A stretch of 64,000 nt of DNA from Artemia franciscana (lineage: Eukaryota > Arthropoda > Branchiopoda > Anostraca > Artemiidae): contig NC_088873.1 of assembly GCF_032884065.1 (NCBI RefSeq), positions 29,807,658 through 29,871,657 on the forward strand, written 5' to 3'. Numbering within the stretch: the stretch's first letter is position 1; each line of letters begins with the position of its first letter. The position numbers were made by a program, and so were the translations under genes. The notes beneath the pieces are model-generated. The model saw nothing but the letters and a program-made list of their open reading frames with translations. It searched no databases and was not told the DNA's origin. Below are positions 1 to 64,000 of the stretch, piece after piece.

Positions 1-2691
1 GCAATAAGAAACATATGACTGGACAAGACAGAAGAAAAGAAGTTTCAGGATAGATCCAGGAAATGTGTATCTAAGTTTTCGAATGATACCCGAACTCCGT
101 GAGACCTTCACCCTAATCATGGCTACATGGTTTCTGAATGAAAGGTTCTCATCAAGCAGGATACCAAGAAACCGGACCACCCTATTCTCTGGTCTACACA
201 TGGAGCCTTGTGACACCTGAAGGTGTGTAAGCTGAGGAAAAGCTACACCAATTCGAGAAAAAAATAAGAAAATGTGATTTACCAAACATTCAAGACCAAG
301 TAATTGGCATCAAACCATGACATAACTCTCTCAAATGATGCCACAAGTTTATACTTGATATCACATTCCGTTTTCCCAAAGGTCCCAAGAGTGGTATCAT
401 CAGTAAAAACAACAAGAAAATCTTCATTAGAAAAAATATTGGAACATGACTGAGCATCAGTCTGACCCAGCTTGCAACATGCCAGAGACCTGGTGTTTTT
501 TACAGCCGAAATCAGATCATTAACATAAATCAAAAATAAAATGGGACCAAGAACTGATCCCTGCGGGACGTCATAATATACTTCAGAAGGGTTCCGGAAA
601 AGCAGATCAATTGAAATAAGCCTACCAGAAAGATATGAATCAAACCAAGAATAAGCGTTTGATCTTATACCAATATGTGATAGTTTCCAAAGAAGAATCC
701 GATGAGTCAAGGAATCAAAAGCTTTACGAACATCCAAAAATGAAGCTGCCGGGATATGACCAGAATCTATTGCCGAATGAATGAACTTCGATAAAGCTGC
801 GCAAGCATGCTCCGTAGAGTGACTCGCTCAGAATCCAAACTGGAAATCATGCAAAAAATCCTTTTGCATCCAGAAAACTAAGAAGCCTGGATAGCATAGC
901 CTTCTCAAAAATTTTGCTGAAAACAGATAGGAGAGAAATTGGACTATAATTAGCAGGATCACTCCAAGAACCACCTTTATAGAGTACTATAACCTTAGCT
1001 CGCATGAGAGATTCAGGAAAAATACCTTTCTCGAAAGACAGATTGACGAGCTTAGTCAGTGGTGACAGAATAGCAGGCAGAATGGCACGGATAACCCTTG
1101 TAGGAATTTCGTCTGGTCCTGAAGAGGATGATCCTTTAAGAGCATTCACGATACGAGCTACCTCAAATTCAGAAACAGAATTCAAGACCATTGACTTCAA
1201 ACATGAGGGTCCAAGAAAGGCTCTGAAATCACAACGAAAAGTTGCAGAGCTTGTAGAGGAAGCAGTTACCTTTCCTATATTAGCAAAATAAGAGGTAAGC
1301 TCTAGCTGAACATCCACATCTCCTTGGACGGTTTTACCATCGATTTTCAGCATTGATGGAACTGAAGGCAGAGGTGGAGCAGGTCTAAGAACTGAATTAA
1401 TTAAATACCATGCCTTCCTTACATCCTTCCCACATTCAGAAAATTTCCTATGATAATACTGAGACTTTGCCTTCCGACACAGAGAATTAAATATATTCCT
1501 ATAGGCCTTGAATTGTTCGTGATGAACTAAAGATGGTGAAGCCTTACAAAGCTTCCACAAATAATTTTTCCTTTTCCAGCTTTTATGGAGACCTGGAGTC
1601 ATCCATGGATTCAGTGTTGCTATCCTTTTCGAGGTATGGGGCGCTGAACCCCACTTGTAAATTTCCAGGATTCCTTCTTTAACTAAATCATAAAAGGAAT
1701 CAAAAGACTGGTTAAAATCTGAATCAGAAACCAAACTACCCCATGGTACATAAGCCAGACGAGAATTAAGTAGACTAAGCTCAGTATCACCATAACGGAA
1801 AAATGGGAGATTAGATGGTGATGCTATACGCTGCGCTTGATCAGCACTGTTATATCGGGAAATAGCGGGAAAATGATCAGAAATATCACTAACCAGCACC
1901 AAATTATCTAAAACATCTAATGACGAAAAAATATTATCGATAAGAGACGCTTCTGTTTCTGTAACTTGGGTTGGTATACAAACTGAAGGTAGAGTTCCCG
2001 AAGAGAGCATCATTGACAAAAAATCAATAGTTGAAGCAGAATTTTGATCCAGCAGGTTGAGGTTAAAGTCACCCATAAGGATTAGTTCATAGGGATGTTT
2101 TTGGACTGAGTCCAAAACTTCTTCCAGAACTTTCAAAAATGAAGGAATAGATCCATTGGGGGACCTATAAACCAAACCCACAACTAAACACTTGCGCATT
2201 GATTTAATCTCAATAAATAGGGATTCAAAGATTCCTTCCTCATTTCTGCTCAAATCATTTTGGACATTATATGCAAGACGATCAGCAATATAAAGCATAA
2301 GGCCACCTCTCGCCATCTGTTTCCTATTTAGCCTCTCCATCTTATATCCTGGAATATCTAGAAGGATATCCTTTTTTGAATCCGGGAAAGTTTCACATAA
2401 TCCTATAACATCAGGAGTTCCATCACTAACGATCCGTTTCAGCTCATCAAAAGACGTGCAGAGTCCCTGAATGTTCAGATGAAACACAGAGAAAATATAA
2501 TCTCGTTTACAGGAGGCAGAACCATTTAATTGCGAAACATACTTACTTTTAAAAGCCGAATTAGAATCATTATTCATCTGATTTCTATTTCCAATTAAAT
2601 TATTAATAATATTTTCAATATCTAAAAGATTATTTTGTAAATCAAGTAAACGATCCCCCAAAGAGTTGATACCAGCCTGGCCACTACTCAT
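1..2691 (-). pseudogene. LINE ORF2: endonuclease and reverse transcriptase, broken
   Basis: ORF2 would nick the target DNA and prime reverse transcription of the LINE RNA. The ATG at 2691-2689 begins MSSGQAG. The endonuclease part shows VFHLNIQGL, LCET, GGLMLYI, VGLVYRSPN, LMGDFNLNLL, LIDNIF and SDHFPAI, the usual order for AP-type LINE endonucleases. The reverse transcriptase part shows FLDVRKAFDSL (motif A), PQGSVLGPILFLIYVND (motif B) and FTDDTTLG (motif C, catalytic DD kept), then WFDANYLVLN in the thumb. Three breaks are visible: a frame change in the A-run near 853-858 (plus strand), an in-frame TGA at 828-830 (GF-stop-ASH, where arginine is usual), and a frame change near 283-292. Coding-like sequence continues to position 1, so the C-terminus lies outside. 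Confidence 0.9.
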
Positions 2692-3179
2692 GGTGAATTG
2701 CAGTTCCGCACCACGACCAAGCCCACCAGACCACAGGTATAAAAAAAAATATAAGGAACGAAGAGTAAAAAATAATATAATCAAGGTATGGATAAATAAT
2801 CATAATAAAATCAAGGTAAGAATAAATAAGAAAAAACAGGGAAAGAGAAGAAAAAAGAAACAAGGAAAAACTAAGAACTCCTCCCCCATGCCTCTCCCAT
2901 TGAAAAGTAAAAGCACTAAAACTCACAGTAAATGGGTTTGTTCTAATACTATACTGTTGGTGCAAAAAAAAAAAAACAACAAATAGCAATACAATAGAAA
3001 AGACACAATATTTGTTGCAGCAGAAGATACCACTATATAAGTCACTATTACTATTTTTATTGCATCGGATCAAACTAACTCAACAAATAATTCAAGCAAT
3101 ACTTTTTTCTTATCAAAACACAAAAAGTGTCCGGGCTTCCACAAACTCACTAAACAAAAAAAAAGAAAAAATAATATTC

Positions 3180-3778
3180 AGTCATGTAATCCAGTCCATA
3201 GAATTGCCCCGGCCATTTCCTTGCCTTCGCTGTCGTTGCGTTTGAATCAGGCTACTAATATCTGGTGGGATTTCATCAAACAAAAACATTTCCACTGGTC
3301 CTTTTTTAAGGCGACGAATACATAAAGATGGTGGTATGGATCTCGGAATCCAAGTTTCAAAACCTGTTTTTTCACGAATACTGGTTCGGATAGCTAAACG
3401 TTTTTTTTCGAACTTCTCGAACAGACGGGGGAGAATCATCGGATAGAAAAACATTCTGATTGCCCATGATAGTTTTTTTACGAAGATTTCGAGCCTGTTT
3501 TAGAACTGCCACTTTCAGCTCCCTGTTCTCTATGATAACTTTTGTCAGCTTTTTTTCAGGCTTAACATCAGCTACCCTGTATCTGGGTACCTCATGGATT
3601 CCAAGGCATGATGAAATTATACTATCGAAAATCGCCTTAGCGTTTACAGTATCAATCGCTGTCACGTTCCATACTAGAATATTTTTATCAGTTTCTTTAC
3701 TTTCCAGCTTCATCATTGTATGCCTTAGGCTAGATAACTGCGATTTCAGTAAAGAATTTTCATCAAACAGCACAAAAA
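3180..3778 (-). pseudogene. LINE ORF1 remnant, 5'-truncated and frameshifted
   Basis: This is the C-terminal half of an ORF1-type RNA-binding protein of a CR1-like LINE. The segment KNILVWNV, then VPRYRVADV, then KVAVLKQARNLRKKTI, then VFLSDDSPPSVREVRKK has the layout of the RRM-like ORF1 fold, where a variable helix precedes the VRE-RKK signature. Reading continues in another frame as KKRLAIRTSIREKTGF; the change of frame coincides with a run of eight T at about 3402-3409 on the plus strand. The N-terminal coiled-coil part is missing because the element is truncated at 3778. The frame ends at 3182, about 490 bp ahead of ORF2. Between them (2692-3180) are A-rich low-complexity tracts and no credible coding sequence. 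Confidence 0.7.
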
Positions 3779-4697
3779 TAATAATCTCTGTTCGTTTTAA
3801 GTTTCAATGCTACTCCTTACTTTCAATTGAAAAAACGTTTTCATGTTAATTTTTTCATTGTTTTTTATAGTAATGCTAGAAAATCCTGCGCCCTTTTCAT
3901 TGAATTTTTCGTCCCCCATGACATATTCCTCCAAGGAAAGATCCTCCCAAATAACCCCCTCCCCTCAACCCCACCACCCAAACCAAAAATATCCCCCTGA
4001 AAAACGTCAGTACACTTCCCAATAACCATTACTGTATGTAAACACTGGTCAAAGTTTGTAACTTCCAGCCCCTCCCCCAGGGATTGTGGGGGAGTAAGTC
4101 ATTCCAAAAGACATAGTTATTATGGTTTTCGACTATGCGGAACAAAATGGCTATCTCAAAATTTTGATTCGTTGACTGTGGGAAAAAATAAGCGTGGGAG
4201 GGGGCCTAGGTGCTCTCCAATTTTTTTTGGTCACTTAAAAAGAGCACTATAACTTTTCATTTCCGTTAGAATGAGCCCTCTTGCGACATTCTAGGACCAC
4301 TTGGTTGATACGATGACCCCTGGGGAAAAGAAAAAAAAAATAAACACTCACCCGTGATTTGTCTTCTGGCAAAAACTACGAAATTCCACATTTTTGTAGA
4401 TAGGAGCTTGAAATTTTGTTATAGGGTTCTCTGATACGCCGAATGCGATGGTGTGATTTTCATTAAGATTCTATGACTTTTAGGGGGTGTTTCCCCCTGT
4501 TTTCCAAAATAAGGCAAATTTTCTCAGGCTCGTAACTTTTGATGGGTAAGACTTTGATAAAACTTATATATTTAGAATCAGCATGAAAATTTTATTCTTT
4601 TGATGTATCTTTTAGCATCAAAATTCCGTTTTTTAGAGTTTTGTTTACTATTGAGCCGGGTCGCTCCTTACTACAGTTCGTTACCACGAACTGTTTG
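3779..4697 (-). repeat. Family A copy, cut on its 3' side by the LINE
   Basis: This is the 5' half of a family A element in minus orientation. It ends in the diagnostic 5' hairpin, seen here as CACGAACTGTTTG at 4697. It includes the GGGGGAGTAAGTCA block, the CGATACGATGACCCC block and the TATTGAGCCGGGTCG block found in all other copies. The left limit at 3779 is exactly where LINE sequence begins, so the 3' palindrome of this copy presumably lies beyond the other end of the LINE. Confidence 0.85.
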
Positions 4698-4909
4698 ATA
4701 GATTCAGATTACGCAAAATGAGTAATTAAAGGAGTTTTATGTGGTAGTATATTTCTACAGTCTATTTTTCTTGGAGTTCAATTACTATTTTGTATAATGG
4801 GACGAAAGAGGAAGAAGGAAAAATCTGACGAGTTGTTTCTCACATCCAGTCCTATGGAAGGAATTACAGACTGTTAAAGAAAATTCAACTACGTTAAATG
4901 AGCGTAAAT

Positions 4910-5097
4910 CGCTCTTTACGCTAAAGTTTGACTCTTTGCCACAATTTTACTTTTTAAAACAATTAAAAGCTTTAGCGTAAAGAGTGAGGGATTGCGGAGG
5001 GGACAACCCATTTCATATACGGAGTAATTTCTGTTCGTTTTAAGTTTTAATATCGCTCCTTACTTTCAGTTAAAAAAAATGGTTTTTTTTATTTAAT
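4910..5097 (+). repeat. Solo 3' palindrome of family A
   Basis: Only the 3' terminal palindrome is present: CGCTCTTTACGCTAAAG, a loop of about 45 bases, CTTTAGCGTAAAGAG, then CATATACGGAGTAATTTCTG, TCGCTCCTTACTTTC and the terminal ATTTAAT at 5097. The outer half of the left arm and everything upstream are missing. Confidence 0.8.
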
Positions 5098-6010
5098 CCA
5101 AAAAAATTTGTTTCAGTCTAATAAGTAAATAGCACTGGGTGGGGGAATGGGCCTCCCCTGGAACTGAAAAAAGGCTATAGGCGTTGTTTTCAGGCTAATA
5201 AGTGGATAGCAATTGGAGCGGGTTTGCCCCTCTGCTGTGCCCTAATAACTACAGACTGATAATATTTTCTACGTTCAGGCTAATATATCTTTTTTTAAAG
5301 ATTAAAATCGTAACTGTTTCGATGGGGAAATAAATTTACAGTATTTTCAGGTTCACCTAGCGATATTGTCGCCAGTAGCTAAAGAGGTCAACATTGATGG
5401 CATGGAGACTTTTGTCCTTTCACTGCTACCGACAATCTGTAACTGTCTCTGAACGGGAGAGGGTAAATTTATCTTGTGAGGGGTGAATCAACTTTTATTT
5501 TGGTACTTTTGTAGCAATAACGATCTTAACGTTAACTTTTTAGATAGTCTATTTGAGCAACTGCCCCCCCCCCCAATGAGGTCAAGAGGCTACTAGATGA
5601 TCGGGGGGACTAGGACAATCTGGAAGTGGTTCACTCGTCCTATTGCCTGATTTTTACCTCTGTAATTTTTCCTTGCATAATGTTTATGTCCTTAGGGCTA
5701 GGTTTGGGGATCCATACGACACCCTAACAGCTACTAGTATTTATTTGGACACTACAGACAAAGTGGGCACTAATACGTGGGCATACATGAACGCATATGT
5801 GGGCAAGATTTGAGCTTTTCTTCAATATCATATTCAAAAGGGAGTGGAGTAAGATAACATTAGGCATCCGTCACGCAATTTTTTTTTTATTTTAACTGGA
5901 AATCTGGTGAAGATTACCCACCTTACATGCAGACCAAAATTTTGTAAAATTATGGATTACTGTGGTAATAAAAGCATACAAAAAAAGACAGTATAAGTCT
6001 AGAGATGAAC
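5098..6010. other. Non-coding stretch, no gene seen
   Basis: No coding sequence could be supported. It holds two diverged copies of a short unit (TCTAATAAGTAAATAGCACT at about 5117 and the related segment at about 5192), several C and G homopolymer tracts, and otherwise unplaced A+T-rich sequence. It lies 3' of locus 1. Confidence 0.5.
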
Positions 6011-6011
6011 G

Positions 6012-6017
6012 TTTATT
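6012..6017 (-). terminator. Polyadenylation signal of locus 1
   Basis: AATAAA on the minus strand, 63 bases past the TAG stop at 6080-6082, in a plausible position for 3' end formation of the glycine/tyrosine-rich gene. Confidence 0.6.
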
Positions 6018-6079
6018 CACAATAAATACGTAAATCATATAAAACAGACGTTGCCAAGAGTCTTAAGACGGGAAAAAAT

Positions 6080-9000
6080 CTATCCATAAAATGGCCTTCC
6101 AAAACCACGGTAGCCATATCCACCACGATAACCATAACCACCAAATCCACGATATCCATAGCCTCTATATGGACGATATCCTTAAAAAGAAAAATTAATG
6201 AAACAGTTTTTAATCATTTTCTTAAAATAAGAGACTGACGACTGACTTTAGTCTTTTGACATAAATCAGAAGACTGAAGTATTGTCAAAGCAAAGTATAG
6301 CCTACGGAAAACAGTGGAATCGCTTTATTTTTCCATGACAATTTAAGATAAAATGAAATAAACTAGATATATTTTTATTTACTAAAAATTCATTATGAAT
6401 TCTGCTTATAAATGCCCGGTTAGATTAAATTGCTTTTCAGTGCAGGATTTTGTCATATGTCCATGCTTAATCCGTGTTTATTGGTGATTGTTCAGACGTT
6501 TGAAAATAATATATGGTTGTATAATTACTTGCAAAGCATCAGATATTAGTAGGAAAAGTTTTAATTTTCTAATTTCCAGCTCTTTACTTAATTTACGCAG
6601 GGTGTCGACAAAGTGTGGGTTCATACAAATTTTATTAATAATTAAATCAAAAAGTTAACAGGTTTTTTCAACTGAAATTAAGAAGCAACAATAAAATATA
6701 AAAAGAACAGAAATTATTCCATGTATAGAAAAGTAGTAGCCCCACTGAATTCCTCGCTCTTCATCCTGAAGTTTTCTAGGGCATTAAAAAAAAGTTTTTT
6801 TATTGATCTTATTAAATGGTCCTTGTTCTTCAGGAGTTGTTCTTAAGGAACTGGAGTGACAAATCAAAATTTAGGGTAGAGAGCAAGGTATTGAAAGGGG
6901 GGCATCCCCTCATATACGTAATAATTTCTGTTCGTTTTTTAGTTTCTATCCTGGTCCTTACTTTCAGTAAAAAAAACTTTTTTTTCAATTCTGATCATTT
7001 TTCAAGTAATGCTAGGATATTCAGCTCTCCTCCATGGATAATAGCATCTCCCTACGCAAAATACCTCCATAGAAATATCCTTCCACGTAACTCCTCCCCT
7101 CAAAAACCCTTTACAATTCTTGAGGAAAATTCCCACCGGACAATTATTGCAGTTGTTTTGATCTGAAAAATTAATTTTAGCACACTTTCATTTGAAAAAG
7201 TAATTTGCGATTATTTTTCAGATCATGCGGAAGTCTACCTTCGGAGAAACTTTTCCCAGCACCCCCCCCCCCCCCTCAGTGGTGAACTGTTTCTGCAGAT
7301 ACTTCCCCGGTGGAAGATTTCTAAAGTCGAAGATTCCCTATGGAGAATTTATTGAGAGGACAATAATTTTCCCCAAACAAATATATCATTTAGACAATTT
7401 CAACTCTATGAACGTTTCCCTGGGAGGGTTACCCTAAACTTATCCACATGTTAAACTGACTTGGTAAAGAGAAAGTAGGAAAAATACAAGAGCTTCGTAC
7501 AGGTTTCAGGCAAAAGTTTCAGGTAAGTTTATCCATCACAAACTTCTCTCACCACTCAAAAGTACCAAATCGATTCATTTTCTTTTGACTGATCCAGTAT
7601 ACGATCCGGTAAAAAAAAACAACATAAATAAATAGAGTATACAAATTTTTATGTACCCAAACTTCGTGGACACCCGGTGTTTTTTTATCAGTTGTACTAA
7701 TAATGTTGAATCAGTTCAGCAAAAATTTCATGTTTCTAGTTTTGACCGTTTTACGATCTAGTATTAACCAACAAATAAACCTACACACTTGATTTAAGCT
7801 TGAAACATTTCTTGTACTAAACCATTTTGTTATAAAAATAAAATTTTATTCATAAAATAAAAAAAGAAATAAAAAAAAGAAATCTGAATTTGTTAAAATG
7901 GTAACAAGTGTTTAATAGGTTGAAGATGTAATTTGAGTTCTCATTAAAATCAACTGAGGGCCAAGGTAAGCTAAAAAAGGGTTAAATGCCCAAGGCGAAG
8001 ATTCTTCTTGGCACCTGGATCATATCCCTTTAGCATTTGCAAGCTTGCCAGAGGGAAGGAGATTTTGTAATTCCTTCCAGGCTTAAGCTGTCGTATAAAG
8101 TCACTTCGGGCCGCGCCTTTTTTCGTCTTTTAATACTCCTTTGTATTTCGTGGTTGCAAAATTATCATACAAGTTTTGCTTATCCTTTTCTCTCCAAGCA
8201 ATGACACCTTGATTGCAATAATTTTTAATTCAATTGCAAATATGTTTCGAATAGAGGAGTAAGAGAACAAAAGCAAAATTATCATACAAGTTTTGCTTAT
8301 CCTTTTCAAACAGTTCGTGGTAACGAACTGTAGTAAGGAGCGATCCAGCTCAATAGTAACCAAAACTCTAAAAAATTGCATTTTGATATCAATAGCTACA
8401 GCAAAAGAATCGCATTTTAATGCTGATTTTAAATATATAAGTTTCATCAAGTTTAATCTTACCCATCAAAAGTTACGAGCCTGAGAAAATTTGCCTTATT
8501 TAGGAAAATAGGGGGGAACACCCTCTAAAATTCGTAGGATCTTAATGAAAATGACACCATTAGATTCAGCGTATCAGAGAACCGTACTGTAGAAGTTTCA
8601 AGCTCCTATCCACAAAAATGTGGAATTTTGTATTTTTTGCCAGAAGACAAATCACGGGTGTGTGTTTATATGTTTGTTTGTTTTTTTGTTTTTTTTTCCC
8701 AGGGGTCATCGTATCGACCAAGTGGTCCTAGAATCTCGCAAGAGGGCTCATTCTAACGCAAAGGAAAATTTCTAGTGCTCTTTTTAAGTGACCAAAAAAA
8801 TTGGAGGGCATCTAGGCCCCCTTCCACGCTCATTTTTTCCCAGAGTCAACGGATCAACATTTTGAGATAGTAATTTTGTTCAGCATAGTCGAAAACGATA
8901 ATAAATATGTCTTTGGGGATGACTTACTCCCCCACAATCCCTGGGGGAGGGGCTGCAAGTTACAAACTTTGACCAGTGTTTACATATGGTAATGGTTATT

Positions 9001-12000
9001 GGGAAGTGTACAGACGTTTTCAGGGGGATTTTATTTTGTTTGGGGGTGGGGCTGAGCAGAGGGGGCTATGTTGGAGGATCTTTCCTTGGAGGAATCTGTC
9101 ATGGGGGAAGAAAAATTCAATGAAAAGGGCGCAGGATTCTCTAGCATTACTATAAGAAAACAATGAAAAATAAACATGAAAACGTTTTTTCAAATGAAAG
9201 GATGAAATAGCATTGAAACTTAACACGAACAGAGATTATTACGCATATGAGGGGTTCTAAAAACATTTTAGCATAAAGAGCGAGGTATTTAGGAGGAGAT
9301 AAATACCTTGCTCTTTATGCTAAAGTATTTTTAGTAATTTCAACTATTTATTCTACGGCCTTCCTTATTCAGGGGTCATTCTTAAATAATCGGGACAAAA
9401 CTTACGATTTAGTGTAAAGAGCAAGGTATTAACGAGGGTACAAACCCCCTCGTATACATAATAAAAATATAAGGTTATGAAAGTCTGTTACGTAAGTTAA
9501 TTCTTAAGTTACGTATATTTTTTACTAATAAAAACGTTCGTTAAAAATTAAAAGTTCTAGTTGCCTTTTTAAGTAACCGAAAAATTGGAGGGCAACTAGG
9601 CATCCTTCTCCACCCCTTATTTCTCAAAATCGTTTGATCAAAACTAAGAGAAAGCCATTTAGCCAAAAAAAGAATTAATATACAACTTTCATTTTAATAA
9701 TTTATGTTTGGAGAGCCAAAATCAAACATGCATTAATTCAAAAACGTTCAGAAATTAAATAAGAAAAACTAGTTTTTTTAACTGAAAGTAAGGAGCGATA
9801 TTAAAACTTAAAACGAACAGAAATTACTCCGTATATGAAATGGGTTGTCCCCTCCGCAATGCCTCGCTCTTTACGCTAAAGCTTGACTTTTTGCCACAAT
9901 TCTACTTTTTAAAACAATTAAAAGCTTTAGCGTAAAGAGCGAGGGATTGCGGAGGGGACAACCCATTTAATATACGGAGTAATTTCTGTTCGTTTTAAGT
10001 TTTAATGTCGCTCCTTACTTTCAGCTAAAAAAATTAGTTTTTTTTATTTAATCTCTCCAAGCAATGACACCTTGATTGCAATAATTTTCAATTCAACTGC
10101 AAATATGTTTCGAATAGAGGAGTAAGAGAACAAAAGCAAAATTATCATACAAGTTTTGCTTATCCTTTTCTCTCCAAGCAATGACATCTTGATTGCAATA
10201 ATTTTTAATTCAACTGCAAATATGTTTCGAATAGAGGAGTAAGAGAACAGTAAGCCATATTGCTACTTATTGTCAAAAAAACTTATTTTTATTTTCTTTT
10301 TTTTAAATATGGAAATGTTAAAGATTCTGAAATTCAAACTCACCTATCAAATGTGTCAAAAATTCCCTTCAAAAGGTTTGTATTTTCTGCAGGAGCAAAA
10401 TTTAGCCAATAAGTTTGCTATAGCGATTTGAAAGTAGATATTTGTGCTAGTAGTTACAAAAACTCTAAGAAGTGCTATCTTGACAAAAATGAATCAACAG
10501 TTCATTAAGTAATTAAAAATCTAAAAATTGAAAGTTTGGCAACGATTTATACATCAAAAGGACTGAATTTTTATGCTGATTCTAAGCATAAATATTTATT
10601 AAAATATTCATAAGAAATCACTATAAAAGTTAATTATTAAAATTATTTAGTGTCACCCATAAAATCTTAAAATCCAGGGAAAATTTGCCTAACTTTCAAA
10701 AAAAGAAGGAAACAAACCCAAAAGTTGAAGCAATTTCGATGAAAAATATAATATTTGAATGAACATATGAGAGAAACTTGTTGTTAAGGCTTCTAGTCCC
10801 TATCTAAATAAATTTGAGTTTTACTGGGTTTTTTTCGCTAGCAGTTTAGTCAAACAGGTCATGGTAATGAACTGTAAGTAAGGAGCGACTCAGCTCAATA
10901 ACAACTAAAACTCTAAAAAAGGAACTTTCATGCCAACAGATATATTAAAAGAATCAGATTCTCTCGAAGTTTCATTAACTTTGGTGTTGCCTATGAAAGT
11001 TTAAGAGCCTGAGAAAATTTGCCAAATTTTCCAAAAAAGGAAGAGAAAACCCATAGAAGTCATAGAATCTTAATTAAAATAACACTATCAGATTCAGTAA
11101 ATCAGAGAACCCCGCTGTAGAGGTTTCAAGCTCCTATCTGCAAAAATGTTGAATTTTGTATTTTTTGCCAGGTGAAAGATCACAGATGCGTGTTTATTTG
11201 TTTATTCGTTGTTGTATTTTCCCCAAGGGGGGATTGTATCAACCCAGTGGTCCTAGAATATAATGAGAGGGTTCATTTGAGTGAAAATCAAAAGTTGTAG
11301 TGCTCTGTTTACGTGAAACACGGATTAGAGGACAATTAGGCCCACTCTGGTTTTTCCTCAAAATCGTCCAATTTAAATTTCTTGATAGCCATTTTGTTCA
11401 TCATAGTTTAAAAGCCCAACAACTCTATATAAATTGTCCTTCTCCACCCTCAACAGCCCCAGTAGAAAGGTCTTTAAGTTAAAAAATTGTATATTGACTA
11501 CACATAGTATTTGTTATTGGAAAGCATGCATACATTTTAAGGTGGGAAAACACATTTTCTGCTGTATTTTTTTCACCGGTGAAATCTCCATAGGGAGGGA
11601 GGTTCCAGGGGAGGAATTGGGTGAATCTACCAGAACTCATATACAAACTCATTTCACAAAATGTTCTTATTCTTATACAGCATGCTCAATTTTATGCATG
11701 GAGTTTTTAAGTGTATTTGTCAGGGATAAATTTTTAGAAATATTGAACTTTGTGGATAGTATATTCATAGGAAGGATATTTCCCCATAGAAATGGGGTCA
11801 GATTTCCTGGGTTTATTTAAAAAACGATCAGAAAAAAAAACAAAAAAAAACAAGTTTTTTGAACTGAAAGTGAAGAGCAACGTTAAAACTCAACACCTCA
11901 CTCTATACTCTAAATTTAATCTTTTAACTCTAAAAGAGTCAACCCCCCGCGAATATGCAGTAATTTATGTTCGTTTTAAGTTTAATATTGCACAATTCAC

Positions 12001-15000
12001 TCAGTTGGAAAAACTTGCTTTTTTATTATTTGATTACATAAAAAAAACTAGTTTTTTTAAAACTGAAAGTAAGGAGCGACATTAAAACTTAAAACGAACA
12101 GAAATTACTCTGTATATGAAATGGGTTGTCCCCTCCGCAGTCCCTCGCTCTTTACGCTAAAGTTTTTAATTGTTTTAAAAAGTAGAATTGTGGCAAAGAG
12201 TCAAACTTTAGCGTAAAGAGCGAGGGATTGCGGAGGGTACAACCCATTTCATATACGGAGTAATTTCTGTTCGTTTTAAGTTTTAATGTCGCTCCTTACT
12301 TTCAGTTAAAAAAACTAGTTTTTTTATTTAATTTCTGAACGTTTTTGAATTAATGCATGTTTGATTTTGGCTCTCCGCACATAAATTATTGAAATGAAAT
12401 TAGTATATTAATTTTTTTTTGGCTAAATGGCTTTCTTTTAGTTTTGATCAGACGATTTTGGGAAATAAGGGGTGGGGAAGGAGGCCTAGCTGCCCTCCAA
12501 TTTTTCGGTTACTTAAAAGAGCTACTAGAACTTTTAATTTTCAACGAACGTTTTTATTAGTAAAAAATATACGTAACTTAAGAATTAACTTAAGTAACAA
12601 ATTTTTATATTCTTATATTTTTATTATGTGTACGAGGGGGTTTGTAACCTCGTTAATACCTCGCTCTTTACACTAAATCGTAAGTTTTGACCCAATTCTT
12701 TAAGAATGACCCCTGAATCAAAAAGGCCGTAGAATCAATAGTTGAAATTACTAAAAATATTTTAGCATAAAGAGTGAGGTATTTATCTCCTCCTAAATAC
12801 CTCGCTCTTTATGCTAAAGTATTTTTAGAACCCCTCATATGCGTAATAATCTCTTTTCGTTTTAAATTTCAATGCTATTCCTTACTTTCATTTGAAAAAA
12901 CGTTTTCATGTTTATTTTTTTATTGTTTTTTTATAGTAATGCTAGAAAATCCTGCACCCTTTTCATTGAATTTTTCTTCCCCCATCACATATTCCTCACA
13001 GGAAAGATCCTTCCACAAAGCCCTCTCCCATCAACCCCAGCCCCCAAACCAAAAAATCCCCATGAAAACGTCTTTGCACTTCCCAATAACCATTACTATA
13101 TGTAATAAACACTGGTCAAAGTTTGTAACTTGCAGCCCCTCCTTCAGGGATTGTGGGGGAGTAAGTCTTTCCCAAAGATATAGTTATTATGGTTTTCGAC
13201 TATGTGGAACAAAATGGCTATCTTAAAATTTTAATCTGTTGACTTTTGGAAAAAATTAGCGTGGGAGGGGGCCTATTTGCCCTCTAATTTTTTTATCAAT
13301 TAAAAAGGGAACTAGAACTTTTCATTTCCGTAAGAATGAGACCTCTTGCGACACTCTAAGACCACCTGGTCGATACGATGACCCCTGGGGAAAAAAACAA
13401 CAAACAAACAAACAAATAAACACGCACCCGTGATTTGTCTTCTGGCAAAAAATATGAAATTCCACATTTTTTTAGATAGGAGCTTGAAATTTTTGCTATA
13501 GAGTTCTCTAATATGCCGAATGCGATGGTGTGATTTTCGTTAAGATTCTATTACTTTTAGGGGATGTTTCCCCCTTTTTTCCAAAATAGGGCAAATTTTC
13601 TCAGGTTCGTAACTTTTGATGACAAAGACTAAATTAATTGAAACTTATATATTCAGAATCAGCGTGAAAATTCGATTCTTTTGATGTATCCGAGTTTCGT
13701 TTTTTAGAGTTCCGTTTAGAGTTCCGTTTACTTTTTAGAGTTCCGTTTACTATTGAGCCGGGTCGCCCCGTACTAAGTTCTTTACAACGAACTGTTTGAA
13801 AAGAAAATAATTCGGTATTTCGGGGCTTCTGACATTATTACTCCTTTGCGGAAGTTAGGCTCAAAATTGAAAAAGGATTATATTTTTTCTCTGGGCCCCT
13901 TCCACCTCTTAGTTCGTTTATTTTCCCGTTAGTTTTTACCTGTTTTCGCTTTATAGTTGTGTTATCTCTTAGCAGTTCTTTCGTTAGTTGAGTTTTGGTT
14001 GTGGTATATATATTTTATTGCTCGTATAGTTGTGTTATTTTCAAATTATACTCCATAATAGAGAAGCTCCGAACAGCCAGCATTGTATATTAAGCTCTGA
14101 ATTTGACGTTTTTGTCTAACGTGACCAGATTCGTCCTGCGCCCTTTTCATTGACTTTTTTCCCCCATGGCATATTTCTCCAAGGAAAGATACTCTCACAT
14201 AGCCCCCTCCCTCAACCCTACCCCCAAAACCAAAAAAATCCCCCTGAAAACGTCTGTACACTTCCCAATAACCATTATTATATGTAAACACTATTTGAAG
14301 TTTGTAACTTGCAGCCCCTCCCCCAGGGACTGTGGGGGAGTAAGTCATCCCCAAATACATAGTTATTATGATTTTCGACTATGTTGAACAGAATGGCTAT
14401 CTCAAAATTTTGATCCGTTGACTTTGGGAAAAAATGAGCGTGGGAGGGGGCCTAGATGCCTTCCAATTTTTTTGGTCACTTAAAAAGGGTACTAGAACTT
14501 TTCATTTCCGTTAGAATGAGCCCTTTTGCGACATTCTAGGACCATTTGGTCGATACGATGACCCCTGGGAAAAAAAAAAAAAAAAAAAAAAAAACAAATA
14601 AACACGCACTCGTGATTTGTCTTCTGGCAAAAAATGCAAAATTCCACTTTTTTGTAGATAGGAGCTTGAAACTTCTACAGTAGGGTTCTCTGATACGCTG
14701 AATCTGATGGTGTCATTTTCGTTAAGATCCTACGACTTTTAGGGGGTGTTTCCTCCCTATTTTCATAAATAAGGCAAAATTTCTCAGGCTCGTAACTTTT
14801 TATGGCTAAGACTAAACTTGATGAAACTATATATTTAAAATCAGTATTAAAATGCGATTCTTATGATGTAGCTATTGATATCAAAATTCAATTTTTTAGA
14901 GTTTTAGTTACTATTGAGCCGGATCGCTCCTTACTACAGTTGGTTACCACGAACTGTTTGATTACACGATAAGTCACAGTGAGAGCGCACAGAATCTAAA

Positions 15001-18000
15001 AGTAATAAATAGTCAGGGAAAATGAAGAATCAAGTAACAAAATGAAATCACAAAAACTGCATATGAACAAATGGAGCTTAAAACGGAAATAAAATTGATG
15101 ATCAAGCCAAGCTTAAAGCAAACACAACCTATCGAAAATACAACAGTTAAAACTAGGGATGAAACCTTTCAATTGACTGTGAAACAAATATAAAATTTTA
15201 ACTGAACATTTTGGACGCATATACAGTGTCCATCATCAGCCGTAAAACTCTGATGTAGTTTTGCTGCTGATGATGGACACTGTATATGTGTCCGAAATAT
15301 CCAGTTAAAATTTTACATTTGTTTCACAGTCGATTGAAAGGTTTCATCCCTAGTTTGAACTGTTATATTTTTGTCATGGAAAGGCAGTGAGGTCTTCAAA
15401 GTTCTAAACACAACCTATCACAAATAAAAGCTGAGTAACTATACCCTCAAATCTGAAGTGATTAGCTTTAATGACTCCACCTCCTTTTGGAAGTCAAAAT
15501 ACCTATTTAGATTGACTCAAATATCTTACCTCCAAAAAACAATCTGTTCGCTGCATCTTCATCATCATCGGCTAGAAGATCCTGAGCATAAGCTGAAAGA
15601 AAAGATTGTTATTTCCGAGGCTTAAGATTCAAGACAGAAATTGCCAGAAAAAAGATGGAACCTTGAAAATTTCAAGCAAAGTGATGCGATCATTAAAAAT
15701 AGGAAATCGAATACAATACAATTAAAAATGGAATTAATTTATACAATTAAAACAGGTCTACTTTAATTAATTGTATTTAATTAATACAATTAAAAATAGG
15801 AAAATAGGCCTACTTGTTGAGATATTAGTTGCCAACGGTAAAATAGTTTTAATTTTATGTATGCCAATAGGAATGAGAACCGTCAATCAACATTTTACAC
15901 TTTCATTTGTGTTTAAATAAAATATCTAATCATGAAATAACGGGTTAAATTTTTGGCCAGAATAGTCCATAATTACATTATACTAAGAGAAGAAAGACTT
16001 ACGACCTAACTTGGATGAAAAAGATCATACCGTGGCAATAGACCATACCATAGTTTGCACTTTACTGAAAAAAAATATTTTAAATGTTTTCTCTTTTCTA
16101 ACTTTAACAAATTCAAAGTTCTTGAGATTTAACTCTTTAAACAAGCAATAATTTTGTGTGTCTATATTTATGTATGTTTTATCTCGAAAATCCCTCTGTA
16201 TTTTAGGAAATTGCTATCCTGTGATTTCTGGCCTAAGAAAACGTTTTAGTTCGCCACAAGATTGTTAAAATTACTGTAAGAGCCATAGTTAAAAAAAAAG
16301 ATTCACGTGAAAGATATAATACCTATGAGCACATTTCAAGAGCGTGCATATGTCATTTTTGCCTCAGGAGTGGCTTTTTCGTTTCTAGTATCAAAGACGA
16401 AGGTAAAATTACACAAGAAACATAACAAAGTAAAAAATACTAACTCTAATGAGTCTATTTGCAAAGAGCGTTATCAGCAGTTTTATCAAGGGTTGCAGCA
16501 GAAGCTGCAACCTAGTAAAGAGCGAACCACAGCCCACAGTAGCTAAAAGTTAAGAAATGCGTTTTGAAAAACTTCTTACGGAAGAAAAATGCCATCTTAA
16601 ACTGATTCAGTAATGGTAACTATTATTTCATTTCGTCTTAAAAGTAAAAGTTTTTGCAAAAAGGAATTTATGGTGGTTTTGAAGAAAAGCCCGAAATCCC
16701 TTAAAATGGTGTCAGATCAAAATGGAGGGGGAAAATAAAACTTGGAAAACACTTAGAGTGGAGGGATCGCGATGAAACTTGGTGGGAAAAATAAACACGA
16801 GTGCTAGATACATGATTGACATAAACGGAACGGATCCACTCTCTTTGGGATAGTTGGGGGGGGGTGTTATTTCTGAAAAATTAGAAAAAATTAGGTATTT
16901 TTAACTTACGAACAGGTGATCGGATCTCAATGAAATTTGATATTCAGAAGGATATCGTGGCTCAGAGCTCTTATCTTAAACCCAACCAGATCTGGTGACA
17001 TTGGGGAGGGGGAGTTGGGAGAGGGTAACCTAAAACTTGAAAAACACTTAGAGTGGAGGGATCGGGATGAAACTTGGTGGAAAAAATAATCACGAGTCCT
17101 AGATACATGATTGACATAACCGGAACGGATCCACTCTCTTTGGGGTAGTTGGGGGAGGGGTTAATTCTGAAAAATTAGAAAAAATGAGGTATTTTTAACT
17201 TACGAACGGATTATCGGATCTCAATGAAATTTGATATTTAGAAGGATATCGTATCTCAAAGCTCTTATTTTAAATCCTGACTGGATCTGGTGACGTTGGG
17301 GGAAGTTTAGGGTGGGGAACCTAAAATCATGGAAAACGCTTAGATTGGAGGGATCGGGATGAAACTTGGTGGGACAAATAAGCAGAAGTCTTACATACGT
17401 GATTTACATAATTGGAACGGATCCGATCTATGGGGGGGGGGGGTTAATTCTGAAAAATAAGAAAAAATGACGTATTTTTAACTTGCGAAGGAGTGATCGG
17501 ATGTTCATGAAACTTCATATTTAGAAGGACCTCGTAACTCAGATCTCTTATTATAAATCTCAACCGGATCAAGCGTAATTGGGGGGCAGTTGGGGGGGGG
17601 ATCGGAAATCTTAGGAAACACTTAAAACGGTGAGATCAGGATGAAACTGGATGGGAAGAATAAAAACCTGTCTAAGATACGTGACTGACATAACCGAACC
17701 GGATCTGCTCTCTTTGGTGGAATTTGAGGGGGGGGGGGTAATTTTGAAAATTGGGGTATTTGTAACTTACGAAAGGGTGACCAGATCTTAATGAAATTTG
17801 ATATTTAGAAGGATCTTGTGCTTTAAAGTTCTAATTTTAAATTCCGACCAGATCCTGTGACGTTTGGGGGAGTTGGAGGGTGAAACTGGAATTCTTGGAA
17901 AACGTTAAAATTGGGGTATTTTTATCTTACGAATAGATGATCACATCTTAATGAAATTTGATTTTTAGAAAGAATTTATGTCTAAGAGCTCTTATTTTAA

Positions 18001-21000
18001 ATCCCGACCAGATCGTTTGACATTGGGGGGAGTTGGAGGGGGAAGTCATGGAAAACACTTGGAGTGTAGGAATCGGGATGAAGCTTGGTGGATAGAATAA
18101 ACAAATTTCCTTGATACGTGATTGACAGAATCGTACTGGATTTCCTCTTTTTGGGGGAGTTGGGGGTAGGGGTTCAGTGATTTGGCGAGTTTGGTGCTTC
18201 TGGACGTGCTAGGACGATGAAAATTGATAGGCGTGTCAGGGAGCTGCACAATTTGACTTGATAAAGTCGTTTTCCCAGATTCGACCATCTGGGGGGCTAA
18301 AGGGAGAGGAAAAATTAGAAAAAATTAGGTATTTATAACTTACGAGTGGTTGATCGGATCTTAATGAATTTTGATATTTAGAAGGACATCGTGACTCAGA
18401 GCTCTTATTTTAAATCCTGACCGGCATTAAGCCTCTTATTTTCCTTTTTAAATCAATCTATTGATTCATAGAATTTTGTTAGAGCTCATACCCTATGATC
18501 TCTTGGCTCTTAGCTCTTGTTTTGTTATTTTTTTTTCTTTTTTTCCAGGCCTAGCGGGTTACCAGATAGAGAGAAGTTTAAGAGCTCATTCAAAAGCTAT
18601 TTATCCTATCTACGGGATTCTTATGAATTCTGCCATCTTCATTTGCCATATGGCACCAAAAATTACACTTTTGGGTCATTTATCAAGGGTAGGGGTCGCG
18701 GGGTACCAGAACATCGTACAAAGATTTTTAATAGCTCATATAAAAGATAGTTCTCATATCTACATTCTTCTTCTAAATTTTTTCATTTGCAGGTTCCAAA
18801 TGACACTAAAAACGGCACTTTTTTCCCATTTCTCAAGTGAAAAAAGCTAGGGCTAGTGGGGTAGCGGAACTTTAAGAGTAATGTTTAATGGCTCATTTGA
18901 AATGCATTGCTCATATCTAGATTATTTTAATCGATTATGCCATCCGTATTTGTGATATAACACTGAAAACAACACTTTTGGTGCCACTTCTTAAGTGAAA
19001 AAGCTCTGAAGTACAAAACGGGTACCCTTGTAATAGTTATGTTTCAATACCGTTAACTAAAGGTTTACAAGAACCCCTCCTGAACTGGTTTCTTGGGGCA
19101 ATTTGTAATATACTCTCTCAAACACCAAACACAAGAAGAATAATAGAGAATTTTTTTAAGACAGTGGGAAACAAATTAGAATGAATATTTCGGCCCTATG
19201 TCCAAGGGCCAATACAAATAAGAAAAAACAACCTACAAGAGGGTAAAATCAATAAAACTAAAATGAACTGTTTTTCAAAAAAGTCCCAGGATCCTTACCT
19301 CAGCGAAGTTCAACCAGGACTGATAACTAAATTGTTACAGAAACGAGGCAATTCAATGAAATGAAAGAAAATGATTTAAAAACAGGTTTTTAATGCAAGT
19401 CTAGCTTTTTTCGCTGCTGATCTTATAGGTCAGGTTCTGTGTTAATATCTATTGTTTTTTTTTTTTATATTTCGTAAGGTCATTTTTAATTAAATTTGTG
19501 TATAAAGCATTCAGTAGATACTCTCCTAAATCCCTATTTAAGGAAATATTATTGTTAATCTTAAGTCTGATTTCAATTGCTTCTCGAACTACTTACTTTA
19601 TGCCTAGATCATTGCTAATAATGGCGGATTCTTCAAAAAGTATTTTGTAGCTTGGATTTTTGAAAACATGGCTACTTAAAGCAGAATCAAAAGAAACAGA
19701 AGTAGTATTAGAATTCAGAGTTTTGGTGATATCATCTTTATGTTGTTGTGGGCGTTTCTCGAAATTCTGGTGGGTTCTCCCTACATAGAGTTTGCCACAG
19801 TCGCATGGTATTTGATAGACTCCTCTTTGGCGAGTAACTGGAGTCTTATCTTTACCAGAATTTAGGAGATTTAAGATTTTCAAATTATTGATAAACACAA
19901 CATACAGATTATTTTGTGTGCATACTTTTTTAAGATTTCTAGTGATTTTTGGGATATTTGGGAGGTAAATTATGTTTTGGGGCTTATCGGGATTTTCAAA
20001 TGGTAAATTATTGTTGATTTTATGGGAGTGTCTTTTCATCCTACGGTTAATTGTATTATTAATAAGTAAAAGAGGATACCCATTTTCAAAAAGTATGTCC
20101 CTGATAAAGTCTAGTTCAGCTGTGATGTATGAATCAGAACAAATATTCAGGGCACGATCTACGAGAGATATTACGACGCCTCTTTTAACTTGTGGGGGGT
20201 GATTCAAAATGTAAATATCTATTGTTTTGTGTTGGTTTTCTGTAAATAGTAAAATTGAGTTCATCTAAGTTACGAATAATTAGAACATCTAGGAATGAGA
20301 TTTTATTTGAAATTTCAATTTCTAAGATAAACTGTAAATTCCTATCATATGTAGTAAGGTGATCTAAAAAAAACCCTAAGTTCATTTTCCCTATAGTTCC
20401 AAAGTGAAATTACATCATCCATGTAACGTTCCCAAAATATATGTTTAAAAAAATATGAATTTAATGCCCAATTTTCAATATGCTCTACATAAATATTCGC
20501 CAGTAACCCAGAAAGAGGCGCACCCATGGGTAAAACATTTATTTGTTGGTAGAAAGAATTACGGAATTGCATATACATTGAATACTTGTTACAAAGTTTA
20601 ACCAAGGGCATTAAAACGTCGCAATCTAATCCTGTTGCTGAAACTTCTATTAAGTCATAATTTTCATTAATTTTATTTTCTAATAATTTCTCGGATTCTG
20701 CTACATTAATATTTGTATACATAAACACAACGTCAAAGCTACTGATAATTGTATTTTCTTAAATATTTACGTTTTTGAGTTTTTCAACTAAATCGACCGA
20801 ATTACATATATAAGATTTTTGAGAAAAAAGCAAAGGTTTGAAGGCTGTACATAACCATTTTCCAATTTTGGAGGCGGGGGCTTTCGTACAAGCTACAATT
20901 GGCCTTAAAGGAATGCCCTCCTTATGTAATTTTGGTAGACCATAAAACTTTGGACAAAAGCTGCCTCGGGGGAAAAATTTATTATATAATTGTATAGTAA

Positions 21001-23992
21001 TTTTACCATTTTGTTTTAGATCTTTTAATTCTTTTATAATTTTGTTAGCAAACTGATCAGTATGGTCGTGGGTTATGTTTTGTATGTAGTTTTGTCATTT
21101 AGATGTGCATAAATTTTTGTGTCGTAATCTTTCGTATCCATGACAACCAAAGAATTGCCTTTATCTGCTTTAGTCAAACAGTTCGTGGTAACGAACTGTA
21201 GTAAGGAGCGACCCGGCTCAATAGTAACCAAAACTCTAAAAAATGGAATTTTGATACCAATAGCTACATCAAAAGAATCGCATTTCAATGCTGATTTTAA
21301 TATATAAGTTTCATCAAGTTTAGTCTTACCCATCGAAAGTTACGAGCCTAGGAAAATTTGCCTTATTTTAGAAAATAGGGGGAAACACCTACTAAAAGTC
21401 ATAGAATCTTAACGAAAATCACACCATCAGATTCAGCGTATCAGAGAATCATACTGTAGAAGTTTCAAGCTCCTATCTACAAAAACGTGGAATTTTGTAT
21501 TTTTTTGCCAGAAGGCAGATCACGGATGCGTGTTTATTTGTTCTTTTGTTTGTTTTTTTTGTTTTTTGTTTTCCTGGGATGATCGTATCGACCCAGTGGT
21601 CCTAGAATGTTGTGAGAGGGCTCATTCTAACGGAAATGAAAAGTTCTAGTGCCCTTTTTAAGTGATCAAAAAAATTGGAGGGCACCTAGGCCCCCTCCCA
21701 CGCTAATTGTTTTCCCAAAGTCAACGAATCCAAATTCTGAGATAGCCATTTTATTCAGCGTAGTCTAAAAACCTTATAAATATGTTTTTGGGGACGACTT
21801 ACTCCCCCAACGTAACCCCCCGTGTGAGGGGTTACAAGTTACAAACTTTAACCAGTGCTTACATATAGTAATGGCTATTGGGAAGTGTACAGACGCTTTC
21901 AGAAGGATTTTTGGTTGAGGGGAGGGGTTGAGAAGAGGGGGATATGCTGGGAGAACTTTACTTGGAGGAATTTGTCATGGGGGAAGAAATTTTTCATGTA
22001 GGGAGCGCAGGATTTTCTAGCATTATTTAAAAGAAAAGCAATGAAAAAATAAATATGAAAAAGTTTTTTCAACTGGAAGTAAGGAGCAGCATTAAGACTT
22101 TAATTGCAACTATTTTTTCTATGGCTTTTGTGATTCGGGGGTTATTCTCAATGAATTGGGACAAAATTTAAGCTTTTGTGTAAAGAGCGAGGTACTGACG
22201 ATGGGTTGAACCCCTCATGTATGTAATAGAAACATGAGAATACGAAAGTTCGTTACGTAAGCTAATTTATAAGTTACGTAAAACTTTCGTAAAAAATTAA
22301 AAATTCTAGTTCCCTTTTTAAGTAACCAAAAAATCGGAGGGCAACTGGGCTTCCTCCCCCGCTCCTTTTTTCTCAAAATCATTCAATCAAAACTCTGAGA
22401 AAGCCATTTAGCCAAAAAAATAAATATACAAATTTCGTTTTAATTATTCCTCTGCGGAGAGCCAAAATCAAAACATGCATTGATTCAAAAACATTCAGAA
22501 ATTAAATTAAAAAAACAAGTTTTTTTAACTGAAAGTAAGGAGCGATATTAAAACTTAAAACGAAAGAGCGGGGCGTTGACGAGGAAGCATCCCCTTTCAT
22601 ATACGAAGTAATTTCTGTTCGTTTTAAGTTTTAATGTCGCTCCTTACTTTCAGTTAAAAAAACTTGTTTTTTTTATTTAATTATAATAATGGACGGACCT
22701 TGCGGAGATTGGATAGAATTCTTAGGTCACGTAAATTATCTGGTTTTATATTGGCGGGAGGATTAGCCTTTTTTTTAGTATTGTAAAGTGTATCAATAAG
22801 ACAAGCCCTAACTTCGTTTAGGTTGGAAATAGATGAATAAAATTTGTGCCAAGACGACTCTAGAGAGGAAATCAAATCTGCCACAGGAGCTTGTTTTGGA
22901 AGAAAAGAGAATTTTGGACCTTTTTCAAGAGTTTGAATTTCCAATGGTTCAAGCGTTCTAGAGGACAAGTTAATCGATGTAACTTAGTGTCTAGAGAGAT
23001 TTTAAGATTCAATAATTACTGCCGTAAAAAATTCAAACCGTAAAAATTTTTTCATTTAGGCATTTGTAATAAACATTTAATTAGAGCACCCTTATCTAAA
23101 TTAGTGTCTAGAGAGATTTTAAGATAAAATAATTACTGCCGTAAAAAATTCAAACCGTAAGAAAATTTCATTTAGGCATTTGTAATAAACATTTAATTAG
23201 AGCACCCTTATATCTAACTTAGTGTCTAGAGAGATTTTAAGATTCAATAATTACTGCCGTAAAAAATTCAAACCGTAAAAAATTTTTCATTTAGGCATTT
23301 GTAATAAACATTTAATTAGAGCACCCTTATATCTAACTTAGTGTCTAGAGAGATTTTAAGATTCAATACTACTGTTGCTGCACAAAAATTTCCCCTGAAA
23401 AAGCTCAGGTTGTGAGGTTTAGGAACACTGACGTTCTATATAGAGGTTTCAGTCAACTGTTTTGTCCTGCACCGGATTAACGACAATTCTTGATTACTAG
23501 GGTCCATGCATCGGTCCTGCCGTATGCTGCTACATTGTGGTTCAAACTGTGGGTCCCATGTTTCCAATCAAACCTGCTGCACTTCCACTGGGTCCACTTT
23601 GAAATAGAAAACAAGTCCGTATTAAACAAAGTTCGTTACGTAAGCTAATTTATTAGTTACGTATACCTTTTACTAATAAAAACATTCGTAAAAAATTAAA
23701 AGTTCTAGTTGCCTTTTTAAGTAACCAAAAAATCGGAGGGCAACTAGGCTTCCCCCTCCCGCTCCTTTTTTATCTCAAAATCATTCGATCAAAACTATGA
23801 GTGAGAAACTTCTTGAGCTAAATTGTGTGTATCAGATTTACTAAATTTATTTCAGGATATATTGCTTAAAATTTACAATGAAATATCTACTCTTAGAAGC
23901 AGTGAGATAAACTGAAACCTGTATAAAAAAGTCTTACCTACTGAAACCACAAAAACAATAAAGAAGGTGAAAAACACTGAAAATTTCTTCAT
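6080..23992 (-). CDS. Locus 1: small secreted glycine/tyrosine-rich protein, three exons
   Basis: Join of exon 1 (23992-23938), exon 2 (15592-15530) and exon 3 (6180-6080), 219 nt, 72 residues plus stop. Exon 1 encodes a signal peptide, MKKFSVFFTFFIVFVVSV. Exon 2 encodes AYAQDLLADDDEDAANRLFF, giving a likely cleavage after AYA and an acidic linker. Exon 3 encodes a basic glycine/tyrosine-rich tail with GYR, GYGYRGF and a terminal GRPFYG. Both introns are phase 1, with GT-AG borders (GTAAGA donors; CTTTCAG and TTTTTAAG acceptors), so the frame is kept throughout. A TATA box and TCAGT initiator precede it, and AATAAA follows. The introns are 8,345 and 9,349 bp and full of transposons. Function is unknown. 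Similar composition occurs in secreted antimicrobial and in structural (cuticle-like) peptides of invertebrates; I cannot choose between them. Confidence 0.85.
6640..7180 (-). repeat. Old, diverged family A fragment
   Basis: Diverged family A sequence in minus orientation. It shows TTTTTTCAACTGAAATTAAG, then a GAGCAAGGTATT block, TACGTAATAATTTCTGTTCG, TCCTTACTTTCAG and the GTAATGCTAGGATATTC segment. It is much less like the others than they are to each other, so it is probably an early insertion. It lies just beyond the outer intron boundary region of locus 1 exon 3. Confidence 0.6.
7181..8155. other. Intron sequence of locus 1, no gene seen
   Basis: A+T-rich sequence inside intron 2 of locus 1, with a C-run at about 7261-7275. 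Short open frames here have no recognisable content. From about 7965 to 8150 a GAAGATTCTTCTTGGCACC segment looks like another dispersed repeat, but no second copy was recognised in the window. Confidence 0.45.
8157..10252 (+). repeat. 117-bp tandem repeat, three units, middle one interrupted
   Basis: A unit beginning AAAATTATCATACAAG and ending GAGTAAGAGAACAAAAGC starts at about 8157, 8274 and 10138. The second unit is split at 8306/10053 by a family A element, and the intact units give its empty-site sequence. The units are nearly identical, so the array is young or homogenised. Function unknown. Confidence 0.85.
8307..10052 (+). mobile_element. Family A, complete copy in a tandem array
   Basis: A complete 1,746-bp copy. 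It starts C-AAACAG with the 20-nt hairpin CAGTTCGTGGTAACGAACTG, followed by the subterminal motif AGTAAGGAGCGA. An inner palindrome lies at about 9262-9335 around TTTAGCATAAAGAGCGAGG. The 3' palindrome spans about 9760-10052, arms of about 135 bp. The element ends ATTTAAT. Flanks read CTTTT and CTCTCC, and intact array units read CTTTTCTCTCC, so no target duplication of 2 bp or more is present. It encodes no convincing protein. Confidence 0.9.
10400..10850 (+). repeat. Old, diverged family A 5' fragment
   Basis: Recognisable but strongly diverged 5' region of family A in plus orientation: TAGTTACAAAAACTCTAAG, TATGCTGATTCTAAG, GGGAAAATTTGCCTAAC and TTCTAGTCCCTATCTAAA occur in the family order. 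A further copy begins directly after it at 10851. Confidence 0.6.
10851..12032 (+). repeat. Family A, older diverged copy
   Basis: Starts CAAACAGGTCATGGTAATGA (a decayed 5' hairpin) and follows the family order to a decayed 3' palindrome ending near 12032. The middle is shortened, and most blocks differ more from consensus than in copies such as 8307-10052. It lies tail to tail with the next copy. Confidence 0.7.
12033..14960 (-). mobile_element. Composite element: family A, passenger, truncated family A
   Basis: Three joined parts, all in minus orientation: a full-length family A copy (12033-13798), a passenger of about 330 bp that is not family A (13799-14131), and a truncated family A copy (14132-14960) holding only the 5' part and ending at its 5' hairpin. 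The same order recurs at 35969-38151. Read in element direction, the unit begins at the 5' end of the truncated copy and finishes at the 3' end of the complete one. Confidence 0.8.
13799..14131 (-). repeat. Passenger segment of the composite, copy 1
   Basis: About 330 bp bounded on both sides by family A sequence. It is nearly identical to 37012-37340 and was seen nowhere else in the window. The end next to the truncated copy can be read on the minus strand as RQKRQIQSLIYNAGCSELL, which resembles coding sequence but is too short to place. The rest looks non-coding. Confidence 0.75.
15142..15364. repeat. 223-bp inverted repeat with hammerhead-like core motifs
   Basis: Two arms of about 99 bp (15142-15240 and 15266-15364), roughly 90% complementary, around a 25-bp centre. 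Each arm carries CTGATGA, a stem pair GGACAC/GTGTCC and GAAA, in the order of the conserved core of a hammerhead ribozyme. One base separates CTGATGA from the stem, and I could not find a matching stem III with its cleavage triplet, so activity is doubtful. It lies in intron 2 of locus 1, about 165 bp from exon 2. Confidence 0.6.
15593..16735. other. Intron 1 of locus 1, proximal part, no gene seen
   Basis: A+T-rich intron sequence between exon 2 and the satellite array. A short direct duplication of TACAATTAAAAATAGGAA-like sequence lies at about 15700-15810. The 79-codon open frame at 16307-16546 has no recognisable domain and was not accepted. Confidence 0.5.
16736..18432 (+). repeat. Satellite array, about 293-bp units
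   Basis: About five and a half units marked by GATGAAACTTGGTGG at about 16770, 17067, 17357, 17642 (diverged) and 18076. Each also has a GGATCTCAATGAAATTTGAT block and a G-rich block near GTTGGGGG. One unit around 17880-18000 lacks its first half. Copies differ by substitutions and by the length of G-runs, so the array is moderately old. The last unit continues into a GGACGTGCTAGGACGATG segment not present in the others. Confidence 0.85.
18440..19015 (+). repeat. Degenerate tandem array, 165-190-bp units
   Basis: Three diverged units share the order GGGGTACCAGAAC-like, AATAGCTCATATAAAAG-like, CATATCTACATTCTT-like and CACTTTTGGGTCATTTATCA-like blocks, beginning near 18545, 18700 and 18860. 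No coding potential is convincing: the open frames run across unit borders. Confidence 0.65.
19593..20728 (-). pseudogene. Penelope-like RT core and GIY-YIG nuclease, broken
   Basis: This holds the best preserved protein parts of the element: the palm with GAPLSGLLANIYVEHIENWA and YMDDV (catalytic aspartates present), the downstream KISFLDVLI and YRKPT motifs, and a terminal GIY-YIG module with GVYQIP and KLYVG. In the family the nuclease cuts target DNA and the reverse transcriptase copies the RNA from the nick. The parts lie in more than one frame. Confidence 0.85.
21175..22681 (+). mobile_element. Family A copy inside the Penelope-like element
   Basis: Starts CAAACAGTTCGTGG at 21175 and ends ATTTAAT at 22681. 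The inner palindrome and most of the left arm of the 3' palindrome are reduced; the right arm with GGCGTTGACGAGGAAGC is kept. It splits the Penelope-like reading region, so it inserted later than that element. Flanks show a T on both sides and no longer duplication. Confidence 0.9.
22980..23367 (-). repeat. 119-bp tandem repeat upstream of the Penelope-like ORF
   Basis: Three full units and a partial one, each starting near TTAGTGTCTAGAGAGATTTT at 22983, 23102, 23220 and 23339. Each contains ATTACTGCCGTAAAAAATTC and CATTTAGGCATTTGTAATAA. The array abuts the 5' end of the Penelope-like coding part, so it may be its leader region. Units are nearly identical. Confidence 0.85.
23628..23812 (+). 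repeat. Family A internal fragment
   Basis: An isolated piece of the second block of family A: CGTTACGTAAGCTAATTTAT, AAAGTTCTAGTTGCCTTTTT, ATCGGAGGGCAACTAGGCTT and CATTCGATCAAAACTATGAG. Neither element end is present. It lies 125 bp from exon 1 of locus 1, in its first intron. Confidence 0.8.
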
Positions 23993-24040
23993 TATATAGG
24001 GTTGTTTGAGTTGTATTTTCACTTAAAAATTCACAAGAAA

Positions 24041-24076
24041 ACTGATCAAACAAGAAAAGTGGTTGGTTAATTTATA
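24041..24076 (-). promoter_or_regulatory. Core promoter of locus 1 (TATA and initiator)
   Basis: On the minus strand a TATAAA (24076-24071) is followed by TCAGT (24045-24041). The A of TCAGT lies 33 bases downstream of the first T of the TATA box, the spacing of a standard arthropod TATA-initiator promoter. Transcription from 24043 would give a 5' leader of about 50 bases before the ATG at 23992. Confidence 0.75.
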
Positions 24077-24129
24077 CCAATTATTGTCTATGGAATTGAC
24101 TAGCAATAACGTCATATTGGGTTTTTCCA

Positions 24130-25295
24130 CGTAATTGTTGCAACAGCTTAGGGCTTTTCTAGATTTTTTTTTGCGTCAACTAAAAAAAAAAAAAAAAATA
24201 ATAATTCATATATATAATCTTTTTCAGAGAAAAATAGAGTTGAGGAGAAACAATCAGTCCAAAGATACCATATACTGCTAAAGGTAATTAAAGAATCCTA
24301 AAATGAATAAAGCTAGAAAAGAATCATTAAGTAAAACCCATTAAAAACAAGCATCAACGCTAGCAGGAATCAGAGTCCCATTTCTCAAGCTTTGCTGAAA
24401 TAATTTGTATTCCAAGTGATGTAATTTCATTCGCCATTAATAAAAAAAAATTCCAAAAAAAAGTGTCTAAAAAAAAATAAAGCGACTAAATATGATCAAA
24501 TAGAACGAAAAGACTATAGTATAATACTAGCAGAAATAAATAATACGATATTTGAAACTTAAATTAAAGAAAAACAAAAAACAATGAATAAAAGAAATAA
24601 AAAAACACATCTAGATCAATAAAAACCAAGTATATTCATAAATTGTCCCAAACTGTACTATAACTCAAAAACTGTACTATAACTCTGTACTATACAATAC
24701 TCTGTACTCTGTACTGTATGTACAATGTACAATACTCTGTACTGTACTCTGTAATATAACAAACTGTACTATAACTCTGCTCAAAAGAGCAGAGTGCAAA
24801 AATTCTTGAAGGCTTCAACTTGATACCCAAAGCTGCTACACAGATATTACGAGCATAGTAATTGGAATGTCATGGACCAAATTGTGTCTTTTGGTTTGCC
24901 TTGCTAATAAGACACGAAAATGTTCTACTTCACTCAGGATTTTGTACTGTAAAACTTTCAGGCTCATTGAAAAGAAAGATTTTTGGCCAAAAGCTCAGCA
25001 TTGTAATAGTTTTATCCCCCATTTTTTTGTGTATTCACACTACCCAAAATTTTGAATTCTACTCCCAAAACAATGAATAAGATTTTGCTGCTATAGTATG
25101 TTTTAGTGGATGGATCCATTTCCAGTATGTACAGTAATTACAATTGTTTTGGTTAACTGTACAGTGACCATTGGAACTTGGGGACATTTTAGGGCAAAAG
25201 TAATTTATTGGGACTGAGAAAAATCATCTAATCCTTCACCTTCCTCAAAAATGAATATTTAAAATTGTGTAGACCCATCTTCCCACTTTTTACTC
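24130..25295. other. Upstream region of locus 1, no gene seen
   Basis: A+T-rich sequence with poly-A tracts. At about 24640-24790 there is a degenerate short repeat built on CTGTACTATAACTC. Open frames at 24862-25080 overlap each other and show no recognisable domain. Confidence 0.5.
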
Positions 25296-25665
25296 CTAAA
25301 AATATCTTTGAATTAACTCAAAACCACAAACCGGCCGAGATATTTTGAAAACATTCACCGTTTCATTTTCGTGTTTAATTGTTTCTTCATTAATCAGTAA
25401 ACACATTCTGAGACAACACTGGCTATGCATGACGTATGAAGACAAGAAAGGAAATAATAAATGAAAAGAGTAAAATTTAAATAGGTGAAAAACAGGTATT
25501 TTGTCAGCCAGTAGCAAAATATAAAGATAAAAAATCAAGCAAATATTTCGACAAGAACAAAGACCTTCACAGAATCGTCCTCAATGCTCATAAAAAAGAA
25601 AGAGGAAAAAAACAACAACAAAATTTAACCTTCTGAAGTGAACTCTACAAGAAGGTAAGGCCACT
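25296..25665 (-). repeat. Dispersed repeat R2, copy 1
   Basis: On the minus strand it reads TTGTTGTTGTTTTTTTCC, then a GAGGACGATTCTG and GTCGAAATATTTGCTTGATT pair, then TTTTGCTACTGGCTGACAAA and TTTCATTTATTATTTCCTTT. The same order is found on the plus strand at 29690-29935. The stem plus GAAATATTTGC resembles sequences that flank Penelope-like elements, but the link is inferred. Confidence 0.65.
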
Positions 25666-25669
25666 GAAT

Positions 25670-26976
25670 CAAACAGTTCGTGGTAACGAACTGTAGTAAG
25701 GAGCGACCCGGCTCAGTAGTAACCAAAACTCTAAAAAACGGAATTTTGATACAAATAGTTACATCAAAAGAATCGCATTTTAATGCTGATTTTAAATATA
25801 TAAGTTTCATCAAGTTTAATATTACCTATCAAAAGTTACGATCCTGAGAAAATTTGCCCTATTCTAGAAAATAGGGGGGAAAAACCCCCTAAACGTCATA
25901 GAATCTTCACGAAAATCACATCATCAGATTCAGTGTATCAGAGAACTCTATTGTACAAGTTCCAAGCTCCTATCTACAAAAATGTGGAATTTTGTATTTT
26001 TTGCCAGAAGACAAATCACGGATGCGTGTTTATTTGTTTTTTTTTTCCCCAGGGGTGATCGTATCGACCCAGTTGTCCTAAAATTTTGGAAGAGGGCTCA
26101 TTCGAAAGGAAATGAGAAGTTCTAGTGCCCTTTTTAAGTGACCAAAAAATTGGAGGGCATCTAGGCCCCCTCCCACGCTCATTGTTTTCCAAAAGTCGTT
26201 GGATCAACATTCTGAGATAGCCATTTTATTCAAGATAGTCGAAAAACCTAGTAAATATGTCTTTGGGGACGACTTACTCTCCCACAGTCCCCGTGGGAGG
26301 GGCTGCAAGTTACAAACTTTGACCAGTGTTTGCATATAGTAATGGTTATTGGGAAGTGTACAGACGTTTTCAGGGGGATTTTTGGTTGGGAGGAGGGGTT
26401 GAGAAGAGGGGGTTATGTGGGGTAAACTTTCTATGGAGGATTTTGTCATGAGGGAAGAAGATTTCCGTGAAGGGGGCGCAGCATTTTTTTGCATTATTTA
26501 AAAAAACAATGAAAAATGAATATGAAAAAGTTTTTTCAACCAAAAGTAAGTAGTAGCATTAAAACTTAAAACGAACAGAAAATATTAAGCATACAAGGGG
26601 TTCACCTCTTCCTAATACCTCATTCTTTACGCTAAAGTATTTTTAGTAATTTCAGCTATTTATTCTACGGCTTTTGTGATTCAGGGGACAAAATTTAAGC
26701 TTTAGTGTAAAGAACGAGGTATTGACGAGTGGGCGAACCCTCTCATATACGTAATAAAAACATACGAATATAGAAGTTTGTTACGTAAGCTTTTACTTAT
26801 TTAAAGTTTTACTGTTTAAAATGTAGAGTTGAGAGAAAGAGTCAAACTTTAGCGTAAAGAGCAGGGCGTTGAAGAGGGAACAGCCCCTTTCATATACGGG
26901 GTAATTTCTGTTCGTTTTAAGTTTTGATGTCGCTCCTTACTTTCAGTTTAAAAAAACTTGTTTTTTTTTATTTAAT
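25670..26976 (+). mobile_element. Family A copy with intact ends
   Basis: Starts CAAACAGTTCGTGG at 25670 and ends ATTTAAT at 26976. It is shorter than full length: the second middle block is missing and the left arm of the 3' palindrome is mostly lost. Flanking bases are T on the left, C on the right, with no duplication visible. Confidence 0.9.
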
Positions 26977-27247
26977 CAAAAACAAAATCGAACCTGTGGT
27001 CAATGAAAGAAAAGTTACCAATTAGATTGAATAAGTATCCTTTGCCTTGCAACAGATTTCGCCTGTCTCCAATTTCGGTTTTCATTACATATGCGGACAG
27101 GTTGTCTTTAGACTGGGCGAAAATATTGATAGAGTCTTTTAATATTAAGCTGTTATAAATTGAGCTTAAGAAAATATCTCCCGTGTCTCTGTTTATAGCC
27201 GAATTTCTGTTTATATATTTTTTTAGTCTCAATTGTCTCTTTAAAAG
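26977..27247. other. Short host spacer between two family A copies
   Basis: 271 bp of sequence not belonging to family A, between two tail-to-tail copies. The minus strand has an 86-codon open frame, including RLKKYINRNSAINRDTGDIF. It may be a scrap of an older retroelement, but no motif allows a call. Confidence 0.4.
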
Positions 27248-28984
27248 ATTAAATAAAAAAAAACTAATTTTTTTAGCTGAAAGTAAGGAGCGACATTAAA
27301 ACTTAAGACGAACAGAAATTACTCCGTATATGAAACGAGTTGTCCCCTGCGCAATCCCTCGCTCTTTACGCTAAAGCTTTTAATTGTTTTAAAAAGTAGA
27401 ATTGTGGCAAAGAGTCAAACTTTAGCGTAAAGAGTGAGGGATTGCGCAGGGGACAACTCATTTCATATACGGAGTAATTTCTGTTCGTTTTAAGTTTTAA
27501 TGTCGCTCCTTACTTTCAGCTAAAAAAATTAGTTTTTTTTTATTTAATTTCTGAACATTTTTGAATTAATGCATGTTTGGTTTTGGCTCTCCGCACATAA
27601 ATTATTAAAAGGAAATTTGTATATTAATTCTTTTTTTGGCTAAATGGCTTTCTCTTAGTTTTCATCAGACGATATTGACAAATAAGGGCTGGAGAAGGAG
27701 GCCTAGTTGCCCTCCAATTTTTCGATTACTTAAAAAGGCAACTAGAACTTTTAATTTTTAACGAACGTTTTTATTAGTAAAAAATATACGTAACTTAAGA
27801 ATTAACTTACGTAACAAACTTTCATAACCTTATATTTTTATTATGTAAACGAGTGGGTTTGTACCCTCGTTAATACCTCGCTCTTTACACTAAATCCTAA
27901 GTTTTGTCCCAATTCTTTAAGAATGACCCCTGAATCAGAAAGGCCGTAGAATAAATAGTTGAAATTACTAAAAATACTTTAGCATAAAGAGCAAGGTATT
28001 TATCTCCTCCTAAATACCTCGCTCTTTATGCTAAAGTATTTTTAGAACCCCTCATATGCGTAATAATCTCTGTTCGTTTTAAGTTTCAATGCTACTTCTT
28101 CCTTGCATTTGAAAAAACGTTTTCATGCTTATTTTTCATTGTTTTCTGATAGTAATGCTAGAGAATCCTGCGCCCTTGTCATTGAATTTTTCTTCCCCCA
28201 TGGCAGATTCCTCCAAGGAAAGATCCTCCAACATAGCCCCCTCTCCTCAGCCCCAAACCCCAAACAAAATAAAATCCCCCTGAAAACGTCTGTACGCTTC
28301 CCAATAACCATTACTATATGTAAACACTGGTCAAAGTTTGTAACTTGCAGCCCCTCCCCCAGGGATTGTGGGGGAGTAAATCATCCCCAAAGACATAGTT
28401 ATTATGGTTTTCGACTATGTTGAACAAAATGGCTATCTCAAAATTTTGATCCGTTGACTTTGGGAAAAAAATGAGCGTGGGAGGGGGCCTAGATGGCCTC
28501 CAATTTTTTTGGTCACTTAAAAAGGGCACTAGAACTTTTCATTTCCGTTAGAATGAGCCCTCTTGCTACATTCTAGGACTACTTGGTCGATACGATGACC
28601 CCTGGGAAAAAAAAAAAAAAAATAAACACGCACCCGTGATTTGTCTTCTGGCAAAAAATACAAAATTCCACATTTTTGTAGATAGGAGCTAGAAACTTCT
28701 ACAGTAGAGTTGTCTGATACGCTGAATCTGATGGTGTCATTTTCGTTAAGATCCTACGACTTTTAGGGGGTGTTTCCCCCTATTTTCCTAAATAAGGCAA
28801 ATTTTCTCAGGCTCGTAACTTTTGATGGGTAAGACTAAACTTGATGAAACTTATATATTTAAAATCAGCATTAAAATGCGATTCTTTTAATGTAGCTATT
28901 GATATCAAAATTCAATTTTTTAGAGTCTTGGTTACTATTGAGCCGGGTCGCTCCTTACTACAGTTCGTTACCACGAACTGTTTG
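27248..28984 (-). mobile_element. Family A, complete copy
   Basis: A complete 1,737-bp copy in minus orientation, from ATTAAATAAAA at 27248 to CTGTTTG at 28984. Both palindromes are intact. The 3' palindrome arms both carry the variant CCCTGCGCAATCC / GGATTGCGCAGGG, which differs from the usual CCCTCCGCAATCC, so the two arms changed together. Confidence 0.9.
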
Positions 28985-29640
28985 ATTACGGTAGGCCATT
29001 TACGGTAAATATTAAAGTTGCCTCTTCAAAAAGAACTAAATGGTCAGGAATTTCGCATATATGCTAGGCCATAGTTGAATCCAAGTTGTCATTTGTATTT
29101 TCAAAACTCAGGGTCTTATCTATTGAAACTTTGTGTTCATGCAATCTTTCCATCAGTTGTTGATGGGTCCTACCAATGTAAAATTTTCCAAATGAACACG
29201 GGACTCTGTAGACGCCACTACCAAGTATAGTGTCCGTTTTTTCCTTTCTCGAGTTGAAAAAATGTTCAACTTTTTGTTCCGTTTTGAAAGAAACTGAGAG
29301 ATTATGTATTTTTTAAAATTTTTCCAAGTTTGTCGCTGAGTTTTGAGACGTATGGTAATGTAATGAAAGTTTTTTTTCGTCTATCTATTATGTTTTCAAT
29401 AAGGCTGGTTGGGTAGCTATTGCATAATAGAATATGTTTAACGTAATCTAACTCTGATTTTACATGATTACATGAACATATTCTCAGAACTCTGTCGACT
29501 AAAGAAATTACTACCCTCTTTTTACAAAAGGAGGGTGATTTGACGAGAAATGTTGATATCGATCATTATGGGTCTGCTTTCTACATATAGAAAATTCAAG
29601 GCTATGAGTATTTCTTATAATTTAAATATCCAAGAAAGGG
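28985..29640 (-). pseudogene. Second Penelope-like remnant (GIY-YIG end)
   Basis: Minus-strand translations give GKFYIGRTHQQLMERLHEHK, the GIY-YIG start of a Penelope-like element, plus CKKRVVISLVDRVLRICS and HILLCNSYPTSLIENIIDRR, which match the segment before the nuclease in the copy at 19.6-20.3 kb. The frame has many breaks. It is clearly older than the first copy and ends where a family A element abuts it. Confidence 0.8.
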
Positions 29641-29689
29641 AGCTTTCCTGAAAAGAACAAAATAGGTAAAAATTCAATGTTTTTTCTCC

Positions 29690-29935
29690 TCTTGAAGAGT
29701 TTACTTCAGAGGGTTAGGTTTTGTTGTTGTTTTTTCCTTTTTTCTTTTTTTAGCACTGAAGACGACTCGGCGGAGGTCGTTATCGAAATATTTGCTTGAT
29801 TTTCATCTTCATATTTTGCTACTGGCTCACAAAATCCTCGTTTTTCACCTATTGGATTTTTCTCTTTTCATTTATTATTTCCTTTCTTGTTTTCATAGGT
29901 TCATTAATCAGCTCAACCAATTTGCACATAGCAAG
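29690..29935 (+). repeat. Dispersed repeat R2, copy 2
   Basis: Opposite orientation to the copy at 25296-25665. It contains CACTGAAGACGACTCGG, GGTCGTTATCGAAATATTTG, TTTTGCTACTGGCTCACAAA and TTTCATTTATTATTTCCTTT. A weaker relative with CACTGAAGATGTCTGGGC and GATGAAATGTCTGC lies near 47745-47850. Confidence 0.65.
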
Positions 29936-30020
29936 CAATTCTAAGTAAAAGGAATAAGCAGTTTTATACTCAGCCTTTCGTTTTGCTATTCTATGATTTT
30001 GTTCGGTTATTCAGTAAGAA

Positions 30021-30165
30021 TTTTGCTAAGGCTTAAAAAAGTAAGGGATAACAAAGCGAAAGCGGACATACCTGGAGCACTAAATATAAGTTTAAATTTT
30101 GCCAAGGCTTAAAGAAGTAAAGGATAACATAGCGAAAGCTGACATACCTGGATAACTAAATATAA
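30021..30165 (+). repeat. 76-bp direct duplication
   Basis: Two units, from TTTTGCTAAGGCTTAA (30021) and TTTTGCCAAGGCTTAA (30097), each including GCGAAAGCGGACATACCTGG or its one-base variant. On the minus strand each holds CAGGTATGTC, a splice-donor-like sequence; no exon could be attached to it. Confidence 0.8.
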
Positions 30166-30179
30166 ATTTTGATACTAAG

Positions 30180-30560
30180 AAAGGATTTTTATTTCTATAA
30201 TATTTACAACTTCTACCATAAACAAATAATCGTTTCTCGAAATCTTCTTCCATTAATATTAAGGAGTAAAATATAGATAAAATTGTGGGGATCCACTCAC
30301 TTGAATCTTTTTTAATATACTCTAAACATAAATGTCCAGAATTGACATCATTTATATTCTGTATTGGAAAAGAATAATAAACAATGGGTTAATTTAAAGT
30401 CTTTAAAAATTTTACAATTCCATTTTCTGGTGGAACACCTAACGAATCAATTAATTCTACAAGTAGATATTTTGGATCATTGAAATAACAGTTCTAATGA
30501 GTGCAAAGTGACCTGATTAAATCATAATGAGCTCAACCTCTTTATTTTTCATTGATATGG
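30180..30560 (-). pseudogene. Fossil adenain-like protease scrap (virus-like element)
   Basis: Minus-strand translations contain short peptides such as ELIDSLGVPPEN and NSGHLCLEYIKK. They recall the DSFG-PP and CG-FCL surroundings of the active site in adenovirus-type cysteine proteases, the kind carried by Polinton-like elements. The piece is short, broken in several places, and no capsid or polymerase part was recognised nearby. The family is a suggestion, not a firm assignment. Confidence 0.4.
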
Positions 30561-30596
30561 TTGGTAAGGTATTTCGAGAAAATACATCACTAAAGT

Positions 30597-32165
30597 ATGA
30601 GAAAAAAGGAGCGGGGGAGGAGGCCTAGTTGCCCTCCGGTTTTTTGGTTACTTAAAAAGGCAACTAGAACTTTTAATTTTTTACGACTGTTTTTATTAGT
30701 AAAAGATATATGTAGCTTATTATTATTATATTAGCTTACATAAGAAACTTTTGTATTCTCATGTTTTATTACGTATATGGGGGGGACCACCCCCTCTTCA
30801 GTACCTCGCTCTTTAAACTAAAGCTTAAATTTTGTCCCAATTTCTTAAGAATGACCCCTGAATCACAAAAGCCGTAGAATAAATAGTTGAAATTACTAAA
30901 AATACTTTAGCGTAAAGAGCGAGGTATTAGGAGGAGGTGAGCCCATCATATGCGTAATAGTTTCTGTTCGTTTTAAGTGGTTTCAATTCTGCTCCTTAGT
31001 TTCAGCTGAAAAAACTTTTTCATATTTATTTTTTCATCGTTTTTTTTTCAATAATGCCAAAAATCCTACGCTCCCTTCATGGAAATTTTCTTCCTCCATG
31101 ACAAATTCTTCCAAGGAAAGTTCCCCCAACATATCCTCCTATTCTCAACCCCTCCCCCCCCCAGTGGAAATTACTAAAAATACTTTAGCGTAAATAGCGA
31201 AGTATTAGGAGGAGGTGAGCCCATCCATCATACACGTAATAATTTCTGTTCGTTTTAAGTTTTAATGCTTTTCCTTACTTTCAGTTGAAAAAACTTTTTC
31301 ATATTTTTTTTCATCGTTTTTTTTTTAAATAATGCCAGAAAATCCTGCGCTCCCTTCATGGAAATTTTCTTCCTCCATGATAAATTCCTCCAAGGAAAGA
31401 TTCTCTAACATATCCCCCTCTTTTCAACTCCCACACCCCCCCAAACCAAAAATCTCCCTGAAAACATCTGTACACTTCCAAATAACCATTACTATACGTA
31501 AGCACTGGTCAAAGTTTGTAACTTGTAGCCCCTCCCACGGCGACTGTGGGGGATTAAGTCGTACCCAAAGGCATAGTTATAAGGTTTTTCGACTACGCTG
31601 AATAAAATGGCTATCTCAGAATTTTGATCCGGTGACTTTGGGAAAATAATTACCGTTGGAGGCATAGGTGCCCTCCAATGTTTTTGGTCACTGAAAAAGG
31701 GAACTAGAACTTTTCATTTCCGCTAGAATAAGCCCTCTTGCAAGATTCTAGGACCACTGGGTCGATACGATCACCCCTGGGGAAAAAAAACAAAACAAAA
31801 AAACAAACAAACAAACAAACAAATAAACACGCATCCGTGACCTGCCTTCTGGCCAAAAAAAAACAAAATTCCACATTTTTGTAGGTATGAGCTTCAAACT
31901 TCTATAATAGGATTCTCTGGTACGCTGAATCTAATGGTGTGATTTTCGTTAAGATTTTATTATTTTTAGGGGGTATTTTCCCCTTTTTTTTAAATAAGGC
32001 ACATTTTCTCAGGCTTGTAACTTTTGATGGTTAAGTATAAACTTAATGACATTAAAATGCAATTCTTTTGATGTAACTATTATTATAATAAGTCCGTTTT
32101 TTAGAGTTTGGGTTACTATTGAGCCAGGTCGCTCCTTTCTACAGTTCGCTATCACGAACTGTTTG
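30597..32165 (-). repeat. Family A copy, 3' end missing, with inner duplication
   Basis: Minus orientation, from the second block (GGAGGCCTAGTTGCCCTCC) to the 5' hairpin CACGAACTGTTTG at 32165. A stretch of about 270 bp around CTTTAGCGTAAAGAGCGAGG and AGGAGGAGGTGAGCCCATC occurs twice in tandem (about 30895 and 31165). The 3' palindrome is absent. Confidence 0.8.
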
Positions 32166-32307
32166 AATTGTAATAATTGTAAAATTGGGAATGGGGACTT
32201 CGGTATTGAAATGAAGGTTTAAAAGGAATGGCCAGATGCATTTTAAGGATTTAGAAAAAAAAATATGTGGAGGCACTGACTGCCACTACAGTAAACGGAC
32301 GTTTTTT

Positions 32308-32480
32308 AACAGTTCGTGGTAACGAACTGTAAGTAAGGAGTGACCTAGCTGAAAAGTAACCGAAACCTTCAAAAATAGAATTTTTATACCAATAAATACA
32401 TCAAAAGAATTGAATGTTTTTATGCTGATTTCAAAAATATAAGTTTCATCAAAATTAGTCCTACTTATAAAAAGTTCCGA
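32308..32480 (+). repeat. Family A 5'-end fragment
   Basis: A short 5' piece: the hairpin AACAGTTCGTGGTAACGAAC, GTAAGTAAGGAGTGACC and TATAAGTTTCATCAAAATTA, then it stops. The first two element bases are changed, and the rest of the element is missing. Confidence 0.7.
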
Positions 32481-32660
32481 ACCTGAATGAAAAAAAAAAC
32501 ATTCAGTTGATTTTGGAAATATTGTTGTTTATTTCCAATGACAAAAACAATGTGTGTTAGCGTAGCTACTATTGTTGACCAACAATTGTTGATAAAGTTG
32601 TTGCGATTGTTGATCAGCATTGTCGATCAACAAATTGTCCACCAAAATTAGTTCATTAAC
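32481..32660. other. Spacer with ATTGTTGA-type short repeats
   Basis: About 180 bp between two family A copies, with several overlapping TTGTTGATCA and TTGTTGACCA words forming small palindromes. No gene seen. Confidence 0.5.
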
Positions 32661-34911
32661 CAAACAGCTCGTGGTAACGAGCTGTAGTAAGGAGCGACCC
32701 GGATGGATAGTAAATAAAACTCTAAAAAACCGGAATTTTGATACCAATAGTTACATCGAAAGAATTGTATTTTAATGCTGATTTTAAAAATATAAGTTTC
32801 ATCGAGTTTAGTTTTACCCACCAAAAGTTACAAGCCTGAGAAAATTTGCCTTATTTTATAAAATAGTGGGAAACACCCTCCAAACGTGATAGAATCTTAA
32901 CAAAAATCATACTATCAGATTCAGCGTATCAGCGGACCCTACTGAAGAAGTTTCATGCTCCTATCTCCAAAATGTGGAATTTTGCATTTTTTGCCAGAAG
33001 ATGGATCACGGATGCGTGTTTATTTGTTGTTTTTTTTTTCCAGGAGTGATCGTATCGACCCAATGGTCCTAGAATGTCATGAGAGGGCTTATTCTAACTT
33101 AAATTAAAAGTTATAGTGCCCTTCTAAATGACTAAAAAAATTGGAGGGTACCTAGGCCCCCTCCCACACACATTTTACCCCAAAGTCACCGGATCAAAAT
33201 TTTGAGATAGCCATTCTGTTGAAGCTAATAGAAAACATAATAACTATGTCGTTGGAGACGTCTTAATCCCCCAGAGGAGGGGCTGCAAGTTACAAACTTT
33301 GACCATTGTTTACATATAGTAATGGTTATTATGAAGTATACAACCGTTTTCAGGGGGACTTTTTCGCTTTGGGGTGAGTAAATTTGCCTCATTTTAGAAA
33401 TTAAAACACCCTTTAAAAGTCATACAATCTTAACGAAAATCACATCATCAGATTCAGCGTATCAGAGAACCTGACTGTAGAAGTTTCAAGCTCCTATCTA
33501 CAAAAATGTGGAATTTCGCATTTTTTGCCAGAAGACAAATCACGGATGCGTGTTTATTTGTTATTTTTGTTGTTTTTTTTTTGTTTTTTTTCCCAGGGGT
33601 GATCGTATCGACCCAGTCGTCCTAGAATATCGCGGGAGGGCTCATTCTAATGGAAATTAAAAGTTCTAGTGCCCTTTTTAAGTGACCAAAAATTGGAGGG
33701 CACCTAGGCCCCCTCCCACGCTCATTTTTTCCCAAAAGTCACCGGATCAAAATTCTGAGATAGCCATTTTATTCACCATGGTCAAAAAACCTAGTAAATA
33801 TGTCTTTGGGGACGACTTACTGCCCCGCAGTCTCCCTGGGAGGGGTTGCAAGTTACAAACTTTGACCTGTGTTTACACATTGTAATGGTTACTGGGAAGT
33901 GTACGGACGCTTTCAGGGGGATTTTTTTTGGTTTTGGAGGGAGAGTTGATGTGGGGGGGTTACGCGGGAGGATCTTTCCATGGAAAAACTTCTCATGGGG
34001 GAAGAGACTTTCAATGAAGGGGGCGCAGGATTTTTTTGCATTATTTAAAAAAACAAGGAAAAAATAAATATGAGAAGTTTTTTCTACTGAAAGTGAGAAG
34101 CAGCATTAAAACTTATAACGGAGAGAAATTATTCTGCATATGAGGGGTTTACCTCCTCATAATATCTCGCTCTTTACGCGAAAATATTTTTAGTAATTTC
34201 GACTATTCATTCTACGGCCTTTATGATTCAAGGGTCATTCTTAAGGAAATGGGACAAAATTTAAGCGTTAGTGTAAAGAGCGAGGTATCGACGAGGGGTG
34301 AACTCCCTCATATACGCAATACAAATATACGAATATAGAAGTTCGTTACGTAAGTTAGTTCGTAAATTACGTATATTTTTTACTAATGAAAATGTTTGTA
34401 AAACAATTAAAAGTTCTAGTTGCCTTTTTAAGTAATCAAAAAATTAGAGGGCAGCTAGGCTTCCTCCCTCTCTCCTTTTTTCTGAAAATCTTCCGATTAA
34501 AGCTATGAGAACGCCGTTCAGCCAAAAAGAAAATTAATATGCAAATTTCGTTTTAATTATTTATGTGCGGAGAGCCAAGATCAAAACATGCATTAATTAA
34601 AAAACGTCCAGAAATTAAATAAAAAAAACAAGTTTTTTTAAATGAAAGTAAGGAGCGACATTAAAACTTAATACGAAAAGAAATTACTCTGTATATGAAA
34701 GGGGCTTTTCTTCCTCAACGCCCCGCCCTTTACGCTAAAGTTTTTTCCTTTTTTCAAAAAGTAGAGCTAAGAGAAAGAGTCAAACTTTACCGTACAGAGC
34801 GGGGCGTTAAGGAAGAAAAGCCCCTTTCATATACAGAGTAATTTCTGTTTGTTTAAAGTTTTAATGTCGCTCCTTACTTTCATTTAAAAAAAACTTGTTT
34901 TTTTATTTAAT
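32661..34911 (+). mobile_element. Family A, long copy with inner tandem duplication
   Basis: A 2,251-bp copy from CAAACAGCTCGTGGTAACGA at 32661 to ATTTAAT at 34911. The block from AATTTGCCTTATTTTA to CAGGGGGACTTTTT is present twice (about 32846 and 33378), which explains the extra 500 bp. The 5' hairpin carries a paired change on both sides (AGCTCGT / ACGAGCT). The 3' palindrome arms match in a copy-specific form, CTTTTCTTCCTCAACGCC and GGCGTTAAGGAAGAAAAG. Confidence 0.9.
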
Positions 34912-34918
34912 TGTGACA

Positions 34919-35968
34919 TAACTGTAAGTAAGGAGCGACATTAAAACTTCAAATGAACAGAAATTACTCCGTATATGAAATGGGTTGTCCCGTCCTCAAC
35001 GCCTCGCTCTTTACACTAAAGTTTGACTCTTTACCACAATTCTACTTTTCAAAACAATTAAAAGCTTTAGCGTAAAGAGCGAGGCGTTGAGGAGGGGACA
35101 ACCCATTTTATATACGGAGTAATTTCTGGTCGTTTTAAGTTTTAATGTCGCTCCTTACTTACAGTTAAAAAAACTAGTAATTTTATTTAATTTCTGAACG
35201 TTTTTGAATTAATGCATGTTTGGTTTTGGCTCTCCACACATAAATTATTAAAATAAAATTTGCATATTAATTCCTTTTTTGGCTAAATGGCTTTCTCTTA
35301 GTTTTGACCAGACGATTTTGAGAAATAAAGGGTGGGGAAGGAGGCCTAGTTGCCCTCCAATTTTTCGGTTACATAAAAAGGCAACTAAAACTTTTAATTT
35401 TTAACGAACGTTTCTATTAGTAAAAAATATACGTAACTTAAGAATTAACTTACGTAATAAACTTTTATATTTTTATATTTTTATTATGTATATACGGGCG
35501 TTTGTACCCTCGTTAATGAATCGCTCTTTACACTAAATCGTAAATTTTGTCTCAATTCTTTAAGAATGACCCCTGAATCAGAAAGGCCGTAGAGTAAATA
35601 GTTGAAATTACTAAAAATACTTTAGCATAAATAGCGAGGTATTTATCTCCTCCTAAATACATCGCTCTTTATGCTAAAGTATTTTTATAACCCCTCATAT
35701 GGGTAATAATCTCTGTTCGTTTTAAGTTTCAATGGTACTCCTTACATTCAATTGAAAAAACTTTTTCATGTTTATTTTTTCATTGTTTTTTTTTATAGTA
35801 GTTTTAGAAAATCCTGAGCCCTTTTGATTGAATTTGTCTTCCTCCATGACATATTTCTCCAAGGAAAAATCCTCCCACATAGCCCCCTCCCCTAAGCCCC
35901 ACCCCCAAAACCAAAAAAAAATCCCCCTGAAAACGTCTGTACACTTCGCAATAACCATTATTATATGT
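34919..35968 (-). repeat. Family A copy, 3' half, split by a later insertion
   Basis: Minus orientation, from just inside the 3' end (AACTGTAAGTAAGGAGCGAC) to ATTATATGT at 35968. The family continues with AAACACTGGTC, which resumes at 38152. The two halves together form one element interrupted by the composite at 35969-38151. The outermost bases of the 3' end are lost. Confidence 0.85.
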
Positions 35969-38151
35969 ATTAAATGAAAAAAACTAGTTTTTTTAACTGT
36001 AAGTAAGGAGCGACATTAAAACTTAAAACGAACAGAAATTATTCAGTATGTGAAATGGGTTGTCCGCTCTTCAACGCCTCGATCTTTATGCTAAAGCTTT
36101 TAAATGTTTTAAAAAGTAGAATTGTGGCAAAGAGTCAAACTTTAGCGTAAAGAACGAGGGATTGCGGAGGAGACAACCCATTTTATATACGGAGTAATTT
36201 CTGTTCGTTTTAAGTTTTAATGTCGCTCCTTACTTTCAGCTAAAAAATTAGTTTTTTTATTTAATTTCTGAACGTTTTTGAATTAATGCATGTTTGGTTT
36301 TGGCTCTCCCCACGTAAATTATTAAAATGAAATTTGTATATTAATTCTTTTTGTGGATAAATGGCTTTCTCTTAGTTTTGATCAGACGATTTTGAGAAAT
36401 AAGGGGTGTAGAAGGAGGTCTAGTTGCCCTCCAATTTTTCGGTTGCTTAAAAAGGCAACTAGAACTTTTAATTTTTAAAGAACGTTTTTATTAGTAAAAA
36501 ATATACGTAACTTATAAATTAGCAACTTACGTAACAAACTTTCATAATCTTATATTTTTATTACGTATACAAGGGGGTTTGTATCCTCGTTAATACCTCT
36601 CTCTTTACACTAAATCTTAAGTTTTGTCCCAATTCTTTAAAAATGACCCCTGAATCAGAAAGGCCGTAAAATAAATAGTTGAAATTACTAAAAATACTTT
36701 AGCATAAAGAGCGAGGTATTTATCTCCTCCTAAATACCTCGCTCTTTATGCTAAAGTATTTTTAGAACCCCTCATATGCGTAATAATCTCTGTTCGTTTT
36801 AAGTTTCAATGCTACTCCTACAATGCTACTCCTACAATGCTACTTGATGACAAAGACTAAATTAATTGAAACTTATATATTTAGAATCAGCGTGAAAATT
36901 CGATTCTTTTGATGTATCTCTTAGCATCAAAATTCCGTTTTTTAGAGTTCCGTTTACTATTGAGCTGGGTCGCCCCTTACTACAGTTCTTTACCACGAAC
37001 TGTTTGAAAAGAAAATAATTCGGTATTTCGGGGCTTCTGACATTATTATTCCTTTGCGGAAGTTAGGCTCAAAATTGGGAAAGGATTATATTTTTTCTCT
37101 GGGCCCCTTCCACCTCTTAGTTCGTTTATTTTCCCGTTAGTTTTCACCTGTTTCCGCTTTATAGTTGTGTTATCTCTTAGCAGTTCTTTCGTTAGTTCAG
37201 TTATGGTTGTGGTATATATGTTTTATCGCTCGTATAGTTGTGTTGTTTTCAAATTATACTCCATAATAGAGAGGCTCCGAACAACCAGCATTGTGTATTA
37301 AGCTCTGAATTTGACGTTTTTTTCTAGCATGACCAGATTAGTTCTGCGCCCTTTTCATTGAATTTTTCTTCCCCTATGACATATTTCTCCAAGGAAAGAT
37401 CCTTCCACATAGCCCCCTCCTCTCAACCCTACCCCCAAAACCAAAAAAATCCCCCTGAAAACGTCTGTACACTTCCCAATAACCATTATTATATGTAAAC
37501 ACTGGTCGAAGTTTGTAACTTGCAGCCCCTCCCCCAGTGACTGTTGGGGAGTAAGTCATCCCCAAAGACATAGTTATTATGGTTTTCGACTATGCTGAAC
37601 AAAATGGCTATCTCAAAATTTTGATCTGTTGACTTTGGGAAAAAAATGAGCGTGGGAGGGGGCCTAGATCCCCTCCAATTTTTTTGGTCACTTAAAAAGG
37701 GCACTAGAACTTTTCATTTCCATTAGAATGGACCCTCTTGCGACATTCTAGGACCACTTGGTCGATACGATGACCCCTGGGAGAATGAAAAAAAACAAAC
37801 AAACAAATAAACACGCACCCGTGATTTGTCTTCTGGCAAAAAATACGAAATTCTACAACTTGAAACTTCTACAGTAGGGTTCTCTGATACGCTGAATCTG
37901 ATGGTGTCATTTTCGTTAAGATCTTACGACTTTTAGGGGGTGTTTCCCCCTATTTTCCTAAATAAGGCAAATTTTCTCAGGCTCGTAACTTTTGATGGGT
38001 AAGACTAAACTTGATCAAACTTATATATTTAAAATCAGCACTAAAATGCAATTCTTTCGATGTAGCTATTGATATCTCAAATTCAATTTTTGAATTTGTT
38101 ACTATTGAGCCGGATCGCTCCTTACTACAGTTCGTTACCACGAACTGTTTG
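35969..38151 (-). mobile_element. Composite element, copy 2, nested in family A
   Basis: A 2,183-bp unit from ATTAAATG to CTGTTTG. Parts: a family A copy with a large inner deletion (35969-37011), the passenger (37012-37340) and a truncated family A copy (about 37341-38151). A small triplication of CTACTCCTACAATG marks the deletion joint near 36820-36845. The host site reads TATATGT and AAACACTGG with nothing duplicated beyond one base, as in uninterrupted copies. Confidence 0.85.
37012..37340 (-). repeat. Passenger segment of the composite, copy 2
   Basis: Nearly identical to 13799-14131, in the same place relative to the flanking family A parts. It includes TTCGGTATTTCGGGGCTTCT and GGGCCCCTTCCACCTCTTAG. 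Confidence 0.8.
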
Positions 38152-38822
38152 AAACACTGGTCTAAGTTTGTAACTTGCAGCCCCTCCCCCGGGGACTCTG
38201 GGGGAGTAAGTAATTCCCAAAGACATAGTTATTATGGTTTTTGACTATGTGGAACAAAATGGCTATCTCAAAATTTTGATCCGTTGTCTTTGGAGAAAAA
38301 TGAGCGTGGGAGGGGGCCTAGGTGCCCTCCAATTTTTTTGGTCACTTAAAAAGGGCACTAGAACTTTTCATTTCCATTAGAATGGACCCTCTTGCGACAT
38401 TCTAGGACCACTTGGTCGATACGATGACCCCTGGGAGAATGAAAAAAACAAACAAACAAATAAACACGCACCCGTGATTTGTCTTCTGGCAAAAAATACG
38501 AAATTCCACATTTTTGTAGATAAGAGCTTGAAATTTTTGCTACAGGGTTCTATGATACGCCGAATGCGATGGTGTGATTTTCGTTAAGATTCTATGGCTT
38601 TTACGGGGTGTTTCCCCCTATTTTCCAAAATAAGGCAAATTTTCTCAGGCTCGTTACTTTTGATGACAAAGACTAAATTTGATGAAACTTATATATATAA
38701 AATCAGCATGAAAATCCGATTCTTTTGATGTATATTTTAGCATCAAAATTCCGTTCTTTAGAGTTTCGTTTACTGTTGCGCCGGGTCGCTCCTTACTACA
38801 GTTCGTTACCACGAACTGTTTG
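38152..38822 (-). repeat. Family A copy, 5' half, split by a later insertion
   Basis: Continues the copy at 34919-35968 after the nested composite. It runs from AAACACTGGTCTAAG to the 5' hairpin CACGAACTGTTTG at 38822. Confidence 0.85.
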
Positions 38823-39980
38823 ATCAAGTTTGTTCTTTTCCTATTTTACTTTTACTGTGACTGTAGAAAATAGAGTTGTTGCTTAAGTGCTTATCTTTTT
38901 TTTCATTTCATAAGAGCTGCAGTCTCTGAAGCTTATTGCAGAGCAAACAATGGCTCTTTGAAGCTGAAATAAATAAAAAAGAAAATCAATAAAGACTGTC
39001 TCATGAGAGCAATATTGTGAACTCCTTTTAGAGCGGTTTTTTCAGCTGAAGCATATTTAGTTTGGTAAACTTTTGATTTTTGTACTGTCTTTGCCCTATA
39101 TAATTTTTTTTTTTTTGCCGTTTTGTATTCCTATACCAGGGACTATATCGTTGTAAAATTTCAGCTCGATTGCCAAAAATGCCAATTTTTTCCAGAAAGA
39201 CTACTTGAAAATTTGGACTTTCAGTAAATTAACCTGCTCATTTTCATAATTCATCACGTATAGGAAAACTTATTGAATCGGATAATGTGTATTAGTCTAA
39301 TATAGTGTATATGTTACATGCAATAAATGTTTTTCGATGTGAGGTTGAACTACACTTTTTACTCCTATCACAAACTTTTCTGTTATATTACTCCCCATTA
39401 AAAGAAAATTCTGAGTGTAACATAAGTATAAGTATATACTTCATCTCTTTCAACACTTCATACCTCACCACTTAATTTTCTGAAGAGGAATTCAAATTAT
39501 TGAAGGAGAAAAGTAGATATTTTCTTTTTTGCTCCCGTTAATTAAAAGAACGTAGAACTAATTGTTTAATTACAGAAGTGTTTGTAAAATTATTGTCCCT
39601 GTGACCAGGATATTATATGGGGCATGGCCCGTTCATAACAATGATCAGAAATAAAAATAACAAAAAAAAGGAGTAACAAAAAAGCTCGTTTTCTGTGTAG
39701 ACTACCAGCAGAAAAAACACTGCGTAACCTGCAAGTGTTTCAAACATTAAAAATGATTAAAATCGAAGACAAAATTGGCTTCATAGTTGTCTGTAAAAGC
39801 TTCTTAGTTATTGCAAGGGTATGTCCTGCTCAAAACACGTAGTCATTCATTAATGTAAGAATACCTAAAATACCCGCAAAACTGCGCACTGCCGCTGAAA
39901 ATTACAGTTTATGCAATCGATATAATATTACGGAAAATCCACACTATTTTTAACTATAGTAAATGGGATAACCAAACAGC
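38823..39980. other. Upstream region of locus 3, no gene seen
   Basis: A+T-rich sequence without family A. No coding region, RNA gene or strong repeat could be recognised. It is one of the few longer stretches free of recognised mobile DNA and directly precedes the locus 3 promoter. Confidence 0.5.
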
Positions 39981-39983
39981 AGC

Positions 39984-40019
39984 TATAAATTGAAACTAAA
40001 GTTCAAAGATCTCGTCAGT
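39984..40019 (+). promoter_or_regulatory. Core promoter of locus 3 (TATA and initiator)
   Basis: TATAAA at 39984-39989 and TCAGT at 40015-40019; the A of the initiator (40017) is 33 bases from the first T of the TATA box. The spacing is identical to locus 1. A start at 40017 gives a leader of 48 bases before the ATG at 40065. Confidence 0.75.
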
Positions 40020-40064
40020 TAAAATACGAACAGTTGACATAAAATTCAGATCAGATTTATCTAC

Positions 40065-43000
40065 ATGATGTCGAAAGTTTTGATTTTTTTAAGCTTGTTT
40101 TTAGTCTTTGCCGTTTCACTTTGTAAGTCTCTTTCTTTAATTTTCCTTTTTTTAGAAGTTATGGCAATCAGTATTTATTTTTACAAGGAAGCAGCCGAAA
40201 ACCACCATACAGGCCTTTTGGTTAGCAAAAGGTTCACTCAGTGAGTTGTTTGCGAGCGACCTTATCCAATTCATGCCTTTGCCATCACAAACATACGTGA
40301 GTGGCCTTCCTCCACTCCCTAAGGTTGACAACTCAGGCATTTTACCTTTCCATACTTGTTACCATTTTATGACATATAATTTTCCCGCTATTATGATTTT
40401 TTAGCCGTTTTTGGCGCCCTCTCCCCCATGTTTTTAATTGTTTCGCACATTGGTTTCTCGTGTTGCTTTAATCAGAATCTTATACTGGAGACAAACGAAC
40501 TAAACCCAAAAATGCTTCAGTTACGACCCCACCCCCCAAACCTCCCATGAAGTAGAGCCCAAGTTCTCTTGATTTAGGAAACATCGCTCCGATTTAGAGC
40601 GATTTAGAGAAAATCGCTCCGAGATTTAGGCCGATAGCCCAACCATTACCCATATACAATTATTCTTGTTTTTGCTAAAGGAATGACAAGGTTTTTTTTT
40701 CAAAGCCCTAATTTGGAAATATGTGGAGTGAGTCAGTTGAATAAAAGTATATGGAATTCAGGACTAACACTATGCCAAACGTTGCCATAAAGTTACAAAG
40801 GGATTTTGAAATATCGAGCACGATTTGGCTACAACTTAAAATAAAAAAAATGGATATTAGGGACCCTTCATTTAGAATTGAGTTCAGATAACCATCGAAA
40901 CACAAATTTCTACGATTTTTTTTCTAAAAAAAATTGATGAGCAAAAACTACGTAGCATCGTATTCTAAACCAAACAATGTGCTTTGTATTCTTTTTTCCA
41001 AATGAGTTAAGTGATGGAAAAAAACATTTTTGTAAACTTTATTCATAGATCACATTTGTAGAGCAGTATTAATTTTGCTAGATGGTAGAAATAGAGGGAC
41101 AATGGTTGGGACAATAAATAATTATGAATCTCTTACTGTACAGTCTTCAAAAAATGCTGCGACAAATACTAAATGAGTCTACATAATTATTATTCACACT
41201 AAATTTAAACCTGGATTATACTTGTTCGCTCTTCTACCAAAAATTGTTTCTAGAAAAAGCCTCGAAATTTGTTTTCACTTCCTCATAAAATTTAGAGAGT
41301 TTGATTAACACGCCTTAAATTTGAACACAGAAATAGTAGAAATTATTCTTTTTTTAGCTTATGCTCAAGGGCAGTTACGTGGGGAAGAACAATTGCCTAG
41401 AGACGAACAACTGCCGGCTGAAGATGATGCAGAGAACAAATTTTTCTTTAAGGGTAAGATTTTTTGTCACTCACATTTTTTTCACAATGTTAAAAAATTA
41501 ACTGATTCGATGTAAGTTTTGTATAAGGGCCTTAATTGCATGAGAAGACTTGACTTTGTATCCTTCTATATCAGTGAAAAGCATATGATCTAAATTAAAA
41601 GAAAGTAGAGCGCCGGTGAGAAAAATAAACGACTTCTTTTCTAACCTACAAACAACAAATTACCTATTAAGAGGTTGAAGCAGCATCTACACTCGCCTAT
41701 CTTGCTTTGACTTAAATAGTGTTGTTGAGCAAGATCCCATCCCTAAATGCAACTGTTATCATGGCGTGGGAGCAACATATATTTCTTTCTTTTCCTTCTG
41801 CTGAAATCTTTATTCTATTCAAGAATTTGCGAAGGACTCTACTTCAGAGAGAAGGAGCAACAGTTCGGAGGCCGTAATCTCGAAAATTACGTCAAAAATT
41901 GGAAATTTATGCACACGGTGTAAAAACTTAAGGAAGAGATATAATACTATCAAGACCCCAGAGAGAACATATAGGCTTTTCTCCTGTGCACGTATCTGTT
42001 CATAGGAAATCAGACAATTATTTTTGGAAATAGACGGATACATTTCTGTTTCAAACTTACTCTATTCCAGGCATTCAAACTTTGGGTTTGCTGACATAGA
42101 TTTACATTTACGGGTTACTTAGATTTATACTTAGGTTTATGGATTTGCTGATCAGTGGCAAAACCCTTACTAAAGCTATTCCCCAACGACACTCTGGATT
42201 ATAGTCACGTATTAAAATCATGGATTATAATTATCTGTATAATCAGGTGTTTCAGAAATAGTATTCTACCAACTGATTAGATTTAAAAAAGGGACCTTAG
42301 CGACCAGATTTCATTTTAACTGTTATAATTCGACAATTCAATTAGCAGTATTTCTCCAGAGCAAGATTATGATTTTAAAATCGGTAATCAGCAAATTTAC
42401 AAAGTATTTTCAATTAGAGCCAATTTTCTATCCCTTTCAACTTGTTTGTTTCAGAAACAAGGTTATTACATTAAATTGAACGTGAATAATTACAAACTAA
42501 ATAGAAGGTATCATTATATGAGGGAGACTAATGCTTCCTCAACTCCCCACTATTAATGGTAGTCTTTTGACATATGTTCTCCAATGCTTCAAGAGCCAAT
42601 GTTTTAAAAACACAGCAATGTAACGAAGAGCCCCTTTTATTATTAAAATTTCTTATTATAATACCTTAAGAATAAAAAAATTAATTACCCATTAACCCTT
42701 TAAACAATAAAATTAAGAGTTAAAAGTTTTCAAAGGCAATCATTACATCAGATTGTTGCCACCACAAACCTCCTAACTTTTTAATTTTCGTGAAATTATC
42801 AAAAACTAGTCATGCTTCATTTCTGGAATTGACTTGACAGCAGCCCCCCTAATATACATGATAGTCTATGTCGTACTTATTCTAAGTTTCTAATTAAAAA
42901 TGGGGGCTATTTATTGTCTGACCAGCATTAGAGATACTATATTTTGGGTAGGTCTTGAGGACTAATTTGAGCGGAAGGTACACTTCCTAAGATAAAGTGG

Positions 43001-43604
43001 AATTGCCTGTAATGCCTATCTATCTATTTATTTGTTGGAAAATAAAAATATTTAAATTTATATTTGCTTGACTAATTAAAATTAAATTTTATCAAAAATG
43101 TGAGGAAAGAATATGTAATACCAAGTTTGTCACTTTTGGCATAACGTAAATGATGCTTCAAAATTTACTAACTATGCTTTCATTATTATTTTTTCCAGGA
43201 TTTCCAAAAGGATTTGGATATAGAAGAAGGATTTAAACGTCCTAGAATTTAGTTGTAATTACTTATAATGCCCTGAAAAAAATAAAGTTTGTCACAATTT
43301 AATTTGGAAATGCAATTTTACATATTTATTGAACACAAGAATATTTAAAATTATATTATAATACTCGGTTCAAGTTGCATTTTATCCAAATCGTAAGAAC
43401 AAAATTTAAAATTCCAACTTTGTTACATTTAGCAATTCGTAAACACTACTTCACAATTCGACAATTACACCTTAAATATTGTTTATTACAGGATTTTCAA
43501 AAGGATTTGGATATAGCAAGTACGGTGGTTACGGTGGAGGATACGGTGGCTATGGTGGATACCGACCTTATGGTGGCTATGGATATAGACCCTTCTATGG
43601 ATAA
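40065..43604 (+). CDS. Locus 3: small secreted glycine/tyrosine-rich protein
   Basis: Join of 40065-40122, 41358-41453 and 43492-43604: 267 nt, 88 residues plus stop. Exon 1 gives the signal peptide MMSKVLIFLSLFLVFAVSL (a second in-frame ATG lies at 40068). Exon 2 gives SYAQGQLRGEEQLPRDEQLP followed by AEDDAENKFFFK, an acidic linker with two LPRDEQ/EEQLP-like repeats. The last exon gives GFSKGFGYSKYGGYGGGYGG and ends YRPFYG. Introns are phase 1, donors GTAAGT and GTAAGA, acceptors TTTTTAG and TTTACAG. The linker motif (E/D)DA-x-x-(R/K)-x-F is shared with loci 1 and 2, and the end GYRPFYG resembles GRPFYG of locus 1. A second possible last exon lies at 43199-43236. Extracellular; function not known. 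Confidence 0.85.
43199..43236 (+). CDS. Alternative last exon of locus 3 (3a)
   Basis: After a good acceptor (TTTTTTCCAG) the exon reads GFPKGFGYRRRI and stops, with AATAAA following at 43281. Joined to exons 1 and 2 it would make a 63-residue protein without the glycine/tyrosine tail. It lies in a duplicated block of about 290 bp whose other copy carries exon 3b; the preceding intron sequences are recognisably related too. It may be a real alternative terminal exon or a decaying copy. Confidence 0.6.
43281..43286 (+). terminator. Polyadenylation signal after exon 3a
   Basis: AATAAA 45 bases past the stop of exon 3a, the feature that makes use of 3a as a terminal exon possible. Confidence 0.5.
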
Positions 43605-43677
43605 ACTTTTTCGCAGTGTCGCTTTGTTTGCAATGTTTACTTTTTAAGACTTCATTTGTTTCGTATTCCTTTTTCTA

Positions 43678-43683
43678 AATAAA
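43678..43683 (+). terminator. Polyadenylation signal after exon 3b
   Basis: AATAAA 74 bases past the TAA at 43602-43604. Confidence 0.6.
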
Positions 43684-43684
43684 A

Positions 43685-44364
43685 TTCCCTTTATTTGCAA
43701 TGTACGCAACAATATATTCCCTTTTGCGAAATTATTACTGTCATTGAGAACAGGCTAGCCTCTACAAGGTTTCAACGCGCCAATAGAAGTTATATTATAG
43801 GTAAATCTATGTATCACAGAAAATATACACTAAGCTGATAATAAAGGGGTTCGAACCCAGACACAACCTACATGCATTTTGTGCGTTTTGATTTATTTCA
43901 ACACCCCCCAAATATGCCCTAAAAGTATATCTTTAAAACCCTTAGCTTCATTAGTAGTAATGGTTGTAGCAGTAGTAATAGTACTAAAAATGATATGAAT
44001 GTAGCATCCTTTTTTTCCTATCTTTGGTTTTTTTCTATCATTTTCTATCATTGGGAATTTCATGGGGGTAAATTTGGTAAACCTGGGCTAATATCGATAG
44101 TTTGTTAATACTATTAAATCCAAACTTGTTGTACATTACGTTTCATGGAAAACAAATAAATACAAAAATTATTAAGGCTACCAAGAAAAATTGGATTATT
44201 TGTTTATAAAACAAGTTGAATATTTTGGCAAATATATTAGACTACTGCAATTAAGCATTTTGTAGCCTAATTACATTGGTATGCTTGTTCAATATCTGCC
44301 TCTATTATAACTGCTAAGTTCTGTGTAGTGAACAGGAAAAGAAATACTTTTGATCATATATGTG
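43685..44364. other. Downstream region of locus 3, no gene seen
   Basis: Unplaced A+T-rich sequence with a short run of AGTAGTAATA-type words near 43945-43985. No coding region or repeat was recognised. Confidence 0.5.
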
Positions 44365-45075
44365 GGTGTACCAGGCACGTACGCATGAATTTTTTTTCGG
44401 GGGGGGGGGCCAAAACCTTCGAAACAGCAGATATAAAGTAGTACCTTTTTATTTAGTAATGCAAACAGCACGTATATCGGAAAATATAGATTAGCTTTAA
44501 TCTTTAATATTGTAGCGGATGGGGGGAAGAAGACTGAAGCCTCAAAAGTACGTTTTAGGCTCAGGTTACGTTCATAGCGATTTAGAACCAGTGATTAATC
44601 TATTATATCCCACTGAAAGGGAAATTTTAGGATTAACAATGAAATATTGGTGCTGGGGGGATAGTTCTTCTATTGAAAAAACGTAGATTTTAATGAAAAA
44701 TGATAGTTTCCAAAATTGATCCATTAAAAGCTGTACTTTATCCTGAAAAGGGGGGATAAACGCCCTAATATCAAGGATAATTCTATTTTGCTGTGGAAAG
44801 CAAACTCTCTTTACAAAAATAAATAACAGTACAATTGCTAATTACTTCAAAAAGGGTAAAAAGTTAGACAGAAACTGGGTTAATAATTGGGCTTGACTTG
44901 ACCGGATAATTGCATGCTGAAAAATCCCCCAAAAAAGTCTTCACACATGTATCTATATTCTTAATAAATATCTTACTTTTGCCAGAAATCCCAAGAAACC
45001 ATGGGGAAATTAAACATTTCACAAAATTTCGGGGGGGGGCGAAGGCCCCCCCCTGCGTACGTGCCAGGAGTGTAC
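44365..45075. repeat. 711-bp repeat with inverted G-rich ends
   Basis: The left end reads GGCACGTACGCA followed by a run of G; the right end reads a run of C, then TGCGTACGTGCC. The ends are inverted copies over about 20 bp, with G/C homopolymers just inside. The interior has no recognisable coding region. It could be a non-autonomous DNA element, but no target duplication is evident. Confidence 0.55.
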
Positions 45076-45488
45076 TGTGTTCTAGCCATAATGGTACTCT
45101 CCCTTTTATTTCATCTATAATAGCACATTCAAGTTCCAATAGAGTAAAAGACTATTACTAAAGAATGCGCTAAGAACAACCCCCAATATTATCTTATAAC
45201 ATCCTCTAAAGAATTACTTCAAAAGCGGGTGCACTTCAAATATAACCAAATTCCAGTAATCAATTTTCCCCTCTGCACGTCAATTATTTTAGCCATATGG
45301 GGACGCGCAAACCATTTAATCATTCTAGTATGCAGGAACAGGAGATTGTTATTGTGTGCTAAAGGCTGTCATGTAGAAGGTATTAGCTAAATCAAAATGT
45401 TAGAATGGCTTTCATAGTCCATCTGGCTAGATACCACTATCGTGTTCATAAGAAGTTGGAATCTATTTTTACAATATATTGTATGTAC

Positions 45489-45706
45489 AATGCCCCGCTT
45501 TTCCTCCTCAACGCCCCGCTCCTTACGCTAAAGTTTTTTACTGTTTTAAAAAGTACAGTTAAGAGAGAGAGAGCCAAACCTTAGCGTAAAGAGCGGGGCG
45601 TTGAGAAGGAAAAGACCATTTCATATAAGGAGTAATTTCTGTTCGTTTTAAGTTTTAATGTCGCTCCTTACTTTCATTAAAAAAAACCAAGTTTTTTTTA
45701 TTTAAT
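45489..45706 (+). repeat. Solo 3' palindrome of family A
   Basis: Only the 3' palindrome, in its GGGGCGTTGAG form: CGCTCCTTACGCTAAAG, loop, CTTAGCGTAAAGAGCGGGGC, GTAATTTCTGTTCG, terminal ATTTAAT at 45706. The rest of the element is absent. The stretch before it (45076-45488) shows no gene. Confidence 0.8.
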
Positions 45707-45754
45707 TAACATTAAAAGTCAGATATAGCCTCTTTCCAATATTAATTAATTAAT

Positions 45755-46020
45755 GGAAACAATGGGAGAGTTGTTAGCTTGCAGCCGTTGCAATGAGAGC
45801 TGAAGGGAGTTCACAATCCCAGAGACATAATTACTGGATTTTTCAACTATGTTGAATAAAATGGCTATATGGAATTCTTGATTGAGTTTGTTAGTGCAAT
45901 GAATGGGCGTGGTTGAGGGGCTAGTTGCTCTCCCATCATTTTTTAAGCTTAAAAATGCCCCTAGAGCCTTAAATTTTTGACCTCTTCTTGGCAAAGTGGC
46001 CTGGTGAAAAAAAAATTGCC
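45755..46020 (-). repeat. Old, diverged family A fragment
   Basis: A decayed middle part in minus orientation: TTAGCTTGCAGCCG, AATCCCAGAGACATAATTAC, CAACTATGTTGAATAAAATG and GGGGCTAGTTGCTCTCCCAT. Confidence 0.6.
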
Positions 46021-46552
46021 CTCATCGCTCTTTACTCAGGCAGTGATATTACATTGCGTGAGGATTTGAAATAGGCTAGTTATTTATTTCTATGGATACA
46101 ATATGCTTACTCATTGGCAAATTAATGGGGAAAATTAAGGAAACATTAACAACACATTTGTAGTAAAACTGAAATCGGTTATCTGGTATCTAGATAGTTT
46201 GATAATTCAGTCAACTTTTTTTCGTCATTGCTCGTAAGTTGACATGCAGTGCCTTACCTAGCCTTTCCTGATATCTGCTATACAAGTGTTTTATTCTATG
46301 TTGTTTTTTTCCATGAAAAAAGTAATCCTAAATCTTAATAACTGATTTTTGACATCCTTTGGATTCCTTCTTTCACCAATCCTAGAAATTTAAGCCTAAC
46401 TATTGTTAAGTCAAGTGATCCAACGCAAGTGGGAAATCAAACACCAAGGGTCACATATCATGGGTCACACCATGGGTCACATATCAAACATCATGGGTCA
46501 CATATGCAAAGAGTTTCATTTTTTAAAGTGAGTTAGAACACATGAAGTAACA

Positions 46553-46558
46553 TTTATT
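46553..46558 (-). terminator. Polyadenylation signal of locus 2
   Basis: AATAAA on the minus strand, 72 bases past the TAG at 46630-46632. Confidence 0.55.
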
Positions 46559-46629
46559 TACAAAAAATCGTCTAAAATATCGTACGTCGTACAAAATATA
46601 TATTGCAATCAATTTGATGATGCTAAAAA

Positions 46630-55029
<8,400 letters not shown>

Positions 55030-55599
55030 CTGAAAAAAAATTAGCAAATTAGTTAGTCTCTAGATGCTTTCCTCAATAACACTCTCATATCTCTTCCTGC
55101 TCCTCTACTAATCAGACACAGATAATGAAATTATGATCACTGATAAATTCGAAGAGATGATGGAAACACTTGATACCAAGAATCCAGTGCTATGTTCTCT
55201 GATAATATATAAAAAATTTTCTTGTTGAAAGAACATTTAAAATTTATTTTAAATGAATATTTAAATAACATTGAAAATAGTAGCTATTAATGCTAACACC
55301 CTGCTCTCCACGCTAGGGTGTCATTTTGCACCTTACTTACTGATAAGGAATCTCAGGCAGTGGAATAGCACTGCCTAAATAAAGATTGATGTGGGCAAAA
55401 TATATTACTTTTCTTTGTCTTCGACCAGGGCACTTTGTATCGAAGGAGTTATCGTAGAAACTTCGAAGCCCTTCGGGTTGACACAACCCTCAAAGTCTGG
55501 AGGTAAGGGATATAAGTTATGCCCCAGACCCATATAAGTTTCATATGGAAGGGGTGGCCGTGTGAGCTTTAGAAGATTCTCATTTGATGGAGAATGTGT
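55030..55599. other. Upstream of locus 2 linker exon, no gene seen
   Basis: Should be intron 1 of locus 2. It contains CTTCGACCAGGGCACTTTG and CTTCGGGTTGACACAACC, segments that look like an old repeat, and nothing coding. No signal-peptide exon found. Confidence 0.45.
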
Positions 55600-56110
55600 A
55601 TTTCTAGTTTCCTTTTATGATTCGAACAAAATAGAGAACTACTAGCCTCCCCCCCCCTCTGACACGCTCTTTTTCGAAAAGCATTCAATTGAAACTGTGA
55701 GATAAGTATTTTGTTACCAATAGTCGAAAAATCATATAGCAATGTCCTTAGGGTGGGAGTAATTCCTTAGAGTCTCTGGCTAAGAGTTCTAAGATATGCC
55801 CTGGGGTATTTAAAGTTTATATGCAACGGGTGGTCATAAAAAACTTTGAATCGGACGGAGCTAATTTGATTAGAAGTCAGAAGCTGTAGTGCCCTTTTAA
55901 TAGAGTAAAAAGTGAATATAAGGCACCCCCCCCCCTCATGCCTATCATTCCCCAAAACATATCCAATCGAAATTTCAAGGAGTGTCAACCTCTCCACAGT
56001 CCTCAGGATAAGGGCTGTAAGTTTGGCAATTCGTTCATTGTTTTATACATAGTATAAGTTATTGAGAAAGGTACGCATGTTTGAACTTTACTTTCAAAGA
56101 ATATGAGGGG
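55600..56110 (+). repeat. Very old family A-like fragment
   Basis: Decayed plus-orientation sequence with AGAACTACTAGCCTCC, CATTCAATTGAAACTGTGAG, CAATAGTCGAAAAATCATAT and GGGTGGGAGTAATTCC, in family A order. A second similar block follows near 55800-56060. Identity is low. Confidence 0.45.
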
Positions 56111-57040
56111 CATTCAGGTGAGCCTTTTATAGAATGTTGAGGAGAGTGTTAAACTTAATCACAACATGCTACATGTATACGGATTGTCAAGAGGGTGTAA
56201 CACAAGAATAACCGAGTATATTAATTTGTAAAAATCAGGAAATGATAAAGGACATGATCAAAAAGGCAATATCTGTACACTACCAACTCTAATGCAAATA
56301 CTACCAAACAACTCCATTTACAATATTGACGGGAACTCTGACCTAAATCAAAATAAGTTATGTGCATACACACTGTCAAAATAAAGTATCTTAAGAATTG
56401 ATTTGGGCATTAAGTTGGGACTTTCAGAGAATGCTGAAGGGGGGAGATCGTCTCCAAAAGGTATTATATGCACTCAAGTGCTAATACTACTGTTACTGCT
56501 TCATTTACTACTGTTACTACTACTCCTATTATTGTAATTACTTGTAAGGTTAAAAGTATTGAAATGAAAATTTCAAGAAGCATATTAAGGTACAGGTTGT
56601 CAAATATAGCAATTGCCAATGATATTAAGTTGAAACTTCCAGGAATTAATGAGAAGGATGTTCTCCTGACCAAAAAGCCATATGTTAGTTCTAGTAATGC
56701 TAGTAATACTACTGCTACTTAATACTATTACTAATAATATAAATACTACTGTGACTAGCATTGCAATTATGCCTAAGGCTATGAAGGTGAAATTTCTAGG
56801 AATTTTGAGGGAGAAGGTGAACTGATTCACAAAACGCCATCTATATACATGTTGTCAAAAGGGTTTAATAGCAACATCTTAGGAACTGTTTGGTGTGTGA
56901 AAATGGAAATAACAGGGCTTGTTGTGAGGGATGTTAATAACACCCTTGCCTTCCTAAGACCAGAACATAATTTATGCTTTACTGAAAATGTTTTGACTTT
57001 TATTAGTTTCATAAATAAAGAATTATTAAAACTTTAAGGA
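56111..57040 (+). repeat. Degenerate repeats with TACTACTGT-rich stretches
   Basis: Diverged units with a TTGAGGAGAGTG/TTGAGGGAGAAGGTG-like block followed by CTACATGTATACGGATTGTC or CTATATACATGTTGTC recur near 56130 and 56800. TACTACTGT-type trinucleotide runs lie near 56480-56540 and 56690-56760. Open frames of 60-84 codons on both strands here overlap and have no recognisable domain. Confidence 0.45.
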
Positions 57041-58164
<1,124 letters not shown>

Positions 58165-58189
58165 ATATAGTTAATACTGTCAACAAAAT

Positions 58190-58530
58190 ATTAACATTAA
58201 GTCAAATTTTTGATGAATGGAAGTTGCTTTAATGGCCCTTCAGTAATACTTTCTCTACAGAATTTTTGGAAAACAGAAGGGGTATTATTGTTTATAAGAA
58301 GGAAAATTCTGCGTGACTTTTGATTTTCAATGTGATTGAAGAAATCGTACACTCGAAAACAGGATTCTGTTATGTTTAAAAATAATTTATAATAACGTTT
58401 AGACACATTGAAACATTTTATAAAAGTAAACGATGAGAAATATCCCCACTTCAAATCGTTGGAAATAAGGCTCATGGTAACACTTGCCTGTGCCCCTCCC
58501 CAAGTAAATATCCTGGTAAACTCCTAACCT
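58190..58530 (-). repeat. Dispersed repeat R3, copy 1, with preserved reading frame
   Basis: On the minus strand a 92-codon frame (58475-58200) includes YFSSFTFIKCFNVSKRYYKL and HIENQKSRRIFLLINNNTP. The copy at 62490-62830 gives YFSFPIFIRCFSISKC and VEDQKSRIIFIHMINIP in the same order. Nucleotide similarity starts earlier, at CTTGGGGAGGGGCACAGGC. The family is not recognised. Confidence 0.6.
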
Positions 58531-58617
58531 GGTCAAATTCCCAAATACTATCAATAATGCAAATCTGAGTCCACTCAAGAACTGGAGACACAAAAAACAT
58601 ATTATTTGCACACATAT

Positions 58618-60168
58618 CAAACAGTTCGTGGTAACGAACTGTAGTAAGGAGCGACCCGGCTCAATAGTAAACGAAAGTCTAAAAATCGAAATTTCGATGC
58701 TAAAAGATACATCAAAAGGATCAGATTTTCATGCTGATTTTAAATATATAAGTTCCATCAAATTTAATTTATGTCATCAAAAGTTACGAGTCTGAGAAAA
58801 TTTACCTTATTTTGGAAAATAGGGGAAAACGCCCCCTAAAAGTCATAGAAACTGAACAAAAATCACACCATCGCATTGAGCGTATAAGAGAACCCTATAG
58901 CAAAAATTTGAAGCTCCTATTTACAAAAATGTGGAATTTCGTATTTTTCGTCAGGAGACAGATCACGGGTGTGTGTTTATTTATTTATTTTTTTTTTTTT
59001 CTTTTTCCCAGGGGTCATTGTATCAACCAAGTGGTTCTAGAATGCCGCAAGAGGGCTAATTCTAATGGAAATGAAAAGTTCTAGTGCCCTTTTTAAGTGA
59101 CCAAAAATATTGGAGGGCACCTAAGCCCCCTCCCACGCTCATTTTTTCCCCAGTGTCAACAGATCAAAATTTTGAGATAGCCATTTTGTTCTGCATAGTC
59201 AAAAGCCATAAGAACTATGTCTTTGGGGATGACTTACTCCCCTACAGTCCCTGGGGGAAGGGCTGTAAGTTACAAACTTTTTCCAGTCTTTACATACAGT
59301 AATGGTTATTGGTAAATGTAATTGGTAATTGGTAAAACTTAGAACGAACAGATATTATTAAGCATATGAGGGGTTCTAAAAATACTTTAGCATAAAAGAG
59401 CGAGGTATTTAGCAGCAGATAAATACATCACTCTTTATGCTAAAGTATTTTTAGTAATTTCAACTACTTATTCTATGACCTATCTGATCCAGGGGTAATT
59501 CATAAAGAACTGGGACATAACTTAAAATTTAGTATAAAGAGCGAGGTATTAAGGAGGGAACAAACCCCCTCATATACATAATAAAAGTATTATAATATAA
59601 AAGTTTGTTACGTAAATTAATTCTTAAGTTACGTATATTTTTTACTAATAAAAACGTTGGTTAAAAATTAAAAGTTCTAGTTGCCTTTCCAAGTAACCGA
59701 AAAATTGGAGGGCAACTAGGCCTACTTCCCCACTCCTTATTTGTCAAAATCGTCTGATCAAAATTAAGAAAAAGTCATTTAACCAAAAAGAGAATTAGTA
59801 TGCAAGTTTCATTTTAATAATCTATGTGTGGAGAGCCAAAATCAAACATGCATTAATTCAAAAACGTTCAGAAATTAAATAAAAAAAACTAGTTTTTTAA
59901 CTGAAAGTAAAGAGCGAGATTAAAACTTAAAACGAACAGAAATTACTCCGTATGTGAAATGGGGTTTCCCCTCCGCAATCCCTCACTCTTTACGCTAAAG
60001 TTTGACTCTTTGTCACAATTCTAATTTTTAAAACAAATAAAAACTTTATTGTAAAGAGCGAGGGATTGTGGAGGGGAAAACCCATTTCACATACGGTGTA
60101 ATTACTCTTCGTTTTAAGTTTTAATGTCGCTCCTTACTTTCAGTTAAAAAACTTTTTTTTTATTTAAT
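58618..60168 (+). mobile_element. Family A copy with an inner deletion
   Basis: From CAAACAGTTCGTGG to ATTTAAT at 60168. A segment after TACAGTAATGGTTATTGG is replaced by a short run of TTGGTAA words (about 59305-59335). The 3' palindrome arms share a copy-specific form, GGGGTTTCCCCTCC and GGAGGGGAAAACCC. Confidence 0.9.
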
Positions 60169-60383
60169 TGTCAAAAGGGCGCATCCCGTTTGTCAAAGAA
60201 TATAGATAGAATTTTTTTTGGAGTGGTATTAAGTTTATTTTTCAGGTTGACATGAGGAGGTACGAAACTAAATTAAAAAAAAAAACTATTTGTATGGAGA
60301 TGTTCAAAAGGTTTAACGTTGTTAAAAACTGTTCAAAAATTATCTTGAAAATTATCTTGCAATAGCAAGCCAAATATAGATTT

Positions 60384-62093
60384 CAAACAGTTCGTGGTAA
60401 CGAACTGTAGTAAGGAGCGACCCGGCTCAATAGTAACCAAAACTCTAAAAAATGGAATTTTGATACCAATAGCTACATCAAAAGAATCGCATTTTAATGC
60501 TGGTTTTAAATATATAAGTTTCATCAAGTTTAGTCTTACCCATCAAAAGTTACGAGCCTGAGAAAATTTGCGTTATTTTAGAAAATAGGGGGAAACGCCC
60601 CCTAAAGGTCATAGAATCTTAACGAAAATCACACCATCAGATTCAGCGTATCAGAGAACCCTACTGTAGAAGTTTCGAGCTCCTATCTACAAAAATGTGG
60701 AATTTTGCATTTTTTGCCAGAAGGCAGATCACGGATGCGTGTTTATTTGTTTTTTTGTTGTTTTTTTTTCCCAGGGGTGATCGTATCGACCCAGTTGTCC
60801 TAGAATGTTGCAAGAGGGCTCATTCTAACGGAAATGAAAAGTTCTAGTGCCCTTTTTAAGTGACCAAAAAAATTGGAGGGCACCTAGGCCCCCTCCCACG
60901 CTAATTATTTTCCCAAAGTCAACGGATCAAAATTCTGAGATAGCCATTTTATTCAGCGTAGTCGAAAAACCTTATAACTATGTCTTTGGGGACGACTTAC
61001 TCCCCCACAGTCCCCGTGGGAGGGGCAACAAGTTACAAACTTTGACCTGTGCTTACATATAGTAATGGTTATTGGGAAGTATACAGGCGTTTTCAGGAGG
61101 ATTTTTTTGGTTTGGGGGAGGGGTTGAGAAGAGGGGGATATGCTGGGGGAACTTTCCTTCGAGAATTTGTAATGGGAGAAGAAAATTTCCATGAAGGGAG
61201 AGCAGGATTTACTAGCATTATTAAAAAAAAACAATTAAAAAATAAAAGTGAAAAAGCTTTTTCAGCTGGAAGTAAGGAACAGCAATAAAACTTAAAACAA
61301 ACAGAAATTATTACCCATATGAGGGGCTCACCTCCTTCTAATACCTCGCTCTTTACGCTAAAGTATTTTCGGTAATTTCAACTACTTATTCTACGGCTTT
61401 TGTGATTCAGGGGGTCATTCTTAATGAATTGGGATAAAATTTAAGCTTTAGTGTAAAGAGCGAGGTACTGACGATGGGCGAATCCTCTCATATGTGTAAT
61501 AAAAACATGAGAATACAAAAGTTCTTTACGTAAGCTAATTTATAAGTTACGTAAATCTTTTACCAATAAAAAGATTCGTAAAAAATTAAAAGTTCTAGTT
61601 GCCTTTTTAATTAACCAAAAAATCGGGGGGCAACTAGGCTTCGTCCCCCGCTCTTTTTTTCTCAAAATCATTCGATCAAAATTATGAGAAAGCCATTGAG
61701 CCAAAAAAAAAAAAAATATGCAAATTTCGTTTTGATTATTCCTCTGCAGAGAGCCAAAATCAAAACATGCATTGATTCAAAAACGTTCAGAAATTAAATA
61801 AAAAAAAACAAGTTTTTTCAACTGAAAGTAAGGAGTGACATCAAAACTTAAAACGCGCAGAAATCACTTCGTATATGAAAGAGGCTGCTTCCTCATCAAC
61901 GCCCCGCTCTTTACGCTAAAGTTTTTTACTGTTTTAAAAAGAAGAATTGAGAGAAAGAGTCAAACTTTAGCGTAAAGAGCGGGGCGTTGATGAGGAAGCA
62001 GCCTCTTTCATATACGAAGTAATTTCTGTGCGTTTTAAGTTTTGATGTCACTCCTTACTTTCAGTTGAAAAAACTTGTTTTTTTTTATTTAAT
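60384..62093 (+). mobile_element. Family A, complete copy
   Basis: A 1,710-bp copy with both ends, flanked by T on each side. The 3' palindrome is of the second form, with GCTTCCTCATCAACGCCCC in the left arm and its exact complement in the right arm. Both arms also share a copy-specific CGCAGAAAT / ATTTCTGTGCG-type change. The stretch before it (60169-60383) holds no gene. Confidence 0.9.
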
Positions 62094-62489
62094 TATTGAA
62101 AAAATCCAACATTTATTTAAAAGCTTTGTTTAACAAAACGAATATGCTTCATCTTCCACAAATCAAGTCATAAACAAGATAATATAAGTGTGCATAAGCT
62201 ATTCTGAAGGAAAATGGTGAGTTATTTTGTAAGGAGGAGTGGGGCAGAGGCATCAAAGAGTTAAATTTAATTTCAATACATTCCATCTATCATTGAACCG
62301 TCAAAAAAACTATTTAATTACTTTTGAGAATGAAAGGAATTTGTATATAATATCTTTTTCCCTAACCTTTATTATTTGGACTCGGGGGGGGGGGGGTTAT
62401 GATGCTCTTCAAAGTACGACAATATCTTTTTTTAGAATAGTTTATAGCGTTCATATACCTACTGGCACAGAGGTGAACACAGTGAGGCA
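62094..62489. other. Spacer, no gene seen
   Basis: A+T-rich sequence with a G-run near 62385. A 97-codon frame at 62239-62532 runs across the start of repeat R3 and shows nothing recognisable. Confidence 0.45.
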
Positions 62490-62830
62490 GAGTATCAGGA
62501 ATTTCCCAGAATTTTCTTGGGGAGGGTCATAGGCATGTACTACCAGGAGCCTTATTTTCAGCTATATGAAATTTAAATATTTCTCTTTTCCTATTTTTAT
62601 ACGATGTTTCAGTATATCTAAATGTGTGCATATAGTTTATGTGAATATACGAGAGCGCTATTTTAGAGGTCACGACTGCTCCAGCCCTGTAGAAGATCAA
62701 AAGTCACGCATAATTTTCATCCATATGATCAATATCCCCTTCTTTCCGCCAAAAATTCTGTAGTGAGAGAATTATTAAAGCGTTATTCAATGAAATTGCC
62801 CTTCGTTCAAGATTGATTTAACATTCAATT
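62490..62830 (+). repeat. Dispersed repeat R3, copy 2
   Basis: Plus-strand counterpart of 58190-58530: CTTGGGGAGGGTCATAGGC, GAGCCTTATTTTCAGC, then a frame with FIRCFSISKC and EDQKSR, a stop, and a region matching the remaining end of copy 1. Beyond it (62831-63017) nothing was recognised. Confidence 0.6.
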
Positions 62831-63017
62831 GGTCCACAGTTGTGGTTGTAATCAAACATTTTAATTCTAAAGTAGAAAAGTCGAAGAAGGGAAACGCTGT
62901 AAATCATTTACAATTATTGATGCATACAATTTAACAGCAAGAAATTGAGGGGTAGGATTTGTTGGGTCGGCAGCCCACTTCATATAGGGATAATCCAAAA
63001 AGACCAACAATTGAAAA

Positions 63018-63150
63018 AGAATGGTTTTCCTATTGAAAGTAAGGAGAGCCATTAAAATTGAAAATGACCAGAAATTATTCTGAATATAAGGTCACTTCAC
63101 CTTCCTCAATCCCTTACCCTTTACTATAGAGATTTTTAATTTGTCTCTCA
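63018..63150 (+). repeat. Diverged family A 3'-palindrome fragment
   Basis: Decayed left arm of the 3' palindrome: TTGAAAGTAAGGAGAGCCAT, AATGACCAGAAATTATTCTG and CCTCAATCCCTTACCCTTTA. Confidence 0.55.
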
Positions 63151-63152
63151 AT

Positions 63153-64000
63153 CAAACAGTTCGTGCTAACGAACTGTAGTAAGGAGCGACCCGGCTAAAT
63201 GGCAACCAAAACTCTAAAAAATGGGGTTTTGATATCAATAGCTACATCAAAAGATTTGCATTTTAATGTTGATTTTAAATATATAAGTTTAATCAAGTTT
63301 AGTCTTACGAATCAAAAGTTACGAGCCTTAGAAAATTTGCCTTATTTTATAAAATAGGGGAAAACAACCCCTAAAAGTCATAGAACCTTAACAAAAATCA
63401 CACCATCAGATTCAGCGTACCAGAGAACTCTACTGTAGAAGTTTCAAGCTCCTATCTACAAAAATGTGGAATTCCGTATTTTTTGCCAGAAGGCAAATCA
63501 CGGGTGCGTGTTTATTTGTTTGTTTGTTTTTTTTTTTTTTTTTTTTTTTTTTCACACCATCAGATTCAGCGTACCAGAGAACTCTACTGTAGAAGTTTCA
63601 AGCTCCTATCTACAAAAATGTGGAATTCCGTATTTTTTGCCAGAAGGCAAATCACGGGTGCGCGTTTATTTGTTTGTTTTTTTTTTTTTTGTTTTTTTTT
63701 CCCAAGTGGTCATCATATCGACCAAGTAGTCGTAGAATGTCGCAAGAGGGCTCATTCTAACGGAAATGAAAAGTTCTAGTGCCCTTTTTAAGTGACCAAA
63801 AAAATTGGAGGGCACCTAAGCCCCCTCCAACGCTCATTTTGTCTCCAAAGTCAACGGGTAAAAATTTTGAGATAGCCATTTTGTTTTGCATAGTCAAAAA
63901 CCATATTAACTATGTCTTTGGGAATGACTTACTCCCCTACAGTCCCTGGGGGAGGGGTTGCAAGTTACAAACTTCGGCCAGTGTTTATATATAATAATGG
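63153..64000 (+). repeat. Family A copy, continues past the window
   Basis: Starts CAAACAGTTCGTGC at 63153 (one loop-side base of the hairpin changed) and follows the family order to the window end. A block of about 150 bp around CACCATCAGATTCAGCGTAC is repeated in tandem (about 63400 and 63553), joined at a long T-run. Confidence 0.85.

Follow-up and report, generated by a model that had tools for sequence, protein, structure and literature searches.

Family A of Artemia franciscana: an abundant element without genes of its own, very probably mobilised by rolling-circle transposition

The stretch of DNA analysed here (the window; 64,000 nucleotides) was covered to ~43% by family A, a DNA parasite that is very abundant and carries no genes. 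The host assembly (1.27 Gb) contained at least 28,043 exact matches to the 24-base 5' end of the family, which makes its copies readable as a record of transposition. Family A is very probably a non-autonomous rolling-circle element with a layout near that of Helitron2. This reading was based on features observed directly: the absence of a regular target site duplication (TSD), the asymmetric target, the head-to-tail arrays, and a composite unit that recurs and has two 5' ends. On the same grounds, the proposal of the initial annotation that the element was non-autonomous and of the rolling-circle type was upheld. Empty sites, arrays of head-to-tail copies and a read-through composite are all seen within one family. 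The features of the window were as follows.

8307..10052, + strand: full-length family A element of 1,746 bp that splits a 117-bp tandem unit (8306-10051 in the Helitron register TC...TTTAA)
8311..8330, + strand: 5' hairpin CAGTTCGT-GGTA-ACGAACTG with an 8-bp stem, from sequence and fold
8333..8344, + strand: 5' subterminal repeat, reading GTAAGGAGCGAT in this copy
10007..10018, - strand: 3' subterminal repeat, inverted
9754..10052, + strand: 3' palindrome with ~130-bp arms and a ~45-nt loop (orientation II), terminus TATTTAA before T
35969..38151, - strand: composite with two 5' ends and one 3' end, within the family A copy 38822-34919
37007..37339, - strand: non-element segment (~335 bp) of the composite 35969..38151
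34919..38822, - strand: older family A copy, split where the composite inserted, near element position 675
12033..14960, - strand: second composite, outer 5' end at 14960 and inner 5' end at 13798
13799..14133, - strand: 335-bp segment of the second composite, 95.2% identical to the segment 37007..37339
21175..22681, + strand: family A copy with both ends
25670..26976, + strand: family A copy with both ends
27248..28984, - strand: family A copy with both ends
48682..50291, - strand: family A copy with both ends
52841..54770, + strand: family A copy with both ends; 189 bp are duplicated internally, close to the 5' end
58618..60168, + strand: family A copy with both ends
60384..62093, + strand: family A copy with both ends

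The termini, the hairpin at each end, the 3' palindrome and the inverted subterminal word that had been described from the sequence were all borne out. The 5' 8-bp stem and the long 3' palindrome both folded in the folding program, and the subterminal word GTAAGGAGCGAC had 71 matches with up to two mismatches, vs. 1.56 expected in shuffles. An imperfect inverted repeat of ~20 bp, 12 bp of it exact, was found close to both ends. At the 5' end it started near position 20 (about 20-38) and overlapped the hairpin only by AACTG; at the 3' end it stopped 25-33 nt before the terminus, counted by eye on the consensus. A short A/T hairpin adjoining the 3' end was recognised by eye and differed from the fold that the program selected for the terminal 62 nt. 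Over their outermost ~20-25 bp the two ends had different sequences, and thus there was no terminal inverted repeat and the match was subterminal only. Covariation gave the 5' hairpin no support, since its stem showed 2 compensated and 23 uncompensated changes in 79 5' ends, so that compensatory change in this hairpin is unsupported in the sample. Damage to the inner 5' hairpin of the composites was also dropped as proof that the hairpin is needed, because six of the eight composites had been chosen for the exactness of their outer end and one of the remaining two, with its outer end at 14960, carries a mismatch there as well.

The annotation had placed a T before CAAACAG in every intact copy. 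This was true of 82 of 83 5' ends in the window and 48 further loci, or of 73 of 74 when nine inner composite ends were excluded, which leaves one exception; loci L041 and L042 overlap, so that each figure includes one end twice. T also followed all 33 of the 3' ends. The consensus ended in TTTAA before this T, not in CTRR. If the T is counted as part of the element, the ends become TC...TTTAA, which is the Helitron register. The earlier statement that the ends do not match TC...CTRR therefore failed at the 5' end, where TC fits, and held at the 3' end, where TTAA is one base from CTRR. The register that turns CAAACAG...TTTAAT after a T into TC...TTTAA at A^T joins a Helitron2-like layout to classical Helitron ends.

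Thirteen insertion sites were compared, and seven of them were not used, since they matched best to a weak repeat or within the locus itself. Among the six usable empty sites, four showed no duplication (W8307, W38151, L028, and L009, all with zero net change), one showed 2 bp and one was unreadable. At W8307, the flanks of the annotated site 8306/10053 did reconstruct the intact 117-bp unit, with 98.1% identity over 160 bp and no net change. At W38151 (38151 to 35969, minus strand; annotated as 35968/38152), the joined flanks gave intact family A sequence, without net change relative to 68 of 70 paralogues; the occupant, 2.2 kb long and bearing two 5' ends, was not a simple copy. The claim of no duplication beyond the T thus stood at four sites and was consistent with the flanks below, with the exception of L031, which had AT at both sides and a single AT in 68 of 77 paralogues; L030 lay within a poly-T stretch and was unreadable. 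Direct duplications of 0, 1, 2, and 3 bp were found in 23, 16, 6, and 3 of 48 rows, which represent 44 distinct 3' ends with the partners of a few unsure, vs. 24.0, 17.8, 4.2, and 1.7 with shuffled flanks. These counts were at chance level, and no consistent duplication of 2 bp or more was seen in the rows or at the empty sites. Filled sites had T at either side of CAAACAG...TATTTAA, and the best two empty sites, W8307 and W38151, had one T; a 1-bp duplication of T could accompany family A insertions. The target register (n = 74) was A^T in 54 cases, T^T in 15, G^T in 4, and another in 1. In the target columns of 40 copies, A was found in 29 at -2, T in 40/40 at -1, A in 25 at +7, and A in 31/40 at +8. 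The right-hand A columns had no mirror image at the left, and the target in these 40 copies, some rows of which are doubtful, was asymmetric.

Exact end-to-end joints of family A, with ATTTAAT directly before CAAACAGTTCGTGG, numbered 395 in the genome, whereas the 15 remaining WWWWAAT words in this position averaged 98.5, a quarter of that number (1,873 in all). Among the 100 joint places listed, nine were grouped within 2 kb in four clusters, and the members of each cluster shared one strand. Locus L084 was a tandem array, in which three exact head-to-tail joints enclosed two units of ~512 bp. A number of joints may have arisen through insertion of one copy at the terminal T of another. The composite unit combined two 5' ends and a single 3' end with 335 bp of DNA from outside the element. 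Eight copies had the identical truncation point and the 335-bp segment (two in the window and six among the 48 loci), and both outer ends were present in six of these eight.

We propose that a RepHel nuclease supplied in trans would nick the 5' end of family A, and that a single strand would be displaced as far as a 3' terminator comprising the subterminal repeat, the hairpin and TTTAA; the choice of strand and the order of steps are also conjectural. The displaced strand would then be joined into the target between A (or T) and T. Under this mechanism no staggered cut would be made and hence no target duplication would arise. Where the 3' signal is missing, copying would continue to the next 3' signal and so create the composite, with its second 5' end and its 335 bp of passenger DNA, and copying past the end more than once would yield head-to-tail arrays.

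Two other mechanisms were considered. Single-strand transposition of the Y1 (IS200/IS605-like) type, or site-specific insertion by a tyrosine or serine recombinase (Crypton, IS607), is suggested by the hairpins at both ends, the short target with its fixed T to the left of the insertion and the absence of a regular duplication. However, exact-joint tandem arrays and read-through composites, both present in family A, are atypical of such elements. The combination of subterminal inverted repeats and hairpins at both ends is a trait of Helitron2 (PMC3627910). The recombinase-mobilised reading seems less likely, and we consider it improbable. The second alternative is a MITE moved by a cut-and-paste DDE enzyme, which would either duplicate a single T or integrate precisely in an unusual way. 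The T on both sides of family A is indistinguishable from a 1-bp TSD, and a DDE enzyme could also mobilise the composite through one 5' and one 3' end. Against this, the terminal inverted repeat was absent, the target was asymmetric, whereas DDE dimers as a rule prefer symmetric targets, and longer duplications were at chance level with no fixed-length TSD of 2 bp or more. A DDE origin is thus more improbable still.

Among known systems, the rolling-circle reading places family A nearest to Helitron2. Helitron2 has hairpins at both ends, inverted repeats near the ends with the 3' repeat just inside the hairpin, and a 5' T; it inserts after T-rich or TNAT words, as a rule without a TSD, and forms joined ends as well as chimaeras with two 5' termini (Bao and Jurka, 2013, PMC3627910; FoHeli1/2, PMC5148889). 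Family A shared the hairpins at both ends, the 3' ATIR ~20-30 bp from the 3' end and directly upstream of the hairpin, the 5' T without a regular TSD, the insertion behind words of the T-rich or TNAT kind, the two-5'-end chimaeras, and the joined ends. It differed in that the 5' ATIR of Helitron2 lies in the hairpin 0-2 bp from the end, whereas the repeat of family A is further inside (~20-38), and in its mostly A^T target, its TTTAA 3' end and its additional ~300-bp 3' palindrome. Compared with the accounts available of Helentron, HINE and DINE-1 elements (PMC4067079; Cg_HINE, PMC7492417), family A was likewise non-coding, high in copy number and without TSD, and had subterminal inverted repeats and a 3' palindrome. 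However, TT was its target in only 15/74 cases, and its repeat was located elsewhere than the subTIRs of about 11-15 bp found 2-4 nt from the 5' end. The partner of Helentrons and HINEs is a RepHel-endonuclease, with RPA in the mite elements; the host genome had a single RPA domain match. The palindrome arms of mite HINEs are 5-10 bp and those of family A ~130 bp. OTU domain matches numbered two, and OTU and RPA were set aside as flags of a Helentron partner, with no multi-copy RPA. The annotated Helentron-like character was thus only partly retained, and strict Helentron membership is unsupported. Canonical Helitrons (Helitron1) resemble family A in the 5' TC and A^T target, if the T is counted, and in the palindrome at the 3' end; family A departs from them by its TTAA instead of CTRR and by the 5' hairpin and inverted repeats.

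The search for a Rep/helicase gene with family A ends, which the initial annotation had suggested, found none among the 150 scored of 7,435 PF14214 candidates in the genome. Those inspected belonged to a canonical Helitron with ends unlike those of family A. With this share scored and a canonical element found, another RepHel lineage could be hidden or absent. The abundant RepHel was set aside as partner because of its other ends and the lack of a DNA match, though it could act on family A in trans. When the canonical protein was used as a tblastn query against the window and loci L001-L048, no RepHel traces came up at E 0.1, though a distant RepHel could escape such a search. Family A had no match in Rfam, and six of its sequence words had none in a literature text search. 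The exact terminus was absent from viral and prokaryote genome contigs and the 3'-arm word from viral contigs, collections that perhaps lack the host's near relatives.

The two arms of the 3' palindrome show concerted evolution. In 33 copies, 97.2% of cells were paired, and 32 of 92 pairs had changed on both sides. These values could also be accounted for by selection on the hairpin maintaining complementarity without copying between arms. We regard this as a possible but doubtful explanation, because the double changes were scattered along the ~90-bp stem and the tree shows two or more inversions of the loop, which need recombination or a template switch. Arm-to-arm copying would instead keep the arms alike, probably in a single-stranded or folded state. 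A flip/flop at every round was rejected, the loop orientation being inherited by clade (2 changes vs. a shuffled mean of about 9.5 on a 31-copy tree). When the distance between the arms was plotted against double the end branch, slope and correlation were both 0.47 (30 copies). These values fit perfect arms at birth as well as conversion in place, and arm dating was given up.

A more speculative idea, which we hold to be unlikely, is that the palindrome works in replication, the displaced strand folding into a ~130-bp hairpin in which one arm templates the other. If true, each new lineage would begin with matching arms and occasionally an inverted loop, and rolling-circle transposition would be joined to hairpin-templated end renewal. 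Such renewal is known for parvovirus termini but is not known for Helitrons, and concerted arms with inverted loops are not known from any described Helitron. The passages compared on Helitron-type elements describe short 3' palindromes. Long self-complementary DNA also characterises foldback elements, from which family A differs by having its long palindrome at a single end and no regular TSD.

Family A was very probably a non-autonomous, Helitron2-like rolling-circle element with a very high copy number. It occupied 27,487 of the 64,000 bases of the window (42.9%), and the host assembly (1,270,528,402 bases in 6,468 contigs as counted) contained 14,014 + 14,029 copies of its exact 24-base 5' end, with 0 hits for the reversed control. 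The published Artemia franciscana assembly is described as 1,270,721,445 bp in 6,486 scaffolds (21 chromosomes) with 34.7% GC, and Helitrons as 8.81% of it (PMC11492255). The rolling-circle, non-autonomous layout proposed in the initial annotation was kept in its Helitron2-like form. Family A works like a Helitron2; since one defining Helitron2 feature was absent and the partner was missing, membership is not proven. The kind of element is already known; new are the long concerted palindrome, the position of the 5' repeat and the target. A literature text search with its sequence words, a weak test, found no published description.

The element at 8307-10052 started with CAAACAG, carried the annotated 5' hairpin (8-bp stem, GGTA loop) and ended in ...GTCGCTCCTTACTTTCAG...TATTTAAT. 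A T, previously said to precede CAAACAG in every intact copy, stood directly before 73 of 74 5' ends (L041/L042 contributing one end to the count twice, and nine inner composite ends left out). T also directly followed all 33 3' ends selected by TATTTAA alone, and a single T was present at the two best empty sites. Family A therefore has two possible readings: CAAACAG...TTTAAT preceded by T, or TCAAACAG...TTTAA followed by T. In the latter register, the base left of the insertion was A in 54 cases, T in 15, G in 4 and another in 1, and the 5'-TC and the A^T target matched those of Helitrons, with the 3' end one base off their CTRR. The earlier statement that the ends are unlike TC...CTRR thus held for the 3' end, and 5'-TC fits if the T is counted.

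The target was described from 40 copies with the 3' end AAT, one row per 3' end, including doubtful rows in which the right flank was family-A interior (L011, L012) or the 5' end was possibly not the partner of the 3' end (L040, L044, 32306, 38822). On the left, A (29), T (9) or G (2) preceded an invariant T; the right side was A-rich at +7 (25/40) and +8 (31/40; chi-square 35.8), and positions +9 to +11 held A or G. The pattern had no mirror image, and such asymmetry is as expected for a single-strand nuclease. At L001 1501, a copy was inserted directly after the 5'-hairpin loop of another copy.

When the flanks were joined and matched to every sequence in the data set, a spanning match was obtained at 13 sites. 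Six were usable; the other seven were set aside with their best match in the own locus or a weak repeat, among them 14960, where a 73% match gave a net change of zero. The claim that nothing beyond a single T could be duplicated at 8306/10053 and 35968/38152 was borne out, with no net change in 2/2 and 68/70 paralogues, respectively. The same was found at L028 (40/41) and L009 (2/2, ~73% identity). L030 was poly-T with a mixed outcome, and at L031, 68 of 77 paralogues were 2 bases shorter than the joined site, with AT on either side of the insertion. The L031 copy (1721-2048) was the sole one whose empty site revealed a duplication of 2 bp (AT). Across 48 two-ended rows, direct duplications of 0, 1, 2 and 3 bp numbered 23, 16, 6 and 3, against 24.0, 17.8, 4.2 and 1.7 expected from shuffled flanks; these rows represented 44 distinct 3' ends, as L040, L044, 32306/32661 and 38822/38151 were entered twice with different 5' ends. 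A 1-bp T duplication at the insertions is conceivable. The flanks of the element at 8307-10052 (8150-8306, 10053-10250) consisted of 117-bp tandem units, one of them split by the element.

Within single copies, the arms of the 3' palindrome were on average 95.6% identical; between copies, the same arm was 89.0% and the opposite arm 88.8% identical (43 palindromes). In 33 aligned copies, 97.2% of the cells at the 92 palindrome pairs were paired, and both-sided changes occurred at 32 of these pairs, against a shuffled mean of 15.2 and 4-7 in slid controls, over which the structure had an advantage, being derived from the consensus of the same 33 sequences. Two orientations of the palindrome loop were seen, one at 25 and the other at 13 of the 44 distinct 3' ends, with 6 left undecided; there were at least two changes on a tree of 31 interiors, one of them inside the composite group. 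The 5' hairpin loop was inverted in 66 + 63 = 129 cases vs. 28,043 exact 5' ends in the host assembly; this form is unlikely to have arisen by four separate substitutions. Together, these observations indicated that the palindrome arms appear to be copied onto one another and that loops are now and then inverted, either during transposition or in the chromosome. In the consensus, the 3' arm was also present a third time, alongside a further internal direct repeat (863-992, 454-571, 1206-1321), so that family A itself looks like an old composite.

Two composites were located in the window:
14960-12033, minus strand, composite
38151-35969, minus strand, composite

Each joined positions 1-830 of the element to a second element across 335 bp of non-element DNA. 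Further composites in L002, L014, L020, L026, L035 and L041 shared this truncation point and segment, and the passenger segment was 93-97% identical to that at 13799-14133. Both outer ends were seen in six of the eight, with differing flanks; for L002 and L014, either no 3' end was found or it fell outside the locus. An empty site was available for one composite, 38151. Such a unit would arise by copying from the first 5' end on to the next 3' end, and a comparable origin has been proposed for FoHeli chimaeras (PMC5148889). The inner 5' hairpin was mismatched in 8/8 composites and the outer one exact in 7/8. Because six of these seven had been selected by exact match there, and the outer hairpin at 14960 had one mismatch, the argument from inner-hairpin damage was dropped.

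The exact head-to-tail joint ATTTAAT / CAAACAGTTCGTGG occurred 185 + 210 = 395 times in the host assembly, out of 1,873 for all WWWWAAT joint words (mean of the 15 others, 98.5). Insertion at the T that closes another copy may account for part of the joints. Among 100 places listed, nine joints formed four clusters within 2 kb, each on a single strand. In L084, the one cluster array whose sequence was examined, 5' ends at 658, 1168 and 1683 each abutted a preceding 3' end, and two units were ~512-bp derivatives with one 3' arm each.

Profile PF14214 gave 7,435 RepHel candidates. The 150 of them that were scored matched at E 1e-57 to 2e-55, a cut below which a second lineage would be invisible. 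One of the 30 RepHel loci cut out, L049, matched at least 27 others at the DNA level. A Rep/helicase sharing the family-A termini, as looked for on the advice of the initial annotation, did not emerge: none of the 30 loci and none of the three longer regions L079-L081 matched family A. By eye, L079 and L080 (both ends) and L081 (3' end) looked like canonical Helitrons with other ends (5' TCTATATATA, a 3' hairpin, CTAG / T). Domain matches were one for RPA and two for OTU. The Helitrons of L079-L081 (G000 C4, C13 and C6) were near-identical, very abundant and canonical; their RepHel frames were open over 1,663-1,688 aa, and the N-terminal part of the coding region carried a ~69-bp repeat. In L079, fragments of its Helitron lay head-to-tail immediately upstream.

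Other elements were also present in the window. Jockey-like non-LTR retrotransposon frames were located at 847-2784 and 279-737 (both minus strand), the former with a best protein match of 79% identity. At 19593-20728 (minus strand), frames resembled a Penelope-like element by eye, with a reverse transcriptase and a GIY-YIG-like stretch.
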